Of a stretch of 64,000 bases of DNA, positions 1-64,000 are shown piece by piece. This DNA is from Granulicella mallensis MP5ACTX8 (GTDB lineage Bacteria; Acidobacteriota; Terriglobia; Terriglobales; Acidobacteriaceae): the NCBI RefSeq assembly GCF_000178955.2, contig NC_016631.1, positions 2,666,001 through 2,730,000 on the forward strand, read 5' to 3'. How positions within the stretch are numbered: position 1 is the first letter of the stretch; each line of letters opens with the position of its first letter. The translations under genes and the position numbers were made by a program. The notes beneath the pieces were generated by a model, which was given only the letters and a program-made list of their open reading frames with translations, did no database searches and was not told the DNA's origin.

Positions 1-375
1 CTTCTGAAACTCGGCGAAGTGCAGCTTCACGGGATAGATCGCACCCGGGGTAAGAGAGGAGACGGTGTACGTGAAGACACCGCTGCGTGCGGTTTGATAG
101 ACCGCCTGGGGTGCGGGAACGGGATCGAGAGTGGTGTTGATGGCCGTGGTAGTGGATACGGCGGAAGAGCCGGAGCTATTGCTGAGACCGGTTTCGGCCG
201 CCCAGAGACCGCTGGCCGAACCACCGGCGTGCATGCGTAGTACGGCAGGCACTGGCATAGGCAACAGGGTGGTGGTGGGTCCCTGTTGTGCAACTACCAT
301 TCGAGCAACGCCAAAAAAAGCGAGAGCGGTAGTGGCAAGAAAGACAGCTTTTACGGGCACACGACTCATCTTCAT
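1..375 (-). CDS. Exported malectin-domain protein, N-terminal part (runs off left edge)
   Basis: Reading leftward from an ATG at 375, the frame stays open to the window edge (125 codons seen). An N-terminal hydrophobic signal peptide (KAVFLATTALAFFGVARMVV, cleavage near AQQG) is followed by a low-complexity linker. The start of a malectin-like carbohydrate-binding fold follows, recognisable by the YTVSSLTPGAIYPVKLHFAE run. Malectin domains bind glucose-type oligosaccharides or serve as accessory modules on larger exported proteins; the remainder lies outside, so any catalytic domain is unknown. A GGAGAA ribosome-binding site sits 5-6 nt before the ATG. The gene is divergent from the PL8 lyase at 534, which suggests a shared polysaccharide-related promoter region. 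Confidence 0.7.
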   Translation of the reverse strand, partial: MKMSRVPVKAVFLATTALAFFGVARMVVAQQGPTTTLLPMPVPAVLRMHAGGSASGLWAAETGLSNSSGSSAVSTTTAINTTLDPVPAPQAVYQTARSGVFTYTVSSLTPGAIYPVKLHFAEFQK

Positions 376-465
376 AGGTGTTCTCCAGGTTCCAGCGATG
401 GTCAACCCTTGGGGTGTCGGCCGGGATTTGATTCCCGCTCAACCTGGCCATCTTGGAACGCGAGG

Positions 466-494
466 ATTCTATACAAATATGGTATCGTTGTCAT
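466..494 (-). promoter_or_regulatory. Candidate sigma70-type promoter for the malectin-domain gene
   Basis: On the minus strand ATGACA (489-494) and TAGAAT (466-471) are separated by 17 nt, about 90 nt before the malectin start. The region is AT-rich against a GC-rich background. This is a hexamer match only; it also overlaps the upstream region of the divergent PL8 gene. Confidence 0.3.
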
Positions 495-533
495 ATTAAT
501 TTTAAGATATCGAAAAAGAGTGAGAATGTTGGT

Positions 534-2711
534 ATGAAGATTGTCATTGGACTCGTCTCACTGGCATTAGCCAGCGCTGCCTTGGCGCAATGTCCTCGCT
601 CAGGCCAGGATTCGGTAGCGATTGTAAGGTGCCGTTATATCGAGGAGACTCTCCCCACAGATGCCAACGGGCGCGGACAACTGCAACAGCGGACTGAATT
701 CTTGATGCGCTCGCTGCGGCCTGATGGGACATGGCCTGACGTCAACTATGTCTCGCCACTGCGATCGGAGTGGCCTGCGGCGCAACATCTGGTTCGTGTT
801 CTTTCCATGGCCAAGACCGCGTATCTTGTGCGTTCGGCCGGCCATTCTGATCCGGCGCTCGAAGCCGCCGTCTTATCTGCTTTGCGCTACTGGGTCAAGA
901 AGGATCCGACGAATCCTAACTGGTGGTGGAATGAGATCGGTACGCAACAACTGCTCGGGGAGATCGGGCTGTTGATGCGCCCCAGCTTGACGAACGATGA
1001 TATGGTTCGCATGCTGCCTATTCTGAAGCGCTCCAACTGGTCGACGTGGACAGGGGCCAATCTCGTTTGGGGTGTGACCAACCAGATTATGCGTGGTGTC
1101 CTGTATGATGACGAGCCTGCGGTCGCTCAAGGGTACGCCCGTTTGTATGAAGAGATTAACCAGGTACCCGCGGTGCTGCCCAATGGCAAGCCAGGGGAAG
1201 GGATTCAGGCTGACGACTCGTTTCATCAGCATGGGGCCCAGTTCTACTCGGGCGGATATGGCCTGGACTATACGAACTACGCTGCCCGTTACATCTCCTA
1301 TTCCTGGGGTACGCCGCTGCAGATTCCTGCCGAGAAGATGCAAACGTTCGCGAACTTTGTATTGGATGGCCAGCAGTGGATGGTGCGAGGTGAAGTCTTT
1401 GACTATGCCGCTGTTGGGCGTGAGATCACACGGAAGGATGAGGCGGCGGTGCAGCACGACTGGACGCATGGTCCTATCGCTGGATACGACGCGGCGTATA
1501 CGCTGGCAAACGTCATGACTCATCTGGCAGAGCAATCGGTACCTCGGCAGGGGGAGTTCCGAGCCTTCGCCGATCGCCTCAACGGACAAGCAGGTGCCAC
1601 TCCACTGACCGGGAACCGGATGTTTTGGGATTCCGATTATATGTCGCACCGGCGGGCGGGATACTCGACCTCGGTGAAGATGTTCTCTACTCGCATTCAG
1701 AATTCGGAGATTACGAACAGCGAGGGCAGATGGTCTACCCATCTTTCAGACGGCATGAATCTCCTGTATCGGACGGGAGATGAGTATCGCGGCATCTTCG
1801 CGGGCTGGGACTGGGCGCTTGTCCCTGGAACAACAGCGGCGCATGCCTATCGTCCCGATGGAGCACCGGATACGGGCGAACGCAGCATCATTGATGGCCG
1901 CGGCAAATCCGACTTTGTCGGAGGAGTCTCTGACGGGACCTATGGGGTTGCGACCATGAATCTCGAAAGAGGTACGCTCTCCGCCAGGAAGTCGTGGTTC
2001 TTCTTCGACTCACTGTATGTCGCCCTGGGAACGGGAATATCCAGCGAGAAAGAGAGCGCTCCCTTTTTTACAACGGATATCAATCAAACGCTTCTGCATG
2101 GTGCGGTCATCACGAACCTCTCATCGAAAGCCCTGGAAAGCGGTAGCCATACGTACAAGCCAGGAACACTTCGGTATGTTCATCATGATGGGACCGGTTA
2201 TGTTCTGGGGGATGGCCTCAAAGTAGTGCTCTCGAATGCGCTGCAGAGTGGGCGGTGGAGCAACTTCGGCACGGGGCCCGATGAGACGGTTGAGGTGCCT
2301 GTCTTCAATCTCTGGATCGATCACGGTCCTAAGCCAAAGAACGCAACCTATCAATACACCGTCATGCCGGGTGCTACTGTTGAGCAGACCGAGGAGGAAT
2401 CCACGCATCCAAGCGTGTTGGTCCTCAGCAATACAGACGATCTGCAAGCCGTCTTCGTGCCGAGATTGAAGCTGCTTTCTTTGGTGGTGAGGAAAGAGGG
2501 TTCGTTGGATACGCCATTTGGCCGCATCTCCGTCTCAGAACCGTCTGTTGTCATGATCAAGAAAGACATGTCGGGCTATGAGATCACTGCGGCAAACCCC
2601 GCAAATCAACCGCTGTCCTTCCGTGTAACGATTGGTGACCGCGAAGCGAAGGTGGAATTGCCTGGTGGTTCGGAGGCGGGCTCCAGCGTATCTGTGCATC
2701 TGCCACGCTGA
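534..2711 (+). CDS. Exported polysaccharide lyase family 8 (hyaluronate/chondroitin/xanthan lyase-like)
   Basis: Predicted PL8 lyase that cleaves uronic-acid-containing polysaccharide by beta-elimination outside the cytoplasm. The start at 534 is chosen because it begins a signal peptide (MKIVIGLVSLALASAALAQ); the frame is open further upstream to 453 but that stretch does not look coding. The N-terminal alpha/alpha toroid carries the catalytic set: N183 (TGANLVWGVTN), H233 and Y242 (FHQHGAQFYSGGYG), R296 (AAVGREITRK), with the same relative spacing as the N/H/Y/R tetrad of chondroitin AC lyase. The C-terminal half, from roughly residue 360, is the beta-sandwich region. At 725 residues it matches the family's usual length. 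The substrate (glycosaminoglycan, xanthan or plant/fungal acidic glycan) cannot be read from sequence. It is convergent with the GH2 gene, 24 nt away. Confidence 0.85.
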   Translation: MKIVIGLVSLALASAALAQCPRSGQDSVAIVRCRYIEETLPTDANGRGQLQQRTEFLMRSLRPDGTWPDVNYVSPLRSEWPAAQHLVRVLSMAKTAYLVRSAGHSDPALEAAVLSALRYWVKKDPTNPNWWWNEIGTQQLLGEIGLLMRPSLTNDDMVRMLPILKRSNWSTWTGANLVWGVTNQIMRGVLYDDEPAVAQGYARLYEEINQVPAVLPNGKPGEGIQADDSFHQHGAQFYSGGYGLDYTNYAARYISYSWGTPLQIPAEKMQTFANFVLDGQQWMVRGEVFDYAAVGREITRKDEAAVQHDWTHGPIAGYDAAYTLANVMTHLAEQSVPRQGEFRAFADRLNGQAGATPLTGNRMFWDSDYMSHRRAGYSTSVKMFSTRIQNSEITNSEGRWSTHLSDGMNLLYRTGDEYRGIFAGWDWALVPGTTAAHAYRPDGAPDTGERSIIDGRGKSDFVGGVSDGTYGVATMNLERGTLSARKSWFFFDSLYVALGTGISSEKESAPFFTTDINQTLLHGAVITNLSSKALESGSHTYKPGTLRYVHHDGTGYVLGDGLKVVLSNALQSGRWSNFGTGPDETVEVPVFNLWIDHGPKPKNATYQYTVMPGATVEQTEEESTHPSVLVLSNTDDLQAVFVPRLKLLSLVVRKEGSLDTPFGRISVSEPSVVMIKKDMSGYEITAANPANQPLSFRVTIGDREAKVELPGGSEAGSSVSVHLPR

Positions 2712-2735
2712 AGCCCGGATCCATGCGAGCGTTGC

Positions 2736-5700
2736 TCATGGCCGCTGAAAAGCCGATGTGAGCTGGGGCAGGAATGCAGGGTCGCTGGAGACCAATCGAG
2801 CGGCGAAGGTTTCGGTCTTTCCGGCGCGCGTCAGGCGAACGACGATGTGGTTCCATCCCTGCACGAGTGCGAGCGGGGGTGTCGTGCCTATAGCGGCCGC
2901 AGAGGCTTTGTTGTACACGCTAGTGCCATTCAAGAAGAGTTCGGCCCCGTCGGAGGTCTCAAGGTCCATCGAGACGCGCGGCACATTCGGTTCAAGCAGG
3001 AGATTGTCCAACGGCCTGGGGCTTTCGAGCCACACGCTGAGATATTCGACTCCTGAAGGGGGATCACTTCCGGAGGTGTTTTTGTCAAGGTCGAAGGTGC
3101 CGTCTTGCGCTGTGAGAGTTACCCAGCGCTGTGTGCCGGCACGATCATTTTCCTTGAAGTTTTCCTTCGAGGCGAGATCGACATCCTTGTCGCTAGGAGC
3201 GAAGTGTCCAACAGCGAGCATACGGGCAAGTATGCCTGTGGTGAGGAAAGGCTGGCCGAGGTCCACCTCTTTGGTTAGAGGCGCACCGAGGTTTTCCAAA
3301 ATAGTGCGGATGAGCGTCTGTACTTTATATTGCGATGACCAGGCAGGCAATGTCGTCACCAAGAGATGCCCATTCCCGACATGGTCTTCGATTAATACAG
3401 CTCCATCGGGCTTAGTCTCCCGTTCGGACCGGAGTACCATCGCTGTCTTGGCGTATTCGGGCTGCTTGTTCCATTTCGTCCAGTCGGTGTTACACATAGA
3501 AAGCAGTGTGTCGCTCTGAGAGACCAGAGGGCCGCTCAGGCCTTGTGTGATGAACGTTGGTGGGCTCAGCTCGGAGAAGTAAAGGCTCGCAAGCGTGAGG
3601 CCATTTGTGGCACTTGATGGTTTGCCAAAGACCAATGAAGAACTCTTGCGGCTGGTGCTGGTGATCTCAGCGGGTAGAAGCTGATTTAGAGTTGCGTTCG
3701 TCTTCTCATCGACACCCCAGACGATCACCGTACCTCCCTTGTGCAGCACGTCGTCGATCTGCCCGCGCGCTGAGGCTGCGGGCGGGTTGGCTCCATCGAT
3801 CACCACGAGATTGGCATTGCCCTCGTTGCTCGGCAAGACACCTGCCTGACGCATCTGTGCTACGAAGGAAGAGGGCGTGGCAGAGAGCAGGATGACTCCT
3901 GAAATTTTAGCTTCGGCGGGAAGCTGAGATGGAGCCGTAGCAGGCGGAGCATCGAAGAAGTCTTCGTGGGCATCAGCTCCAGCCGCCTTGATGGCGTCGT
4001 AGAGGGGCAGGGTCTGGAACGCGGGCAGGGAAGGATCGTATCCAGGGTTCAGTGTTGTGGAGTAGGGGCCGAGACGCTCCGGTTGTACTCCTGGCTTGCC
4101 CTCCACGAAGTCCGGGAAAAAGATGCCGTCTGTCACTTGCGGAGGCCGTGTGGTATCGCGCAAGCCAAGCGGTAGTGGCTTGAGCCCGTACCAGACCATG
4201 TTGAAGACGCTTTGGTAATCCGCGTGAAGCTTGCGCTCGAAAGCCAGGGTCTTGAAGGAGTCGTTGGCGATGCCGCGGCCTCGCTGTTCAAACGAGGCAT
4301 AAGCCGCGTCGCCGTAACTCTTGGCTACCTGCTCAGGAGTAGCGTAGTAAGCGCCGCCCGCCTCGCCGACACCCCACGGTTTTCCGGTCTTCGCTGCGCG
4401 CTCTATGGCTGGGTTTCCGCCGTAGTGCACGACGTACACCGGCAATCGGCCGTTCCCGTCATCGTCGCCATCTGCTGATATCCACGGTCGAGTGGGATCG
4501 AGCTCCTCGCAGATCTTTCGCCAGAGAGCATAGTGCTCGAGAAGCACATCGTACATGCCGGGTGGGTTGTGAAAGACGCTCTGCACAATGGGCTTCATCT
4601 CGTTGCACACGCTCCATCCCATCACGGCAGGGTGATTGCGATCTCGCATCACGAGTTCCGCAACGTGAGAGTTTGTGTCTTCCCAGAAGGCAGGGGAGTC
4701 GAGTTTGGGGCCGCCATCGCTGGCCCAGATGGCGGTTTCATCCAATACGACAATGCCCATCTCGTCAGCAACGTCGAGATAGAACTCCGGATAGGGCTGC
4801 GCATGCAACCGAACCGCATTAAGGTTTGCAGAACGCATGGCGGCATACCAGGCGCGCGCATAGCGGCGACTCATCTGGGGAATACCCAGAAAGTGCCAGG
4901 AGTCGCCTCGCAGTTGAAGGGATTTGCCGTTCAGCAATAGCTCACTGCCTTTGAATTGAAATTGCCGCCAACCGAAACGTTGGTATTTCACATCCATCAC
5001 GCGGTTGCCCTGGGATAGATGGATCGTCATCCCGTACAAGGTGGGTGATTCGGGCGACCAGAGACTCAGCTTCTTTTCCGTCGGTCTTCGTATTTCTACT
5101 GTGACCGTTGAATGTGCAGGGACCGTGGCTGTTGTTAGTGCGACCGCGAGACTCGGCTCCGCAGCGAGGTTCCATCTGGCGTCGGCGTCATCAGGGCCGG
5201 TAGCGGGGGCAAGGGAGTTCCATCGGCGGACGTCACCGTCCAGTGTTACGGGCGCATCTAGGTCTGTATCGTTGCGGAGAGTCGCCTTGATCAACAACAG
5301 ATTGTGATCGACCTGCGGTTCGACAAAAACATCGCTCACGCGCACCCCAGGGACTGACACAAGATCCACATCCTGCCATAGGCCGATGACATGCTGTCCC
5401 CAGAAGGAACCTGCCTGATAGATGCGACGGCCGTACTTTCCCTTCTGATCGAAGAGGGAGGCTTTGCGTACACCAATGAGAATTTCATTGACGGCGCCGG
5501 GCTTAATGAGATCGGTTACATCGACGTCGAAGGGGAAGAAGATATCGAACTTCGTCGCGGCTGGTTTGCCGTTGACGAGGATTTGCAAATCGCCCGCGGC
5601 TGCGGCGAAGTGCAGTAGGACACGATTTCCCGACCATTTTCCGGGGACGCTGACAGTCCGGCGAAGCCATCCCATCTCTGCTTTGTCCCAGGATGCCGGA

Positions 5701-6116
5701 TAGCTCGGGAAATTTCGGAAGTCACCGCCCTGACCCTCCTGATTAGCAAAACTGTTCGCATTCCAGGGGGAGGGAATGCGGATACGAGTCTTTTCCCAGT
5801 GTGTAGGATCGGGTGAGGGAAGAGCGGGCGCCGGATCGATACCCTCGCGAAAACTCAGAGGCAGCGCAACCGGCTGAAACTCCCACATCCCATTGAGGCA
5901 GAGGTCCGCGCGCCGCTCTAGCTCCGGCCCTTTGACGAAGGAATCTGTAGGGGCAAACTCATGGTTGAAGTGGACGCCGGTTTGCGCACTGAGAGCGGGC
6001 ATCGTGAGCGACATCGTCGTTAGCGCAATGAAACCCCACCTTTGCTGTCGCAGAGATGAAAAGAATTTGGCAATGGTTTGCGTCTTGCGCGTACGCCGTG
6101 CCCCTTGATGAACCAT
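2736..6116 (-). CDS. Exported glycoside hydrolase family 2 enzyme, very long
   Basis: A 1126-residue GH2 protein (beta-galactosidase/glucuronidase/mannosidase clan). The ATG at 6116 has GAAGG 8 nt upstream; a GTG at 6131 is the longer alternative. Order: signal-anchor-like segment (about 26-45), sugar-binding jelly-roll (about 75-260), immunoglobulin-like domain, TIM barrel (about 380-680), then a long C-terminal region of about 450 residues. Acid/base E506 lies in MGWSVCNEM and the candidate nucleophile E585 in KPWGVGEAGG. The extra C-terminal part includes a ThuA/glutamine-amidotransferase-like stretch (LVVIDGANPP, GGTVIVWGVDE) and a final beta-rich binding module. Cleaved linkage unknown. 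The VWFA gene lies 47 nt upstream on the same strand, so they may be cotranscribed; the PL8 lyase beside it suggests joint action on one polysaccharide. Confidence 0.82.
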   Translation of the reverse strand: MVHQGARRTRKTQTIAKFFSSLRQQRWGFIALTTMSLTMPALSAQTGVHFNHEFAPTDSFVKGPELERRADLCLNGMWEFQPVALPLSFREGIDPAPALPSPDPTHWEKTRIRIPSPWNANSFANQEGQGGDFRNFPSYPASWDKAEMGWLRRTVSVPGKWSGNRVLLHFAAAAGDLQILVNGKPAATKFDIFFPFDVDVTDLIKPGAVNEILIGVRKASLFDQKGKYGRRIYQAGSFWGQHVIGLWQDVDLVSVPGVRVSDVFVEPQVDHNLLLIKATLRNDTDLDAPVTLDGDVRRWNSLAPATGPDDADARWNLAAEPSLAVALTTATVPAHSTVTVEIRRPTEKKLSLWSPESPTLYGMTIHLSQGNRVMDVKYQRFGWRQFQFKGSELLLNGKSLQLRGDSWHFLGIPQMSRRYARAWYAAMRSANLNAVRLHAQPYPEFYLDVADEMGIVVLDETAIWASDGGPKLDSPAFWEDTNSHVAELVMRDRNHPAVMGWSVCNEMKPIVQSVFHNPPGMYDVLLEHYALWRKICEELDPTRPWISADGDDDGNGRLPVYVVHYGGNPAIERAAKTGKPWGVGEAGGAYYATPEQVAKSYGDAAYASFEQRGRGIANDSFKTLAFERKLHADYQSVFNMVWYGLKPLPLGLRDTTRPPQVTDGIFFPDFVEGKPGVQPERLGPYSTTLNPGYDPSLPAFQTLPLYDAIKAAGADAHEDFFDAPPATAPSQLPAEAKISGVILLSATPSSFVAQMRQAGVLPSNEGNANLVVIDGANPPAASARGQIDDVLHKGGTVIVWGVDEKTNATLNQLLPAEITSTSRKSSSLVFGKPSSATNGLTLASLYFSELSPPTFITQGLSGPLVSQSDTLLSMCNTDWTKWNKQPEYAKTAMVLRSERETKPDGAVLIEDHVGNGHLLVTTLPAWSSQYKVQTLIRTILENLGAPLTKEVDLGQPFLTTGILARMLAVGHFAPSDKDVDLASKENFKENDRAGTQRWVTLTAQDGTFDLDKNTSGSDPPSGVEYLSVWLESPRPLDNLLLEPNVPRVSMDLETSDGAELFLNGTSVYNKASAAAIGTTPPLALVQGWNHIVVRLTRAGKTETFAARLVSSDPAFLPQLTSAFQRP

Positions 6117-6163
6117 CAGCAATACCTTCACTTTCTTTATGCGCGATCTTCCTTGTACCCAGC

Positions 6164-7717
6164 TCAGTGTTGAGGGGGAAGGCTCAAATCTGCAGAACCG
6201 ATGCGGCCGCTTGAATCGCGAACTACGAGGCGAAGCATGCGGGTATCGCTCTTCAGGGGGAGCGTCAGTGTCAACGCCGTGGCGCTTTGCCCTGAGGTGC
6301 TTTCGGTTGGGTTTAGCTTTAGCTTGAAGTCCTTCACCGAATTTGTGATCGACTGGTTCTTCTCGTCGAGCGCTGCCAGCACGGCAACGACTGAACCAGA
6401 TTCGCCGTCTTCGCCTACCGAGATGGATTGGTTCGCAACCAACGCCTTACACGTGATCTGTTGTGCGGCTTTGTCGATCGCGCAACTTTGTATGACGGCG
6501 CTTACACCCGTGTACTCCATACGCGAGTTCACGGCCTCATACAGATCGAAGCGCTGTACGCCGATGCTTGTCGCAGCGGGTTCCATGTCTGAGGCGTAGT
6601 AGCCCTGGCGACTCTGCACGATGAGGTCCGGAGCGTCGACTCGCACGTCGATCTTTCGGTACTCGCCATCGGAGATGGGAGTGTTGGGGATATAGCTAAT
6701 CGTGTAGAAGTCCTCTCCCTGATCGAGGCTTTCACGAATCTCCTGTGAGAGATCATTGCGGCCAAAGAAGTAACGGCCGCCGGTATTTTCGACAAACGAC
6801 TTGAAGGTAAAACCGTAGAGGAAAGGGTCCTTGGCGGGGCCGGTGTGATCCGCATCTTCGTTGAGTCGCAGGCGCTCGTCGACCTCCTCCGGTGAGGATT
6901 GTGGAGTTGTATCGATCACATACACTGTGGCCCGTGCCTTCAGCAGGAGGTCAACGGTACTTTGGACGGCATGATGCAAAACTTCGGTCTGGTGGGATGT
7001 GCTGGTGTGCATATCCACATTGGGAAAGCTTCTCCCCATCCAGATGATCTCCTTGCTGCCACTTTCGCCGCTGCCGGAAAGAGCGATCTGCTGCAGCGCT
7101 GCGAGAGACAGCGTGAACTGGCGCAGAAGATCGTTCATGAGCAGGGCTTCCGGAAGGGTGCCTTTCTGCGAATCTAACGCTTTCAGCAGAACCGCTCGAT
7201 CACGGGTTAATGGGGCGATGGCTTTAAAGCCACGACTGGTCAGACCTATGATCGTTGTCGGCACAGATAGCATGTCGGGTTGCGCCTTAAGGTAGCGGCT
7301 CATCTGGTTGCGGGCGTAGGCTACTTCGTCGAAGGGCGTATTCAGGCCATCCAGTACCAGAATTGTTTCAGCAGCATTGCCCCAGTCCACTCGGCCTAGT
7401 TTGTCCTTTTTAGGCAATACCGCTGCTTTCGATGTAGTAGAGGGCAGCTCAAAGTGACGAATGGTCTGCGGAACGCCATTTTCATAGACCGTAAAAGCGC
7501 TCTGGGGTAGATTGCGAACCGGTGTTCCGTCCGAGCGAAGAACGACCGGATTCAGGACGACTAGCTGGCTACGAACCCGAACGGTTGGGATTGTTTGATC
7601 GGCAGAAGGCTGCTGCGCACAATTCCCCGCAGCAGTGCACCAAGCCATCAGAAGTGCTGCGAAGATACGTGAGGTAGCGTTCAGGACTTTAAACGGCAAC
7701 GTTGGGGCGTTGTTCAT
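6164..7717 (-). CDS. Exported VWFA-related acidobacterial-type protein
   Basis: A 517-residue protein of the acidobacterial VWFA-related family (the TIGR03436 kind). A signal peptide (residues about 10-34, ending NCAQQ) is followed by VRVRSQLVVLNPVVLRSDGTPVRNL and FTVYENGVPQTI, the hallmark N-terminal beta-rich segment. A von Willebrand A-like fold follows, with a degenerate metal site (LVLDGLNTPFDE instead of DxSxS) and a motif GGRYFFGRNDLSQEIRESLD. The YTISYIPNTPISDGEYRKIDV stretch is typical of the family's C-terminal part. Function in the phylum is unknown; a cell-surface or periplasmic binding/scaffold role is the usual guess. It is divergent from receptor 1 and may share regulation with it. 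The ribosome-binding site is weak. Confidence 0.85.
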   Translation of the reverse strand: MNNAPTLPFKVLNATSRIFAALLMAWCTAAGNCAQQPSADQTIPTVRVRSQLVVLNPVVLRSDGTPVRNLPQSAFTVYENGVPQTIRHFELPSTTSKAAVLPKKDKLGRVDWGNAAETILVLDGLNTPFDEVAYARNQMSRYLKAQPDMLSVPTTIIGLTSRGFKAIAPLTRDRAVLLKALDSQKGTLPEALLMNDLLRQFTLSLAALQQIALSGSGESGSKEIIWMGRSFPNVDMHTSTSHQTEVLHHAVQSTVDLLLKARATVYVIDTTPQSSPEEVDERLRLNEDADHTGPAKDPFLYGFTFKSFVENTGGRYFFGRNDLSQEIRESLDQGEDFYTISYIPNTPISDGEYRKIDVRVDAPDLIVQSRQGYYASDMEPAATSIGVQRFDLYEAVNSRMEYTGVSAVIQSCAIDKAAQQITCKALVANQSISVGEDGESGSVVAVLAALDEKNQSITNSVKDFKLKLNPTESTSGQSATALTLTLPLKSDTRMLRLVVRDSSGRIGSADLSLPPQH

Positions 7718-7820
7718 GGATCACCAGGTGGTTCCATCTTCACATACTATGGTTGCGTTGTCATTATGCATCTTGTTTGCGGCAAGCCTTGAGCCTGCAT
7801 CCTCTGTAGCGCATAGACGA

Positions 7821-7836
7821 GGGTATTGCAAAACCC
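7821..7836. promoter_or_regulatory. Operator-like palindrome upstream of receptor 1
   Basis: GGGTATTGCAAAACCC is a near-perfect inverted repeat around TTGCAA, the kind of core bound by many LacI-family proteins. It lies 14 nt upstream of the candidate -35 of receptor 1 and between divergent genes. The LacI regulator convergent with receptor 1 (12036-13067) is the obvious candidate binder; this is inference. Confidence 0.35.
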
Positions 7837-7850
7837 TTGAAAATAAGGTC

Positions 7851-7880
7851 TTGACCACTGTTGACCTGTTCATCTATAAA
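7851..7880 (+). promoter_or_regulatory. Candidate sigma70-type promoter for receptor 1
   Basis: TTGACC (7851-7856), an 18-nt spacer and TATAAA (7875-7880) lie about 90 nt before the receptor start at 7973. A hexamer match without other support. Confidence 0.4.
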
Positions 7881-7972
7881 GTCGACGTCTCTATGTGACA
7901 TCGCTACCATGTATTGAACCGCTTATCGGCAGCGTCTGTTGCTCATTGCTTTCTTTTGATCGGAGTCTACTC

Positions 7973-10900
7973 ATGTTTCAAGCGAATAAAAAGTGGCCAT
8001 CACATCCATCATGGACCAGGCTTCTTCTCCTACTCTCGTTCATCCTGATTTTAGGTACCAGCAACCAGATTCGGGCGCAAAACCTGACGGGTCAGAGTTC
8101 CTTATCCGGCGTCGTGACCGACAACACAGGTGCTGCTGTTGTTGGAGCAGATGTGGCTGTGATCAACACGGAGACAAACGTAACGACAGACGTCATTACC
8201 AACAGTACCGGTTATTTCTTGCAGGACAATCTAAATGCAGGGCACTATGACATCAAGGTAACCGCGAAGGGCTTCCAAACGCTGACACAGAGTGGAATCA
8301 CGCTGGAAGCCAGCGAGCGGCGCAATGTCCCGGTCAAGCTCAATGTGGGCTCTGAGTCGACTTCTGTGATCGTCAATTCGGACGCTCCGCTGCTCGAAAC
8401 GGAGTCTGTCTCAACGGGGCAGACGATCACCTCCGCCGAACTGGATTCGCTACCGAATGGCACCAGCTCCATCTACCTGGCGATGTTGGCCCCGGGAACT
8501 CAAAGCCAACTTGCGTCCAACTATCAGCAGAATGGTGGAAGCAACTCTCTGAACACGCCAAGCCAGAGCTTTGGCGCCTATGGCCGTATCGGAGCCAATG
8601 AGTTCAGTCTTGACGGTGCACCCAATATGGGGAACAACCGTGGAACGGCTATCTCTCCGACGGCTGATGAGCTTGACCAGGTGAAGATCATTAGTACAGC
8701 CTTCGATGCGCAGCAGGAGCATACCTTCGGCGTAACGTTTATTCAGACAACCAAGGCGGGGACCAATGATATACATGGCACCGCCCGGCTTCGTTATGAC
8801 AATTCGACTTTTGATGCCTTCCAACACTTTCAGAAACTGACCTACCTCTATCAACGGCGGATAGCCGGATGCGATACGAGTCCAAAATCAAGTGCCTGCC
8901 AACTGGCAACCACGAAGTTCGGACTTCCAACCAACGAGGAATATGCGCCCAGCGGATCGATTGGTGGTCCCGTGTATATCCCCCACGTGTTTGATGGCCG
9001 CAACAAGCTGTTCTTCTTTGCGGCTTTTTACCGTATCGGATTTGGGGGTGGGACCCCGAAGGTCGCTGCTGTTCCAACAGCGCAGGAGCGGACAGGCAAC
9101 TTCTCTGACCTTCCGCAGACCGCGTCGATTCCCACTACCGTGGGTTATGCGGGTAAAGCTTTTGCTCAGAACTGCCCAGGCTCGCCCTTCTTCGGGGCCT
9201 ATCAGATCTATAACCCTTTCCAAATCACTTTCGACTCGAAGGAAGTTCCGCACCGTGCGCCATTCTGCGGGAACGTCCTCCCCAGCAGTCTTCTTTCAAG
9301 CCATCCTCTGGTAGCAGCGGTCAATGCGGCCTACTCCAACCCCTCGCAGGCGAACACACCCACGGGCAACAACCTGAATTACAACGCGATCACCAACGGC
9401 ACCTATGAGCAGTTCACAAACCGCTTTGACTATGCCTTGAATGAGGCGAATCACTTCTTCTTCCGCTACTCCCTGGGCTACTACACGCTTGCTACAGACG
9501 ATTTCACCAATACCGATATTGGCCAGCTATCGACGCCGCGTTTCATCAAGAATGCTTCTTTTGGCTGGGCGCACAGCCTCTCGGCAAATACGGTGGTCAC
9601 AGCCACGGTGGGAGCGTCCGATTACACAGGCAACGGATCTTTCTATCCGAATGAGGCCGGTTTTAGGGCATCAGATCTGGGGCTGCCTTCTTACATTGAC
9701 GATTACTCTGGAAGTGCCGCAGCGTTTCCCGTTGTCAGTGTTAGTTCCTACACGTCTGTCACCGCGGCCGCGACTAACTATTCGCACTATCGTACGTTGA
9801 GTTTTCGGGGCGATGTAACAACGGTTCGTGGTGCACATGCAATCTCTCTCGGTGCAGAGTGGCGTCAACAGAATGTGGCATTTGACGGTGCCGGCTCATT
9901 CTCCGGGGCCGGGAGCGCGGGCACGTTCGCTTTTGATAACACGTACACGCAGGAAGGGAACGGTACGACTTCGAGCTTTCCAACTACGGCTGCCGGCACT
10001 TCGTACGCATCGCTTCTGCTGGGAATCAACACGAGCGCTTCCATCTATAAGGGCTTGCCCTACTCACGATCAAATCCCTACTACACCTTTTATGCGGGAG
10101 ACGTATGGCGCGTGACTCGCAAGCTCACCATCATTCCTGGCCTGCGTTACGAGTTCGAATATGGCCCCACCGACAAACACAATCAGCAGATGGTTGGATG
10201 GGATCCCAATGCCAGTCTGACGATTGCTCCTGCAGCACGGACTGCCTATGCAAACACGTATAGCACCGCTTCAGCCGCTCTTAAAGCGATTCTGCCACCG
10301 TCTATTACTGTGGCGGGTGGTCCAATCTATGCGGGTGTTAATGGGGCTCCGACACGTCAATGGCAGAACAACTGGCGCTTTATGCCGAGACTTGGCCTAT
10401 CGTATGCCTTCACGCCGAAGACCGTCCTGCGAGCAGGCTATGGGCTCTTCTATGATTCGCTCAGCATCGTGAATGAAAATGGAACCACGTTGAACGGAGG
10501 CTTCTCGTCCTTGACGGGACCTGTTGCGACATCCGACACCACGCACTACGGTTCGAATTTCACGCCGGGAAGCACTCCATTGTCCGATCCTTTCCCGGAA
10601 TCGAACGGCAGCCGCTTTGTTTCGCAGGTTGGTAGCTCTCTAGGCGCCGATTATTACTCAGCGTATGCATCTACGCTGGGTGTGTATAACCATGATCGTG
10701 TGCCCGCCCGCTCGAATCGCGTGCAGTTCAGTGTCGAACATCAATTCAAGGCAACAACCCTGGTTCAAATTGCGTATGTGGCGTCACGCACGACGGACAT
10801 TACCCTGGATGGCAATGCCAATAACACGCACACGAATACAGCAACGCCCACCATCAATTCGACGGCGATTCCTGCTTCGTTCTTCGCTGGGGGGCTAAGC

Positions 10901-11902
10901 CCCAATGCTCTTTCGAACACCCTTCTAACGCAGAAGGTGGCGAATCCTTTTTACGTAAATAATTTCTCCGGACTGGCGACCACGGATCCGGCGCTCTATA
11001 ACCAACTCAGCAAGAGCAGCTACTCGACTTCATCAACGATCCAGGTGGCGAACCTGGTGCGTCCGTATCCTCAGATGTCAGGTCTACAGCTCTACCAGTT
11101 CAATGGAACCTCGCAGTTTCAGGAGATCCAGGTGAATGCGTTCAAGCGTGTCAGCGATGGATTGACCGCGACCCTTGCGTACCAGTGGAACTATCAGAAG
11201 GATCGCGATTACTATCAGAACGCGTTCGACAACCACCCGAGCCTTGAATCCAGCAACCAGAGCCCACCATGGCGCTTCACGGCATCGGCGGTGTATCGCC
11301 TGCCTTGGGGCCGCGGACAGCAGTGGCTTCAGCATGGATGGAAAGAGGCAGTTTTTGGTGGGTATGTCCTTGCCGCTACTGCTGAACTTCAGCCTGGTCC
11401 GTTACTTAACTTCCCGAACCTGTTCTATGTGGGAGATGTTAAGGCTATTAAGTTGAAGAAACCTACCTATGTTCAGAACGATGCTACCGGCGTCAACTAT
11501 GTTCAGTCGTTCAACGCTGCGCCTGTAACCACGCTGTCGTATGCGACTGCCGCGAATGGGGCCGTTACCTGTTCTTATACCGGCACAGGGTTCGTAGACA
11601 CGTTGGTGACGAACTACAGCGTATGCCAACCCAACGCCTACAACCTGAGGGTCTTTCCCACTCATGTCGAGGGTGTACGGCAGCAGGGAATCGCGAACTA
11701 CAACGCGAACCTGGGTAAGACCTTTTCCCCGACCGATCGCATCAGGTTCACTCCCCAGTTGTATGTGTTCAACCTCTTCAATCACCAGCGCTCGGCGGGG
11801 GCAACTACATCGCCGACTAGCACGCAGTTTGGTCAAACGAACTCAGACCAGTCAGGTGCGAACGCCCGAGGGATTACCCTGGCATTTCTTTTGAACTTCT
11901 AG
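7973..11902 (+). CDS. Oar-like TonB-dependent receptor with carboxypeptidase-regulatory domain (receptor 1)
   Basis: A 1309-residue outer-membrane receptor. The ATG at 7973 follows GGAG by 9 nt and begins a signal peptide (RLLLLLSFILILGTSNQIRA). Next is a carboxypeptidase-regulatory-like beta-sandwich (about 40-125: LSGVVTDNTGAAVVGADVAV), then a plug-like segment with EFSLDGAPNMGNN and GTNDIHGTARLRYDNSTFDA, then a large predicted beta barrel ending in LAFLLNF, a terminal aromatic typical of outer-membrane barrels. Such receptors in Acidobacteriota are thought to import glycan fragments or other large substrates with TonB-ExbBD energy; the ligand is not predictable. No clear TonB box is visible. 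Divergent VWFA gene upstream, LacI regulator downstream. Confidence 0.88.
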   Translation: MFQANKKWPSHPSWTRLLLLLSFILILGTSNQIRAQNLTGQSSLSGVVTDNTGAAVVGADVAVINTETNVTTDVITNSTGYFLQDNLNAGHYDIKVTAKGFQTLTQSGITLEASERRNVPVKLNVGSESTSVIVNSDAPLLETESVSTGQTITSAELDSLPNGTSSIYLAMLAPGTQSQLASNYQQNGGSNSLNTPSQSFGAYGRIGANEFSLDGAPNMGNNRGTAISPTADELDQVKIISTAFDAQQEHTFGVTFIQTTKAGTNDIHGTARLRYDNSTFDAFQHFQKLTYLYQRRIAGCDTSPKSSACQLATTKFGLPTNEEYAPSGSIGGPVYIPHVFDGRNKLFFFAAFYRIGFGGGTPKVAAVPTAQERTGNFSDLPQTASIPTTVGYAGKAFAQNCPGSPFFGAYQIYNPFQITFDSKEVPHRAPFCGNVLPSSLLSSHPLVAAVNAAYSNPSQANTPTGNNLNYNAITNGTYEQFTNRFDYALNEANHFFFRYSLGYYTLATDDFTNTDIGQLSTPRFIKNASFGWAHSLSANTVVTATVGASDYTGNGSFYPNEAGFRASDLGLPSYIDDYSGSAAAFPVVSVSSYTSVTAAATNYSHYRTLSFRGDVTTVRGAHAISLGAEWRQQNVAFDGAGSFSGAGSAGTFAFDNTYTQEGNGTTSSFPTTAAGTSYASLLLGINTSASIYKGLPYSRSNPYYTFYAGDVWRVTRKLTIIPGLRYEFEYGPTDKHNQQMVGWDPNASLTIAPAARTAYANTYSTASAALKAILPPSITVAGGPIYAGVNGAPTRQWQNNWRFMPRLGLSYAFTPKTVLRAGYGLFYDSLSIVNENGTTLNGGFSSLTGPVATSDTTHYGSNFTPGSTPLSDPFPESNGSRFVSQVGSSLGADYYSAYASTLGVYNHDRVPARSNRVQFSVEHQFKATTLVQIAYVASRTTDITLDGNANNTHTNTATPTINSTAIPASFFAGGLSPNALSNTLLTQKVANPFYVNNFSGLATTDPALYNQLSKSSYSTSSTIQVANLVRPYPQMSGLQLYQFNGTSQFQEIQVNAFKRVSDGLTATLAYQWNYQKDRDYYQNAFDNHPSLESSNQSPPWRFTASAVYRLPWGRGQQWLQHGWKEAVFGGYVLAATAELQPGPLLNFPNLFYVGDVKAIKLKKPTYVQNDATGVNYVQSFNAAPVTTLSYATAANGAVTCSYTGTGFVDTLVTNYSVCQPNAYNLRVFPTHVEGVRQQGIANYNANLGKTFSPTDRIRFTPQLYVFNLFNHQRSAGATTSPTSTQFGQTNSDQSGANARGITLAFLLNF

Positions 11903-11928
11903 GCCGTAGCGAAGGTTGCATTTCAGGG

Positions 11929-11954
11929 CGGCGGAAGGGCAAAACCTTCCGCCG
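11929..11954. terminator. Hairpin between convergent receptor 1 and LacI gene
   Basis: CGGCGGAAGG and CCTTCCGCCG form a perfect 10-bp stem around a 6-nt loop (GCAAAA), 26 nt after the receptor stop. It is followed by a T-rich GTTCCTTATTT. Position between convergent genes suggests a shared terminator. Confidence 0.6.
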
Positions 11955-12035
11955 GTTCCTTATTTAAGGATACAACCGGTTCGTCGAGTCATATCACCCA
12001 GAAAGTTCGCCAGATACGTTCGGATTGCGCCTTGT

Positions 12036-13067
12036 TCAGGCAGCCGGAATGCCTGTGCAGCCACATGAGTTTCGGATGATGAACTCAACAGGTAGCACAA
12101 GTTTAATTCCGAATTCGCTTTCCTGATTTTTGGGTGCAGCAATCCGCTCAAAGAGAACGCGAGCGGCCTGTGCCCCAAGGCCTACCGCGGGTTGACGAAC
12201 GACGGTTAGAGCGGGAGAGAGCAGTTTCGCGAGTTCGAGGTCGTCAAAGGCAACCAGCGCAATCTTCTCCGGGATCTGTAGATTCACCTCACGCAAAGCC
12301 TCGAGCATATGGCGCGTGGCGACGTTATTCAGCGTAAAGATGGCTGAAGGACGGTCTGGAGACTTGCTCCACTGCTTTGCAAGTTTTAGTGCGTCTTCGT
12401 AGGACTGGATAGATAGGCGTAGTTCGGGCTTGAGGCCCGCAGACTGCATGGCATTGGTATATCCAAGAATGCGGTGGCTCACCGCATGAGATTCCTTGTC
12501 GTAACCGACGCATACGATGCGCTTATGTCCATGGCCGATAAGGTGCTCTACAGCGGTTTGAGCGCCGCCGAGGTTTTCGACCACGACTTCGTCCGCCGCG
12601 ATTCCGCTGAGAGGGCGGTCCAGCGCAACAATGGGGATACCCTCGTGGAGAAACTCGGTAAGGCTGTCATTCGACAAGGAAGGAACGACGATGAGTCCAG
12701 CGACACGCTGGCCGATTAGCATCGAGACCTCATTGTTCGAGATGTTCCGATCGTGTTTTGACGCCACAATCAGTGTCATGTAGCCGTGGGCCGACGCATA
12801 GCTCTCGATGGCAGAGGCGCATTTTCCGAAAAACGGATCTGCCAGATCTGGAAGGATAAGGCCGATGACCTTCGCACGATGGCCCTTGAGAATGCGAGCC
12901 GCCTGATTCGGCCGATATCCCAGCTTGTCAATCGCCGCCTGAATCTTCTTCTTCTTCGCCGCACTGACATAGCTCGTCCCGTTCACGAAGCGAGACACAG
13001 TGATCGCGCCCACTCCTGCGACACGTGCAACATCCGCGACCGTTGGCATGGAAGATGGTTTTTTCAC
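12036..13067 (-). CDS. LacI-family transcriptional regulator
   Basis: A 343-residue LacI/GalR repressor-type protein. The N-terminal helix-turn-helix (PTVADVARVAGVGAITVSRF) and hinge helix (YRPNQAARILKG) are followed by a periplasmic-binding-like sugar-sensing domain (GLILPDLADPFFGKCASAIE, ALDRPLSG, LVAFDDLELAKLLSPALTVV). The start is a GTG at 13067; an ATG at 13049 is possible and neither has a convincing ribosome-binding site. The C-terminus ends in an unusual NSCGCTGIP. It is convergent with receptor 1, so a likely target is the receptor 1/VWFA promoter region, where a TTGCAA-centred palindrome is found. The inducer is presumably a sugar or oligosaccharide. Confidence 0.85.
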   Translation of the reverse strand: MKKPSSMPTVADVARVAGVGAITVSRFVNGTSYVSAAKKKKIQAAIDKLGYRPNQAARILKGHRAKVIGLILPDLADPFFGKCASAIESYASAHGYMTLIVASKHDRNISNNEVSMLIGQRVAGLIVVPSLSNDSLTEFLHEGIPIVALDRPLSGIAADEVVVENLGGAQTAVEHLIGHGHKRIVCVGYDKESHAVSHRILGYTNAMQSAGLKPELRLSIQSYEDALKLAKQWSKSPDRPSAIFTLNNVATRHMLEALREVNLQIPEKIALVAFDDLELAKLLSPALTVVRQPAVGLGAQAARVLFERIAAPKNQESEFGIKLVLPVEFIIRNSCGCTGIPAA

Positions 13068-13110
13068 TCGAATCTGTTGTGAGCCTCGTTGCAGGGCCTG
13101 CCCCCTGGGA

Positions 13111-14508
13111 TCAGATGATGTGACATGCTATCGCATCGACATTGCTTGGCGAACCCGCCAACGTATTCAGGTGCAGCAAAATTTCGAAGTTTCGACCGGC
13201 TGCTCCCTGATTCAATCCGCACTTTGCCAGTGTACTGCGCAGACGGCTTTCATCCCCCAGCAGCTTGCCGGCCGCTTCTGTTCCTTCGCCGTTCTCTCCG
13301 CCAATCAGCAGGACGCGTCCGTTGCCGTTGGGATTCCGAAACAGGGCGATCAGAGCGTAGGACTCTCCGGTGGCCCAACCCGGCGCGGTGGCGACGTAGG
13401 TCGCGGCTTCTCCCGTGTGAGGGTGCGTATTTCGGATGATCTCTTGCGTCGTGGATGGATCAAATTCAAAGCGGAAGTCCAGCCGCTCATTGAATAGTTT
13501 TACCCATGGATTGGAGCGTGAGCTTCCCAGAACGATCAGATTCTTGTCATTCTCGATGTCCGAAAGCTGGATCAATCGTGCTCCCCGGACATCGACGGAC
13601 CTGGACCTTTCGGCCGCAATCCCGGCGGCCAAGGCAACGATCGGCGTATCCACTATAGACGCTTTATCACCCCGCAGGATCACATTGCAAAAGCGGTTCT
13701 GTTCCGGAGTTAGCAACTCGGGGTGAGGTACATACTTGTGGTTCGCGTAGTCGGAGAGCGAGATAGGACCGCCGGTAAAACCTTGAATCTCAGCGATATT
13801 GGGATCGCTCGTGATGATCATTGTCGGACTTGATCCGGAGATGATCGCGGACCATGGAACCAAAAAGGCCAATCGATTACTGTTCGAACGAACATGCTGC
13901 CAAAGCGAAAAGCTGAGGACGACGGTGGAAACGAAAAACGCCGCTGCGACTAAAGGCCAAAGGTGCTTGCCTCGAGTTCCCATGAAAGGGGGGCTCGCTG
14001 GAGCGTTTACCGTGGTCGGATCCGGAGTCAAAGCTTGAACGCGAGAGGAAGCTTCTGAGGGCGATGACTCGAAGGAGGGATGCGATTCGATAGAGCGTTC
14101 GCGTGTAATTCTAGGGACATAAGAGCCCGGCGGAAGACTGAAGCGAAAATCTACGGTCGCGCCTGAGCGTCCATAATGCCGAAGAAGCCTCTTCCTTACA
14201 TCGCTGGCTGTGACACGTACGATAGCGTCTTCTCCGGTGTCGTAGGAGGGCAATCGTCCGAAGATCTCAATGCCAAGGATTCTTTCCCGGAGGTTTTCCT
14301 GCCGCCCGGATATCGTCTCTTCGACGATGTATTTGAGAAACTGCCCGCTACGATTGCTGCCGCGGAAGGCTTCTCCTTCGAGGATTTCCTTAAGATGACG
14401 GCGGATCTCCCGAAGGTGGTCAGGAAGCTTCACCGGGAACGTGAGCTCTTCCCCCTCTTCGTCTACATGTAACGGTTGCGGCATCGGATGTAGCCGCAAT
14501 TTTAGCAT
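13111..14508 (-). CDS. Membrane-anchored winged-helix-like regulator of acidobacterial type
   Basis: A 465-residue protein with three parts. Residues about 30-130 carry a motif common in Acidobacteriota regulators and seen in front of TolB, TPR or unknown domains: SGQFLKYIVEETISGRQ, LGIEIFGR, IVRVTASDVRKRLLRHY, resembling a winged-helix DNA-binding fold. A single membrane helix follows at about 190-210 (LWPLVAAAFFVSTVVLSFSL). The remaining 250 residues would be extracytoplasmic; they resemble a periplasmic-binding/amidase-like alpha/beta fold without motifs I recognise. This layout suggests a one-component, CadC-like sensor: outside domain, membrane helix, inside DNA-binding domain. Start codon uncertain (ATG at 14508 or 14484; no clear ribosome-binding site). 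The target is unknown. Confidence 0.6.
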   Translation of the reverse strand: MLKLRLHPMPQPLHVDEEGEELTFPVKLPDHLREIRRHLKEILEGEAFRGSNRSGQFLKYIVEETISGRQENLRERILGIEIFGRLPSYDTGEDAIVRVTASDVRKRLLRHYGRSGATVDFRFSLPPGSYVPRITRERSIESHPSFESSPSEASSRVQALTPDPTTVNAPASPPFMGTRGKHLWPLVAAAFFVSTVVLSFSLWQHVRSNSNRLAFLVPWSAIISGSSPTMIITSDPNIAEIQGFTGGPISLSDYANHKYVPHPELLTPEQNRFCNVILRGDKASIVDTPIVALAAGIAAERSRSVDVRGARLIQLSDIENDKNLIVLGSSRSNPWVKLFNERLDFRFEFDPSTTQEIIRNTHPHTGEAATYVATAPGWATGESYALIALFRNPNGNGRVLLIGGENGEGTEAAGKLLGDESRLRSTLAKCGLNQGAAGRNFEILLHLNTLAGSPSNVDAIACHII

Positions 14509-14575
14509 CTGGGGAAGAGCCCGGTCAGATCGGCTCTTTTCCGATGGTGACGAGAACCTGTTAGTTGGGGGTATC

Positions 14576-14591
14576 TACCGTTAAAACGGTA
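14576..14591. promoter_or_regulatory. Palindromic operator-like site
   Basis: TACCGTT-AA-AACGGTA is a 7-2-7 perfect inverted repeat in the 204-nt gap between the winged-helix membrane protein (minus) and the small unknown gene (plus). It could be a dimeric-regulator site serving either gene. Nothing else marks it. Confidence 0.35.
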
Positions 14592-14712
14592 AGGCGCATT
14601 GAATGAGCCATTTAGGAGAGGGGTTACAGCGGCTCCTAACGTTGTTGTCAAACGCCCGCAGGGGGTAGGGTTGTGCTCACGTTCTGACAAGGACGATTGG
14701 AGGTATTACCTC

Positions 14713-15036
14713 ATGACGATGGAATTTAGCGGCACGGGAATTCAAACATGGACCAGCGTCGACATCTCGGCGGTAGATATGGCTTCGAAGTCGGTACGCT
14801 TTTCATACTTCGGCGGTACGGATCAGATCTCCAAGGACCTTAAAGAGGAGGAGTGCCGAGCCGCCAGCCTGGGCCCGTTCGTCGGCACTCCTTTGAAGTC
14901 CCGCCGGTTTCGGGCATTGGCTCGAAATGCTGCGCGATCGGGGAAGCGGCTCGTAATTGAGATTCACGATCAGAACCCCGTCAAGACGATATCCAGTCGG
15001 TCAACAACGATGTCCGCCATTCCGCTCTGGCCATAA
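14713..15036 (+). CDS. Small protein of unknown function
   Basis: A 107-residue frame beginning MTMEFSGTGIQTW, with a strong GGAGGT 8 nt before the ATG at 14713. I recognise no domain. The first half looks beta-rich (VDISAVDMASKSVRFSYFGG). The second half has a basic stretch (KSRRFRALARNAARSGKRL) that could contact nucleic acid or membrane. No signal peptide or membrane helix. The frame is open upstream to 14599, but the ribosome-binding site decides for the shorter form. It lies between the winged-helix gene (divergent) and the HugZ-like gene (convergent). A chance frame cannot be excluded. Confidence 0.45.
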   Translation: MTMEFSGTGIQTWTSVDISAVDMASKSVRFSYFGGTDQISKDLKEEECRAASLGPFVGTPLKSRRFRALARNAARSGKRLVIEIHDQNPVKTISSRSTTMSAIPLWP

Positions 15037-15091
15037 CCGACTCAACCAGGGAGTGGTTCACTGGCAACCGACCGGACGCCGTTCTGTAGAT

Positions 15092-15889
15092 TTAAATCTT
15101 TTCTTCGGCTGCTCGAACCATCTCCACGAGTACCTTGCGGGTCTCGTCGGCGGTCTGGACTTCGCGAAGGAAGTTGATGCGCGTACCCTTCATCCCCTCT
15201 GCGGTCTTCAGGCGGAGGTGGAAGCCGAGCCGGTCGACCGCAGTCATCGTCGCTTCGGTCGCATAGAGTTCGGCATGAACCTTAGCTAGCAGAATCATCG
15301 CGGAGATGTGATCGGCATTCATGTGTCCGAGAATCCTCGGAGCGGACTCTGCGAGAGGATCGATCTTTGCAGAGGTGTAGTCCTCGGCGGTAACCCATCC
15401 CATGACGCCGAACCCACCGACGTAGTAGATGTCGAGAGGGTGTAGGCGATAGAAGCCGAAATCCTTGAAGCCTACCCAGGAACGGCTGTTTTCGTATCGA
15501 GATAAGTAGATTTCGCGAGCATCGCCGATCTCTTCATCAGATATAGGGAGGACGTCGCCGACGAGTGTTGCGCGTGCGGTGCCGAGAGGGTCTCCCTCGC
15601 CCGCTTGTCCCACAAACAGGCTTGCCCGAGGATCAGCCTGAAGGTTCTGGGTGTGCATCGCCATATTGCTGATCAGGAAGATCGGCCGTCCGCTTCCGTC
15701 GATGGCATAGGGCATGAGTGAGCCGAACGGATATCCGGCCCGCTTCAGAGAGACGGTGGAGAGCGTTGCGATGGTGCTGAGTGAAACTAGGGTGCGGACT
15801 CGCTCAGCATAGGTCGGTTCCGGAAGTTGTGGTGCGCCGGGATCCGTGTATGCGTGCTTGCGAGGTGAATTGATCTCTGTAGTGGGCAT
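15092..15889 (-). CDS. HugZ-like FMN-binding split-barrel protein with DUF2470 domain
   Basis: A 265-residue cytosolic protein of the pyridoxamine-phosphate-oxidase-like superfamily. The N-terminal split barrel (about 28-160) has the family pattern of cofactor-binding strands (LSTVSLKRAGYPFGSLMPYA, IFLISNMAMHTQNL, ASLFVG). A C-terminal DUF2470 domain (about 175-260) starts at ILGHMNADHISAM. Proteins with this order include HugZ haem oxygenases and other FMN or haem enzymes of unsettled activity; haem degradation is possible but not shown. AGGAG lies 10 nt before the ATG. No operon partner; the next minus-strand gene upstream (YVTN protein) is 84 nt away. Confidence 0.75.
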   Translation of the reverse strand: MPTTEINSPRKHAYTDPGAPQLPEPTYAERVRTLVSLSTIATLSTVSLKRAGYPFGSLMPYAIDGSGRPIFLISNMAMHTQNLQADPRASLFVGQAGEGDPLGTARATLVGDVLPISDEEIGDAREIYLSRYENSRSWVGFKDFGFYRLHPLDIYYVGGFGVMGWVTAEDYTSAKIDPLAESAPRILGHMNADHISAMILLAKVHAELYATEATMTAVDRLGFHLRLKTAEGMKGTRINFLREVQTADETRKVLVEMVRAAEEKI

Positions 15890-15973
15890 CTGTCTTCGAC
15901 TCCTGCAACTATCGTACGTTGCTCCTGAGCCTGTGATCTAAAGCACTACATCACGAGTGACGATAACGTCAGC

Positions 15974-17104
15974 CTATTTCTGCGTCGCGATGTGGGATAC
16001 ATCGATGTCCGTAACCGGCTGCTCCCCGTAGTTCGCGGCGTAGACGTGTCCGGCTACAGGGTCGACCGCAAGAGCGTACGGACTCCTGCCCGCGTCATGC
16101 GTGCCAATCACTGTATTCTTCATGCCGTCGATCACCGTAATGCTGTTGCTGTGGACATTCGCCACATAAACGCGATTATTTGTAGAGTCGACTGCGACCG
16201 CCTGGGGGTGTTTGCCTACGTGCACCGTGGCAATGACCTTCCTTGTTGTGAGATCAATGGCGCTGACGGTTTCATCGCCGTAATTTACGGCATAGAGCAC
16301 GTGCGTAACAGGATTGATCGCAACCGCACACGGAATAGCTCCGACAGAGATAGTGCTTACTGCGTGGGTCTTTTCATTGAGCGTCACAATATCGGCGGTT
16401 CCGGTATGGGCCAAATAAAGAGTGTCTGAAGGTTCATCGAAGGCAAGGCCCCAGAGATGCGGCCCGACCGCAACTTTCGTCATTGCTCCCGTCGCGCCAT
16501 TGATCATCCGAATATTGGGGTCCTCATAGGTCATAAGAAAGATCGTATTGCTGCGGAGATCGAGGGCGATCCCATCCGCGCTGCCAACCTTCAGTGCTTG
16601 TGACGCATTCGTAGCGCCGTCGATGACCGTAACCGCATTACTGTAGGTATAGGTTACGTAGACCTTATTGGTGGCCTCGTTTACCGCGAGCACATAAGGA
16701 TGAGAGCCGCCTTGAATCGTCGCGATCACCACATCCTGTCCACCGTCGATCACACTGATCGAGTTGCTATCGGTATTGACCACATAGATTCGGTTCGTAA
16801 CCTGATTGATGGCGAGCGCAATGGGGGCACTGCCCACCTTTACTGTCCGGGGCGACCCGCTTTGCTCGTCCAGGACCGAAACCGTTCCTGCACCCTCATT
16901 GACGGCATAGACTTTGTGGTTGGAGGGATTGACCGCAACCCCAAGACTGGTGATCAGTCTGCCCTGCAGCGCGTTGCTCTCCCCATGGGCTCCGCAGGCC
17001 ACGCCGGCAAGCACTACGGCAGCCAGCACACTACGGGCAGGCAAAGTGCGGAGGAGGCGGGGAATCGAAAAATCAGGCTGGCGATGGCTGAGATGAAGAT
17101 CCAT
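15974..17104 (-). CDS. Exported YVTN/YncE-type beta-propeller protein
   Basis: A 376-residue protein with a signal peptide (residues about 22-42, ending GAHGE) and at least seven blades of a repeat of the form NRIYVVNxDSNSISVIDG...VGxxPxALAVN. A YncE-like propeller of this kind is usually exported and binds something rather than acting as an enzyme. ATG at 17104 is preferred (GAGG 12 nt upstream); a TTG at 17116 directly abuts that GAGG and is unlikely. It is divergent from the ThuA gene at 17203, so the two may share control. The YVTN repeats occur in diverse exported proteins, so role and ligand are open. Confidence 0.82.
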   Translation of the reverse strand: MDLHLSHRQPDFSIPRLLRTLPARSVLAAVVLAGVACGAHGESNALQGRLITSLGVAVNPSNHKVYAVNEGAGTVSVLDEQSGSPRTVKVGSAPIALAINQVTNRIYVVNTDSNSISVIDGGQDVVIATIQGGSHPYVLAVNEATNKVYVTYTYSNAVTVIDGATNASQALKVGSADGIALDLRSNTIFLMTYEDPNIRMINGATGAMTKVAVGPHLWGLAFDEPSDTLYLAHTGTADIVTLNEKTHAVSTISVGAIPCAVAINPVTHVLYAVNYGDETVSAIDLTTRKVIATVHVGKHPQAVAVDSTNNRVYVANVHSNSITVIDGMKNTVIGTHDAGRSPYALAVDPVAGHVYAANYGEQPVTDIDVSHIATQK

Positions 17105-17202
17105 GTTGTGATACAACCTCGTTAGGTACTATGTTAGCAAGCATTAGAAAGTCCCATGCCGTGCAGCAGAAAAATATTTACTCCGGCAGGAAAGACCTAT
17201 CG

Positions 17203-17964
17203 ATGATTCGACTCATGCGCTCTCTCAGCATCTTCGCGATACTTGCTTTCACGGCAACAACCCTCTTCGGTCAGACCAAACCTCTTCATGTCCTGGCCTT
17301 CTACGCCACCCATGGAGAGCAGGACCATGTGGACTTTGCCCTGCAGGCGATCTCTTTCTTTCAGGAGATGTCCAAACGGGACCATTTCGACTTTGAGACC
17401 ACCTCGAATTGGGACGATATGAGTTCCAGCCATCTCAAGCAATACCAGGTTGTTCTATGGCTGAACGATGCTCCCTCTACCGCTATGCAGCGAACGGCCT
17501 TTCAGGACTATATGGAGCACGGAGGTGCGTGGCTGGGCTTCCATGTTGCGGGGTATATGGACAGTCGCGCAACATGGCCCTGGTTCGCCGATTTTCTCGG
17601 AACGGTCTTCTCTGGCAACAGTTGGCCCCCGCTGCCTGCCCGGTTGGACATTGACGATCCGTCGCATCCAGCTGTGAAAGGACTGCCGGCAAGTTATACG
17701 TCACCTGCCAACGAGTGGTACAGCTGGCAGCCCGATCTGCGCAAGAATCATGACATCAAAGTGCTGATGACGCTTGCCCCTTCCAATTACCCGCTGGGAT
17801 TCAAAGATACCCTTACCGGCGGTGATGTTCCGGTTACCTGGACGAATACGAAGTACAAGATGATCTACACAAATATGGGCCATGGCAACAAGATCCTCAC
17901 CAGCCAGGAGCAGAACCTCTTCTTTGAAAACGCTCTGTTGTGGCTCGGGGGGCGGAATCAATAG
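17203..17964 (+). CDS. Exported ThuA-domain protein
   Basis: A 253-residue protein with a signal peptide (LSIFAILAFTATTLFGQ) and one ThuA domain, a class I glutamine-amidotransferase-like fold without the amidotransferase cysteine. Family markers: GAWLGFHVAGYM, WPWFADFLGTVF, DDPSHPAVKGLP, NEWYSWQPD, PVTWTNTKYKMIYTNMGHG. ThuA proteins were first linked to trehalose use in rhizobia, where ThuA works with a sugar 3-dehydrogenase; most exported relatives in glycan loci are uncharacterised. The ATG at 17203 follows AGGAAAG by 8 nt. A second ThuA protein is encoded at 24258, next to GH116. This gene ends in a strong terminator shared with convergent receptor 2. Confidence 0.85.
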   Translation: MIRLMRSLSIFAILAFTATTLFGQTKPLHVLAFYATHGEQDHVDFALQAISFFQEMSKRDHFDFETTSNWDDMSSSHLKQYQVVLWLNDAPSTAMQRTAFQDYMEHGGAWLGFHVAGYMDSRATWPWFADFLGTVFSGNSWPPLPARLDIDDPSHPAVKGLPASYTSPANEWYSWQPDLRKNHDIKVLMTLAPSNYPLGFKDTLTGGDVPVTWTNTKYKMIYTNMGHGNKILTSQEQNLFFENALLWLGGRNQ

Positions 17965-17983
17965 ATAGCTTTCTCCAAAAAAG

Positions 17984-18024
17984 AAGCCTGGGGACGACGG
18001 ATTCTATCCGTCGTCCCCAGGCTT
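17984..18024. terminator. Strong bidirectional intrinsic terminator
   Basis: AAGCCTGGGGACGACGGAT and its exact complement form a 19-bp perfect stem with a TCT loop between the stops of convergent ThuA (17964) and receptor 2 (18036). The minus-strand transcript would end in CTTTTTTGG, the better U-tract; the plus-strand side has only GCTTTAGG. Confidence 0.85.
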
Positions 18025-18035
18025 TAGGAGGCACC

Positions 18036-21000
18036 TCAGAAGGAGAGACGTCCGCCGAGTTGCACGTTACGTCCACCTACCGTCGTGGAACTGATCGTAC
18101 CCGCGCCGGTCGGTCTGCCGGGGTTGTCGGTTAGGTCGACAGGGTCGTCGAAGTTGGTATCCGGCTGTCCAAAGCTCGGATGATTGAGGGCGTTTGTGGC
18201 ATCGATGCGGACCTGTAGCTGCACATTGTGGGTGAAGCTAAACGTCTTGCCCAGGGAAGCGTTCAACTCTGTAAGATCGGGGCCGTAGATTGTATTTCTG
18301 CCCAGATTGCCGAAGGTGCCGGCAGCGGCGGTTGCGAAGGCTGCCGGGTTGAACCAGCCGTTAATGCCGCGATGCGCAACGGCTGGATTGCCGACAAGGT
18401 TGGGGCGCCACGAGCCTGCCTGTGAATAGGACAGGTTAGTCCCGCCATACGTGACAGTGAAGGGATTTCCCGAGTGAGCGACTTCGATCAGCGAGAGTTG
18501 CCATCCGCCGGCCACGGCATCGACCGCAGCGTTCTTATTCAGGAACTTCCGATTTCTGCCGAATGGCAATTGATACACTGCACTCGCTTTGAACGAGTTA
18601 CGGATATCGAAGTTCGACGGTCCATAGTTCGCATGGGGGTCATAGCCGTTCTGGTAGTTCTGCGTGCCGCCGTGACCACCCCATCCAGCAGAGTCCTGAT
18701 CGTTCAGGAAGTGCGACCAGGTATAGTTTGCGCTGAAGCTCCAGCCCGAAGCTAGCCGTCTTTGCGCCTCGAGCTGAAGAGAGTTGTAGTTCGATATGGC
18801 GTTGTAGGTGTCGCCACCGATCCCTTCAAACTGCGGATAAGGACGTCCCGAGGGATCGTCGTTGGGGCCGAGCTGCGACTGCGGAACCTGGTTGATGTCG
18901 TGCGGGAACGAGAGATTCGTTCCATGGCTGCCGACATAGGAGACGTTCAGCACGATCTGTTGGGGAAGCTGATGCTGTACGCCGAAGGAGTACTGATAGG
19001 ACTTGGCTACGGGGGTGTGATACGGGTTGTAGTTGACTCCCTGGCCGTTGTACGCGGTCGAAGAGGTGGAGGCCTTCAGATAGGGCAGGTTCGAACCCAA
19101 TCCCGACAGGCTTACGACTGGCGTTAGACCGTTGGTCTGGTCGCTTGCGGAGCCATAGCTGTTCGAGCCGAAACCCACACCCGATCCATAAGTATCTGAG
19201 CTCCAGTTATAGGAGTAGATGCCGAAGCCGCCGCGGACGACAGTCGTGCTGTTTGGGGAGTAGGAGAACCCAAGCCGGGGTAGAAAGATGTCGTAGACAT
19301 TCTTTTGCAACTGGCCGCGGCCGTTGTCTCCAACGAACCACATCGCGCCCAAAGTTCCCGTAGCGGTATTCAGCAACGTGGGATCGAAGGTGCCCTCGTA
19401 CCCGTGGACTTCGCTCCAGCCACTCTGTATCTGGTAGCGAAGTCCAAGGTTCAGGGTAAGGTTCGAGCGGATCTTGTAATCATCCTGAACAAACATCTGC
19501 GGGCTGAATTGGCGCGCACCGGAGACAGGCTGGTTATTCGCGCTCCAGCTCTGCACCTCGCCGAGCAGGAAGTCCGCATAACCGAAGCCGCTGCCGACAG
19601 TAGAAGGTGTGGCCTGCGTATAAACACCGCTGAAGTTGAACTCGCCTGCCTGCACATTTCCATACGGCACGCTGTTGTTCTGGTATCGAAGCACTTCGCC
19701 ACCAAAGTGAATGACGTGCTTGCCTCGAACCAGCGTCACTACATCGGAAGGATCGAAGCTATTGCCCACGCCGATATAGTTGCCGCTGTTATAGAGTCCA
19801 TCGCAGCAGCTTCCGACTCCACCGTTGATGCTGATGTCCGGCAGGATGTCGGCCTTTGCATACTGCAGACCTACCTTCTGCGGAATGCCTTGATTCAGAG
19901 TCGAAGGAGCAAACCAATTGCCCTGGCGATTGAATCCGAAGCGGAACTCGTTCACGAAGGTAGGGTTGATGGTCCAGGTGTCAGACAAAAGCAATACATG
20001 ATCGGCGACATCGTCAAACTGGCAGTTGATCGGGCAGGGTAGCTCGTTCCGATAGAGCGCCTTATTGTCGCGAGAGGTCGCAGCGAAGGTGATTCGGTTC
20101 TTGCTGGTGATGTCGTAGTCCAGGCGCCCGTAAAACGTGAGATATGGGTTCTGCACCGGCGTTACCTGGAAGTAGTTGTTTGTCAGTCCTGGACGGTTCG
20201 GCGCGGGATAGTAGGCCTGCAGGCCATTGGCCACCGGATCGACCGTTGCGATCTTATTGCCGGCAAATGCACGCCTGCAGGGCTGACCGTTGACTGTGGT
20301 CAGCGTGGACTGATCGAAGATCTGGTTCGTCAGGATGACGGTGCCGTCGCACGGATTGATCTGCTGGTTTCCGTTTCCATCGAGCGCCGGACCTCCAAGC
20401 ACATCGGAGAAGTCTCCACCACGCTCGGCGAGAGTAGGTACGGTTACAAATTCGTCAGCGGATGTATTGGAGATCGTTTTCTCGGTGTTGAAGTAGAAGA
20501 ACATCTTGTTCTTGAGGATCGGCCCGCTGATAGAGCCACCGAAAACATGCACATGGTACGGCGGAATGGCTGTATTGGGATCGTCAAAGTAGCTGCGGGC
20601 ATTCAGTTCGTTGTTCTGAAGATACTCGTAGGCGGACCCATGAAAGGTATTCGTGCCGCTTTTGGTGATTTGATTGAAGACCGCTCCTCCGGCGCCGTAC
20701 TGGGCAGAGAAGGTCGAGGTTTCGATGTTTACCTCTGATATAGTCTCAAAGGTGTTGGTGTCGGTATTAGCGCTTTGCGGGAGAGTAACGGACGCACCGT
20801 CGGCAAGGAAGTTCGAGGAGTAGGGAAGCGTTCCATTGATGGATACACCGAGTCCAGGGCTCGCAGCCGGATCACCGCCTTGCGTCGCCGTTCCCGCTGA
20901 ACCGGGAAGCAGAATGGTGAAGTTATCCCAGCTTTGGCCAACCTGCGGCAACTGCTGCATCGTCTTTGAGTCGAAGGTTGTGCCCTGGTCGCTGGTTTCA

Positions 21001-21416
21001 GTCTTCAGGAGGGAGGCGTCGCCTGTAACGACGACCTTCTCCTCGATCGATCCTACATGCAGTTGGGCATTTACCGTGATGGTACTTACCGTAAGCGTGA
21101 TGGGGCTACGCTGCAACGGGGCGAAGCCCTGCCTGGAGAAGTCGATCCGATAGTGTCCGGAGGGAGTTGAGACGGTGTCGTAGAGGCCGTCTTTGTTGGT
21201 CGTAAACTGCGTAATCTCGCCCGTATCGATATTGGTGAGCAGAACGGTTGCCCCAACGATCACCGCGTTCGAGGTGTCGGTGACTGTGCCGCGAACCTCA
21301 CCGGTAGCGGAGCTCTGTGCAACCGCAACGGCTCCTGCGCACAGCAGAAGACAAAATCCTATAAAACAGCCGCACAGCTTACCGAACATGTGTAGCTTCT
21401 CCTGAATGAACCCCAT
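18036..21416 (-). CDS. Oar-like TonB-dependent receptor with carboxypeptidase-regulatory domain (receptor 2)
   Basis: A 1126-residue outer-membrane receptor. The ATG at 21416 (GAGG 7 nt upstream) gives a proper signal peptide (CGCFIGFCLLLCAGAVAVAQ); the frame continues upstream to 21503 without support. Then comes a carboxypeptidase-regulatory-like domain (about 40-120: VRGTVTDTSNAVIVGATVLL), a plug with SSNFLADGASVTLPQSA and GGAVFNQITKSGTNTFHGSA, and a barrel ending LGGRLSF with a terminal phenylalanine. Late barrel strands carry the family signature FDIRNSFKASAVYQLPFGR. Ligand unknown; the divergent GH116-ThuA operon suggests a glucoside-containing substrate. The 370-nt divergent gap probably houses promoters of both units. 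Confidence 0.88.
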   Translation of the reverse strand: MGFIQEKLHMFGKLCGCFIGFCLLLCAGAVAVAQSSATGEVRGTVTDTSNAVIVGATVLLTNIDTGEITQFTTNKDGLYDTVSTPSGHYRIDFSRQGFAPLQRSPITLTVSTITVNAQLHVGSIEEKVVVTGDASLLKTETSDQGTTFDSKTMQQLPQVGQSWDNFTILLPGSAGTATQGGDPAASPGLGVSINGTLPYSSNFLADGASVTLPQSANTDTNTFETISEVNIETSTFSAQYGAGGAVFNQITKSGTNTFHGSAYEYLQNNELNARSYFDDPNTAIPPYHVHVFGGSISGPILKNKMFFYFNTEKTISNTSADEFVTVPTLAERGGDFSDVLGGPALDGNGNQQINPCDGTVILTNQIFDQSTLTTVNGQPCRRAFAGNKIATVDPVANGLQAYYPAPNRPGLTNNYFQVTPVQNPYLTFYGRLDYDITSKNRITFAATSRDNKALYRNELPCPINCQFDDVADHVLLLSDTWTINPTFVNEFRFGFNRQGNWFAPSTLNQGIPQKVGLQYAKADILPDISINGGVGSCCDGLYNSGNYIGVGNSFDPSDVVTLVRGKHVIHFGGEVLRYQNNSVPYGNVQAGEFNFSGVYTQATPSTVGSGFGYADFLLGEVQSWSANNQPVSGARQFSPQMFVQDDYKIRSNLTLNLGLRYQIQSGWSEVHGYEGTFDPTLLNTATGTLGAMWFVGDNGRGQLQKNVYDIFLPRLGFSYSPNSTTVVRGGFGIYSYNWSSDTYGSGVGFGSNSYGSASDQTNGLTPVVSLSGLGSNLPYLKASTSSTAYNGQGVNYNPYHTPVAKSYQYSFGVQHQLPQQIVLNVSYVGSHGTNLSFPHDINQVPQSQLGPNDDPSGRPYPQFEGIGGDTYNAISNYNSLQLEAQRRLASGWSFSANYTWSHFLNDQDSAGWGGHGGTQNYQNGYDPHANYGPSNFDIRNSFKASAVYQLPFGRNRKFLNKNAAVDAVAGGWQLSLIEVAHSGNPFTVTYGGTNLSYSQAGSWRPNLVGNPAVAHRGINGWFNPAAFATAAAGTFGNLGRNTIYGPDLTELNASLGKTFSFTHNVQLQVRIDATNALNHPSFGQPDTNFDDPVDLTDNPGRPTGAGTISSTTVGGRNVQLGGRLSF

Positions 21417-21786
21417 CGTTTCGCCTCGTCCTTTCGTCTCTTCCTGTGGCACTCTTATCGCCGGCATCCCGTCTCGACGATGCCCCCGGCAACTTCCGGG
21501 CAATGCTTTATGCAGGGCCGCGCATCTCTCGAAAACACCTCCGAAGCCTTAAACCAGGGTGCGTGAAAGAAAAGCGTGACATCCTTCGTAACGTTTAGTT
21601 AGTATCTACTCTCAAATGCGACGAATTGGCAAGTGCTTTTTTGCCGGAGGCCGAAAGAACGCTGTCCGGCAAAGAAATCTCAGCCATTCTTTGCCGCAGT
21701 TGCAAGGTATGGATTCGGCGGATTCTGCGTTCCCGATGCCAGCGTGAATCTGTGCCTGTACAAAACTTGAGAAGCATTGGAGCACC
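21417..21786. other. Divergent intergenic region between receptor 2 and the GH116 operon
   Basis: No convincing gene. It holds an inverted repeat TTTGCCGGA (21640-21648) / TCCGGCAAA (21665-21673) preceded by a run of T, probably within the leader of the GH116 transcript or part of an operator, and an AT-richer stretch (21590-21615) that could hold a promoter. No clear -35/-10 pair was found. Confidence 0.5.
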
Positions 21787-24222
21787 ATGAAACGAACATC
21801 GAAGTGGATATCGACCCGTGGCCTGGCATTCCCTATCCTGGCGTTTACGCTCTGCCTTTCAATGGCTTCCACTGCATGGGGTGGAGACGGCATTCCCAAG
21901 GCTGCCTGGAAGCGCGCACTGGGATTGCCCTTGGAAAACCCTGGCGTGACGCGCGCGGCTGGCGATATCGATGATGGCTATTGGCAGGGTGTCCCCGTCG
22001 GTGGCTTTGGAGCAGGGACCTTTTCCCGCAGCTATCGAGGCGACTTCGCTCGCTGGCATATCAAGGCCGGAGTGCATAAGTATGAGCCGGTGTATGCCAA
22101 CCAGTTCGCCATGTTCCAGCAGTCCGAGGGGGACGCTCACGGCACGTCGCAGGCGTTGATGAACGGCCATCCCTCCAATGGGGAACTATCCAGTTGGCAA
22201 TGGGATTATCCAGTCGGGGCGGGGGATTATTATGGGCTCTTCCCGAAGGCGTGGTTTGACTATAAGTGGGACAAGTTCCCCGCGCATGTCACGCTGGAGC
22301 AGTTTTCGCCGGTGCTTCCCAACAACTATCGTGAATCCAGCTATCCGGTTGCCGTATACCGCTGGCATGCGGAGAATCCCACCAATAAGACAGTCGTGGT
22401 CTCGGTGCTGCTTTCCTGGACAAATATGTCAGGTTGGTTCCGGACCTATACGCGCGACTTCAAAGGGGCGCCTAATCAAGGCAACCACAATGAGTATGTG
22501 AGCGAGAAGGTCGGTGATGCGGGAACGATGAAAGGTATCGTCTTCGATAGAAACCGCGCTGGGACGGCTCCCAATGATTGGGATGGGCAGTTCGCCATCG
22601 CGGCGATGGAATCGCCCGGTGTGGAAGTCTCCTACCAGACTACCTACCAGGCATCCGGAGATGGCAAAGCTGTCTGGTCGGCGTTTTCCAAAGATGGCAG
22701 ACTCGCTAACGATGGGAAGTCGTGGGTGAGCGATAAGGAGAAGCTGGCAGGTGCGATTGCCCTGCGCTTCACTCTGCGGCCAGGAGAGAAGAAAGTGGTT
22801 CCGATGGTCGTCTCCTGGGACTTTTCCTTGATTCAGTTTGGAGAAGGCAGAAAGTGGGATCGCCGCTATACGGATTTCTACGGAACCTCCGGCCAGAATG
22901 CCTGGAAGATTGCTCGTGATGGGCTACTCCATGCCACCGAGTGGAGCGATGAGATAGACAAGTGGCAGGCCCCCTACATTACTGACGAAAGCAAGCCGCT
23001 GTGGTATCGCGGGATGCTTTTCAATGAGCTTTATGCGCTAACCGACGGAGGAACGTTCTGGGGGCGCCAGGCCGGCTCAGATGCAAAGGCCACGCCGACC
23101 TTCGCGCTGCTCGAGTGTTTCGATTACGCCTACTACGGCACGCTCGATGTCCGTTTCTATGCCTCCCTTCCACTGTTGAAGTTCTGGCCGGACATCGACA
23201 AGCAGGTGCTCCGAGAGTTTGCCGATACCGTGCCTAAGGAGTGGCCGGAACAGGGGCTTTGGGTATGGAAGACGCAGCAGGTGGGAGAGCCTATTACCCA
23301 CAAGCGTAAGAAGATCGGTGCGGTACCGCATGACCTAGGTGTGCCGGAAGGCGATCCCTTTGTCGCCGTGAACGAGCCCGGCTGGCAGGACACCAACGAT
23401 TGGAAAGACCTCAACAGCAAATTCGTGCTGATGGTCTATCGAGACTATGTTCTTACCGGTCGCAAGGACACCGCATTTCTGCGAGAAACCTGGCCCGCGG
23501 TCAAAGCCGCGATCGAATATCTTCGCCAGTTCGATCATGGCGGCGGTGTCCCGGAGAACAGCGGCTATCCTGACCAGACCTATGACGACTGGGTGGTTCG
23601 CGGGGTAAGTGCTTATTCTGGCGGTCTATGGCTGGCCGCTCTACGCGCTGGAGAAGAAACCGCGCGTGTGGTCGGCGATACGAAAACAACTGCGGAGTAT
23701 CACGCACTCTTCCTGAAAGGGCAGAAGACCTATATCTCCCAGCTATGGAATGGCGAATACTTTCGCTATGACACCAGCAGCGAATCCAAAGATGACATCC
23801 AGGCTGACCAACTTGCCGGGCAATGGTATGCCAACCTCACCGGTCTCGGCGAGATCGTACCGCATACGATGCAGGTCTCGGCGGCGAAGAAGATCTTCGA
23901 CGTCAACGTGATGAAGTTTGGCCACGGCGAGATGGGTGCGGCCAATGGCATGACAGCGGACGGCGCCATCCTCACCAACGCAGAGGCCAAAGAGGTATGG
24001 GTAGGAACTACACTCGGCTATGCTGGCCTGCTGATGCAGGAGGGAATGAACGATGAAGCTTGGAAGACCACCCGGGGGCTCTATCACGTGATCTACGAAG
24101 ACAAAGGCTACTGGTTCCGGACACCCGAGGCCTGGGACATCACCGGTAACTTCCGGGCAGGAATGTATATGCGGCCGACAGCCATCTGGGCGCTGGAAAT
24201 GACCTCTCCCACGGCAAAATAG
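21787..24222 (+). CDS. Exported GH116 beta-glucosidase/glucosylceramidase-like enzyme
   Basis: An 811-residue glycoside hydrolase family 116 protein (relatives: bacterial beta-glucosidases/xylosidases, human GBA2). Signal peptide at about 12-32 (LAFPILAFTLCLSMASTAWG). The N-terminal beta-sandwich carries the family motif VGGFGAGTFSRSYRGDFARW (about 71-90). The alpha/alpha-barrel contains nucleophile E443 (LLECFDYAYYGTLDVRF) and acid/base D596 (NSGYPDQTYDDW), matching the positions of the characterised Thermoanaerobacterium enzyme closely. It should release glucose-type residues from beta-glucosides outside the cytoplasm by retaining hydrolysis. GGAG lies 5 nt before the ATG. The ThuA gene starts 35 nt downstream, an evident operon. 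Confidence 0.9.
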   Translation: MKRTSKWISTRGLAFPILAFTLCLSMASTAWGGDGIPKAAWKRALGLPLENPGVTRAAGDIDDGYWQGVPVGGFGAGTFSRSYRGDFARWHIKAGVHKYEPVYANQFAMFQQSEGDAHGTSQALMNGHPSNGELSSWQWDYPVGAGDYYGLFPKAWFDYKWDKFPAHVTLEQFSPVLPNNYRESSYPVAVYRWHAENPTNKTVVVSVLLSWTNMSGWFRTYTRDFKGAPNQGNHNEYVSEKVGDAGTMKGIVFDRNRAGTAPNDWDGQFAIAAMESPGVEVSYQTTYQASGDGKAVWSAFSKDGRLANDGKSWVSDKEKLAGAIALRFTLRPGEKKVVPMVVSWDFSLIQFGEGRKWDRRYTDFYGTSGQNAWKIARDGLLHATEWSDEIDKWQAPYITDESKPLWYRGMLFNELYALTDGGTFWGRQAGSDAKATPTFALLECFDYAYYGTLDVRFYASLPLLKFWPDIDKQVLREFADTVPKEWPEQGLWVWKTQQVGEPITHKRKKIGAVPHDLGVPEGDPFVAVNEPGWQDTNDWKDLNSKFVLMVYRDYVLTGRKDTAFLRETWPAVKAAIEYLRQFDHGGGVPENSGYPDQTYDDWVVRGVSAYSGGLWLAALRAGEETARVVGDTKTTAEYHALFLKGQKTYISQLWNGEYFRYDTSSESKDDIQADQLAGQWYANLTGLGEIVPHTMQVSAAKKIFDVNVMKFGHGEMGAANGMTADGAILTNAEAKEVWVGTTLGYAGLLMQEGMNDEAWKTTRGLYHVIYEDKGYWFRTPEAWDITGNFRAGMYMRPTAIWALEMTSPTAK

Positions 24223-24257
24223 ATACTTCAAGGACACGGAATCGAGGACGGAACGTT

Positions 24258-25058
24258 ATGCAGCGCAGATCAAATATCCTCTCACTACGAAACCCAGCCA
24301 TGTGGTTGTTCCTCTTGCTGCTCGTTTGCTCGACCGTCGTAAGAGCCGCTGTCCCTGGGCAGGGAACTCCGAAGTTCCGGGTCGTTGCTCTTGCCGAATC
24401 GGGCGGGATTCACCAGCCATTCGTCGACGCGGCGAAACTCTGGCTCAACAAGCTGGCATTCGAGAATAATTTCGCCGTCGATTACATTCAGAATACCGAT
24501 AAGATCGACGACGCCTTTCTCTCCCAATACCAGCTATTTATCCAGCTCAACTATCCACCCTATAACTGGACACCCACGGCCCAGGCTGCCTTCATAAAGT
24601 ACATCGAGGAGGGCAGAGGAGGGTGGATTGGATTTCATCATGCCACGCTGCTTGGAGAGTTTGATGGTTTCAAAATGTGGCCCTGGTTCTCCAACTTCAT
24701 GGGAGGTATTCGCTTTACGAACTACATCCCTACTTTCGCGGATGGAATGGTAACGGTGGAAGACACTACGCATCCGGCCATGCAGGGTGTTAAAACTCCA
24801 TTTCCTGTGAGCCAGGAGGAGTGGTACACGTGGGATAAATCTCCTCGCCCCAATGTTCATGTGCTGGCGAGCGTGGATGAGAAGACCTATACGCCTGATA
24901 CGAAGATCAAGATGGGAGATCACCCTGTCATCTGGACGAACGAACACTACAAGGCGCGCAATATTTATATCTTTATGGGACATCACCCAGATCTATTTCA
25001 AAATCCGGCTTTTACGACCATCTTTAGAAATTCTATTTTCTGGGCTGCTCATCAATAG
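24258..25058 (+). CDS. Exported ThuA-domain protein, second copy
   Basis: A 266-residue ThuA-family protein with an N-terminal signal/anchor (PAMWLFLLLLVCSTVVRAA). Motifs parallel the copy at 17203 but the sequence is clearly diverged: GRGGWIGFHHATLLGE, WPWFSNFMGGIRF, DTTHPAMQGVKTPF, EEWYTWDKSP, PVIWTNEHYKARNIYIFMGHH. A GAGGACGGA ribosome-binding region lies just before the ATG. Cotranscription with GH116 suggests the two act on the same exported glucoside. One idea is that ThuA handles an oxidised (3-keto) sugar, as discussed for trehalose in rhizobia, but no sugar 3-dehydrogenase is in this window. Confidence 0.85.
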   Translation: MQRRSNILSLRNPAMWLFLLLLVCSTVVRAAVPGQGTPKFRVVALAESGGIHQPFVDAAKLWLNKLAFENNFAVDYIQNTDKIDDAFLSQYQLFIQLNYPPYNWTPTAQAAFIKYIEEGRGGWIGFHHATLLGEFDGFKMWPWFSNFMGGIRFTNYIPTFADGMVTVEDTTHPAMQGVKTPFPVSQEEWYTWDKSPRPNVHVLASVDEKTYTPDTKIKMGDHPVIWTNEHYKARNIYIFMGHHPDLFQNPAFTTIFRNSIFWAAHQ

Positions 25059-25085
25059 CGTGCTGCCCGTTGGATGCGAAGACCG

Positions 25086-27125
25086 TTATTGATTTACAGG
25101 TTCGGCTTCGATCAGTACGCGAACCGCTGGTGTGACCACAAGGAACAGCTCTGCATGGGGTGCGGCACTTTCATCCACCTTTGCAAGTTGTTCCTTGCGC
25201 TGTTCCGGTGTAACGGGATGCGCCGACTCAATAGAATCGAGTGCGGCTATTCCCAGAGCGCCCAGCACTGAAAGGTTTTGTGACAGCGGAGCGAGTGGTG
25301 CTCGCAACATCGAGGTAGCCAGGTAAGGTTCAAGAGCTGCATTGTTATCGCGCCATTGGATAAACCGCTTCCGCAGCTCCGGTCGAGCGGACGGATCGTG
25401 AACAGCACGCTGTGCCAGCGCATTGATCTCTCTCGCCTGGTCGCTCTCCGGTGAGACGGCGTCCACTAGATGATTCAGCGGCCTTTCCGCGTCGTACTTC
25501 TGCGTTCTTTCTCGGTGATATTCTTTGACCGGCTCGACGGCCCTCGCCAGCGTTTCCAGCAACTCCGGCGGCATATCGTCACCCTCAATGCGGTCCAGCA
25601 TACGGCTGCTGCTGGTTTGATGTTCCAGGCCGAGATATTCCAGGTTGCGGCTGAGAACAGCCAGGCGGCGATACATGGAGGGAATATCGGTCACCGATTC
25701 CGGAGACCATAGCCGCTCAGCGATGGCTCCGAGCCGAGGCCAAAGCCGGTTATCGAGGTTTTCCGGTGTGACGTACTCCGCCCATTGCGCGGCTTCTCCA
25801 CCAAGAATGTGCGACTTCTCCTCCGCGGTGAGGGCAGCGCTTTTGCCTGACAGAGGATCAACGGCGTAGTGCTGCGATGCGGGATACATCAGGTCGAGAT
25901 AGTAGCCTGCGGACAGTATCGTCTTGTATCCCATCCTCGCCGCATCTGCCAATGACTCTGCGCCGCGCCAGGATTGAATGAGAGAATTCTTCGGCAAATT
26001 GCCGTCCAGAATCTCGTCCCATCCTTCCATATCCTTGCCATGTTTATGAACGATCTGCTCCACGCGTTTTGTGAAGTAAGTCTGCAGGGCGTGATTGTCT
26101 TTGATCTTGTGTGTGCGCATCCATGCCTGGATGGTTGCATCCTTGTCCCAATACTTGCCATCCACTTCGTCGCCGCCGATATGAAAGTAACGGTCGGGGA
26201 AGAGAGCTTCCATCTCACCAAAGACCGTGTCCAGCAGGACGTAAGTAGCCTCCTGCGTGGGATCGAACGGCGGACGCAGTTTGTCCTGTTCCGAGCGAAC
26301 CAGTGCTTGAGGCGCGGGGCCAGAGGCCAACTTAGGGTAGGCAACCAGCCAGCTCACCGCATGACCGGGTACATCGAATTCTGGAACTACGCGTACACCA
26401 CGGTCGCGCGCATAGGCAATTAACTCGCGCATCTGATCCTGTGTATAGAAGAGGCCATCGGAGGCAAGCTCCGTCAACCTGGGGCGGCGTTTGCTTTCTA
26501 CTCGAAAGCCCTCATCGTCGGAGAGGTGCAGATGCAAAACGTTCAGCTTCACCGCAGCCATTCCATCGATGTTTCGCTCAAGGGCTTCGAACGGCATGAA
26601 GTGCCGCGATACGTCGATCATCAGACCGCGCCATGCAAAGCGAGGAGTGTCGTCAATGAGAACGTCAGGGAGAACCCAGCCCTGAGGGCTTGGCCTAACA
26701 AGCTGCAGCACGGTTTCAAGACCGTGCATGATTCCCAGGGGATTGGCAGCCGTCAATTCAATTCCTGTTTGGCTGACGGTTAAGTGGTAGCTTTCGTCCT
26801 CCGCCAATGCCTGAACATGAAGACCCGGACCTGCGCAGCGGATAACGAATCGCGGCCCCTCCGGGGCTCCGGAAAAGTGATGATCGAAAGGAACCCCGGT
26901 ACGCACAGAGAGGCTTCGCATGAACCGTGTCAGTGCGTGGTGAACTCGCTCATCTCCACCCGTGAGTTGGATCTGTGGTGTATGTTCCAGATTCAGAAAA
27001 CCTTCCTGCTGTGTCACGTGCGAAGGCCAGGGCATAAGATTTAGTTCGGCAGCCCCGCAGGGCAGTGCGGCACATAGCAAAAGGACAGCCGTCGTTAATC
27101 TATGAATGCCACCGCGTTGGCTCAA
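25086..27125 (-). CDS. Exported GH20 beta-N-acetylhexosaminidase
   Basis: A 679-residue GH20 enzyme that removes terminal GlcNAc/GalNAc from chitin fragments, peptidoglycan pieces or glycans. Signal peptide about 9-26 (LTTAVLLLCAALPCGAAE), N-terminal GH20b domain (about 30-160), then the TIM barrel beginning PRFAWRGLMIDVSRHFMP. The catalytic pair D319-E320 lies in HIGGDEVDGKYW; HLHLSDDEGFR and EFDVPGHA are also present. The start is a TTG at 27125, chosen because GAGG lies 8 nt upstream and no ATG gives a signal peptide. A C-terminal helical region of about 150 residues follows the barrel. Single gene; a terminator separates it from the redoxin gene upstream. Confidence 0.9.
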   Translation of the reverse strand: MSQRGGIHRLTTAVLLLCAALPCGAAELNLMPWPSHVTQQEGFLNLEHTPQIQLTGGDERVHHALTRFMRSLSVRTGVPFDHHFSGAPEGPRFVIRCAGPGLHVQALAEDESYHLTVSQTGIELTAANPLGIMHGLETVLQLVRPSPQGWVLPDVLIDDTPRFAWRGLMIDVSRHFMPFEALERNIDGMAAVKLNVLHLHLSDDEGFRVESKRRPRLTELASDGLFYTQDQMRELIAYARDRGVRVVPEFDVPGHAVSWLVAYPKLASGPAPQALVRSEQDKLRPPFDPTQEATYVLLDTVFGEMEALFPDRYFHIGGDEVDGKYWDKDATIQAWMRTHKIKDNHALQTYFTKRVEQIVHKHGKDMEGWDEILDGNLPKNSLIQSWRGAESLADAARMGYKTILSAGYYLDLMYPASQHYAVDPLSGKSAALTAEEKSHILGGEAAQWAEYVTPENLDNRLWPRLGAIAERLWSPESVTDIPSMYRRLAVLSRNLEYLGLEHQTSSSRMLDRIEGDDMPPELLETLARAVEPVKEYHRERTQKYDAERPLNHLVDAVSPESDQAREINALAQRAVHDPSARPELRKRFIQWRDNNAALEPYLATSMLRAPLAPLSQNLSVLGALGIAALDSIESAHPVTPEQRKEQLAKVDESAAPHAELFLVVTPAVRVLIEAEPVNQ

Positions 27126-27163
27126 GTCTCTATCCTCAGGAAAATGGTTTTAGTGATTACGAA

Positions 27164-27198
27164 AAACGAGCCAGCCTATGTACTGAGCCAGCTCGTTT
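27164..27198 (-). terminator. Intrinsic terminator of the redoxin gene
   Basis: On the minus strand, AAACGAGC and GCTCGTTT pair across a 19-nt loop and run directly into TTTTT, 46 nt after the redoxin stop. Confidence 0.6.
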
Positions 27199-27243
27199 CT
27201 TGTTGAATTGATGCATTAGATGAGTGGATTTACCGATGCTGCT

Positions 27244-28380
27244 TTACGGATTCTTCCAGTACTCATTGAAGCCACTATAGTCGGAAGGCATTGCCGCAAG
27301 AATCTTCCGGCGCAGCTCCAGCATGTCGACTGAGCCGAGCGAACTATAGAGAACCTTTCCATTGGGTCCGAGCAGTACCGTGTAGGGCACGGCAGACTGC
27401 CACTTTGGATCGAATGCCGCTTGCAGTGCTGCTGTATCGTCAGAGGCAAATAGGAGGTTGCGGCTGGTGGCATGTTTCTGCTGCAACAGCCGAAGAACCC
27501 CCGGCTTCTCATCCGGCATGTTCGCGGATACTGTGACCAGTTTGAAGCCGCGGTCGGTGTACATGCGGAAGGTATCCTGCAGGTCAGAGAACTCAGCCAC
27601 GCAGGAGCCGCACCAGGTGGCCCAGAAGCTGACCAGCGTGTAGTTATCACCCGCATTGGCGCGGAGCTTCTTTAAACCCTGAGCATCAATAGGTTCTACC
27701 GTGACAGGCTGTGCTTCCAGCTTCTGCTCGTAGGCTGTACGGAGCGGTTCCTTGTCCTGCCATTTCGTCGAGCAGCCGAAGACCCCGGTGTGAGTTACCG
27801 GGACAGGCTTATTGGCCAGCAACGCTTCAATCGCATAGCGTGCATCCTGTGTCTTCACCATCTCGATGCGATAGCTATTATCCATGCGGCCTTCGTAGCG
27901 CAGGTGACGCTCTTTATCGAAGATGAACACATGCGGCGTAGCCTGCGGGCCATAGGCTCGGGTTACAGACTGGGTTGCGCCGTCGTACAGGTAAGGGTAG
28001 TGAAGGTGCTTGTACTGCACGCGAGTCTTCATCTCGTCCAGGGTGTCGCCGATATCGGATGAATCGAGTTCTTCGGTGGTGGTTGCTTTTGGATCATTGC
28101 CCTGGATGGCAACGACCGCCACGCCACGTTTGCTGCCCTCTTCGTAGAGCTGTTCGATGCGGCGCTCATACATCTGCGCTATTGGGCAATGGTTGCAGGT
28201 GAAGACCACGACAAGGACAGGGCTGCTCGCGTAGTCGCTTAACTTATGGATCTTTCCGTCCACGCCCGGTAGTGCAAAGTTCGGGGCAGGCGAACCCAGA
28301 GCTAGGATGGGGTGTGAAGCCTGTCCGTGGAGAGCGAGCGACATGAGCGAGGTGAGGGCAAAGGTAAACAGCTTCCGCAT
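27244..28380 (-). CDS. Exported two-domain redoxin: AhpC/TSA-like plus TlpA-like thioredoxin
   Basis: A 378-residue protein with a signal peptide (LFTFALTSLMSLALHGQ). Domain 1 (about 25-190) is a peroxiredoxin/redoxin-like fold with C62NHC65P in place of the usual catalytic site, and ATPHVFIFD. Domain 2 (about 225-375) is TlpA/ResA-like with the redox motif W256-C257-G-S-C260 and VPYTVLLGPNGKVLY. A linker includes GCSTKW, frequent in the CNHCP-type redoxins. Likely a periplasmic thiol-disulfide protein. The fusion could pass electrons between its two cysteine pairs. GGGAG precedes the ATG. It is 37 nt downstream of the epimerase gene, so probably cotranscribed with it. Confidence 0.82.
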   Translation of the reverse strand: MRKLFTFALTSLMSLALHGQASHPILALGSPAPNFALPGVDGKIHKLSDYASSPVLVVVFTCNHCPIAQMYERRIEQLYEEGSKRGVAVVAIQGNDPKATTTEELDSSDIGDTLDEMKTRVQYKHLHYPYLYDGATQSVTRAYGPQATPHVFIFDKERHLRYEGRMDNSYRIEMVKTQDARYAIEALLANKPVPVTHTGVFGCSTKWQDKEPLRTAYEQKLEAQPVTVEPIDAQGLKKLRANAGDNYTLVSFWATWCGSCVAEFSDLQDTFRMYTDRGFKLVTVSANMPDEKPGVLRLLQQKHATSRNLLFASDDTAALQAAFDPKWQSAVPYTVLLGPNGKVLYSSLGSVDMLELRRKILAAMPSDYSGFNEYWKNP

Positions 28381-28417
28381 CGTATTTCTCCCTGCGACGG
28401 CCTATGGTGAGCCGTAG

Positions 28418-29221
28418 TTATGCGAGATTTCTCGCAAAGGTAATCTCCTGCACCATATCCCGATCGACGTCGCCTTCTTTCTCGTACTCGACGGCAATCA
28501 GCCCGAGAAACTTCTGGCGGTGCAGTTCGTGCATGACTTCAGGAATCTTTGCGGCTCCGGTCCCTAGCAGCACGTTTACTTCGCCGCCCTTTGTCTGGAC
28601 GTCTTTCAGGTGCACCATCCGCAGGCGTGGCGCCAGTTTACGGATGGCATCGGCTGGATCGTAGCCGCAGGAGGCGAAATGGCCTGTGTCCGCTGTCGCC
28701 CCCATGGTGTGGGAAAGTGTGGAAAGCGCGTTCAGAACGTCTTCGGGGCTCTCGTAGGCGAATTTGGTATTCGGAAAGAAATGGTTGTGGATCCCGAAGG
28801 TCAGCTTTTCCTGCGTCAGGCGCTGATCGATCCGGTTGAGAATACTCCCCGTTGCGTCGCCAGTGATATTGCTACAGCCCAGCAGCTTCGCGAAACGCAC
28901 TGCGTTTTCAACGTCCTGGTCATCTTTGAGGGTGGCGGCATAGTACGAGACGCAACGAATGCCGGCGCGATCCAGTTTCTCCCTTGTATCGCGGAACAAC
29001 TGATCCTGAGGGTGATGCATCAGCATGAACTCACCGCGAGACATCTCGATCTCGCGAATGTGAAGCGCGTTCAACTGAATCACCATGTCGTCTATCGAGA
29101 GGCTGTGATAGCTGTACGTGCCTACTCCAACATTGAGTTTGCTGAGAGCAAAGAGGGGTGTAGCAGCGCTGATCAGGCCGCTGGCTGCGGCAAGCTTCAC
29201 AAAACCTCTGCGCGTCGTCAT
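28418..29221 (-). CDS. Tat-exported sugar isomerase/epimerase-like TIM-barrel protein
   Basis: A 267-residue xylose-isomerase-like TIM barrel (AP endonuclease 2 superfamily). The N-terminus MTTRRGFVKLAAASGLISAA is a twin-arginine signal, so it probably acts folded in the periplasm. Barrel motifs: VSYYAATLKDD, GIHNHFFP, MGATADTGHFASCG, RMVHLKDVQTK, IAVEYEKEGD; metal-binding H/E/D/H positions are plausible. Cytosolic relatives epimerise or isomerise sugars. Exported relatives occur in glycan loci of Bacteroidota and Acidobacteriota, where some have been linked to steps on 3-keto sugars; that link is a recollection, not shown here. It is downstream of the ROK regulator and upstream of the redoxin. 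Confidence 0.8.
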   Translation of the reverse strand: MTTRRGFVKLAAASGLISAATPLFALSKLNVGVGTYSYHSLSIDDMVIQLNALHIREIEMSRGEFMLMHHPQDQLFRDTREKLDRAGIRCVSYYAATLKDDQDVENAVRFAKLLGCSNITGDATGSILNRIDQRLTQEKLTFGIHNHFFPNTKFAYESPEDVLNALSTLSHTMGATADTGHFASCGYDPADAIRKLAPRLRMVHLKDVQTKGGEVNVLLGTGAAKIPEVMHELHRQKFLGLIAVEYEKEGDVDRDMVQEITFARNLA

Positions 29222-29343
29222 GGAGGTATCACCCTTGCTGTTTCTTCCGGATCTGGCGGTTTATAAGGTTCGCTAACAAAGTCGCCATGCCAGCCAGTTG
29301 ACCACATCGGAAACAGGCTGTCAAAAGATATCTGGAAAGGGGT

Positions 29344-30546
29344 TCAGAGGGCGGGCTGGGGAAGCAGAACGCCGGGGATCGCATCGAGAGCCAGGGAGAT
29401 CGCACCCCACAGTACGGCACGATTGCCGGGGGCGCTGGAGCCTACCTTGGTTACGGCAAACTCGTCTCCCTCCAGTTGTTTCCGCACCAAATCGATCAGG
29501 GCAGGGTGGCTGCCGACTTCTCCGCCGAGGAGAATCAGGCCGGGGTTCAGGATGAGGGACAGATCCACAATGATGTCCGCCACGATCTCCGCCCGGTGGA
29601 GAACGATCTTTTCCGCGCGGGGGTCTCCGGCCTGCGCCAGATTCAGGATTCCCACCGCATCGATCTCTCTTCCGGTTCGGGCTGCCTTGCCGGTTTCCTC
29701 CTGCCAGCTCTTCAGAATCCCGGAACTGGTGAGTACCATTTCGAGTTCGCCGAACTCATGGATGGTTGGTTGTCTGCGCGAGATGGAAGGGAGACGAAGA
29801 TAGGCGATCTCTCCGGCAGACCATTGCGAGCCGTGATGAATTCTGCCGCCCAGGAAGATCCCCGCACCAACATTTGTACCGATGTTGATGAAGACAAAGT
29901 TCTTTTCGGCCTGCGCCGTTCCGCAGTAATGCTCTCCCAGCGCCGCCAGGTTCATGTCGTTTTCGACGATTACCAGGCAGTTAGCGATCTTGGTGAGCAT
30001 GACGCGCAAGGGCACGGAGCGCCAGCCTTCCAGTGTGCTGATGGACAGGACGCTGCCTTCCTCTACATTGGTAATCGCCGGCACGCCGACGACCAGCGCC
30101 AGCAATTGTTCGCGCGTCTTCTTCTGTTTCTTCAGCAGAGCCTTCAACTCGTCTCCGATGTAGCCGCAGACGGCCTCAGGAGTCGTTTTTTGTTTTAGGA
30201 GAGAGAATTTGCTTGTGTCGAGTTCGTTTCCGTTCAGGTCCGTCAGGAGAAGCGAGATACTCTCAGCGGAGATCTCAACGGCAAGCAGGCAACCCCGTTC
30301 CGCCTTGAAACGGATCATATCCGGCGGCCGGCCTCCACTGGATTCTCCCTCGCCCAGCGGCTCGACCAGGCCTTCGGCCAGCAGATCCTTCACTACATTG
30401 GTGATCGTCGGAGCGCTCAGGTTGGAAGCGCGAACCAGATCCGCCCGGGAACATGAGCCGCATTCGCGCAGAAGCTTCAGGATGCTGTGCGCATTCGCGT
30501 GACGCAGGACGGAGGGTCGGCCGATTGGAATAGACTTTTTCTTCAC
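29344..30546 (-). CDS. ROK-family transcriptional regulator
   Basis: A 400-residue NagC/XylR-type protein: N-terminal winged helix (about 15-75, SILKLLRECGSCSRADLVRA and APTITNVVKDLLAEGLV, then GGRPPDM) joined to a ROK sugar-sensing domain. The kinase-like phosphate motif is degraded (AVEISAESISLLLTDLNG; Asp replaced by Glu, Gly by Ser). The usual cysteine-rich zinc motif after AGEIAYLRLP is absent, although ENDMNLAALGE retains the Asp (D197). So it should sense, not phosphorylate, a sugar. GTG start at 30546. It is divergent from the SIS-MFS-ROK-FAH-APC-amidohydrolase operon and is the natural candidate to control it through the 313-nt gap. Confidence 0.85.
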   Translation of the reverse strand: MKKKSIPIGRPSVLRHANAHSILKLLRECGSCSRADLVRASNLSAPTITNVVKDLLAEGLVEPLGEGESSGGRPPDMIRFKAERGCLLAVEISAESISLLLTDLNGNELDTSKFSLLKQKTTPEAVCGYIGDELKALLKKQKKTREQLLALVVGVPAITNVEEGSVLSISTLEGWRSVPLRVMLTKIANCLVIVENDMNLAALGEHYCGTAQAEKNFVFINIGTNVGAGIFLGGRIHHGSQWSAGEIAYLRLPSISRRQPTIHEFGELEMVLTSSGILKSWQEETGKAARTGREIDAVGILNLAQAGDPRAEKIVLHRAEIVADIIVDLSLILNPGLILLGGEVGSHPALIDLVRKQLEGDEFAVTKVGSSAPGNRAVLWGAISLALDAIPGVLLPQPAL

Positions 30547-30859
30547 TTTGTTCCGGAGAATATACAGTTCCCAGAGTTACTATATGCCAGCGATGAGGCA
30601 CAGTCATCTGGATTGTGTGACCCGTACCGCTCTCATAAACCGTCTCATGCAAAGAAGTTCTTGCTTTCTATCTTCCGAGGAAGGATACTAAGTAAACATT
30701 AGGAAGTATATGGCTAGAGGCTTGGGGATGAGGAACGCTGACGCTTTGTTCATCCCGCTCAAGGCGGTTTGCGGTGCTGGCCCAGGATTATGCCAGAGGC
30801 TGCGTACCCCGTAGAGAAGCAAGCGCGGTTGCTGCGAATTTGCCGGATTGAGGAGTGGA
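30547..30859. promoter_or_regulatory. Divergent control region of the ROK regulator and catabolic operon
   Basis: No gene is seen. A candidate plus-strand promoter is TTGCTT (30661-30666), 17 nt, GATACT (30684-30689). The -10 end overlaps CTAAGTAAACATTAG (30688-30702), an imperfect palindrome similar in style to NagC/XylR-type AT-rich operators. TATCTTCC/GGAAGGATA (30669-30687) forms a second small inverted repeat and GGAAG recurs at 30702-30706. A repressor bound here would block the operon; this is inference from position. Confidence 0.4.
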
Positions 30860-31963
30860 ATGGGAGAAGTGAATCAACAAGCGCCACGCTGGATCTCCGG
30901 GATCGAGCCCTCGAAGGAACTGCTCGCGGCCAATGGGACGCAGATCCTCGAGATCGAGTGCCGGGAGCAGCCGGATAGGCTTCGCGACCTGATTCGGGCA
31001 TATCGCAGTGATCCGGCCCTTCGCGCCGAGTTGAAGAAGTTCCGCGATCTTGCAGCAAAGAAAGGGCCAATCCTCTTCATCGGGATGGGCGCCTCCTTCT
31101 GCTCTTCCATCAGCGGCTCGGTACTCCTTCAGACGCACGGACGGTCCTCGTATTCCGTCGACGCGGGCGAGTGGCTGCACTATGCGCGGCCGACCTGGGA
31201 CGATGCGGCATTGTCCGTGCTGCTTACTACCTCCGGTGAGAGCGCTGAGCTGGTAGAGCTCTTCAAACTGGGCGGCGACAGGGAACTGGGACTCATCTGC
31301 AACAACCCCGCGAGCACCTGCTGGAGGCTGGCGGAAAACAAGCTTCCGATCCTGGCCGGTCCAGAGTACGGCAATGCCACCAAGACCTATACCAACGCCA
31401 CAGCTGTTTCCATCATCCTCGCGTCCGAGATGCTGGGCCGTCCCTGGGAGGAAGAGGCCGAGCTCGTGGCAGAGATCTTTGCTGCAAACCTGGACCCCGT
31501 CTTCGCGCTGCGCGGTGAACTCGAAGCGTTCTGCCGGGGGGCAGCCAACACGGAGATTATTGGTCGCGGAGCGGCTTACGGTGGCGCTATTATGAGCGCG
31601 CTCTGCATTCGCGAGATGAGCGGACACAGGGCGGCGGCGCATACCGGTGCAGGATTTCGGCACGGTCCCAATCTGGATGTGGATGCCTCCCACGTGGCAA
31701 TCATCTTCGCTCTTGGGCGAGTTGCGGCGCTCGGGATCAAACTCGCAGAGGAGTGCAATCGTCGCGGCGGTAAGGTCGTCCTGGTGAGTACGGAGAACCA
31801 CGAGGCGACGGACAAGTTATTTCCGGTCCGGATCGATGCGGTTCCGGAGCCCTGGGAGGGGATCACCTCGCTGCTGGTACCGCAGGCGTTGACCCTCGGC
31901 ATGGTGGAGAGAACAGGATGCCGGCTCCCGCCACGGTTTCAATACGGCGTGATGGAACAGTAG
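30860..31963 (+). CDS. Double-SIS-domain sugar-phosphate enzyme (isomerase/deaminase/deglycase-like)
   Basis: A 367-residue cytosolic protein with two SIS domains, like the isomerase half of GlmS, AgaS and the FrlB/FraB deglycases. First domain: ILFIGMGASFCSSISGSVLL, LLTTSGESAELVELF, GPEYGNATKTYTNATAV. Second domain: IIGRGAAYGGAIMSALCIREM and GAGFRHGPNLDV (the residual HGP motif), KVVLVSTENHEATD. Such enzymes bind phosphorylated amino-sugars or fructosamines. Substrates could be an amino-sugar phosphate (deamination/isomerisation) or an Amadori compound (deglycation). ATG at 30860 with GAGGAG 4 nt upstream is preferred over an in-frame TTG at 30848. First gene of a six-gene operon; the MFS gene follows after 2 nt. 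Confidence 0.8.
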   Translation: MGEVNQQAPRWISGIEPSKELLAANGTQILEIECREQPDRLRDLIRAYRSDPALRAELKKFRDLAAKKGPILFIGMGASFCSSISGSVLLQTHGRSSYSVDAGEWLHYARPTWDDAALSVLLTTSGESAELVELFKLGGDRELGLICNNPASTCWRLAENKLPILAGPEYGNATKTYTNATAVSIILASEMLGRPWEEEAELVAEIFAANLDPVFALRGELEAFCRGAANTEIIGRGAAYGGAIMSALCIREMSGHRAAAHTGAGFRHGPNLDVDASHVAIIFALGRVAALGIKLAEECNRRGGKVVLVSTENHEATDKLFPVRIDAVPEPWEGITSLLVPQALTLGMVERTGCRLPPRFQYGVMEQ

Positions 31964-31965
31964 AT

Positions 31966-33372
31966 ATGAGCACCTTCGTCAGTCGAGAGGAAATCTTGCC
32001 CAATACGGAAACCGTTCTACAAACCTACGTCCGCCGAAACTTTATCTGGAAGGTGTCCTTCATCGCGGGCCTGGGGGGCATTCTCTACGGCTTCGACATG
32101 GGTATTATCGCGGCCGCCTTGATCTTTGTACGCGAATCCTTTTCGCTTTCCACGCGCATGGAAGAGGTGGTGGTGAGCATTGTGCTGGTCGGCGCGATGT
32201 TGGGCGCGATTGCGGGAGGCAGCATCGCGGACCGAATCGGCAGGCGTGCCACGCTGCTCTGGGGCGGAGGCATCTTCCTCATCGCCTCACTCCTTGCCCC
32301 CGCATCGCCGAATGCGGCCACGCTGATCGTGGCCCGTGCGCTGCTTGGAATCGCGATAGGCTTTACGTCCGTCACGGCGCCTGTCTATATCTCCGAGCTG
32401 GCGCCTCCGCAGTCGCGCGGAAGACTCATCGGGCTGTACCAGTTCGCGCTCACGGTGGGGATCGCGCTGGCGGACTTGGTGGGGTATTGGTTTGCCGGAC
32501 AACATGCGTGGCGGCTGATGTTTGGACTGGGAGCCGCGCCAGCAGCCCTGTTTGTCGTTCTGCTCCTCACGCTTCCGGAAAGTCCACGCTGGCTTTTTGC
32601 GCAGAATCGGGTTGCCGAGGCGCAGTCTGTGTTGAGCTCCTATACCGATGAAGCTGGCGCCAGATTGTTGATCGAAGATATTCATTCTGCCCTGGATCTC
32701 AAGGTGGAAAAGCGCTGGAGCGCGCTCTGGAGTCCTGCCGTTCGGCTCTCCCTCCTGATTGCGGTGGGTTTCACCGTTCTGCAGCAGGTTACCGGCATCA
32801 ACACGATCATCTATTACGGTCCGCGAATCTTTTCTCTAGCGGGCATCACCTCGAACAGGAGTGCCATCTTCGCGACACTGCTGGTTGCTGTGACAAATGT
32901 GCTGGCCACGATCATTGCACTGGTGCTGGTGGACCGGGTGGGCCGCAAACCACTGCTCTATGCGGGCATCAGTGGGATGACGGCCTCGCTATTTCTGTTG
33001 GCTTATTCGTTTCACAATCCTGCGGCGTTCGGAGCTGCACCCGGCATCATTGCGACGATCTGCCTGATGGTCTACATCACCTGTTTTGCCTTCAGCATGG
33101 GGCCTATCGCCTGGATTCTGGTCTCGGAGGTCTTCCCCCTGCAGTTGCGCGGCCGTGGTGTTGCTGCAGCCTCGTTGGGCTCCGGAGCCGCTAATTTCTT
33201 AGTCTCGATCACCTTTCTGTCGCTCATCAAGGTCGCGGGCAATTCAGTCACCTTCATCATTTACGGAGCATTTTGTATCGTTACGCTGCTTTTTGTGCGC
33301 TTCATCGTCCCGGAGACAAAAGGACGTGAACTAGAGAGCATCAGTGCCGGACACGGTGCAAGTGTGTCCTAA
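31966..33372 (+). CDS. MFS sugar-porter-family transporter
   Basis: A 468-residue inner-membrane transporter with 12 predicted helices, of the sugar porter family (XylE/GalP/AraE type). Signatures: ADRIGRRATLLWGG after helix 2, PVYISELAPPQSRGRL, LPESPRWL, QQVTGINTIIYYGPRIF, VDRVGRKPLL and the closing PETKGRELE. These proteins import a monosaccharide with protons. ATG at 31966 starts 2 nt after the SIS stop; an in-frame upstream ATG at 31918 overlaps the SIS gene and is less likely. Tight coupling with the SIS and kinase genes means that it likely brings in the sugar or sugar conjugate they process. Confidence 0.88.
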   Translation: MSTFVSREEILPNTETVLQTYVRRNFIWKVSFIAGLGGILYGFDMGIIAAALIFVRESFSLSTRMEEVVVSIVLVGAMLGAIAGGSIADRIGRRATLLWGGGIFLIASLLAPASPNAATLIVARALLGIAIGFTSVTAPVYISELAPPQSRGRLIGLYQFALTVGIALADLVGYWFAGQHAWRLMFGLGAAPAALFVVLLLTLPESPRWLFAQNRVAEAQSVLSSYTDEAGARLLIEDIHSALDLKVEKRWSALWSPAVRLSLLIAVGFTVLQQVTGINTIIYYGPRIFSLAGITSNRSAIFATLLVAVTNVLATIIALVLVDRVGRKPLLYAGISGMTASLFLLAYSFHNPAAFGAAPGIIATICLMVYITCFAFSMGPIAWILVSEVFPLQLRGRGVAAASLGSGAANFLVSITFLSLIKVAGNSVTFIIYGAFCIVTLLFVRFIVPETKGRELESISAGHGASVS

Positions 33373-33396
33373 GGGAACACAAGAGAAACCATCATC

Positions 33397-34434
33397 ATGC
33401 AAACCCGCTTACACGAGGCAATTTCAGGAATGACACAACGGCAGACTCACAGCCCCATCGCTGTCCATAAGAACTCTGTGGCAACAGAGGACACTGGCTA
33501 TGTTGCCGGCATAGATCTTGGAGCGACGAATTTACGCTTGGCGCTTGCTGATATGTCCGGCGCCGTCCTGGCGAGGTGGGATTCCTCTACCGCAGGCGTT
33601 CGTGGTGCAGAGGCGGTGATCTCGCTCATCAAAGAAGGCGTGGAGAGTCTCCTGCAGAAGGTTTCCGCGCCGCGCGAGGCTTTGAAGGCCGTTGCAGCCG
33701 GCGCTCCTGGTATTACCGACGTCGATGCGGGAATCGTGATCGCAACGTCGTATCTCATGGGCTGGCGAGACGTTCCTCTGCGCGCTCTGCTTGAGGACGC
33801 CTTCAACACGCCGGCCACAGTGGATAACGATGTGAACCTTGCGGCCATCGGTGAAAGCTGGACGGGTGCGGCAAAGGGCGTACGCGATTTCGTGTTCGTT
33901 GCGATTGGCACCGGTGTCGGCGCAAGCCTCATTTTGAACGGCAGTCCCTATCGCGGAAGCGCCTGGGCTGCGGGCGAAATCGGCTACATGCTTGTGCCTG
34001 GCACCTCGGGCATCCCGGGGGATCGTGGTGAACCCGGAGCTCTCGAGAGCATGATCGGCGGCGAAGGCATCAAGGCAGAATGGCAGAATCTTTGGAGTGC
34101 GGAGAGCACGGCACTACCGAAGGGGCTGACTGCGACCCAGATCTTCGATCATGCGCTTGCCGGAGATGCGCTGGCGCAGACCCTTCTGCAGCAAACGGCT
34201 CGCATCCTGGCCTATGCCATCTACAACATGACCCTGGTGTTGAACTGCCCGCTCTTCGTGTTGGGGGGAGGCGTCGGTATGCACCCAGCACTCTGCAGCG
34301 AGACGCAAAAGATGCTGGAGAAACTAAACATGAGGACCCAGCCAGAACTGGCGCACAGTGCTTTGGGAACGGACGCGCAGTTGATGGGAGCACTTCGTTT
34401 GGCGCTCGATACGGCAGGCTCTCTTCGCAGATAA
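33397..34434 (+). CDS. ROK-family sugar kinase
   Basis: A 345-residue ROK protein without DNA-binding domain, so probably a kinase. Phosphate-binding motif GIDLGATNLRLALADMSG (about 38-55) is intact, catalytic Asp D145 lies in VDNDVNLAAIGESW, adenosine-site glycine cluster VLGGGVGMHP near 285-295. It lacks the cysteine-rich zinc motif of glucokinase/NagK: after AGEIGYMLVP comes GTSGIPGDRGEPGALESM, retaining the spacing but no cysteines. Predicted to phosphorylate the hexose, amino sugar or sugar-amine imported by the neighbouring transporters, supplying the SIS enzyme. The start may be the ATG at 33397 or 33430. It shares the zinc-motif loss with the ROK regulator at 29344. Confidence 0.82.
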   Translation: MQTRLHEAISGMTQRQTHSPIAVHKNSVATEDTGYVAGIDLGATNLRLALADMSGAVLARWDSSTAGVRGAEAVISLIKEGVESLLQKVSAPREALKAVAAGAPGITDVDAGIVIATSYLMGWRDVPLRALLEDAFNTPATVDNDVNLAAIGESWTGAAKGVRDFVFVAIGTGVGASLILNGSPYRGSAWAAGEIGYMLVPGTSGIPGDRGEPGALESMIGGEGIKAEWQNLWSAESTALPKGLTATQIFDHALAGDALAQTLLQQTARILAYAIYNMTLVLNCPLFVLGGGVGMHPALCSETQKMLEKLNMRTQPELAHSALGTDAQLMGALRLALDTAGSLRR

Positions 34435-34489
34435 CGGAACAGGTAGCGAATCATTTCAAACTACGGCTGAACAATGAAAGGCGATGCTC

Positions 34490-35347
34490 ATGCGATTTGC
34501 TGTATTCAGTAGTGAAGGACGCGAAGGGCTTGCGGTAGCAGCTCCGGGTGGGGAGTTCCATGGTCTGTTCAGCGGAGATGCAGGGTATCCCGGATCGCTG
34601 GATAGTCTCGTACGGAAGGGCCGCAGTGCGCTCGATGCGGCAGCGGTGGTGTTGCAGAAGGGATTTGCCGTCGACCTTAACGAGGTCACGCTGCACCCGC
34701 CGCTATCGGCTCCCGGAAAGATCATCTGTGTGGGGCTCAACTACGTCGATCATTCGATTGAGAGCGGCTTTGTCGTGCCGGACTATCCCACGATCTTCAC
34801 GCGTTTTACCTCCAGTTTGCTTGGTGCCGGTGCGCCCATTATTCGTCCCACGGTTTCGATCCAGTTGGATTACGAAGGCGAGATGGTCGCCGTTATCGGC
34901 GTTGCCGGACGACACATTGCGGAGCAGGACGCGCTTGACCATGTCATTGGCTATTCGATCTTCAACGACGCCTCTGTTCGTGATTATCAGAAGAAGTCTC
35001 CGCAATGGACTATCGGAAAGAACTTCGACAATACCGGGGCGTTTGGTCCGTACCTGGTAACTGCCGATGAGGTCTCGCCCGGCGGGAAAGGATTGCACAT
35101 CCAGACCCGGCTGAACGGCACCGTGGTTCAGGATGCTTCGACGGATGACATGGTATTCAGCGTGGCGCGGCTGATCTCGATCTTGAGTGAAGCAATCACG
35201 CTTTCGCCTGGAGATATCTTCGTGACCGGTACACCGGCAGGTGTTGGCATGGCACGAAAGCCGCCGCTGTTTATGAAGCACGGCGATAACTGCGAAGTCG
35301 AAATAGAAGGAATCGGTATCTTGCGCAATACAGTGCAGGACGAATAA
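34490..35347 (+). CDS. Fumarylacetoacetate hydrolase family protein
   Basis: A 285-residue FAH-superfamily enzyme. These Mg-dependent enzymes hydrolyse, hydrate or decarboxylate beta-diketo or 2-keto acids. Metal ligands are visible as E129-x-E131 (LDYEGEMVAVIG) and D160 (IFNDASVRDYQ); the catalytic loop motif ICVGLNYVDHSIESG and the C-terminal GDIFVTGTPAGVGMARKPP are typical of acylpyruvase/2,4-diketo-3-deoxy-sugar-acid hydrolase branches. The ATG at 34490 has AAAGG 8 nt upstream; an ATG at 34484 is too close to it. In this operon it probably processes a keto-deoxy acid from sugar or amino-acid breakdown, but the exact substrate cannot be told. Confidence 0.82.
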   Translation: MRFAVFSSEGREGLAVAAPGGEFHGLFSGDAGYPGSLDSLVRKGRSALDAAAVVLQKGFAVDLNEVTLHPPLSAPGKIICVGLNYVDHSIESGFVVPDYPTIFTRFTSSLLGAGAPIIRPTVSIQLDYEGEMVAVIGVAGRHIAEQDALDHVIGYSIFNDASVRDYQKKSPQWTIGKNFDNTGAFGPYLVTADEVSPGGKGLHIQTRLNGTVVQDASTDDMVFSVARLISILSEAITLSPGDIFVTGTPAGVGMARKPPLFMKHGDNCEVEIEGIGILRNTVQDE

Positions 35348-35385
35348 GCGCTGCAGATCTGTCAACCACCTAGTCAAGGGGCACT

Positions 35386-36816
35386 ATGTCGGTTAGCGAA
35401 ACAGTATCCACCCCACAAGCCGGCGAGACACGACTCAGGCGCAATGCGCTCTCACTGAGTCACGTCGTGGCGACTACTCTCGCCGGTATTGCCCCGGCGA
35501 TGAGTTTCTTCTTCGGCTTTGCGGTGATTGTGCAAGGGGCCGGACTTGCGGCGCCCCTGACCATCCTCACCGCGATGGTCGCGATTCTGTTTCTGACGAA
35601 TACCATCGCGGAGTTTTCCCGCTTCACGCCATCTGCGGGGTCTTTCGTCACCTTTACCGGCAAGGCCTTCGGGCCTTCTGTGGGTGCTGCCGTCTCGGTG
35701 TTCGTCATCTTCGGCTATATCGTAGCTGCGTCGACGATTGTCGCCATTGCGGGCGTCTGGATCTCCGAGACACTGAGAATCTTTCTTGGCCTATCGGTGA
35801 ATTGGGCTCTGCTCATGGTGCTGCTGGCGGCTGGAACCGGCTGGCTGGTGATGCGAGGCGTGGGTCTCTCGACGCGCTGGTCCGGCGTATTCTTTTACTT
35901 CGAAGCTGGGTTGCTGGTTCTGGGAAGCATCCTGATGCTGACCGCTCATCCTCACTTCCTGACTCTTGCGCCCTTCAAGTTTTCGAGTCTGACCGGAGGT
36001 CTTACAGGCCTGGGTGTAGGATTTCCGCTGGCTATTTATCTCTTCATCGGTTGGGAGAACTCTGCCACACTCGCGGAAGAGACGGAGAATCCACGGCAAA
36101 ATATTCCACGTGCCCTGATTACCGGAACGCTGACGATCGGCATCTTTTATATCTTTCTCGCCTATGCAACGGCGGCCGGTTTCAAGATGGATGCGCATGC
36201 GCTTGGAGCATCGCGACTCCCTTTTATCGATGGATTAAAAGCCTCCGCGCCTGCCTTGCTGGCAGTAGCGTATCTGGCTGGGGTTACCAGCATTCTGGGC
36301 TCTCTGATCGGTCTTGTGAACTCTCAGGCGCGCATTCTTTTCAACTCCGGACGTGAAGGTTTGCTGCCGGAGTTTCTTGGCAAGATTCATCCGCGGCATC
36401 AGACGCCACACAGCGCGATGTGGGTGTTTCTCTTCATTGCTGTTGCACTGATCCTCGGGTTCTGCTTGCTCGGCGGAATCGCGCCCATGGACTATTTCGG
36501 CTTTGCCGGAACGCTCGGTACTGTCCCGATCATTCTCACTTACATGCTCACCAATCTCGCCCTGCCGGTTTACGTCGTCCGGTATCAACGACACGAACTC
36601 AACATCGTTCGCCATGTCGTGATGCCGATCGCCGGCACTCTGGTTATGTTTTTCCCTTTGTGGGGTTTCGTCCAGCCGGGCCAATCCTGGCCCTTCAATG
36701 TATTGCCCTGGGTCGTATTAGTGGTTCTCGTTCTATCCGTCCTCTATGGCACTGTGATCGCGCGATTGTCTCCCGGCCTCGCGCGGCGTATCGGTGCCTA
36801 CGTAGCAGATCAGTAA
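35386..36816 (+). CDS. APC-superfamily amino-acid permease
   Basis: A 476-residue inner-membrane permease with about 12 helices of the amino acid-polyamine-organocation type. Helix 1 region: ALSLSHVVATTLAGIAPAMS; helix 6 and following: LFIGWENSATLAEETENPRQ, the canonical APC stretch; then ARILFNSGREGLLPEFLGKI. Related permeases import amino acids, and FrlA of E. coli, which takes up fructoselysine, is also an APC protein. An amino-acid permease inside a sugar kinase/SIS operon is the main clue that the substrate combines sugar and amino acid. The start follows AAGGGG. The amidohydrolase starts 31 nt downstream. Confidence 0.87.
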   Translation: MSVSETVSTPQAGETRLRRNALSLSHVVATTLAGIAPAMSFFFGFAVIVQGAGLAAPLTILTAMVAILFLTNTIAEFSRFTPSAGSFVTFTGKAFGPSVGAAVSVFVIFGYIVAASTIVAIAGVWISETLRIFLGLSVNWALLMVLLAAGTGWLVMRGVGLSTRWSGVFFYFEAGLLVLGSILMLTAHPHFLTLAPFKFSSLTGGLTGLGVGFPLAIYLFIGWENSATLAEETENPRQNIPRALITGTLTIGIFYIFLAYATAAGFKMDAHALGASRLPFIDGLKASAPALLAVAYLAGVTSILGSLIGLVNSQARILFNSGREGLLPEFLGKIHPRHQTPHSAMWVFLFIAVALILGFCLLGGIAPMDYFGFAGTLGTVPIILTYMLTNLALPVYVVRYQRHELNIVRHVVMPIAGTLVMFFPLWGFVQPGQSWPFNVLPWVVLVVLVLSVLYGTVIARLSPGLARRIGAYVADQ

Positions 36817-36847
36817 AGCCAACTATTCAATATCGAAGGAGTACACC

Positions 36848-38128
36848 ATGATGAATCGAGTTCTTTTTCGCGGTGCCAGTGTATGGGACGGTAGCGGTGC
36901 TCCGGCCTTTCTGGCGGACGTGCTTGTCGAAGGCTCCAGAATCAAGACAATCGCTCGCGCGCCGGACCGGCTCGCCACTGAGGGCGCTACGGTGATCGAA
37001 GCCCGTGGCAGAACGCTGATGCCAGGCCTTGTCGAAGGGCATGCTCACATCTCGTTCGGCGGCGCTGTGAACGATTCCGATCTGGGGAACATTCCTCCCG
37101 AAGAGCACATGCTGCTGACGGCGCGGAATGCGAAGACCTTGCTGGACCACGGCTTTACCAGCGCCTATAGCGCGGCTACCTCAAAGCTGAGGCTCGATAT
37201 CGCCATCCGCAATGCAGTGAATGCGGGAGAGTTTCCTGGGCCTCGCATCCGCGCGGGCAGCCCGGAGATCACGGTCACCGGCGGCCTGGGCGACGAGCGC
37301 AAGGCGCATATGTATTACGAGAGCTTTGGCATGATTGCCGATGGTGTCGAGGAGATCAAGAAGGTAGTCCGGCTGTGTTGTCGTGAAGGCGTAGACAACA
37401 TCAAGGTGAACATCTCGGGAGACGATCTCAGTCCGGCGGCTCATGGTGGCCTGACCGTGATGCGCGAGGACGAGATCCAGATGGCTGTCAGTGTTGCGCG
37501 AGACTTCAACAAGAAAGTGAATTGCCATGCGCGCTCGGCGGAGTCCGTAAAGCGAGCCGTTCGTTGCGGTGTGGATGTGATCTATCACTGCGAGTCTGCC
37601 GATGAGGAAGCGATCGACATGCTGGAGTCTGCGAAGGATCGGATCTTTGTAGGACCGGCCATCGGTATTATCTACAGCACACTCTACGAGGGAGAAAAGT
37701 TTGGGTTCTATCGTGATTCCGAAGTGGGGCGGCAGATGCAGCGTGTGATCGACACGACGGCGGAGGTCTATACGGAGCTGCGTAAGAGGGGCGTGCGCAT
37801 TCTTATTGGTGGCGACTATGGATTTGCCCAGTCGCCACAGGGCGATAATGCGCGCGACCTCAAGCATTTCGTCGATCTGCTCGGCTTCTCTCCGAACGAG
37901 GCGCTGCAGTGCGGTACGCGCATCGGTGGACAGGTGATGGGCCTGGGGAAGGAACTGGGCGAGGTGAAGGAAGGCTATATCGCCGATCTGCTGCTGCTCG
38001 ATGGCGATCCGCTCAAGGATATCGACCTGGTAGTGCATACGAAGAATCTGCACGTGATTATGAAGGAAGGCGAGCTCTATAAGGATGTTTCCGCTACGGC
38101 TATGCTTGAGCATACGGTGGTGGGATAG
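36848..38128 (+). CDS. Prolidase/imidazolonepropionase-like amidohydrolase
   Basis: A 426-residue cytosolic metallo-hydrolase of the amidohydrolase superfamily. Binuclear site residues are all visible: H65xH67 (EGHAHISF), carboxylated-lysine candidate K186 (DNIKVNISG), H227 (NCHARS), H247 (IYHCES) and D323 (GGDYGFAQ). The arrangement matches the subgroup containing Xaa-Pro/Xaa-Arg dipeptidases and other amide hydrolases. It ends with the typical GYIADLLLLDGDP beta-sandwich return. As the last gene of the operon it may open a peptide, N-acyl or lactam bond in the imported compound. GGAG lies in a good position before the tandem ATG at 36848/36851. Confidence 0.83.
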   Translation: MMNRVLFRGASVWDGSGAPAFLADVLVEGSRIKTIARAPDRLATEGATVIEARGRTLMPGLVEGHAHISFGGAVNDSDLGNIPPEEHMLLTARNAKTLLDHGFTSAYSAATSKLRLDIAIRNAVNAGEFPGPRIRAGSPEITVTGGLGDERKAHMYYESFGMIADGVEEIKKVVRLCCREGVDNIKVNISGDDLSPAAHGGLTVMREDEIQMAVSVARDFNKKVNCHARSAESVKRAVRCGVDVIYHCESADEEAIDMLESAKDRIFVGPAIGIIYSTLYEGEKFGFYRDSEVGRQMQRVIDTTAEVYTELRKRGVRILIGGDYGFAQSPQGDNARDLKHFVDLLGFSPNEALQCGTRIGGQVMGLGKELGEVKEGYIADLLLLDGDPLKDIDLVVHTKNLHVIMKEGELYKDVSATAMLEHTVVG

Positions 38129-38221
38129 AGGAAGTTGCTAGTCGCACTGAAGGTTCTTGCTTTGAGGGACGGGGCTTTCACAGGCTGGGGGGAAACTTTT
38201 AGCTGGGAAGAAAGTCTTGAT

Positions 38222-38302
38222 CTTTAGGGCCAAAGGCCCGTTTCATATCAGCCTGCGGTGCTTTGCCCCAGCCTGGTATGAAACGGGCCGTTGGCCCTAA
38301 AG
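38222..38302. repeat. 81-nt near-perfect palindromic element
   Basis: Two 30-nt arms (38222-38251 and 38273-38302) are complementary at 28 positions, one further position being a G:U wobble. They start CTTTAGGGCCAA and flank a short GC-rich centre. The element lies 93 nt after the amidohydrolase stop and before the repeat protein. It may end the upstream operon or be a REP/MITE-like dispersed palindrome; I recall similar GGGCC-AA-GGCCCGTTTCATA palindromes in other Terriglobia genomes but cannot confirm this here. Confidence 0.65.
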
Positions 38303-38357
38303 CTTCTTTATAAGAAACTCACTTCTTCCTCCTTAGGATGGAAGTGAAAGTTTCGAT

Positions 38358-39461
38358 ATGCCGACACCTACTAATACCCCTCCTTCCAGACCCGGTACGC
38401 CGATTCTTCCTCCACTGCCTAAGAGCTCGCCACCGCTGGTTGGAGTGTCCTGGGAGACGAGTTTCACGAAAGGCACCCAGGTAGGTCCGGACCCTAATGC
38501 CATTACGGTGAAGTTAGATTCGTTGGGTGAGATGAACCCATGGGCCAGTCGTCCAGCGAGCCCAACACCCATTTCACCTGTCAGTAGTCCGGCCAGCTCA
38601 AGGCCAGTTTCTCCAAATCCGTGGGCCAGTCGACCAGGTAGTCCGATCCTGTCTCCCGGACGTCCGATCAGTCCAATGCCAGTCTCTCCAAACCCCTGGG
38701 CCAGCCGGCCAGGTAGTCCGATTCTGCCGCCCAATCGCCCGATCGGGCCAAGGCCAATCTCTCCGAATCCATGGGCGAGTCACGGGCCGCGGCTCAAGGG
38801 CTTCAGTGGAAAGACTCTCGGTGAGTTGAGCAACCTGCTAGGGGAGATTTCCTCCTTGATGGTGGCTTACAACCAGGCGACACCCGGAAGTACAGCTCTC
38901 AACTTTCTCGGAGAAAGTCTGTTCACTGTCGGCGGCATGTGGCAGTTCTATTCTGGTCTGAAGGAGTTGGAACGGCGGAAAAACTGGACGTTGATCTTCG
39001 ACTATATACAAGGAGCCGCAAACACCGTTTCCGGTATTTCAGGCGCAGCCAGTTCTTTTTCGGAAACGCCGGTGGGGGCAGGGAAGACTTCACAGGTAGC
39101 CTGGGCGATCGGCGAAGGAACAAACATGATTCGGCAGACTCAGGAATACTTCATGGTCGGTGAGAACTGGATCGACGAAGAACAGAGCATCCGTATCGCT
39201 CAATTTATGGCCAGCACCTTCAAGCTGGCGGGAATCGTGACGATCTATTCCGGCGGTTCTTCGAAGTATGCGTTCATGGAACTTGTGGGAACACTGATTG
39301 GCGCATCCTCGGGAATAGCGAATCTAAGGCACAACGGGCACTTTACTACCCTGAACTTGACGGCGGTTCGGAAGTATCGGGAGATGTTAGTCTCCATGCA
39401 AAATATTGCTACGGCATCCAGGACGATGTCCCATCGGGAGGCTGTAGAGAATCTCGTATAG
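38358..39461 (+). CDS. Unrecognised protein with NPWASRP proline-rich repeats
   Basis: A 367-residue protein in two parts. Residues 1-147 are Pro/Ser-rich. NPWAS occurs at 60, 87, 112 and 137, and the repeat unit of 25-27 residues reads NPWASRPGSPI-x-PxRPI-x-P-x-P-x-SP. A partial echo (SRPGTPILPP) stands at 10-19. Residues 148-367 look globular: amphipathic helices, small-residue stretches (IQGAANTVSGISGAASSF), a basic helix near the end (LTAVRKYREM) and no known motif. No signal peptide and no definite membrane helix. I know no family for it. A GAAAG 7 nt before the ATG is the only ribosome-binding candidate. It stands alone between two metabolic operons and could be a scaffold, effector or surface-associated protein; none of this is supported further. 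Confidence 0.7.
   Translation: MPTPTNTPPSRPGTPILPPLPKSSPPLVGVSWETSFTKGTQVGPDPNAITVKLDSLGEMNPWASRPASPTPISPVSSPASSRPVSPNPWASRPGSPILSPGRPISPMPVSPNPWASRPGSPILPPNRPIGPRPISPNPWASHGPRLKGFSGKTLGELSNLLGEISSLMVAYNQATPGSTALNFLGESLFTVGGMWQFYSGLKELERRKNWTLIFDYIQGAANTVSGISGAASSFSETPVGAGKTSQVAWAIGEGTNMIRQTQEYFMVGENWIDEEQSIRIAQFMASTFKLAGIVTIYSGGSSKYAFMELVGTLIGASSGIANLRHNGHFTTLNLTAVRKYREMLVSMQNIATASRTMSHREAVENLV
38535..38786 (+). repeat. In-frame tandem repeats encoding NPWASRP units
   Basis: Copies begin at 38535, 38616, 38691 and 38766 (spacing 81, 75, 75 nt), with DNA cores such as CCGTGGGCCAGTCGACCAGG. They lie wholly inside the coding frame and keep it open; the last copy is degenerate (NPWASHGP). Confidence 0.85.
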
Positions 39462-39468
39462 AACCTGC

Positions 39469-40818
39469 TTAGACGACAAGGGCCAAGGCCATCGTAAGCA
39501 GCAGTGCGACGACGGAGATGATCGTCTCGCAGACCGACCAGGTCTTGATGGTGTCCGCTACGGACATGTTGAAGTATTCCTTAACCAGCCAGAAGCCGCC
39601 ATCGTTCACGTGCGAGAAGATGAGCGAGCCTGCTCCGGTGGCGATGGCCAGCAACTCGGGGCGGACGCCGGCGCCATGCAAGGCAATGGGGGCTACGATA
39701 CCGGCCGCCGTGGTCATGGCCACGGTCGACGAACCTGTCGCCAAACGCATCAGCGCGGCGAGCAGCCAGGCCAGCAACAACAGTGGCACGTGGCTGCGCA
39801 TCGCTACCAGGATGATCGCGTTGGAGACGCCGCTATCCTGCAAGATTCGTCCGAAGCCCGCACCTGCGCCGACCAGCAGCGTGATGGTGGCGGTCGGCGC
39901 GATGCACTCGTTACTGAAGCGGAGGATGGTCTCGCGCGAGAAGCCCCGCAGGGTGCCCAGCGCGAAGAAGCTGAAAAGCGCCCCGATCAGCAGCGCCATA
40001 TCGTCGTTGCCGACGAGGCGCAAGGCTTCATTCAACCTGCTCCCGGGAGCAGAGAACCCATTGGCCCAGCTACCCATCAGCATGAGGAACACCGGCAGCA
40101 GGATGGTGAATAAAGTGAGTCCGAAGCTCGGCAGTTTGCGCTCTGCACCATGGTCGGCGAATTGCGCGGCCATGGGATTGTCAGCTGCAAGCTTGATGTG
40201 GGGCGCTATCAGCTTCGCGTAAAGAGGACCGGCTATGACGATGGTTGGAATTCCGATGAGCAACGCATAGAAGATTGTGCGACCTACGTCCGCTTTGAAG
40301 ATCGTGACTGCCATCAGGGCCGCTGGATGCGGAGGGACCAGGCCGTGGACGACGGAGAGCCCGGCCAGCATGGGCAGGCCGACGAGGATGAGCGAAGTCT
40401 TGGTGCGCCGGGCAACCGTAAATGCAATCGGGATCAGGAGGACGAAGCCTACTTCAAAGAAGGCCGGCAGGCCGACTACAAGGCCTATCAGCGCCATGGC
40501 CCAGGGAATGTTCTTTTCGCCGAAGAGACGAATGAGGGTGTACGCGATCTGATCCGCGCCGCCCGACTCCGCCATCATTTTGCCGAGCATGGTACCAAGG
40601 GCCACTACGATCGCGATGTGCCCCAGGGCACCGCCGACACCCGTTTCAAAGGAATGAACGATGTTGGTAGCCGGCATGCCTGTAACCACGGCAAGCGACA
40701 GGGCCGTGAGAAACAGGGTGATGAACGGGTTCAGCTTGAAGACGGCAATCAGCAGGATCAGGCCGATGACGGAGATCAGCGCCGAGACGAGCAGAAAGAT
40801 AGTGTGGTGATCGATCAT
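39469..40818 (-). CDS. GntP-family gluconate/D-serine-type permease
   Basis: A 449-residue inner-membrane symporter with about 12-14 helices of the gluconate:H+ symporter family. Recognisable stretches are GGALGHIAIVVALGTMLGKM, FFEVGFVLLIPIAF, VHGLVPPHPAALMAV and ATGSSTVAMTTAAGIVAP. The family imports gluconate, other sugar acids or D-serine (DsdX). GGAGG lies 7 nt before the ATG. It is last in the deacylase-RidA-GntP operon, and together with the divergent D-serine-dehydratase-like gene points to import of a D-amino acid, N-acyl-D-amino acid or an amino-sugar acid such as D-glucosaminate. Confidence 0.88.
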   Translation of the reverse strand: MIDHHTIFLLVSALISVIGLILLIAVFKLNPFITLFLTALSLAVVTGMPATNIVHSFETGVGGALGHIAIVVALGTMLGKMMAESGGADQIAYTLIRLFGEKNIPWAMALIGLVVGLPAFFEVGFVLLIPIAFTVARRTKTSLILVGLPMLAGLSVVHGLVPPHPAALMAVTIFKADVGRTIFYALLIGIPTIVIAGPLYAKLIAPHIKLAADNPMAAQFADHGAERKLPSFGLTLFTILLPVFLMLMGSWANGFSAPGSRLNEALRLVGNDDMALLIGALFSFFALGTLRGFSRETILRFSNECIAPTATITLLVGAGAGFGRILQDSGVSNAIILVAMRSHVPLLLLAWLLAALMRLATGSSTVAMTTAAGIVAPIALHGAGVRPELLAIATGAGSLIFSHVNDGGFWLVKEYFNMSVADTIKTWSVCETIISVVALLLTMALALVV

Positions 40819-40849
40819 GACCGCGCCTCCAGTTGATGGAGCCCGGAGA

Positions 40850-41242
40850 TCATGCGGCCGGCGCCTTGTAGGCCACGCAGTCGATTTCTACCTTGCAGTC
40901 GACGACCATGCTCGATACGACGCAGGCGCGTGCAGGCGGATTTTCGCCGAAGAACTCTTTGAAGACCTTGTTGAACGAGGAAAAGTCGCGTGGATCTTCG
41001 AGCCATACGCCGCAACGCACGACGTCTTCCGGGCCATAGCCTGCTTCGTCCAAAATCGCCAGGAGGTTGTGAATGGCCTGCTGGGATTGGACGACGATGT
41101 TGCCCGAGATGACTTCGCCGTTGACCATGGGAACCTGGCCGGATACATACAGCCAGCCGTTGGCTTCTACCGCGCGCGCAAAAGGAAGGTGCTGACCGCC
41201 TGTGCCTTTGCCGCCTTCTACTCCATATCGCTTGATGCTCAT
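40850..41242 (-). CDS. RidA-family reactive-imine deaminase
   Basis: A 130-residue RidA/YjgF protein that hydrolyses reactive enamine/imine intermediates released by PLP enzymes. The key arginine R105 (NPPARACVVS) sits exactly at the canonical position, and the strand patterns LYVSGQVP and VRCGVWLEDP are typical. GAGGAC lies 7 nt before the ATG. Its place between a D-aminoacylase and GntP, divergent from a PLP dehydratase-like gene, fits a role in clearing 2-aminoacrylate-like products. Confidence 0.88.
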   Translation of the reverse strand: MSIKRYGVEGGKGTGGQHLPFARAVEANGWLYVSGQVPMVNGEVISGNIVVQSQQAIHNLLAILDEAGYGPEDVVRCGVWLEDPRDFSSFNKVFKEFFGENPPARACVVSSMVVDCKVEIDCVAYKAPAA

Positions 41243-41283
41243 TGCTATAGTCCTCTCAAACTGGATGATCGAATTCTATTGAA

Positions 41284-42738
41284 TTATTGAAGCCATGATG
41301 TCTTGCCGCGAGGAAGAAAACGTCCGCCGCGCTCTGCTGTGGCTCCCTCGGTGGAATAGGAAAGAACGCCGTTCACCCACACGCTCACAAGACCCTCTGA
41401 GGTTCGTACGGGGTCAGTGAAGGTGGCCGTGTCCTTGATCTTTTCAGGATCGAAGAGTACCAGGTCGGCGAAGTATCCCTTGCGAATCATTCCGCGCTCT
41501 TCGAGCCCAAACCGCTGGGCGGGCATTTGAGTCATCTTGTGAATGGCCGCAGGAAGGGAGAGCAGTTTTTCTTCGCGGCTATAGCGGCCCAGGACGCGGG
41601 GAAACGTCCCCCACAGGCGAGGGTGCGGCCGTGGGTCGTTGGGCAGGCCATCGGAGCCGATCATCGTGGCGGGATGGCATAGGATACGGCGCATGTCCTG
41701 TTCGGAGATGCTGTGGTAGATCGCTCCGGCCGGTTGCAGCCGCCGTGCCGCTTCTACCTGGGGCAGGGACCATGCTGCTGCAATCTGCGCCAGCGATTGT
41801 CCTGCCATCTCTGGATGGGGCGTGCTCCAGGTGATGGTGATCTCTACCCGCTCGTCTACCTGGCGCAGATCGAGGGTGCTCGAACCGGCCGCGTAGGGAT
41901 AACAGTCGCAGCCGACTTGTTGCGAGTCACGAGCTCCTTCCAAGGCTTGCAGGACCTCGCCGCTGCGGCCCCAGTTGGCGATGCCGGCACACTTCAGATG
42001 GGAGATGATGACCGGTATGCGGCTCAGGCGTCCGATCTCGAAGGCCTCGTTCATCGCGTCGAGGATAGCCTCCGTCTCGGAGCGCATGTGCGTCGTGTAG
42101 ATGGCGCCTGCTGCGGCAAGAGGCTGCGCCAGCTCGAGGACCTCTTCGGTTGAGGCCGCATTGGCTGAGAGATAGGCGAGGCCGGAACTGAGGCCGAGCG
42201 CACCTCCGTCGAGGGCGTCCTGCAACTGCGCTCGCATGGCTGCGATCTCGTCTCCGGTTGCAACACGATCGAGTCGGTCCATATGGTTATTGCGCAACGA
42301 AGTGTGGCCGATCAGCGCTCCAACGTTTACTGCAGGCTGGGCTTTGCTGACTGCCTCTACATACGCTGCAAAGGTCGGGTAATGGAAGGCTGCTGCATCG
42401 CCGAGCAGGTTCATGGGGTCGGGTGGTTCACCGCGCAGGTGCACGGGCGAAGCGCTGATGCCGCAGTTGCCTACAATAACCGTGGTGACGCCTTGCGAGA
42501 GCTTCGGCAGCATCGTTGGAGTCTGGATCACGCTGGTGTCGTCGTGGGTGTGGACATCGATAAAGCCCGGTGAGAGCGAGAGCCCTTTTGCCTCTACGAT
42601 TACTTTCGCGCTGTAATCGAGGGAGGGCCCGATCTCACAGATGCGATCGCCACGGAGAGCGACGTCGAGGAGCTCGGGGGCGGCACCGCTGCCGTCCAGT
42701 ATGCTGGCATTTCGGATTAGCGTATCGCAATTCAACAT
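41284..42738 (-). CDS. N-acyl-D-amino-acid deacylase (D-aminoacylase)
   Basis: A 484-residue zinc amidohydrolase that removes the acyl group from N-acyl-D-amino acids. Metal-site residues follow the Alcaligenes D-aminoacylase layout: H63xH65 (DVHTHDD), C92 (GNCGIS), H217 (YTTHMRSE), H247 (ISHLKCAG) and D363 (IGSDGLPN). The closing GYFADLVLFDPEKIKDTATF is a family signature. The ATG at 42738 has AGGAAC upstream; the frame is open to 42771 without support. It heads a tight operon with RidA (41 nt) and GntP (31 nt). The free D-amino acid would then go to the divergent PLP enzyme. Confidence 0.88.
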   Translation of the reverse strand: MLNCDTLIRNASILDGSGAAPELLDVALRGDRICEIGPSLDYSAKVIVEAKGLSLSPGFIDVHTHDDTSVIQTPTMLPKLSQGVTTVIVGNCGISASPVHLRGEPPDPMNLLGDAAAFHYPTFAAYVEAVSKAQPAVNVGALIGHTSLRNNHMDRLDRVATGDEIAAMRAQLQDALDGGALGLSSGLAYLSANAASTEEVLELAQPLAAAGAIYTTHMRSETEAILDAMNEAFEIGRLSRIPVIISHLKCAGIANWGRSGEVLQALEGARDSQQVGCDCYPYAAGSSTLDLRQVDERVEITITWSTPHPEMAGQSLAQIAAAWSLPQVEAARRLQPAGAIYHSISEQDMRRILCHPATMIGSDGLPNDPRPHPRLWGTFPRVLGRYSREEKLLSLPAAIHKMTQMPAQRFGLEERGMIRKGYFADLVLFDPEKIKDTATFTDPVRTSEGLVSVWVNGVLSYSTEGATAERGGRFLPRGKTSWLQ

Positions 42739-42826
42739 CTTGTTGTTCCTAGCATAATAGGCTGAATACATTTGGTGATGTGGGTTATCGCATTCTTATT
42801 TCTGCGACCCACCGGAGGTTCTTTCC

Positions 42827-44107
42827 TTGAACGATAAACAAGCCATGCATACCGTTGCTTTTCCCGCGATCACTTCGCTGAACAAAGGCCTGGGGCATCT
42901 GGAGCGACCGGTCGCATCCGGAGAGATTGCATCGCTTGCTTGGAACCTGTTGGCCGAAGATCTCAGCCTGCCGTCGGCTGTTCTCTATGAGGACCGGTTG
43001 CTGCACAATCTCAACTGGATGCAGCAGTTCATCGCAGCCTATGGGGTAAAGCTCGCGCCCCATGGAAAAACCACGATGGCTCCCCAATTGTTCAATCTGC
43101 AGATGCAAGCGGGAGCCTGGGGGATTACGCTTGCGAACGCTCATCAAACGTTTGTTGCCTACGAGCATGGGATACGCCGCGTCCTGATGGCGAATCAACT
43201 GATCGGCAAAGAGAACATGGCGATCATCTCGCGTCTGTTACGGGACCAGAGCTTTGACTACTACTGTCTGGTGGATTCGGCGGCACAGGTCGATCAACTG
43301 GGCGCATTTTTTTCGCAGAGCGGGCAGCGGCTGCAGGTGCTGCTTGAGCTGGGAGCGATGGGTGGCCGTACCGGTGCTCGAGATGAGGCGCAGTTGCAGG
43401 CCGTGCTTGAGGCCATGGCTCGTTGGAGCGACTCCATCGCTCTTTGCGGTGTTGAGATGTACGAAGGCGTGCTTGCGGAGGAGGAGGCCATTCGTGCCTT
43501 TCTTCATCGAGCAGTTGCCGTGACGCGGACGCTTGCCGAAGAGAAGCGCTTCGAGCGCACGCCTGCTCTGCTCTCAGGTGCCGGCTCGGCATGGTATGAC
43601 GTGGTGGCCGAAGTATTCTCCGCTGCAGGCTTCGGAGACAGCGTAGAGATCGTCCTTCGCCCTGGCTGCTATCTGACCCATGATGTCGGCGCGTATCGCG
43701 AGGCGCAGACACAGATCCAGCAACGCAATCCGATTGCGCATCGGATGCGCTCGGGGCTATTGCCCGCGCTTCACGTCTGGGCCTATGTACAGTCCGTGCC
43801 TGAGCCGGAGAAGGCGATTATTGCGATGGGCAAACGGGATGCCGCCTTCGATGCCGGATTGCCCGCACCCGCGCTGCACTTCAGACCTGGCGCGGTAGTG
43901 CCAAAGGCGGCACCCGCGCATTGGACGCTTACGAAGATGATGGACCAGCACGCGTACCTGCAGATAGCGGAAGGGGACGACCTTCGAGTCGGCGATATGA
44001 TCGGCTTCGACATCTCGCATCCTTGCCTGACCTTCGACAAGTGGCGTTCGCTGCTGGTGCTGAACGCCGAGTATCAGGTGGTCGACGCCGTTCAGACCTT
44101 CTTCTGA
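42827..44107 (+). CDS. D-serine dehydratase/D-threonine aldolase-like PLP enzyme (fold type III)
   Basis: A 426-residue protein of the DSD1/D-threonine-aldolase group, an alanine-racemase-type barrel followed by a metal-binding beta domain. PLP lysine K81 lies in LAPHGKTTMAP. The divalent-metal pair H398 and C400 lies in GFDISHPCLTFDKW, as in DSD1-type dehydratases. The start is a TTG at 42827 because GGAGG lies 8 nt upstream and the first ATG (42845) is too far. The reaction may be dehydration/deamination of a D-beta-hydroxy amino acid. Relatives include D-glucosaminate dehydratase, which fits the GntP sugar-acid permease. Divergent, 88 nt from the deacylase start. Confidence 0.85.
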   Translation: MNDKQAMHTVAFPAITSLNKGLGHLERPVASGEIASLAWNLLAEDLSLPSAVLYEDRLLHNLNWMQQFIAAYGVKLAPHGKTTMAPQLFNLQMQAGAWGITLANAHQTFVAYEHGIRRVLMANQLIGKENMAIISRLLRDQSFDYYCLVDSAAQVDQLGAFFSQSGQRLQVLLELGAMGGRTGARDEAQLQAVLEAMARWSDSIALCGVEMYEGVLAEEEAIRAFLHRAVAVTRTLAEEKRFERTPALLSGAGSAWYDVVAEVFSAAGFGDSVEIVLRPGCYLTHDVGAYREAQTQIQQRNPIAHRMRSGLLPALHVWAYVQSVPEPEKAIIAMGKRDAAFDAGLPAPALHFRPGAVVPKAAPAHWTLTKMMDQHAYLQIAEGDDLRVGDMIGFDISHPCLTFDKWRSLLVLNAEYQVVDAVQTFF

Positions 44108-44116
44108 GCGACGGAT

Positions 44117-44168
44117 GTCTAGCTCTGCCGGCAGTCACTACACATCGTTGAGCCTGGCGGAGCTAGAC
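44117..44168. terminator. Hairpin between convergent PLP-enzyme and esterase genes
   Basis: GTCTAGCTCTGCCGG and CTGGCGGAGCTAGAC pair over 15 positions (two G:U) across a 22-nt loop, filling the gap between stops at 44107 and 44185. No long U-tract. Confidence 0.5.
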
Positions 44169-44184
44169 CGCCCCAGTTCTCCTA

Positions 44185-45126
44185 CTACGAAAGTATTGCT
44201 ATCGTCCGCAGCCATCTCTCCACGAGTTGAGGCCATTCTGTGATCGACGAGTTTGTTTTCCGTAGCCCGAATGCGTGGCCGCCCTGTGAGAACAGATGCA
44301 TTTCCACGGGAACCCCCGCATTTTGGAGCGCAATGTAATAAACCAGTGAGTCATTCACATTGTCGACGTGGTCATCCTCCGCTTGCAACAAAAAGGTAGG
44401 AGGGGTTTGCCTACTGACGGGAATCTTTGGAGTCAACTGTAATCCTATGTGGGAGGCCCGGAGATGGCCTGGATAAAGGGCTACGGCAAAGTCTGGACGA
44501 CAGCTTACTTTATCGGCTTCATCCAGGAGCGGATACACGCGTTTGTCGAAGTTCGTGCTGATGTCTGCTACCAGATACCCGCCCGCAGAAAATCCCAGTA
44601 CCCCAATCTTGTGTGGATCGACGTGGTACTGGGCTGCGTGGAAACGGATCAGCCGCATCGTCCTCTGCGCATCTTCAAGCGCCATGGGCGCTTTGGGATA
44701 TCTTTGATTCCCGGCGTCGTCATGTGGCCCTGAGTCCGGGACACGGTACTTCAGAAGCACACAGGTGATTCCCTTGGAAACCAGCCAATCGCACACTTCC
44801 GTTCCTTCGAGATCGATCGCCAGGACAGAAAAGCCCCCGCCAGGAAAGACGATGACCGCGGCACCGGTGTTGATACCCTTCGGCGAATAAACGGTCATCG
44901 TTGGCTGGGTTACGTTGTCAATTTCCGTTGCCGACTTACCCGCAACCAGAAAAGTTGTGCCGGACGATAGCGCAAATTCAGGTCCCTTTGCCGGCTGCGC
45001 ATCGGGAATCTTTCCTGGCCATATCGGTACTTGTTTATGTCCAGGCGATGGCTGCCAATCAAATTTCTGTGCGCCCAATATGCCGGGCATGCACACAACA
45101 CAAAGAGCAATGATCAAAGACTTCAT
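44185..45126 (-). CDS. Exported alpha/beta hydrolase, acetyl-esterase type
   Basis: A 313-residue secreted esterase of the BD-FAE/Axe family often attached to carbohydrate loci. Signal peptide MKSLIIALCVVCMPGILGAQ. Oxyanion-hole stretch VIVFPGGGFSVLA, nucleophile S180 in LGFSAGGYLV, acid around D252 (AEDDHVDNV) and H284 (GGHAFGLR). It probably deacetylates or de-esterifies a polysaccharide. The ATG at 45126 has GGAG 6 nt upstream; the longer frame to 45165 lacks support. It is 158 nt downstream of the GH39-like gene on the same strand and could be cotranscribed with it, though no direct sign is seen. Confidence 0.83.
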   Translation of the reverse strand: MKSLIIALCVVCMPGILGAQKFDWQPSPGHKQVPIWPGKIPDAQPAKGPEFALSSGTTFLVAGKSATEIDNVTQPTMTVYSPKGINTGAAVIVFPGGGFSVLAIDLEGTEVCDWLVSKGITCVLLKYRVPDSGPHDDAGNQRYPKAPMALEDAQRTMRLIRFHAAQYHVDPHKIGVLGFSAGGYLVADISTNFDKRVYPLLDEADKVSCRPDFAVALYPGHLRASHIGLQLTPKIPVSRQTPPTFLLQAEDDHVDNVNDSLVYYIALQNAGVPVEMHLFSQGGHAFGLRKTNSSITEWPQLVERWLRTIAILS

Positions 45127-45284
45127 CGCGGTCTCCGCAGACAGCATAGAGCAAGACAACCCCACTCCTGAATGAAGAGAGAGTCGGAGAACCCTCCTCG
45201 TTACTTAATTCCGGCTCGTCAGCCGCTTGGAAGTTGTACCGGCGACGAAATGGGGTAACTCATCTCGTTTCGTAACAGCGTCAT

Positions 45285-47543
45285 CTACTGGCTCGCAAAC
45301 TTGCCGCGAAGGACAACGATGGAGGCCGCCGGCAGTTCGTAGCGTGTTGCCTTGTCCGCCTCGAAGTTGCGCGAACTGATAGGGCCATCCGGGTCGGCGG
45401 TACCGCCGGGGCTCGGGGTGTCGGCGGCCAACGGTTGGTGAGCATTGAAGTCGTGTTGTGCTGTCTTCCAGTGGTATTGATCGCGGCCGAAGGTAGCTTC
45501 GTGAACTTGTCCTGAGAAGAAGTGGCTTTCGCCGCCGCGTTGCTGATTTTGAAAGACAAGATTCAGCTTGTGGCTGCTGTGCTGGTCTTTGTTGATGAGC
45601 ATGACGGACCATTCGCCGTCAGGACGTTCTACCGCGTATGCAGTCACGATGGAGTGACCGGCGCCGTCGTCAAGGTCGGCTACGGCAGGGAAGAGTGTAT
45701 GCGTGCCGCCGTCATGCTGGAGCCACTCGCGGTTGATCATCTGGCTGGCGAAGAACTGGGAGAGTGGTTGTTCGATCTGATTGTTGGCGCCGACTTTAAA
45801 CATGCCGAAGGTGCCTGGGGAATCGTTGCACCCATGTTCTATTGCGAGCGGCAGGTAATGGAAGTAGTAGACCTGGTTGCCCCCAGTGCTGAGATACGAC
45901 CCGATGTAGTCTGCCAGCCAGAGACCACCAAAGATGTCCATGTAGGTCTCGCTGGTGGAGGAGGAGAGGTTCGATTCGGTGAGATAGATGGGCAGATCGG
46001 GCTGCAGGCCATCGTCGCGCCAGACCTTCATGATGTGGCCGATCAGTCCAGGCTCCTCATAGAGGCTAGCCCAACTGATATGGCAAGGGTCGTAGGGATA
46101 GTGCTCGAAGGAGAAGAACTGCAGCTCCTGCATGCGGCCATGCTGCTTGAGGTAGTCGAGAAAACGGCCGAGCCACGAGGTCTTTCCCTGCGCGTCGGGC
46201 CATACTTCGATGTCCTGATTGGAACCCTGAAAGGACGGGCCTCCGAGTTTGAGGTTCGGATCGACCTTGCGAAGCGCCGTCGCGTATTGCAGGTAGAGCG
46301 CGGCATAATCTTCGGGCTGCATGTATTGGCCGTCCGCCTCTTCGCACATCTCGATACTGGATATAGGGTATTTGTGGCCTTCGAGGTATCGAACCTCAGC
46401 TGCTGCATCGTCGGGTGTGCTGTAGAGCATTGCGATGGGCACCATCGCGGGCAGGCTCTGCGTGAGGCCGCTCTGGAAGAAGAGGTCGAATCCAACCTGT
46501 GCTTCCTTGCTGTTCATGTGGCTGTCCGGAGTATGCCACGGGTCAACCGAAGAACTGAAGGTTGCGGTCTGTTCCTGGTCGGCGGTGTGACGGAGCGCGT
46601 CGTGGAATGCGCCGTCGCTTGAGGTGGTTCCGAGGTAGAGCTCACGAATCGCGTACCCGGCACAGTTGCGGATATCGCTCGTGCCGTGATCGTCACAGGT
46701 GTTCGAGGATTGTGTCATCCAGACACGGATATATCGAACAGTCGCAGGGATCTGGGTCAGGTGAAGGAGTGCCGTGCCGCCTGTTCCGTTGGTGATCTCG
46801 CCTTGAGAGAAGGTGTTCCAGATGCCTCGCTTGGGGTAGTGGATAGGATCCGTGCCCGAGCCAAGCCCGCTGCCGTTGCTGGTCCCGGTCCAATACTGGA
46901 CGAGATAGTTTTTGGCGTAGGGCTCGGCCCATACGATCTTCAGCGTGTCGACGACTGTTTCACTCGCCAGATCGAGGATGACCCACTGTGGATGGAGTGC
47001 GTCGCTCTCGCCTGTAAAGTGACTTGTGAGATAAGGGTTGCTCTTCCAGTAGGTGCTTTCGTCGCCGTCGGTCAATCGGGAATAGCCCGTGTTTCCAGTG
47101 CCGTCGTTGCGGGTTACGCCGCGATGCGGGAGTGCATAACCAAAGGAGTAGCGGATGAACTTGGTCGAACTGGTAGAGCCGGTGAAGTAGCCCTTGCCGT
47201 CGGGATCGCTCCAGGTGCCTTCAGGGTTCCAGTGCCAGGCTTCCACGGCGAGGTCCGTGTTCTGGCGGTAGGTAACCGGCTGCCATCCGGCTGCAAAGGC
47301 CCGGTTCAACACCGGCTTAGTAAAGTCCTTGTCGATGGCCTCGACGGGGATGCGATCAACGCCGGAGCCGAGAGATTCCCGCGGCACAAAGCGATTGACG
47401 GCATGGTCCGGTGTGATGTCCACGAGAACGGTCTGCGCGTTGAGCAGGTGCAGCGAAATCAGGCCGAGCGTGGCGAGCAGAAGGCCGCTCCGGCAAAAGG
47501 AATGACTCGTGAAGGCGACCGGCGATAAAGGTTGGTTCGACAT
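45285..47543 (-). CDS. Exported GH39-like clan-A hydrolase with embedded discoidin-like domain
   Basis: A 752-residue protein with a signal peptide (about 18-36, LGLISLHLLNAQ). Residues about 145-305 form an F5/8 type C (discoidin)-like module (LTDGDESTYWKSNP, PQWVILDLASETVVDTLKIVW, ATVRYIRVWMT). It is inserted in the N-terminal part of a TIM barrel. Later GH-A signatures: IEMCEEADGQYM with acid/base candidate E402, FSFEHYPYDP, and nucleophile candidate E523 in PIYLTESNLSS. In most clan-A enzymes the residue before the acid/base is Asn (NE); here it is Glu. The C-terminal beta domain carries WSVMLINKDQ. Substrate unknown. No Shine-Dalgarno is evident at the ATG (47543). A LacI operator-like palindrome covers its candidate promoter. 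Confidence 0.75.
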   Translation of the reverse strand: MSNQPLSPVAFTSHSFCRSGLLLATLGLISLHLLNAQTVLVDITPDHAVNRFVPRESLGSGVDRIPVEAIDKDFTKPVLNRAFAAGWQPVTYRQNTDLAVEAWHWNPEGTWSDPDGKGYFTGSTSSTKFIRYSFGYALPHRGVTRNDGTGNTGYSRLTDGDESTYWKSNPYLTSHFTGESDALHPQWVILDLASETVVDTLKIVWAEPYAKNYLVQYWTGTSNGSGLGSGTDPIHYPKRGIWNTFSQGEITNGTGGTALLHLTQIPATVRYIRVWMTQSSNTCDDHGTSDIRNCAGYAIRELYLGTTSSDGAFHDALRHTADQEQTATFSSSVDPWHTPDSHMNSKEAQVGFDLFFQSGLTQSLPAMVPIAMLYSTPDDAAAEVRYLEGHKYPISSIEMCEEADGQYMQPEDYAALYLQYATALRKVDPNLKLGGPSFQGSNQDIEVWPDAQGKTSWLGRFLDYLKQHGRMQELQFFSFEHYPYDPCHISWASLYEEPGLIGHIMKVWRDDGLQPDLPIYLTESNLSSSTSETYMDIFGGLWLADYIGSYLSTGGNQVYYFHYLPLAIEHGCNDSPGTFGMFKVGANNQIEQPLSQFFASQMINREWLQHDGGTHTLFPAVADLDDGAGHSIVTAYAVERPDGEWSVMLINKDQHSSHKLNLVFQNQQRGGESHFFSGQVHEATFGRDQYHWKTAQHDFNAHQPLAADTPSPGGTADPDGPISSRNFEADKATRYELPAASIVVLRGKFASQ

Positions 47544-47553
47544 AGTCGAATCT

Positions 47554-47583
47554 GTTATACACAGGTGTTGACAAAATATTCAA
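47554..47583 (-). promoter_or_regulatory. Candidate promoter of the GH39-like gene
   Basis: On the minus strand TTGAAT (47578-47583), an 18-nt spacer and TATAAC (47554-47559) lie just before the ATG at 47543. Its -35 overlaps the CAATCG palindrome. Confidence 0.4.
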
Positions 47584-47595
47584 TCGTTTTAATAC
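47568..47595 (+). promoter_or_regulatory. Candidate promoter of the LacI gene
   Basis: TTGACA (47568-47573), 16 nt, TAATAC (47590-47595), reading toward the LacI gene. The -10 lies inside the palindrome, which would give autorepression. Confidence 0.4.
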
Positions 47596-47600
47596 GATTG
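47581..47600. promoter_or_regulatory. LacI-type operator-like palindrome, copy A
   Basis: CAATCGTTTTAATACGATTG carries perfect 6-bp arms CAATCG/CGATTG around TTTTAATA, between the divergent GH39-like and LacI genes. The same core, preceded by ATATT, recurs at 48848 before receptor 3 with one mismatch over about 20 nt. Shared occurrence beside a LacI gene makes it the likely binding site. Confidence 0.6.
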
Positions 47601-47715
47601 GCTTTTGCAAGGAGAAGAGAGGCCCTGTGAGGGATAGACCTGCGATTTTGCACGGAAGATCCGTATGCAACATGCATAATCGATAGCGCGTTGGTTGAAG
47701 CGGGAGCTTAAAGAG

Positions 47716-48789
47716 ATGCCGGAGCGTAAATCCAAATCGGCACGTGTGACCCTGGTCGATGTCGCGCGTAAGAGCGGCTTCTCGCCGTCCACGGTCTCCA
47801 TCGTGTTGAGCGAGGCTCCGCTTTCGCGTTATGTTGCTGCCCAGACGAAGGAGCGGATTCGCAAGACGGCCCAGTTGCTCGGCTATCGACCGGATATCTT
47901 CGCGCGCTCCCTGCGCAGCCGCCACAGTCACACGGTTGGTGTGCTGGTCTTCGATATCTCCGATCCCTACTGCGTGCTGATCCTGCAGGGCATCGAGAAG
48001 ACGCTTCTCCCCACTCCGTATCTGCCTATCCTGATGGACGCGCATCACGACCAGAAGCAATTTGAAGGCTATCTCGATCTGCTGATGGAGCGCCGCGTGG
48101 AAGGGCTGATCGTGGTGGCGAACTGGCTCTTCGATGAGGGCGGGCTCCTAGTGGGATTGAAGGAAAAAAAGATGCCCATCGTGGTGGTGGGACGAGATGT
48201 GACGGAGAAGCAGATCGGCTCGGTGACGGTGGACAACGAGGCTGGCGGCTATGAGGCGATGAAGCATCTGTATGAGCTTGGGCACCGGAAGATCGCCGTC
48301 ATCCGTGGGCCGGCGAAGTTGAACGACAGCCAGCTCCGCTGGAACGGGATGCAGCGTTTTGCGGCGGAGCAGGGCTTACAGCTCGACCCACGCCGAGTTC
48401 GCCAACTGTCTGACGCGCTCGATCCCGTCACAGGATTTGAAGGCGGCGTGCAGCTTACCGAAGAGTTGATTCGCTCCCGGTTGAAGTTCACGGCCTTGGT
48501 AGCCTTCGACGATCTGACGGCACTGGGAGCAGTGCGTGGCCTGGCGCGCTCGGGGCGCACCGCACCGCAGGACTGCTCCATCATCGGCTTCGACGACGTG
48601 CCGCTGGCCGCGTTGACTACGCCCGGTCTCACCACAATTCGCCAGCCGATGGACGAGATGGGGAGCCTGGCCACCCAGCGGGTACTCGATGTTTTGCAGG
48701 AGGTTGGCGAAGGGCGCGAAGTCACGCCGGATCTTCAACTTCTGCCTCCCTCCCTGGTGCTGCGTGATTCGACATCGAGGGTGGGATAG
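47716..48789 (+). CDS. LacI-family transcriptional regulator
   Basis: A 357-residue LacI/GalR protein: helix-turn-helix VTLVDVARKSGFSPSTVSIV (about 11-30), hinge YRPDIFARSLRSR, then a sugar-binding core (VGVLVFDISDPYCVLILQGI, VVGRDVTEKQIGSVTVDN, SIIGFDDVPLAALTTPGLTT). ATG at 47716 with GGGAG 9 nt upstream; a TTG at 47695 is less likely. It sits between the divergent GH39-like gene and receptor 3, both preceded by the CAATCG-TTTAATAC site. So it likely controls uptake and extracellular hydrolysis of one glycan. Confidence 0.88.
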   Translation: MPERKSKSARVTLVDVARKSGFSPSTVSIVLSEAPLSRYVAAQTKERIRKTAQLLGYRPDIFARSLRSRHSHTVGVLVFDISDPYCVLILQGIEKTLLPTPYLPILMDAHHDQKQFEGYLDLLMERRVEGLIVVANWLFDEGGLLVGLKEKKMPIVVVGRDVTEKQIGSVTVDNEAGGYEAMKHLYELGHRKIAVIRGPAKLNDSQLRWNGMQRFAAEQGLQLDPRRVRQLSDALDPVTGFEGGVQLTEELIRSRLKFTALVAFDDLTALGAVRGLARSGRTAPQDCSIIGFDDVPLAALTTPGLTTIRQPMDEMGSLATQRVLDVLQEVGEGREVTPDLQLLPPSLVLRDSTSRVG

Positions 48790-48800
48790 GTGTTTCCCGC

Positions 48801-48829
48801 TTGACATTCTCTGCGAGACAAGATATCTA
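48801..48829 (+). promoter_or_regulatory. Candidate strong sigma70-type promoter of receptor 3
   Basis: Perfect TTGACA (48801-48806), 17-nt spacer, TATCTA (48824-48829), 12 nt after the LacI stop and about 115 nt before receptor 3. Operator-like copy B lies just downstream, a repressing position. Confidence 0.55.
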
Positions 48830-48847
48830 CACATATCAACTGATATT

Positions 48848-48862
48848 CAATCGATTTAATAC
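48848..48862. promoter_or_regulatory. LacI-type operator-like site, copy B
   Basis: CAATCGATTTAATAC, preceded by ATATT, matches copy A at 47581 with one mismatch (the downstream arm is degenerate). It lies about 20 nt after the candidate -10 of receptor 3. Confidence 0.5.
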
Positions 48863-48945
48863 TTCCATGCGAATGGGAGTTATTTCAATCGACGCAGCAG
48901 AATAGCAAGTCTGTCACGATCATTTCCTGGATGCACGGAGACCCT

Positions 48946-51900
48946 ATGTCGCTTGCCCTCTTGTCAGGATCCACAGCACGCTGTTTCGGTTATGGAATGC
49001 TCCTCCTTGCTCTTCTGCTTGTAACCGGTACACCTTTGTTGGTGGCCCAGGAAGTTACGGGCACGATCGTGGGTACGGTGACTGACAACTCGGGCGCCGT
49101 GGTGCCTGGAGCGAAGGTGACGATCACCAACACGGATCGCAACGCAGTGGTGCGCACGACGAAGACCGGCAAAGAGGGAGAATATTCCGCGCCCCTGCTG
49201 CCGATTGGACACTATTCGGTTACGGTTGAAACCTCCGGTTTTAAAAAGGCAACGCAGGCGGACATCATTCTGAACGTGAATGACAAGCGCAGCGTGAATG
49301 CCGTACTCGAGGTGGGAAACAACACCGAAACGGTGACGGTAGAGGCGGATGCGCTCCAGGTAAACTCTGAATCCGATGCGGCTTCGGGACTGATTACTGG
49401 CACGCAGGTCAGGGAACTGGCTCTACAGAGCCGCAACTATGAAGAACTAGTGCAGTTGATGCCCGGAGTCAGCGCCGACATCGGCGATGCGCTCTACGCC
49501 GGCGTCAGCGCTCCGAATGGCAATACGAACGAGACCGCGTTTTCTCTGAATGGCAGCTTCGGCTCCTCCAATAGCTGGACAGTGGATGGTGCGGACAACG
49601 TCGATCGTGGCGGCAACTTCTCGCTGCTGAACTATCCCAGCGTCGATGCCATTGAAGAGTTCAAAGTTCTACGCGGCAACTACAGTGCCGAGTATGGACG
49701 CAGTGCCGGCGGCGTCATCAACGTCATTACTCGTTCCGGAAAATCGAAGTTTCATGGCGGTGTCTATGAGTTTTTCCGCAATGACGTCCTCGACGCCAAC
49801 GACTGGGGCAACAAGCAGCAATCGCCCGTTGCCAGCCGCACGCCCTTTCGCTACAACGATTTTGGCTGGACGCTGGGTGGCCCGGTCTTCATTCCTCATC
49901 TCTACAACACGGAGCGCAATAAGACGTTCTTTTTCTATTCCGAGGAGCTGCGACGTGTAGTGCAACAGAACCCGGTGACCGGTGTGGTGCCGGATGCAAA
50001 TGAACGAGCAGGGAACTTTGAAAATTCGGTTTGCAGCGTCTATCCGAACAGCGATGGATCATGCCCCGGGCAGGTCGTTTCCAATGTAAGCAGCATCAAT
50101 CCGGCCGCTGCCGCGTATCTCAAAGATGTCTATTCGCACCTGCCGTTACCGACCACACCCGGCCAGGATCTTCTCTTCGCAAATGAAGGGAATATCTTCA
50201 ACTTCCAGCAGGAGATCGGTCGCATCGACCACACGTTTAACTCGAAGCTTTCCGGGTTCGTGCGCTACATGCAGGATTCGATTCCGACGGTCGAAGGTGG
50301 CGGCTTATTCAATGGCAATCCTCTGCCGAATATCACGCAGACTTCAACGGATTCACCGGGGCAGAACGTGGCTGCCAACCTGACCTGGATCATTACTCCA
50401 ACGTTGATCAACGAGGTGGAGTACGCGTGGTCCTCCGGTGCGATCAAGAGCCACAACTCAGGCCAGCTCGCCGCCAGCAACTCCCCGGATGTGGCGAGCG
50501 CCATCGCGTTGCCCTTTCAGGAAACGCTTAACCGCATTCCGAGCATCGCCTATGGCGTTAGCAATGCAAGCTTCTTTGGCTTTGGCACGTACGGCGACTT
50601 CAATAAGAACAACGCGATCTTCGATAACGTGACCAAGACGATTGGAAAACATAGCCTGAAGTTCGGCTTCTCCTATAACCACTATGAGAAATCCGAAAAC
50701 TCGGCCTCGAACAATGCGGGAACTTTTACCTTTGCAGCGACGCCTTACGCGGGGGCTCCAGCGGGCGATCAGAAGGCTGAGTTTGAACAGGAGTTTGCCC
50801 TGTTTCTCTCGGGCCAGTTCTCGCAGTTTACGCAGTCGGCAAATGACTTCCGCGCGGTCATCTTCCAGAATCAGATCGAGTTTTATGGCCAGGATGCCTA
50901 CAAGCCCATTCCGAACCTGACGTTGAATTTTGGTTTGAGGTATTCGATCTTCCGCCAACCTACTGATGGGAACGGTCGCACCACTAATTTTGTTCCGACG
51001 CTCTACACCTCGGCCAAGGCGCCTGGCATCGACGACAACGGCAATGTCGTGGTAACTCCGAACTATGATCCGCTCAACGGAATCATTATTGGCGGCAGCG
51101 GAAATGGGGCACACAACTCGCCTTACAACACGGCCATTGCGCCACAGTTTCACAACGGATACCAGCCCCGTATTGGGTTCTCCTTCGATCCCTGGAACAA
51201 CGGAAAGACTGCGGTACGCGGCGGATATGGAGTCTTTGTAGAGTCTCCGGGCGTTGGATTTATCGAGAACAACGAGTTCATCAATCCGCCGTTCGTGGGT
51301 AACACCACCATCAGCGGTGGTCCATTCAACAATCCCAGCGCGGGCAGCGCCACGAACAATAGCGTGCAGTCGGTAGGAGGTGTATCGACAAACTGGCACC
51401 AGCCCTATGCGCAACAGTGGGATCTGGATCTCCAGAGACAGATCCCTTACGACATCGTTCTCGACGTGGGTTATTACGGCTCGAAGGGGACGCACCAGCT
51501 TTCGCAGGTGGATATCAATCAGCCGCTCCCTGGCGCCTATGTCAACAACGCAACCATCGAGAACGGCCTGGGATATGACCCAATGGCTGATCCGCCTGTC
51601 CCACTCCAGCAGATGACTTCCGACAGTCAAAGCCTGCTCAACATTATCCGTCCCTACCAGGGATATGGACCGATCGATCTTTACGAACCGATCTTCAGTT
51701 CTAACTACAACTCCCTCCAGACCAGCCTGCAAAAGCGTTTCAATGGAGGATCTCTCGTAAGTGTTAATTACACCTGGTCTAAATCTTTGACCAACCGTCC
51801 CGACCAAGCGGGAGGCAATCTTCCAGTGCCGCAGAACAGCTATAACCTGAGCGCTGAATATGGTCCTTCTCGCTTCGACCGCCGCAATGTGTTCAATGCG

Positions 51901-52431
51901 AACTGGGTTTATGAGCTGCCCTTCTTCTCTAAACAGCAGGGTTTGACGGGACGTGTGCTCGGAGGCTGGGAGTTCTCCGGGATTGTCCAGCTGCAGTCCG
52001 GACAATGGCTCAGTGCGATCGGCGATTCGGCGATCGACCCAGGCGGACTCGGTGTATTTACCTCTGCGACAGCACCGAACGATCCGCGTCCGGATCAGGT
52101 GGGCAATCCCAATCGCCATGCCCCACACACCATTGCTTCCTGGTATGACACGACGGCTTTTACGGATGTGCCGACGAATGAGTTCCGGCCTGGCAATTCT
52201 ACGCGTGCCACGATCCTGGGACCCGGAAGCCAGCGCTGGGATATGGCGTTGCTCAAGAACATCAAAGTGTATGGAGATCAGTTGTTCCAGTTTCGTGCTG
52301 AGGCCTTTAATATTTGGAACCACACGAACTACAACAATGTGGACACCACGCAGGACGACGGCACGACAGGGCAGGTACTGGGTGCAGGGGAGAAGCGCAT
52401 TCTTCAGGTGGCTTTGAAGTATAACTTCTAG
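48946..52431 (+). CDS. Oar-like TonB-dependent receptor with carboxypeptidase-regulatory domain (receptor 3)
   Basis: A 1161-residue outer-membrane receptor. The ATG at 48946 (GGAG 5 nt upstream) is chosen over 48931. Signal peptide MLLLALLLVTGTPLLVAQ, then carboxypeptidase-regulatory-like domain (about 38-120: IVGTVTDNSGAVVPGAKVTI). The plug is unusually clear: VRELALQSRNYEELVQLMPG, SNSWTVDGADNVDRG, YSAEYGRSAGGVINVITRSG. The barrel ends VALKYNF with terminal Phe. Late strands carry FDRRNVFNANWVYELPFF. It probably imports a glycan or its fragments; the shared operator with the GH39-like hydrolase suggests a substrate in common. Ligand unknown. Confidence 0.9.
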   Translation: MSLALLSGSTARCFGYGMLLLALLLVTGTPLLVAQEVTGTIVGTVTDNSGAVVPGAKVTITNTDRNAVVRTTKTGKEGEYSAPLLPIGHYSVTVETSGFKKATQADIILNVNDKRSVNAVLEVGNNTETVTVEADALQVNSESDAASGLITGTQVRELALQSRNYEELVQLMPGVSADIGDALYAGVSAPNGNTNETAFSLNGSFGSSNSWTVDGADNVDRGGNFSLLNYPSVDAIEEFKVLRGNYSAEYGRSAGGVINVITRSGKSKFHGGVYEFFRNDVLDANDWGNKQQSPVASRTPFRYNDFGWTLGGPVFIPHLYNTERNKTFFFYSEELRRVVQQNPVTGVVPDANERAGNFENSVCSVYPNSDGSCPGQVVSNVSSINPAAAAYLKDVYSHLPLPTTPGQDLLFANEGNIFNFQQEIGRIDHTFNSKLSGFVRYMQDSIPTVEGGGLFNGNPLPNITQTSTDSPGQNVAANLTWIITPTLINEVEYAWSSGAIKSHNSGQLAASNSPDVASAIALPFQETLNRIPSIAYGVSNASFFGFGTYGDFNKNNAIFDNVTKTIGKHSLKFGFSYNHYEKSENSASNNAGTFTFAATPYAGAPAGDQKAEFEQEFALFLSGQFSQFTQSANDFRAVIFQNQIEFYGQDAYKPIPNLTLNFGLRYSIFRQPTDGNGRTTNFVPTLYTSAKAPGIDDNGNVVVTPNYDPLNGIIIGGSGNGAHNSPYNTAIAPQFHNGYQPRIGFSFDPWNNGKTAVRGGYGVFVESPGVGFIENNEFINPPFVGNTTISGGPFNNPSAGSATNNSVQSVGGVSTNWHQPYAQQWDLDLQRQIPYDIVLDVGYYGSKGTHQLSQVDINQPLPGAYVNNATIENGLGYDPMADPPVPLQQMTSDSQSLLNIIRPYQGYGPIDLYEPIFSSNYNSLQTSLQKRFNGGSLVSVNYTWSKSLTNRPDQAGGNLPVPQNSYNLSAEYGPSRFDRRNVFNANWVYELPFFSKQQGLTGRVLGGWEFSGIVQLQSGQWLSAIGDSAIDPGGLGVFTSATAPNDPRPDQVGNPNRHAPHTIASWYDTTAFTDVPTNEFRPGNSTRATILGPGSQRWDMALLKNIKVYGDQLFQFRAEAFNIWNHTNYNNVDTTQDDGTTGQVLGAGEKRILQVALKYNF

Positions 52432-52440
52432 CCTGGTGTC

Positions 52441-52481
52441 CGCTGCAAATAGATCGGGATTGTTGCGACCTATTTGCGGCG
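52441..52481 (+). terminator. Hairpin after receptor 3
   Basis: CGCTGCAAATAGATCG and CGACCTATTTGCGGCG pair at 14 of 16 positions plus one G:U, around a 9-nt loop, 9 nt after the stop. A U-tract is lacking. Confidence 0.5.
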
Positions 52482-52608
52482 ATTAGAGCAGTTTTGCCAA
52501 CGAAGGCCTAGCGATCATTCTCCGGAAACACCTTTATGAGTCTTCTATACTGGTTACAGCATCCATCCACTGGATGCTTTGTACAGCCAGTTGAGGGGGC
52601 CCGGGATC

Positions 52609-53277
52609 ATGATTGCCGAAATCGTATCGGTCAATATCAGCAGTCTACAAAAGATGTGGTGGAACGGCCAGGAGATCCTGACTGGAATCCACAAGAGCGC
52701 GGTCAGCCACCCTGTCCAGGTCGAAACGCTGAGCATCGTTGGTGACTCGCAGGCGGATCTGGTAAATCATGGCGGAAAGGATAAAGCTGTCTATTTTTAT
52801 CCTTCTGAACACTTTCCGTTTTGGGCCGAAGTTCTCGGTAAATCACAACTCCATCCGGGAGACCTCGGAGAGAACTTCACGTCGAAGGGCATCTTGGAAA
52901 CCGACGTCTTCATTGGGGATACCTGGCGTGTTGGAACCGCACTCGTGCAGATCACCCAGCCTCGCAGCCCTTGCTACAAACTAGCGATCAAGCATGAGCG
53001 TGCCGATCTCGTCACGAGATTTCTGGAGGCGACGAAGCCTGGTTTCTATGCTTCCGTATTGCGGGAAGGGGTTGTCCGGGCTGGGGATTCCATGGAGCTG
53101 GTCTCCCGGGAACAAGACCAGATCACAGTGTCTGATGTATTTCGTTTGGCAGTTGGCTTCGAACCGGAGGTGAAGCTGCGGTCGGCGATTGGAGACTATG
53201 ATCTGATTCCGGAGTTTTGGCGGAAAAAGGTCCGGGCGCACGGTCCGGCAACGGAGACCATAACGCTCGCAAGTTAG
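52609..53277 (+). CDS. MOSC-domain protein, YiiM type
   Basis: A 222-residue cytosolic protein. The MOSC domain (about 30-165) contains VNHGGKDKAVYFYPSEHFPF and LGENFTSKGILETDVFIGD, with the conserved cysteine in ITQPRSPCYKLA; a short C-terminal 3-alpha helical domain follows (about 170-222, EQDQITVSDVFRLAV). Relatives such as E. coli YiiM use a molybdenum cofactor to reduce N-hydroxylated bases. The ATG at 52609 follows a GAGGGGG stretch; the frame is open to 52579 without support. Unrelated to the receptors around it. Confidence 0.87.
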   Translation: MIAEIVSVNISSLQKMWWNGQEILTGIHKSAVSHPVQVETLSIVGDSQADLVNHGGKDKAVYFYPSEHFPFWAEVLGKSQLHPGDLGENFTSKGILETDVFIGDTWRVGTALVQITQPRSPCYKLAIKHERADLVTRFLEATKPGFYASVLREGVVRAGDSMELVSREQDQITVSDVFRLAVGFEPEVKLRSAIGDYDLIPEFWRKKVRAHGPATETITLAS

Positions 53278-53396
53278 TTCTTTGCGCGCGATAGAGATGT
53301 ATCTTCTTTGTCATCGTTGGGAACCCACGGATGTAAGAACTATAAAATCAAGCCAGAATTAGTTCATGTGCATTTCCCTAAGGAGCTTAATCTCTG

Positions 53397-53861
53397 ATGT
53401 CAGCTACGCCTGCCAAACCGCTGGACTCCGAGAGTCCGTTATCGACGGTGATGCCAGACGAGACTGGAACGACACGGGGCGTGATCGCCTGGTCCAGCTT
53501 TTTCTTCGCGCTTCTGCAAAGTGTCTGCACCTTCTTTGCGGCTCTTGATGGCCTCCGGCTTGCGATTGGGATAGGTTCTCTTGCCGTGAGTGCTGGCGTC
53601 GGAACGGCCATGGATCGGTTTCATCAGGACTGGATTCGGGTCCCAATGATGGGACTTGCGTTGGTCGGCTCCTTGCTGAACCTGGTGATCCTGGCGCAGG
53701 TTCGTCATCTGCGCAATCGCCCGGCCTCACAGTGGCGTCGAATTCCGCTGAGCCCTCACAAGATTAGGATGGAACAAGTGCAGATTCTCTTGTCGATCGC
53801 CACCCTCGTTCTCATCGGACTTGAAGAGTATCTGCATCTCCGTTGGTGCGGTCACCTGTAG
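53397..53861 (+). CDS. Small integral membrane protein of unknown function
   Basis: A 154-residue protein with about four membrane helices: about 28-50 (IAWSSFFFALLQSVCTFFAA), 54-72, 82-102 (VPMMGLALVGSLLNLVILAQ) and 126-142 (QILLSIATLVLIGLEEYLHL). A short positive loop RHLRNRPASQWRRI separates helices 3 and 4. The first 25 residues are polar. I recognise no family. AAGGAG lies about 11 nt before the ATG. It is 119 nt downstream of the MOSC gene and need not be in its operon. Confidence 0.7.
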   Translation: MSATPAKPLDSESPLSTVMPDETGTTRGVIAWSSFFFALLQSVCTFFAALDGLRLAIGIGSLAVSAGVGTAMDRFHQDWIRVPMMGLALVGSLLNLVILAQVRHLRNRPASQWRRIPLSPHKIRMEQVQILLSIATLVLIGLEEYLHLRWCGHL

Positions 53862-53965
53862 GCTTCTTATGGAAGCTTAATCGCTTTCGGGCTCACTTAA
53901 ACAAAGGCCATGTAAGGATAGCCGGCGATAGAGAACGCACCTAATTCGCGGAGGAGTATTTTCGG

Positions 53966-55459
53966 ATGCCGATTGATCGACGTAGTTTTATGAAGACGCT
54001 GAGTGCAGCGTGTGTTGTGCCGTTGCGCCCGGAAGCAAAAGCCAGTCAGCCAGAGATAGCCGTCGTGGCCGGTCAGCGTCGTCAGCGGGCGCACTCTCCC
54101 AATGTGATCGTGATGATTTGCGATGACCTGGGTTATGGCGATCTCGGATGCTACGGGTCTCACCTGCCTACGCCGAATCTCGATCGCATGGCTCTTGAGA
54201 GCACCCGGTTCACCCACTTCAACGCGGCACATCCGATCTGCTCAGCGTCGCGCTCCGCTCTACTTACGGGACGGTATGCTCAACGAACGTATACGCAAGG
54301 CGCCTATTTTCCGCACTCGAAGAAAGGGATGTCGCTCGATGAAGTTACGTTGGCGAACGCCTTCAAGGGCGCGAAGTACACCACGAAGTGTATCGGCAAG
54401 TGGCACCTCGGCGATGCACCGGAGTACCTGCCCACGAATCGTGGCTTTGACTCTTACTTTGGGGTGCCTTATAGCGTCGATATGCAGCCGTTGCCGCTGC
54501 TTCGCGATCTCACCGCGCTGGAGCCGGAGACTGACCGTGACCAGCTCACGAAGCGATATACAGAAGAGGCGGTTCACTTTCTGGACAACGCCGAAGAGGG
54601 GCCTTTTTTCCTCTACCTCGCCTACTCCTATCCCCACGATCCGGCGCGCGCGTCGAAGGAGTTTCAGGGGAAGTCGCACTTCGGAGATGTTGGGGACGCG
54701 GTGATGGAGATTGACTGGAGCGTTGGTGAGGTCATGAAGACGTTACGGCAGAGAAATTTGGACTCGGATACGATCGTCTTCTTCACCAGCGATCATGGGC
54801 CATGGTTTCAAGGTAGCCCCGGAGGTCTGCGGGGGCGCAAGGCATCTACGTTCGAGGGGGGCTTCCGCGTTCCGATGCTCGCACGATGGCCCGGCCAGAT
54901 TCCTGCCAATCGCGTCGTCAGTGAGTGGGGTTCGAACCTCGATCTGTTCCCCACGCTTGCTGGCCTTTGTGGTCTCAAGTTGCCGGAGCATCCGTTGGAT
55001 GGGGCCGATATCAGTCATGTTCTCTTCAAAACAGGGAACGAAGAGGCAACGCGGAAACCTATTCTCTACTTCAGCCCGATGAGTGCGCAGGGAGCCGATC
55101 TGCACTGCGTTCGGGAGGGCGACTGGAAGCTGCGAGTCGCGCAAGGTGGAGGGAATATCTACATCAATGACAGCGGAGCCAGGAGCGAGAGTGCCTGGCT
55201 TCCGCGCCCTGAACTCTATAACCTGGCGATCGATCCGGGAGAGAGCTACGATGTCGCCAAACAATATCCTGAGCGGGTTCAGCAGATGCTCGCAAACATC
55301 GAAGCTCTCATGCCGACCTTCCCGCCTGACGTTATCGCTGCCTACACCGCGCTCAAGCGCAATGTAGCAAGCCGAACAACACCCCCGGGCGCGGCGTTCC
55401 GGCAGAAGACGAATGCTCCGTTGCCGGAATGGGCCTGGGAGCCGCAGGATCGCCGCTGA
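53966..55459 (+). CDS. Exported type I sulfatase
   Basis: A 497-residue sulfatase that removes sulfate from polysaccharide or glycosaminoglycan sugars (GALNS/arylsulfatase-like). The N-terminus IDRRSFMKTLSAACVVPL looks like a twin-arginine signal. Metal ligands D53-D54 (MICDDLGYGDLGCYG), the modified cysteine C92 in ICSASRSALLTGRY, GKWHLG, and TSDHGPW are visible. The formylglycine motif reads C-S-A-S-R, with Ala where aerobic FGE substrates usually have Pro; this form is closer to anaerobic-type maturase substrates. No maturase gene is in the window. GGAGGAG lies 9 nt before the ATG. It may support the PL8 lyase on a sulfated polymer. Confidence 0.87.
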   Translation: MPIDRRSFMKTLSAACVVPLRPEAKASQPEIAVVAGQRRQRAHSPNVIVMICDDLGYGDLGCYGSHLPTPNLDRMALESTRFTHFNAAHPICSASRSALLTGRYAQRTYTQGAYFPHSKKGMSLDEVTLANAFKGAKYTTKCIGKWHLGDAPEYLPTNRGFDSYFGVPYSVDMQPLPLLRDLTALEPETDRDQLTKRYTEEAVHFLDNAEEGPFFLYLAYSYPHDPARASKEFQGKSHFGDVGDAVMEIDWSVGEVMKTLRQRNLDSDTIVFFTSDHGPWFQGSPGGLRGRKASTFEGGFRVPMLARWPGQIPANRVVSEWGSNLDLFPTLAGLCGLKLPEHPLDGADISHVLFKTGNEEATRKPILYFSPMSAQGADLHCVREGDWKLRVAQGGGNIYINDSGARSESAWLPRPELYNLAIDPGESYDVAKQYPERVQQMLANIEALMPTFPPDVIAAYTALKRNVASRTTPPGAAFRQKTNAPLPEWAWEPQDRR

Positions 55460-55475
55460 AGGGATGATCCTGCGG
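55442..55475 (+). terminator. Hairpin at the sulfatase 3' end
   Basis: CCGCAGGATC (overlapping the last codons) and GATCCTGCGG form a perfect 10-bp stem with a 14-nt loop, followed by TACTTTGG. Confidence 0.45.
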
Positions 55476-55523
55476 TACTTTGGCTAGTTAACCGAAGAGT
55501 TATCTAGCTGCGAGGACTTCGAG

Positions 55524-55985
55524 TTAGTACTCTGCTTTCTCTCCCTTAGCGGGGATTGAAGTTGGAACGCCGGGTGTGCCGGCATAGGTGATGAGCAGCA
55601 CGGTGGGTTCGTCTCCCGACTCGCCCCGATGGACAGCGTCTACCGATTCTCCGACGGCCTCTCCCTGATGGACGACCTGGGTCTTGCCGCTGGCTTTGTC
55701 GTGCAAGGTGAGGGTGCCTGAAAGCACATAGACGACATTGGGGAAGGGATGGGTGTGCCAAGGCAAAGCGGTGTGCGGTGCGATGGTCAGTTTGATCATG
55801 GTAAGTTGCGGCTGACCTGTGGGGTAATGCGTATAGGGCTTGCCGTTCCACGATTGGTTTGTTTGCAGCAGGATTTCGCGCTTGCCGCTTGCGACGGACG
55901 GAGCACCGTTTTGAGCGAGTAGAGCCGTTAGAGAGGCTCCGGCGAGTACGGCCACGATTCCTGCAGTGCGATATTTGAAGACCAT
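55524..55985 (-). CDS. Exported cupin-domain protein
   Basis: A 153-residue protein with a signal peptide (AGIVAVLAGASLTALLAQ) and one cupin barrel. The metal-binding motif is LPWHTHPFPNVVYVLSGTLTL (His-x-His then a downstream Glu/His set), and SGKTQVVHQGEAVGE forms the second half. Small exported cupins of this kind are common in Acidobacteriota and Proteobacteria; no enzyme activity can be assigned. The ATG at 55985 follows GGGGAAG by 7 nt; the open frame to 56036 is unlikely. Downstream of and codirectional with the CHRD gene, but separated by a hairpin. Confidence 0.8.
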   Translation of the reverse strand: MVFKYRTAGIVAVLAGASLTALLAQNGAPSVASGKREILLQTNQSWNGKPYTHYPTGQPQLTMIKLTIAPHTALPWHTHPFPNVVYVLSGTLTLHDKASGKTQVVHQGEAVGESVDAVHRGESGDEPTVLLITYAGTPGVPTSIPAKGEKAEY

Positions 55986-56077
55986 CTGGATTCTTCCCCT
56001 GTTTGTTGGTGATTCGATAGAGCAGGCTACAGCCATTTCTGTAGCTACGATGTCATTCTTTCATCTCTTGGGGGAGC

Positions 56078-56111
56078 GAGGACTTCCGCTTGGGTTGAAG
56101 AGGAAGTCCTC
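56078..56111 (-). terminator. Inverted repeat between CHRD and cupin genes
   Basis: GAGGACTTCC and GGAAGTCCTC are perfect 10-bp arms across a 14-nt spacer, 56 nt after the CHRD stop on the minus strand. No U-tract is present, so it may instead be an operator for the cupin gene. Confidence 0.4.
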
Positions 56112-56166
56112 TGCCGAGCACTGAGCAGGTCTGCAGGTTGCCGTATCAGGCAGCTACAAAGATGGA

Positions 56167-56610
56167 TTACTCCGACTTCACAATCTGGCCGCGAATTTCA
56201 CCGCCGGGATTGGCAGACGTATGGAGGTTGAAGTACCACTTGCCGTCGAGCAAATCTTTGGACTGTTCCGGTGTCAACGTCACCTTGCCGTCAACCGGGC
56301 TGGTGATGGGGCTCGCTTTGATCGGGACCTGGGGCTTTGCGTTGGCTCCTTCGAGTGCCGGGCCGTGGAAGTGTGCCGCAATCACGGGGCCGGTGAGACC
56401 GCTGAAGTCAATGTGATACGTCAATTCATTGGTGTCGGTGTTCAGCGTAGCGGTCAGGTGGCCCGTTCCGGTGCTGTCCTTTGGGGGAACTTCGGTGGAG
56501 GCCTTCAATTCCGCCTGGAGATGGAGCGTTGCGGCGTGGGATGCGAGGGACACGAAGAGCAGCGCAGAAGCGGCCACGGCTGTACGGATAAGTTTGGATA
56601 TCTTTTTCAT
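56167..56610 (-). CDS. Exported CHRD-domain protein
   Basis: A 147-residue protein with a signal peptide (LIRTAVAASALLFVSLASHAA) and a single CHRD domain: LQAELKASTEVPPKDSTGTG, LTYHIDFSGLTGPVIAAHFH, TLTPEQSKDLLDGKWYFNLH and the closing NPGGEIRGQIVKSE. The CHRD domain was named from chordin; bacterial stand-alone versions are exported and uncharacterised. The ATG at 56610 has AAGGAG 7 nt upstream, a clear choice over the longer frame to 56670. Confidence 0.88.
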   Translation of the reverse strand: MKKISKLIRTAVAASALLFVSLASHAATLHLQAELKASTEVPPKDSTGTGHLTATLNTDTNELTYHIDFSGLTGPVIAAHFHGPALEGANAKPQVPIKASPITSPVDGKVTLTPEQSKDLLDGKWYFNLHTSANPGGEIRGQIVKSE

Positions 56611-56964
56611 GTGAATTCTCCTTGAAGTTGATATTGAGGGTGAACTGCGAACGATACAGGATCGGCACAAAGGAGGACGATTGGTCCGACAGTATTACGA
56701 TGCCTGCGCCATGCCTAAACGCCGCAAAGGAGCAGCGCAAAAGTCTGGAAATGAGGTGGGATAGGAGCGCAATTGCAGGTTTGCAATCGTTTCGTGCAGC
56801 CGTTTAGGGCTAGTCCAGAAGAGGACAACAGAGGGAGTGTCGCGTTTGATGGTTCGCAAACATGGTGTGCCTTAGAAGCTAACGTACTTTCATTCCTTGT
56901 GCAATCCAGCACCTGGTAGTAACTAATATTTCGAAGGGATGATGATGCTCTATATCTCCACAGA

Positions 56965-57005
56965 GATAACTTCTCCAGCAGTTACCAACTGTTGGAGGAG
57001 TTATC
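56965..57005 (+). ncRNA. Long RNA hairpin, candidate structured RNA
   Basis: GATAACTTCTCCAGCAGT and ACTGTTGGAGGAGTTATC pair over 18 positions (16 Watson-Crick, 2 G:U) around a 5-nt loop TACCA. The 3' arm contains GGAGGAG, a Shine-Dalgarno-like sequence, held by CTTCTCC. It could be part of a small RNA, a protein-binding element or an operator; not in a coding frame. Confidence 0.4.
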
Positions 57006-57026
57006 GCCGAAAGATAGATAAAAGCA

Positions 57027-57055
57027 TTGCAATTCGGAAATATCTTTAGTAGTAT
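57027..57055 (+). promoter_or_regulatory. Candidate promoter of receptor 4
   Basis: TTGCAA (57027-57032), 17 nt, TAGTAT (57050-57055). It would give a leader of about 190 nt that includes the palindrome and terminator below. Confidence 0.3.
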
Positions 57056-57169
57056 TCGGGAAATGCAATATTTGACGAAAATTTCTCTACGTTGTTGCCC
57101 GAACTTCCTGCAATCAGCAGATGTGAGCGGCTTCGTGGAGAGCGTCATCCAACCTATCTAGCAGTCCGG

Positions 57170-57230
57170 CAGACCTATAGGTCTGTGCTGCATAGGCCCA
57201 CGAGATCCTCTCGTAGGCTTTTTCATTTTT
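57170..57230 (+). terminator. Palindrome plus intrinsic terminator in the receptor 4 leader
   Basis: CAGACCTATAGGTCTG (57170-57185) is a perfect palindrome flanked by GCAG/CTGC. Eleven nt later GCCCACGAGA (57196-57205) and TCTCGTAGGC (57209-57218) pair with one mismatch around a TCC loop and are followed by TTTTTCATTTTT. This is a textbook intrinsic terminator on the plus strand, ending 25 nt before the receptor start, with no upstream plus-strand gene to terminate for 1.7 kb. It suggests transcription attenuation or a terminated small RNA. Confidence 0.6.
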
Positions 57231-57255
57231 ACAACTAAAAATTCTGGAGGCAGGT

Positions 57256-60200
57256 GTGAGGCTTATTTCTATAAGCAGGCGCGCAGTTGCGTTTGTGCGT
57301 CCTGTTGTACTCATTGCATTGGTATCTATTGGTTTCAATGCGGTTCGAGTGAATGCCCAAAACGCCGCATCCATCTCGGGCGCGGTTCAAGACACCCAGA
57401 AGGCACAAATCCCTGGTGCACGAGTGGTTGCGATACGAGCGGAGACAGGCGATATCCACGAAACGAACTCCGATGGCTCCGGGTTCTTTTCTTTTCCCGT
57501 GCTGCTTCCGGGACACTACAACCTGAAGGTTGAAAAGGATGGATTCAGTCCCCAGGTACAGTCCGGCGTGCAGATCTTTACCGGAGGTACAACGCCAGTG
57601 AATTTTGTTCTGGATCCAGGACAAGTGGAAGAGCATATCGATGTCCAGGGGGACGTTGCTCTGCTGCAGACTGCGACCTCGGCGGTTTCGGATGTGATTG
57701 AAAACAAGACCATCGTCAACTACCCGCTGGTGGATCGCCGCGCAACCCAGTTGCAGAGGCTCAATGGTTTTGTGATTGGTGGTGGCACAGGTTCAGGTGC
57801 GTATTTTGCGATTGCCGGCGGTCGCGGAGGCAATGCAAACTACACGGTCGATGGTGGCACTACACAGAACCTGTTGCAAGGCGTACCGACGCAGATGTTC
57901 GATCTTCCTATCGACTCGCTCCAGGAGTTCAGCTTGAGTGTGAGCAACTACACCGCTGATCAGGGGCGATCGAGTGGCGGCATTATCCAGATGACTACCA
58001 AATCCGGTACCAATCAACTTCATGGCAGCGCCTATATCTACTATCGCAGCCAGAATCTTCAGGCGATTCCCGAGTTTGCGCCAATCAGTCCGATTACAAA
58101 CAAGCCTATCAACGCTCCTTTGAGCTACAAGCTGTTTGGAGCCAGCATCGGAGGACCGATCAAAAAAGGCAAGACCTACTTCTTCTTTACCTATGAAGGA
58201 AAGGTGGAGACGACGACCAGCGTCCTCTCACTCAATGTGCCTACAGCCGCGGAACGGACGGGAGATTTCTCGGCCATCTCTACCCCCGTTATCGATCCTC
58301 GCACGGGGAAACAGGCCATAGGAGACAACGGAGCACTCAACGTACTACCCAGCTCTGAAATCGACCCTTATGGGCTAAAGTTGGCTTCCTATTATCCTTT
58401 GCCGAATGTTCCTGGAGCGGCGATCAACAATAATAACTTCGCGGCGAATGATTCGAATGTGCAGCTTTACAACGACTATGTGGTGCGTATCGACCATACC
58501 TTCAATGAAAGGAATTCAATCTACTTTCGCTTTCTAGCCCAGCCCGACCACGAAAATACACTGGATGTCTACCCGACAGCAGGGACGGATGGCTATGGCT
58601 CTCTTTCTCATAACTTTTACTACAACCCCTCCGCAACCTGGAATCACGCCTTTACTTCTGCGCTGCTCAATGAAGCGCGTTTTACGTTTACCAACCGCCA
58701 GGGCCTGTCGATCAGCCATGGGGTCAATTCCGCGGCCGCCACACAACTGGCGCTCCCTGGGACGAATCCTACTTTCTTCCCGGGAGCCACCCTTACTGGT
58801 CTGGCTGCGATTGGCAATACCTCGCAGCAGCAGCGTCTGCAAACCCCCATCATCAGCAATGAGTACACCGATAATCTCTCCTGGCAGCGAGGGAATCATC
58901 AGCTAAAGTTTGGAGTTGACTACCGTACTTCCGCAGACGGTGACCTGTACTCTCCTTCAGCGGGTGGCTTTTTTACCTTCACTCCTGCTGGGGCCAGTGC
59001 CAACTCGGCCGCAGGCAGTCTGGCGAATCTATTGTTGGGTGTTGTCAATACCGCCACCCGTCAAGAGACGGAGTATCTATACTCCTCAGCCTGGAGTTGG
59101 GGGCTCTACGCGCAGGACAACTGGCACGTGAACAATAAGCTCACCTTGAACTATGGGTTGCGTTGGGATGTTGACTCCCCTCGCTATCTGGAGAACAACC
59201 GCCAGAATTCGTTTGATACGAAGGCGATCAATCCGGTCTCCGGAACTCCTGGCGTGATTACTTTTTCAGGGATCAATGGACAGAGCCGTTATGCCAACAA
59301 CTTCGACGACCATCTCTTTGGTCCGCGTTTTGGCTTTGCCTATACTCCACGGGAGCACACGGTCGTTCGTGGGGGAGCGGGAATTCTTTACCCTGGTGAA
59401 TACGATCAGGCCACCCCGATCGTTCTCAACACCGGGTTTTCTAATGCCGTCACGATTAATTCTCCGAACTCCGTTGCGGGCACACCGGCTTTTCTGCTTA
59501 AGAACAACGGCACCCAGGGGACGGGCTTGGCTGTATTTCCGACGATTGCTCAATTGACGCCTGGATACGGTGCTGTTGCGGCACCTTACACTGCGCCCTA
59601 TATTGCGCCGCAGTTTATAGCGCCCAAGCGTCTAACCGGGTATTTATATCAGACCAACCTTGATCTACAGCATGAGTTTGCAGGCAACCTGCTTCTTGAT
59701 ATTGGATATCTCGGAACCTTTGGTCATCATCTGGCCAGTCCCTTTGCGGAGAGCATCAACCAGATCACTCCTGCAAATCTGGCTACCTTGGCCAACGGAA
59801 CCGCAACGGTAAAACCGCAAGCCTTGCGTCCTTTCCCTCAGTTCAGTAACGTGCAGAATCTCTATCCTGATATCGGGCAGTCACGTTATAACGGCATCAA
59901 TATCGGTGTGCAGAAGCGGTACAGTCATGGGTTCCAGTATCAGTTGAACTACACCTACTCGAAGTTTATCGATAATGAAGAGTCGCGTAGTGAACTGGCT
60001 GGTTATCCCGGCATAGATACCTACACGGATTATTACAACCCGAAGGATCGCTTTGGTCTCTCCGGTAACGACGTTCGCAATCGGCTCATCGCCAACGGGG
60101 TGCTTGAGTTGCCGTTTGGCAGAGGGAAGTTAGTGAACGTGCAATCCGGCTGGCTGAATGAGGTTGTGGGGGGATGGTCGATCAGTGGGCTTGCCGAGAT

Positions 60201-60633
60201 CCATTCGGGTACGGCGCTCAGCGTGATTGATGCAACCAATAACACGGGCAGCTACTCCGATGGCGTGCGGCCTAACCTGACAGGCAATCCAAATGGTCTG
60301 TCGAAGTCCAGATCTCGGGCAGCTAAAACGGCTGAGTGGTTCGATACAAGCGCTTTTACCCAAAATGCCGCGTATACCTTTGGCAATGCACCCCGTACCT
60401 TTGGCCGTGGACCTGATCTGGTAACCGCCGATCTTACGTTGCTCAAGAGAGTAGCGATCCACGAACAGCAGGGAATCGAGTTTCGCCTGGAGGATTTCAA
60501 CGCCTTCAACCATGCAAACCTGGGTAATCCTAATACAGTTTTTGGTAATGCAAACTTTGGCAAGATCAGCACGCTTCAATCGGGAACTACCGGTTCCAGA
60601 ACATTACAGCTTGCTGCTCATTACACCTTCTGA
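57256..60633 (+). CDS. Oar-like TonB-dependent receptor with carboxypeptidase-regulatory domain (receptor 4)
   Basis: A 1125-residue outer-membrane receptor starting at a GTG (57256) with GGAGG 5 nt upstream. Signal peptide about 11-35 (VRPVVLIALVSIGFNAVRVN), carboxypeptidase-regulatory-like domain (about 38-120: ISGAVQDTQKAQIPGARVVA), plug region (NANYTVDGGTTQNLLQG, GRSSGGIIQMTTKSGTNQLH), and a long barrel ending LQLAAHYTF with terminal Phe. VRNRLIANGVLELPFGRGK is the late-barrel family signature. Ligand unknown. It stands apart from enzymes and regulators, and may be controlled through the terminator-bearing leader. A 20-bp terminator closes it. Confidence 0.9.
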   Translation: MRLISISRRAVAFVRPVVLIALVSIGFNAVRVNAQNAASISGAVQDTQKAQIPGARVVAIRAETGDIHETNSDGSGFFSFPVLLPGHYNLKVEKDGFSPQVQSGVQIFTGGTTPVNFVLDPGQVEEHIDVQGDVALLQTATSAVSDVIENKTIVNYPLVDRRATQLQRLNGFVIGGGTGSGAYFAIAGGRGGNANYTVDGGTTQNLLQGVPTQMFDLPIDSLQEFSLSVSNYTADQGRSSGGIIQMTTKSGTNQLHGSAYIYYRSQNLQAIPEFAPISPITNKPINAPLSYKLFGASIGGPIKKGKTYFFFTYEGKVETTTSVLSLNVPTAAERTGDFSAISTPVIDPRTGKQAIGDNGALNVLPSSEIDPYGLKLASYYPLPNVPGAAINNNNFAANDSNVQLYNDYVVRIDHTFNERNSIYFRFLAQPDHENTLDVYPTAGTDGYGSLSHNFYYNPSATWNHAFTSALLNEARFTFTNRQGLSISHGVNSAAATQLALPGTNPTFFPGATLTGLAAIGNTSQQQRLQTPIISNEYTDNLSWQRGNHQLKFGVDYRTSADGDLYSPSAGGFFTFTPAGASANSAAGSLANLLLGVVNTATRQETEYLYSSAWSWGLYAQDNWHVNNKLTLNYGLRWDVDSPRYLENNRQNSFDTKAINPVSGTPGVITFSGINGQSRYANNFDDHLFGPRFGFAYTPREHTVVRGGAGILYPGEYDQATPIVLNTGFSNAVTINSPNSVAGTPAFLLKNNGTQGTGLAVFPTIAQLTPGYGAVAAPYTAPYIAPQFIAPKRLTGYLYQTNLDLQHEFAGNLLLDIGYLGTFGHHLASPFAESINQITPANLATLANGTATVKPQALRPFPQFSNVQNLYPDIGQSRYNGINIGVQKRYSHGFQYQLNYTYSKFIDNEESRSELAGYPGIDTYTDYYNPKDRFGLSGNDVRNRLIANGVLELPFGRGKLVNVQSGWLNEVVGGWSISGLAEIHSGTALSVIDATNNTGSYSDGVRPNLTGNPNGLSKSRSRAAKTAEWFDTSAFTQNAAYTFGNAPRTFGRGPDLVTADLTLLKRVAIHEQQGIEFRLEDFNAFNHANLGNPNTVFGNANFGKISTLQSGTTGSRTLQLAAHYTF

Positions 60634-60669
60634 TTCGTGCGGACTGCGATTGAAGTGGTCGGGAGAGAA

Positions 60670-60712
60670 AAGAAGATGCCCCAGCAGAGAATCTCTGCTG
60701 GGGCATCTTCTT
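60670..60712. terminator. Strong bidirectional intrinsic terminator
   Basis: AAGAAGATGCCCCAGCAGAG and its exact complement form a 20-bp stem with an AAT loop, between the stops of convergent receptor 4 (60633) and the rhodanese-like gene (60743). The minus-strand side continues TTTCTC; the plus side ATTTGG. Confidence 0.85.
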
Positions 60713-60742
60713 ATTTGGATAGAGTTGTTGTGGTATATCGAT

Positions 60743-61243
60743 TTATTTGCCTTCTGTAGCGGCTACAGCATGAGTTGTACCGGTTTGTTCTGCGGCGGGC
60801 TTAGGTACCGCGATCTTCAGCAGTGTTCCACCTTCGGTCTCATAGGTCTGAGCGCCGATGGCTCCTGCTACTTCGAAGCCGTTGTCTGCCAGCAGGTCGG
60901 CTGCGACGGAGGCTCTCGCGGCGTGATTGGAGACTGTGATGATCAGTTTGTCTTTAGGAATTTCTCCAAGATGGCTTTTCAGATCCTTGATCTGAATGCT
61001 GAGATAGACGGGAAAGCCTCCGATCGAAGAGATCTCGTCGGGTCTGCGAACGTCGATGAGCAGCACTCGATCGGGATGGGCGATGAGGGCATCGAATTCT
61101 GCACGAGTTAGTTTCTTTGCCTTCGAGGCAGGTTGTGTTTCCTGCGTCTGATTCGGCTGGTGGGTCGAGGCAGGGGATTGCCGTGCGAACGCTATGGTTG
61201 ATAAGAAACCGATGGCGCTAATTGTCGCTATTTTCTTCAACAT
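60743..61243 (-). CDS. Exported rhodanese-like protein lacking the catalytic cysteine
   Basis: A 166-residue protein with a signal peptide (KIATISAIGFLSTIAFARQ), a polar Gln/Thr/Ser linker (about 22-42) and one rhodanese fold (about 45-140: LTRAEFDALIAHPDRVLLID, VRRPDEISSIGG). The active-site loop usually reads CxxGxR; here it is S105-N-H-A-A-R110 (IITVSNHAARASVAADLL), so the persulfide cysteine is replaced by serine while the arginine stays. Sulfur transfer is therefore unlikely and a binding or structural role more plausible. A short tail follows the domain. GAGGAG lies 7 nt before the ATG. Single gene. Confidence 0.82.
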   Translation of the reverse strand: MLKKIATISAIGFLSTIAFARQSPASTHQPNQTQETQPASKAKKLTRAEFDALIAHPDRVLLIDVRRPDEISSIGGFPVYLSIQIKDLKSHLGEIPKDKLIITVSNHAARASVAADLLADNGFEVAGAIGAQTYETEGGTLLKIAVPKPAAEQTGTTHAVAATEGK

Positions 61244-61292
61244 GATTCATCTCCTCTTTCGTTGATCTTTGGTGTTTTCCTTAAAAAGGAAT

Positions 61293-61323
61293 GGCCCGCT
61301 CACAAGGTATTGGCGAGCGGGCC
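61293..61323 (-). terminator. Intrinsic terminator of the DUF1553-DUF1501 operon
   Basis: GGCCCGCTC and GAGCGGGCC form a perfect 9-bp stem; on the minus strand it is followed by ATTCCTTTTTAAGG. It lies about 120 nt after the DUF1501 stop and before the rhodanese-like gene. Confidence 0.65.
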
Positions 61324-61444
61324 TATTGATTTGGAGGCGATAAATCGCACCTGGACTCAAGTGAGGTGATAGGTCGCCGCCTGCCGCTTGCATAAGCGAT
61401 ACAGGGACGGGCAACAATTCATGCGGTGGGCGTGGTTTGTCATT

Positions 61445-62824
61445 TTAGGCGAAGACCTGACGTTGAACGACACCCGCTACATTGGTCAGACGGAAGTCGC
61501 GACCGGCGTAGCGGTAAGTAAGCTGCTCGTGATCGATGCCCATCAGTGCCAGCAGTGTGGCGTGCAGATCATTGATGTGCATACGACCATCAACGGCTGT
61601 CATGCCGATCTCATCGGTGCCGCCGTAGCTAAAGCCTTTCTTGACTCCAGCACCGGTAAGGAACATCGCGTAGCCAGTGATGTTGTGGTCCCGTCCATCG
61701 GCTCCCTGCGAGGTGGGTAGCCGTCCGAACTCCGAACCGAAGAGTACCAGTGTATCTTCGAGTAGGCCGCGCTGCTTCAGATCTTCCAGCAGGGCAGCGG
61801 TAGGCTGATCGATTCTGCGGCTCTGTTCGATGAGGCCGTTGTGCAGGTTGGTGTGATGATCCCAGCCCGGCTGGCGAATCTCAACAAAGCGAACACCGGC
61901 TTCGCTGAGCCTGCGGGCCATCAGGCACTGGCGGGCGAAGGAGCCTTCTAGACCCGGCTTGACGCCATAGGCATCGAGTACATGCTGCGGCTCCTTGGAG
62001 ATATCCAATAGTGCCGGCACACTATCCTGCATGCGAAAGCCTAACTCGTAGGACTTGATCACTCCGTCCACGGCTTCCGGCGCACCCGCATAGGAAGCTA
62101 CTTCGTGATTGAGGTCCTGGATGAGATCGATCTGCTCGCGTTCGAGAGCTCTGGACGTGGTCGCTGCGATATTCGGCATGCCGCCTGCATCACTTATCGC
62201 TGTTCCTTGATAGTAGGCGGGAAGAAAGGCGCTGCCATAGTTCGATGCTCCGCCAAAGGCGACGGGGGGATTGATCGTGACATAGCCGGGAAGATCCTGA
62301 TTTTCCGTGCCAAGCCCATAGAGTAGCCACGAACCCATACTGGGGCGAGTTAGTGATGCGTTGGCACTCCCCGTATGTAGCTGCACGACAGCCTGCGGGT
62401 GAGCAGGCGTATCGGTGTAGAGACCGCGCAGAAAGCATAGGTCATCGGCGTGCCTGGCAATATTCGGCATTAATTCTGAGAACCATGCCCCCGAACTTCC
62501 ATATTGCTTGAACTTGAATTTAGAAGCAGTGATCGTTCCACCGCCAGGCCCGGATTTTCCATCTCGCTTTTCAAGCTCCGGCTTGTACTCAAAGGTGTCT
62601 ACACTCGACATGGCACCTTCTTGAAAGAGGAAGATAATGCGCTTGGCTTTGACTGGAAGGGGCGGCCGCTTTGGCGCCAGTGGGTTCAGAGCGTTTAGTT
62701 CAGCGGCAGAGGCCTTATTCGCAAGGGAGCCCAGAAGGCCAGCCAATGCGAGATGGCCGAAGCCTGCGCCGGCAGCACGCAGAACATTACGACGAGTTGT
62801 GATGAGAGGTTTATATTCCGGCAT
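61445..62824 (-). CDS. Tat-exported DUF1501 protein (alkaline-phosphatase-superfamily-like)
   Basis: A 459-residue protein with a twin-arginine signal (LITTRRNVLRAAGAGFGHLA). Family signatures of DUF1501: KRIIFLFQEGAMSSVDTFEY, PNIARHADDLCFLRGLYTDT, PAHPQAVVQLHTGS, WLLYGLGTENQDLPGYV, DTLVLFGSEFGRLPTSQG, GRDHNITGYAMFLTGAGVK, INDLHATLLALMGIDHEQLT. The fold resembles sulfatases/phosphatases, but no activity is established. The ATG at 62824 has GGAG 9 nt upstream and begins right at the signal; an ATG at 62839 and TTG at 62851 lie upstream in frame. It follows the DUF1553 gene by 36 nt, the pairing seen in Planctomycetota and Acidobacteriota. Confidence 0.88.
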   Translation of the reverse strand: MPEYKPLITTRRNVLRAAGAGFGHLALAGLLGSLANKASAAELNALNPLAPKRPPLPVKAKRIIFLFQEGAMSSVDTFEYKPELEKRDGKSGPGGGTITASKFKFKQYGSSGAWFSELMPNIARHADDLCFLRGLYTDTPAHPQAVVQLHTGSANASLTRPSMGSWLLYGLGTENQDLPGYVTINPPVAFGGASNYGSAFLPAYYQGTAISDAGGMPNIAATTSRALEREQIDLIQDLNHEVASYAGAPEAVDGVIKSYELGFRMQDSVPALLDISKEPQHVLDAYGVKPGLEGSFARQCLMARRLSEAGVRFVEIRQPGWDHHTNLHNGLIEQSRRIDQPTAALLEDLKQRGLLEDTLVLFGSEFGRLPTSQGADGRDHNITGYAMFLTGAGVKKGFSYGGTDEIGMTAVDGRMHINDLHATLLALMGIDHEQLTYRYAGRDFRLTNVAGVVQRQVFA

Positions 62825-62860
62825 ATCTAGCTTCTCCATGATCGTTTTCAAGCGTGTGTG

Positions 62861-64000
62861 TTATCTGACAAACTGAAAGGCCGCGGAGCCGTACAGCGAT
62901 TGCACAAAGGCTGCCCAGGCTGCTTGTTTCGCAGTATCTGCTGGCGAGACAGGCGAATCATCCTGTTTCTCGTTGGCGTTCTCAACCGCATCATCTTGTG
63001 CCAGGCCATCTGAGCGAACAATGCCCGCTGTGATGGAAGAATCCTGGCTTCCGACGAGTGCGAGGTGTGCTGCGCCTGGGGTGGTAGCCGCAGGATGCGA
63101 TTTGCTCCAGGTGTCCGCGTAACGCGCAAGGAAGGCTTTCACTCTTGCGGTGTCTTGCGGGGTAGGAGCGTGCCCAACGACTCGTTCATAGGTCTGTCGA
63201 ATCCGTTCTGTATCGCTTTGAGACCGATTAGCTAGCAGGCTATCGGCAAGTTTTGCGGACTGCTGGCGAACGAACGGTGAGTTGAGCATGAACAGGGCCT
63301 GTGAAGGGACGGTCGTTGAGTCACGCTGTCCCGTTACGAGCGTCTGCGTCACTGGATCGAAGGCTGCCAGTGGACGAGGAATCTCATCTCGAAGAAGTGG
63401 CAGGTAAACACTTCTATAGTGGCTGCGATCCGCGGCAGACAGAATCGAGTGAACGACCGGACCATCGTCGCGCATCTCAATCATCCGCAGCGCCATGGAA
63501 GGCGAGCCCTTAGGGTGATCTAGATTGAGCTGGCCGGACGATGCCAGGATGCTGTCGCGAATCTCCTCAGCTTCCAGGCGGCGCGGGGCGTGCCGCCAGA
63601 CGAAATGATCCGCGGGATCGATGTCACGGTATCCAGGTGGAATATCTGAACCTAGCCGGTAAGCACGAGTAAGAACAATCTCCCGGACAAGTTTCTTAGT
63701 CGACCATCCATTCCGGATGAAATCCTGTGCGAGGTAGTCGAGTAACTCCGGGTTTGAGGGTTGATCTCCCGTGGTGCCGAAGTTATCCAGACTACTTACA
63801 ATGCCTGTCCCAAATAAATGCTGCCAGACCCGGTTTACATACACTCTCGACGTCAGTGGGTTATCGGGACGAGTGATCCATTGCGCCAGTTCCAGACGCC
63901 CGCTGTGATTTGCTGGAATCTGTTGTGTATTCGGCAGGCTAACCAGCGTCAGGAATCCTCTGGGTACGGCTGGCCCATGACGTTCTTCTACTCCGCGAAT
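62861..64000 (-). CDS. DUF1549/DUF1553-type exported protein, C-terminal part (runs off right edge)
   Basis: The frame is open without a stop from 62861 to the window end (380 residues seen, codons in phase at 64000), so the N-terminus lies outside. Visible are VPRGF near the edge, then RLELAQWITRPDNPLTSRVY, VNRVWQHLFGTGIVSSLDNF, REIVLTRAYRL, WRHAPRRLEAEEIRDSILAS and VPSQALFMLNSPFV, the C-terminal DUF1553 core. Full-length relatives usually carry a cytochrome-c-like domain and DUF1549 before it and reach about 900-1000 residues. The last 120 residues include a low-complexity acidic linker. It forms an operon with the DUF1501 gene; function unknown, suspected in large-polysaccharide breakdown. 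Confidence 0.85.
   Translation of the reverse strand: MRGVEERHGPAVPRGFLTLVSLPNTQQIPANHSGRLELAQWITRPDNPLTSRVYVNRVWQHLFGTGIVSSLDNFGTTGDQPSNPELLDYLAQDFIRNGWSTKKLVREIVLTRAYRLGSDIPPGYRDIDPADHFVWRHAPRRLEAEEIRDSILASSGQLNLDHPKGSPSMALRMIEMRDDGPVVHSILSAADRSHYRSVYLPLLRDEIPRPLAAFDPVTQTLVTGQRDSTTVPSQALFMLNSPFVRQQSAKLADSLLANRSQSDTERIRQTYERVVGHAPTPQDTARVKAFLARYADTWSKSHPAATTPGAAHLALVGSQDSSITAGIVRSDGLAQDDAVENANEKQDDSPVSPADTAKQAAWAAFVQSLYGSAAFQFVR

What the first reader, a model, noticed from the sequence alone, without database searches (positions are those of the whole stretch)
29344..38128. Possible new conjugate-sugar catabolic operon: ROK regulator / SIS / MFS / ROK kinase / FAH / APC / amidohydrolase
A sugar transporter, sugar kinase and double-SIS sugar-phosphate enzyme are cotranscribed with an amino-acid permease and an amidohydrolase. 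The known precedent with SIS enzyme, kinase and APC permease is Amadori-compound use (frl/fra), but the kinase here is ROK, not PfkB, and FAH and amidohydrolase genes are extra. This suggests an unassigned sugar-amine, N-acyl-amino-sugar or glycosyl-amino-acid pathway.
Basis: partly seen in the sequence, partly recalled or inferred. Interest (0 to 1): 0.6.

Follow-up and report, generated by a model that had tools for sequence, protein, structure and literature searches.

The report
Amino-sugar regulon with attached gene cassette
The seven genes are real, but they look like two systems run together: a sugar-import, kinase and amino-sugar enzyme unit with its own small regulon, and a separate three-gene cassette that was attached to it in this soil bacterium.

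Summary
The seven genes are present as described, in Granulicella mallensis. The single 'conjugate-sugar operon' reading is partly supported. In 32 related loci, SIS, MFS and ROK kinase are always together; the amidohydrolase cassette adjoins them in 5. In two other genomes the cassette stands alone beside a divergent GntR-type gene. The SIS protein falls outside the Amadori deglycase (FrlB/FraB) clade, in a clade without a curated family; one sister protein follows nagA-like and ROK kinase genes. Its modelled fold is nearest GlmS and other amino-sugar SIS enzymes, though some NagB-II entries rank no higher than the deglycases. I infer an amino-sugar-6-phosphate deaminase or isomerase. New: a conserved operator-like site between ROK regulator and SIS, with one further copy in the 6.24-Mb genome, between an outer-membrane receptor and a GH116 gene. 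In relatives it also precedes copper amine oxidase, ThuA and TlpA genes, suggesting a local ROK regulon. Substrate, regulation and cotranscription are inferred, not shown.

The parts
29344..30546 (-). ROK-family regulator (winged HTH + ROK domain)
   Evidence: PF00480 1.3e-38, HTH_24/MarR; divergent from SIS; near SIS in 22 of 32 loci
30684..30709 (+). operator-like site 1, GATACTAAGTAAACATTAGGAAGTAT, between ROK regulator and SIS
   Evidence: phylogenetic footprint; one of 2 matches in the whole genome; window chance expectation 0.01
30860..31963 (+). double-SIS protein, inferred amino-sugar-6-phosphate deaminase/isomerase
   Evidence: PF01380; separate clade; model pLDDT 91 and fold ranking
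31966..33372 (+). MFS sugar porter
   Evidence: TIGR00879 373 bits, cut-off 237.8; with SIS in 32 of 32 loci
33397..34434 (+). ROK-domain sugar kinase lacking the usual His/Cys zinc motif
   Evidence: PF00480 5.3e-51; GEIGYM in place of GEIGH...CxCG; 32 of 32 loci
34484..35347 (+). FAH-family hydrolase (attached cassette)
   Evidence: PF01557 5.2e-68; 4 of 32 loci
35386..36816 (+). APC amino-acid permease (attached cassette)
   Evidence: PF13520/PF00324; 5 of 32 loci, one of them a remnant of 13 percent length
36848..38128 (+). amidohydrolase of the Xaa-Pro/Xaa-Arg peptidase-like group (attached cassette)
   Evidence: PF01979; NF051886 214.9 bits, cut-off 500; nearest solved 9kov, 2qs8, 3mkv, 3mtw
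21581..21606 (-). operator-like site 2, between outer-membrane receptor and GH116
18036..21503 (-). TonB-receptor-like outer-membrane protein, proposed regulon member
   Evidence: PF25183 3.7e-224; divergent from GH116 with site 2 between
21787..24222 (+). GH116 glycosidase, proposed regulon member
   Evidence: PF04685/PF12215; near SIS in 11 of 32 loci
24258..25058 (+). ThuA-domain protein with a signal-like N-terminus (by eye)
   Evidence: PF06283 9.1e-43
25086..27125 (-). GH20 beta-N-acetylhexosaminidase
   Evidence: PF00728 6.4e-97; near SIS in 8 of 32 loci
27244..28380 (-). TlpA/AhpC-like thioredoxin protein
   Evidence: PF00578 1e-31; near SIS in 25 of 32 loci
28418..29221 (-). xylose-isomerase-like TIM barrel protein with a Tat-like N-terminus (by eye)
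   Evidence: PF01261 1.4e-14; near SIS in 12 of 32 loci

Best explanation
Two units read as one operon. Unit 1 is a ROK-controlled amino-sugar scavenging system. An outer-membrane receptor and secreted glycosidases (GH116, GH20) supply a sugar. The MFS porter imports it, the ROK kinase phosphorylates it at C6, and the SIS protein converts the amino-sugar-6-phosphate to a ketose-6-phosphate plus ammonia. The ROK repressor binds a shared site upstream of SIS and of the receptor/GH116 pair and is released by the sugar or its phosphate. Unit 2, FAH-APC-amidohydrolase, imports and hydrolyses an amino-acid-type amide or dipeptide. In two other genomes it stands alone beside a GntR-type gene. In G. 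mallensis it has come to lie behind the kinase and so under the same promoter. Shown: gene content, conservation, the site pattern, the SIS clade, co-occurrence. Inferred: substrates, reactions, binding of the regulator, secretion, cotranscription.
For: SIS, MFS and kinase together in 32 of 32 distinct loci against FAH 4, APC 5, amidohydrolase 5. Unlinked cassettes in G188 and G169 have a divergent GntR/FCD gene, and none of 5 unlinked or contig-cut amidohydrolase loci has the operator-like site at 10 bits or more. SIS tree: 17 query rows form one clade (100/100) inside a 27-row clade (100/97) apart from FrlB/FraB, AgaS, GlmD and GlmS/NagB-II-like rows. In one of three sister loci read, SIS follows a NagA-like gene (TIGR00221 195.9 bits, cut-off 225.65) and a ROK kinase. 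Catalytic-type Glu and His are kept, and the GlmS C-terminal Lys is not. Fold ranking, best entry of each: GlmS 38.4, AgaS-like 35.4, GlmD 35.0, GlcN6P deaminase 7kqa 34.6, 1j5x 32.4, NagB-II 31.9, then 2a3n 28.5, 3eua 27.2, FrlB 26.4, FraB 26.2. GH20 near the regulator. G. mallensis uses N-acetylglucosamine and is N-acetyl-beta-glucosaminidase positive (PMC3910553 section 5). Operator-like site: 30 sites of >=20 bits in 645 kb, 0 in 5 shuffled copies; 2 in the genome, 0 for the reversed control.
Against: The SIS protein scores far below every curated amino-sugar model (NagB-II 25.8 of 430, AgaS 14.7 of 529). Its nearest outside group in the tree is FrlB/FraB, weakly (89/43), and two of three sister proteins tested give weak FrlB matches. 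Two further entries of the NagB-II enzyme rank at Z 28.2 and 27.9, level with the deglycases. The genome has two AgaS-like proteins, a NagB-like protein and a GlmS-like SIS protein elsewhere, so plain GlcN6P deamination would be redundant. No NagA match lies in the window. The amidohydrolase occurs only with this SIS (7 of 7; p 2.2e-8, and 0.0015 among genomes of 6 Mb or more), which argues for some tie between the units. The site-regulator pairing is by position, not binding data, and 16 of 32 loci lack a site of >=20 bits beside SIS or the amine oxidase.
Confidence: 0.5

Rival explanations
1. One pathway for a sugar-amine or sugar-amide conjugate: SIS splits or deaminates the phosphorylated conjugate, and exchangeable modules handle the amine part (copper amine oxidase in some species, FAH-APC-amidohydrolase in others).
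For: Amidohydrolase only in SIS genomes, 7 of 7. Strong copper amine oxidase matches in 15 of 200 genomes, 9 of them among the 19 with SIS (p 2.9e-7). One oxidase clade of 13 rows (SH-aLRT 94, quick tree of 23 rows) holds only SIS-linked rows and rows of SIS genomes. Oxidase directly upstream of SIS in 5 loci and behind the same operator-like site in 4 of 10 oxidase loci. The two modules overlap in 1 of 19 SIS genomes. Adjacency of the cassette needs 3 changes on the core tree.
Against: SIS is not in the deglycase clade. Co-occurrence tests ignore relatedness, and SIS genomes are large (5.65 against 4.28 Mb mean). 17 of 32 SIS loci have neither module near (some are cut by contig ends). 6 of 15 oxidase genomes lack SIS, and the oxidase of G070, a SIS genome, lies in the other clade. 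The oxidase looks secreted while SIS is not, so they need not act on one molecule.
Confidence: 0.27
2. Amadori-compound (fructosyl-amino acid) use as in frl/fra, with a ROK kinase in place of the PfkB kinase.
For: SIS + kinase + APC permease in one operon, as in E. coli frlA-frlB-frlD; catalytic-type Glu and His shared with FraB/FrlB; weak (89/43) sister placing to FrlB/FraB.
Against: Outside the FrlB/FraB clade; FrlB model no match at E<=1; deglycase entries rank below GlmS, AgaS, GlmD and two GlcN6P deaminases by fold; APC near SIS in 5 of 32 loci only; none of the window genes tested is a PfkB kinase.
Confidence: 0.07
3. Plain GlcNAc/GlcN catabolism (nag-type) with NagA encoded elsewhere; SIS simply replaces NagB, and the other genes are unrelated.
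For: ROK regulator, ROK kinase, SIS and GH20 are the usual nag parts (recalled). NagA is over the cut-off in 163 of 200 family genomes, and the own genome's best match (8.5e-85) is as strong as listed rows over it; NagB-I is over the cut-off in 1 of 200. The species uses GlcNAc.
Against: SIS orthologs are in only 19 of 200 family genomes while NagA is far more general, so most of the family probably uses another deaminase. The kinase lacks the ROK zinc motif. In relatives the amine oxidase has the same operator-like site.
Confidence: 0.16

Closest known systems
nag-type GlcNAc catabolic loci with NagB-II and ROK regulator/kinase (Shewanella nag, recalled; NF046059)
   Same: ROK regulator, ROK kinase, MFS transporter, double-SIS enzyme, GH20 nearby
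   Different: SIS far below the NagB-II model (25.8 of 430 bits) and in another clade than NagB-II-like rows; no nagA match in the window; MFS is a sugar porter; kinase without zinc motif
frl operon of E. coli (fructoselysine) and fra locus of Salmonella (recalled)
   Same: SIS enzyme, kinase and APC permease in one operon
   Different: ROK not PfkB kinase; SIS outside the clade; permease not conserved with SIS
AgaS (E. coli agaS)
   Same: GF[RK]HGP motif round the catalytic-type His; among the closest fold groups
   Different: 14.7 of 529 bits to TIGR02815; separate branch; the genome has AgaS-like proteins elsewhere
Copper amine oxidases, AGAO-like (PF01179) - in relatives only
   Same: catalytic domain and NYD cofactor motif (motif meaning recalled)
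   Different: linked to a sugar SIS/ROK cluster; no match in G. mallensis

Membership tests
Amadori deglycase (FrlB/FraB/GfrF) | falls in the FrlB/FraB sequence clade | tested here: not met
   four deglycase-type rows a 100/99 clade, query rows a separate 100/100 clade; GfrF itself was not in the tree
Amadori deglycase (FrlB/FraB/GfrF) | matches curated FrlB model NF008481 | tested here: not met
   not among matches at E<=1 for the window protein
Amadori deglycase (FrlB/FraB/GfrF) | catalytic-type Glu and His of the second SIS domain | tested here: met
   alignment; shared by the other groups too, so not decisive
Amadori deglycase (FrlB/FraB/GfrF) | PfkB-type kinase partner | tested here: not met
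   partner kinase is ROK
Amadori deglycase (FrlB/FraB/GfrF) | cleaves fructosyl-amine-6-phosphate | not testable with these tools
   needs assay
GlcN6P deaminase NagB-II (NF046059) | score over curated cut-off 430 | tested here: not met
   25.8 bits
AgaS family (TIGR02815) | score over curated cut-off 529.2 | tested here: not met
   14.7 bits
GlmS | glutaminase domain and C-terminal isomerase Lys | tested here: not met
   371 aa with only SIS matched; Lys absent
Double-SIS amino-sugar-phosphate enzymes in the wide sense | fold of GlmS isomerase domain/GlcN6P deaminases | tested here: met
   pLDDT 91, best Z 38.4 to GlmS-type; fold alone does not exclude deglycases (Z 28.5-25.6)
Double-SIS amino-sugar-phosphate enzymes in the wide sense | acts on a 2-amino-sugar-6-phosphate | not testable with these tools
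   needs assay; context only
ROK kinase | ROK domain with phosphate-binding motifs | tested here: met
   PF00480 5.3e-51; DLGATN, GTGVGAS, GGGVG seen (motifs recalled)
ROK kinase | zinc motif GHx..CxCGxxGC (recalled) | tested here: not met
   GE[IV]GY[ML], no Cys motif, in 30 of 32; for L079 and L084 the script printed another stretch
ROK repressor regulon | shared operator upstream of regulator and targets | tested here: met
   by sequence pattern; found near 20 of 32 loci's genes at >=20 bits
ROK repressor regulon | regulator binds the site | not testable with these tools
   needs gel shift
Xaa-Pro dipeptidase (NF051886) | score over cut-off 500 | tested here: not met
   214.9 bits

The most novel reading that the evidence does not exclude
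A new kind of sugar-amine utilisation regulon in Acidobacteriaceae. An unnamed SIS clade with a zinc-less ROK kinase deaminates or splits a phosphorylated amine-bearing sugar. One ROK operator couples it to a secreted copper amine oxidase in some species, while an amidohydrolase cassette takes the place of the oxidase in others, each module disposing of a different amine or amide partner of the sugar.
Probability: 0.22. Interest if true: 0.7.

Novelty: new variant of a known kind. Interest (0 to 1): 0.45.

Why it matters
It points to an uncharacterised SIS enzyme clade, its fixed partners (MFS, ROK kinase) and a candidate regulator-site pair with only two places in a complete genome, so substrate and regulon can be tested directly in a culturable soil bacterium. 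The tie between a sugar SIS pathway and a copper amine oxidase was not found in the paper searches made and would link amine oxidation to amino-sugar use in soils. It also corrects a misleading operon: the APC/FAH/amidohydrolase genes alone should not be used to assign the SIS substrate.

Tried and rejected
Rejected: Amadori reading. Rejected: SIS as a member of the curated NagB-II or AgaS families. Rejected: a fixed seven-gene pathway. Rejected: the amidohydrolase as a NagA equivalent: it matches TIGR00221 at only 23.6 bits and the genome has other NagA matches.

Led nowhere: the amidohydrolase outside the family (at E<=1e-80, 1 of 396 phylum genomes, its own), so no outside context for its substrate. 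Solved relatives of FAH and amidohydrolase are too mixed to name a substrate. PMC12051030 was searched for FraB catalytic residues and gave none (passages only); the role of FraB Glu214 is recalled, and one search shows only that an E214A mutant was solved. That 2a3n is GfrF is recalled; 3fkj has no proven function in the calls. Papers on FraB, ThuA, ROK/NagB-II and amine oxidase with amino sugars were seen as listings and abstract starts only. PMC3910553 was read in passages and section 5.

Dropped before counts: of 26 family genomes, the 7 with matches of 27-30% identity were not counted as orthologs (19 left). Of 20 copper amine oxidase genomes, 5 weak ones were left out in the strict test; with them p is 7.7e-6. 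The oxidase tree took 23 of 25 rows, leaving out L042 and L105 (450 residues or fewer). Two NagB-II-like rows with the wrong ORF (L136, L139) were left out of the SIS tree, and a third (L142) was not read; the five NagB-II-like rows used are all below the curated cut-off (0 of 199 genomes reach it), so no certified NagB-II is in the tree. L087 and L088 were not counted among the 32 loci. Several of the 32 loci are cut by contig ends, so absences are lower bounds. The Fisher tests take no account of relatedness. The two G. mallensis strains and pairs such as L082/L083 and L085/L086 are close to each other. 11 sites built the site profile; their leave-one-out scores are 23.2-43.4. The oxidase and core trees are 'quick' trees without bootstrap. 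Signal-like N-termini were judged by eye.
Full report
WHAT IS THERE. The window lies at 2666001-2730000 of a 6,237,577-base single-contig genome. That size is the one given for Granulicella mallensis MP5ACTX8 in Table 3 of PMC3910553, and strain X5P3 of that species carries the same locus at 97% SIS identity. All seven genes are at the stated coordinates with the stated families. Upstream on the other strand lie a TIM-barrel protein, a TlpA-like protein and a GH20 hexosaminidase. Further up are ThuA and GH116 genes and an outer-membrane receptor.

NEIGHBOURHOOD. SIS orthologs (64-91% identity outside the window genome) are in 19 of 200 family genomes, own genome included. Seven more genomes have matches of 27-30% only. 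I compared 32 distinct loci (window, L061-L086, L042, L043, L044, L048, L050). SIS, MFS and ROK kinase are present in 32 of 32; TlpA in 25; ROK regulator in 22; the window-type ThuA in 13; the TIM-barrel protein in 12; GH116 in 11; copper amine oxidase in 10; GH20 in 8; amidohydrolase and APC in 5; FAH in 4. Six further neighbours tested by Pfam are also ThuA proteins, so ThuA is more general than 13. The five loci with the amidohydrolase are the window, X5P3, Silvibacterium bohemicum (opposite strand) and two metagenome-assembled genomes (L076, L077). In L077 the order is the same as in the window; in L076 FAH is gone and APC is a remnant. Counted on a tree of the joined core proteins, adjacency of the amidohydrolase needs 3 changes, adjacency of the amine oxidase 7, nearness of GH20 2.

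THE CASSETTE IS SEPARABLE. The amidohydrolase is found in 7 of 200 family genomes at E<=1e-60 and in 1 of 396 phylum genomes, its own, at E<=1e-80. In G188 and G169 the whole FAH-APC-amidohydrolase cassette stands alone, beside a divergent GntR/FCD gene. In G119 FAH is a remnant. In G040 the amidohydrolase stands without FAH or APC in the 20 kb read. G099 is cut by contig ends. None of these five loci has the operator-like site described below at 10 bits or more.

YET IT CO-OCCURS. All 7 genomes with the amidohydrolase are among the 19 with SIS (Fisher p 2.2e-8). Among the 21 genomes of at least 6 Mb, all 6 with the amidohydrolase are among the 9 with SIS (p 0.0015). Relatedness was not modelled.

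THE SIS PROTEIN. It scores 92.6 bits to the GlmS model (cut-off 418), 25.8 to NagB-II (430), 18.3 to GlmD (580) and 14.7 to AgaS (529), and has no FrlB match at E<=1. Of three sister-clade proteins tested, all score higher to NagB-II (53.6-97.8 bits) than to FrlB (no match, 19.9 and 38.2 bits). In a 42-row tree the 17 query rows form a 100/100 clade within a 100/97 clade of 27 rows. That larger clade holds three sister groups without a characterised member that I know of: two Acidobacteriaceae groups and two Verrucomicrobiota metagenome proteins. Outside are the FrlB/FraB group (100/99), AgaS with GlmD, and GlmS with NagB-II-like proteins; the FrlB/FraB group is the nearest of these, with weak support (89/43). 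Long branches are present, so deep joins are unsure, and no NagB-II over the curated cut-off was available. The Glu and His at the catalytic places are kept, and the GlmS C-terminal Lys is not (the roles of these residues are recalled). One sister protein lies behind a NagA-like gene (195.9 bits to TIGR00221, cut-off 225.65) and a ROK kinase (L154). In two further loci of that group no NagA was found, one of them on a contig that ends just beyond the kinase; the other instead has a weak match to glycoside 3-dehydrogenase (148 of 750 bits). An AlphaFold2 model (pLDDT 91) was ranked by VIA-align 2. Best entries: GlmS-type 38.4, AgaS-like 35.4, GlmD 35.0, Stenotrophomonas GlcN6P deaminase 34.6, Thermotoga GlcN6P deaminase 32.4, NagB-II 31.9, then 2a3n (GfrF by recall) 28.5, 3fkj 28.3, Bacillus FrlB-type 27.2, FrlB 26.4, FraB 26.2. 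Two other entries of the same NagB-II are at 28.2 and 27.9, level with the deglycases, so the gap is clear for GlmS, AgaS, GlmD and the two deaminases but not for NagB-II. A shared fold shows no function, but the order is against an Amadori deglycase. The same genome has two AgaS-like proteins, a NagB-like protein and a GlmS-like SIS protein elsewhere, so this SIS is an extra, probably specialised enzyme.

A LOCAL REGULON. Aligning the regulator-SIS spacers of 12 loci showed one conserved 26-base stretch. A profile from 11 of these sites finds 30 sites of 20 bits or more in the 32 loci (645 kb) and none in five shuffled copies. They lie between regulator and SIS in 12 loci; upstream of the copper amine oxidase in L064, L072, L074 and L075; between receptor and GH116 in window, L061, L062, L067, L071 and L080; between ThuA and the receptor in L044; between regulator and ThuA in L085 and L086; and near ThuA or TlpA genes in L075, L081 and L048. 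Twelve loci have no such site, L076 and L077 with the cassette among them. In the whole G. mallensis genome the pattern with up to 3 mismatches occurs twice, at 30684-30709 and 21581-21606 of the window, against 0 for the reversed pattern. I take the neighbouring ROK protein as the binder; this is inference.

COPPER AMINE OXIDASE IN RELATIVES. Of the SIS neighbours tested, those of L064, L066, L074 and L078 are copper amine oxidases (others were GH116, ThuA and a SpoIIE-type protein). Ten of 32 loci have one; in L064, L069, L070, L072 and L075 it is directly upstream of SIS on the same strand. Many rows show signal-like N-termini by eye, and the NYD motif is present. Strong matches are in 15 of 200 genomes, 9 of which have SIS (p 2.9e-7); 6 do not. 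In a quick tree of 23 oxidases the 13-row clade (SH-aLRT 94) that holds all 9 linked rows otherwise contains only rows from G130, G160, G072 and G137, all SIS genomes; the sister clade of 6 rows has five from genomes without SIS and one from G070, which has SIS. G. mallensis itself has no match. No paper in the searched library holds the terms together, and the three holding 'copper amine oxidase' and 'Acidobacteria' look like community studies by title.

THE KINASE. It has the ROK phosphate motifs but GEIGYM in place of the His and Cys zinc motif. This holds in 30 of 32 orthologs; for the other two the script printed another stretch. The zinc motif itself is recalled; E. coli NagC in the same call shows it.

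MOST LIKELY WORKING. Glycosidases outside the cytoplasm release an amino sugar or a related sugar, MFS imports it, the kinase makes the 6-phosphate, SIS yields a ketose phosphate and ammonia, and ROK senses the sugar. GlcNAc use and N-acetyl-beta-glucosaminidase activity of the species (PMC3910553) fit. The same section reports no hydrolysis of chitin or chitosan, which suggests smaller or other glycans. The cassette adds an amino-acid-type amide activity. Confidence 0.5; the main rival is a sugar-amine conjugate pathway with exchangeable amine modules (0.27).

VERDICT. Observation confirmed; interpretation partly supported; new variant of a known kind (amino-sugar catabolic regulon) with an unnamed SIS clade and an unexpected amine oxidase partner in relatives.

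Noticed in passing
window 39469-44107: GntP-family permease, RidA, D-aminoacylase-like amidohydrolase and D-serine-dehydratase-like protein: looks like a D-amino-acid/N-acyl-D-amino-acid use cluster next to the cassette. Found also in X5P3 and in no other of the 32 loci as far as they reach.
   Followed up: partly
L064, L069, L070, L072, L075 (upstream of SIS); L066, L074, L078, L042, L050 (beyond SIS, opposite strand): Copper amine oxidase, apparently secreted, tied to the SIS core in relatives of G. mallensis.
   Followed up: yes
window 33397-34434 and orthologs: ROK kinase without the usual zinc-binding His/Cys motif; the ROK domains of the 5 regulators printed lack it too.
   Followed up: partly
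L148 8705-9910, L149 1794-2975 and 16482-18724 (own genome 1.11-1.14 Mb): Two AgaS-like proteins, one beside an FrlD-like (PfkB) kinase, and further on an APC-like permease beside a NagB-like protein.
   Followed up: no
L155 11476-13083: Protein with a weak match to glycoside 3-dehydrogenase (BT_2158 family) directly upstream of a ROK kinase-SIS pair of the sister clade.
   Followed up: no
L040 1837-2904: GH18 gene divergent from the FAH-APC-amidohydrolase cassette in Silvibacterium bohemicum.
   Followed up: no
window 38358-39461: Protein with a proline-rich repeated N-terminus and no Pfam match, between the cassette and the D-amino-acid cluster.
   Followed up: no
family genomes: Only 1 of 200 family genomes has a NagB over the curated cut-off while 163 have NagA over theirs: most of the family may use another GlcN6P deaminase.
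   Followed up: partly
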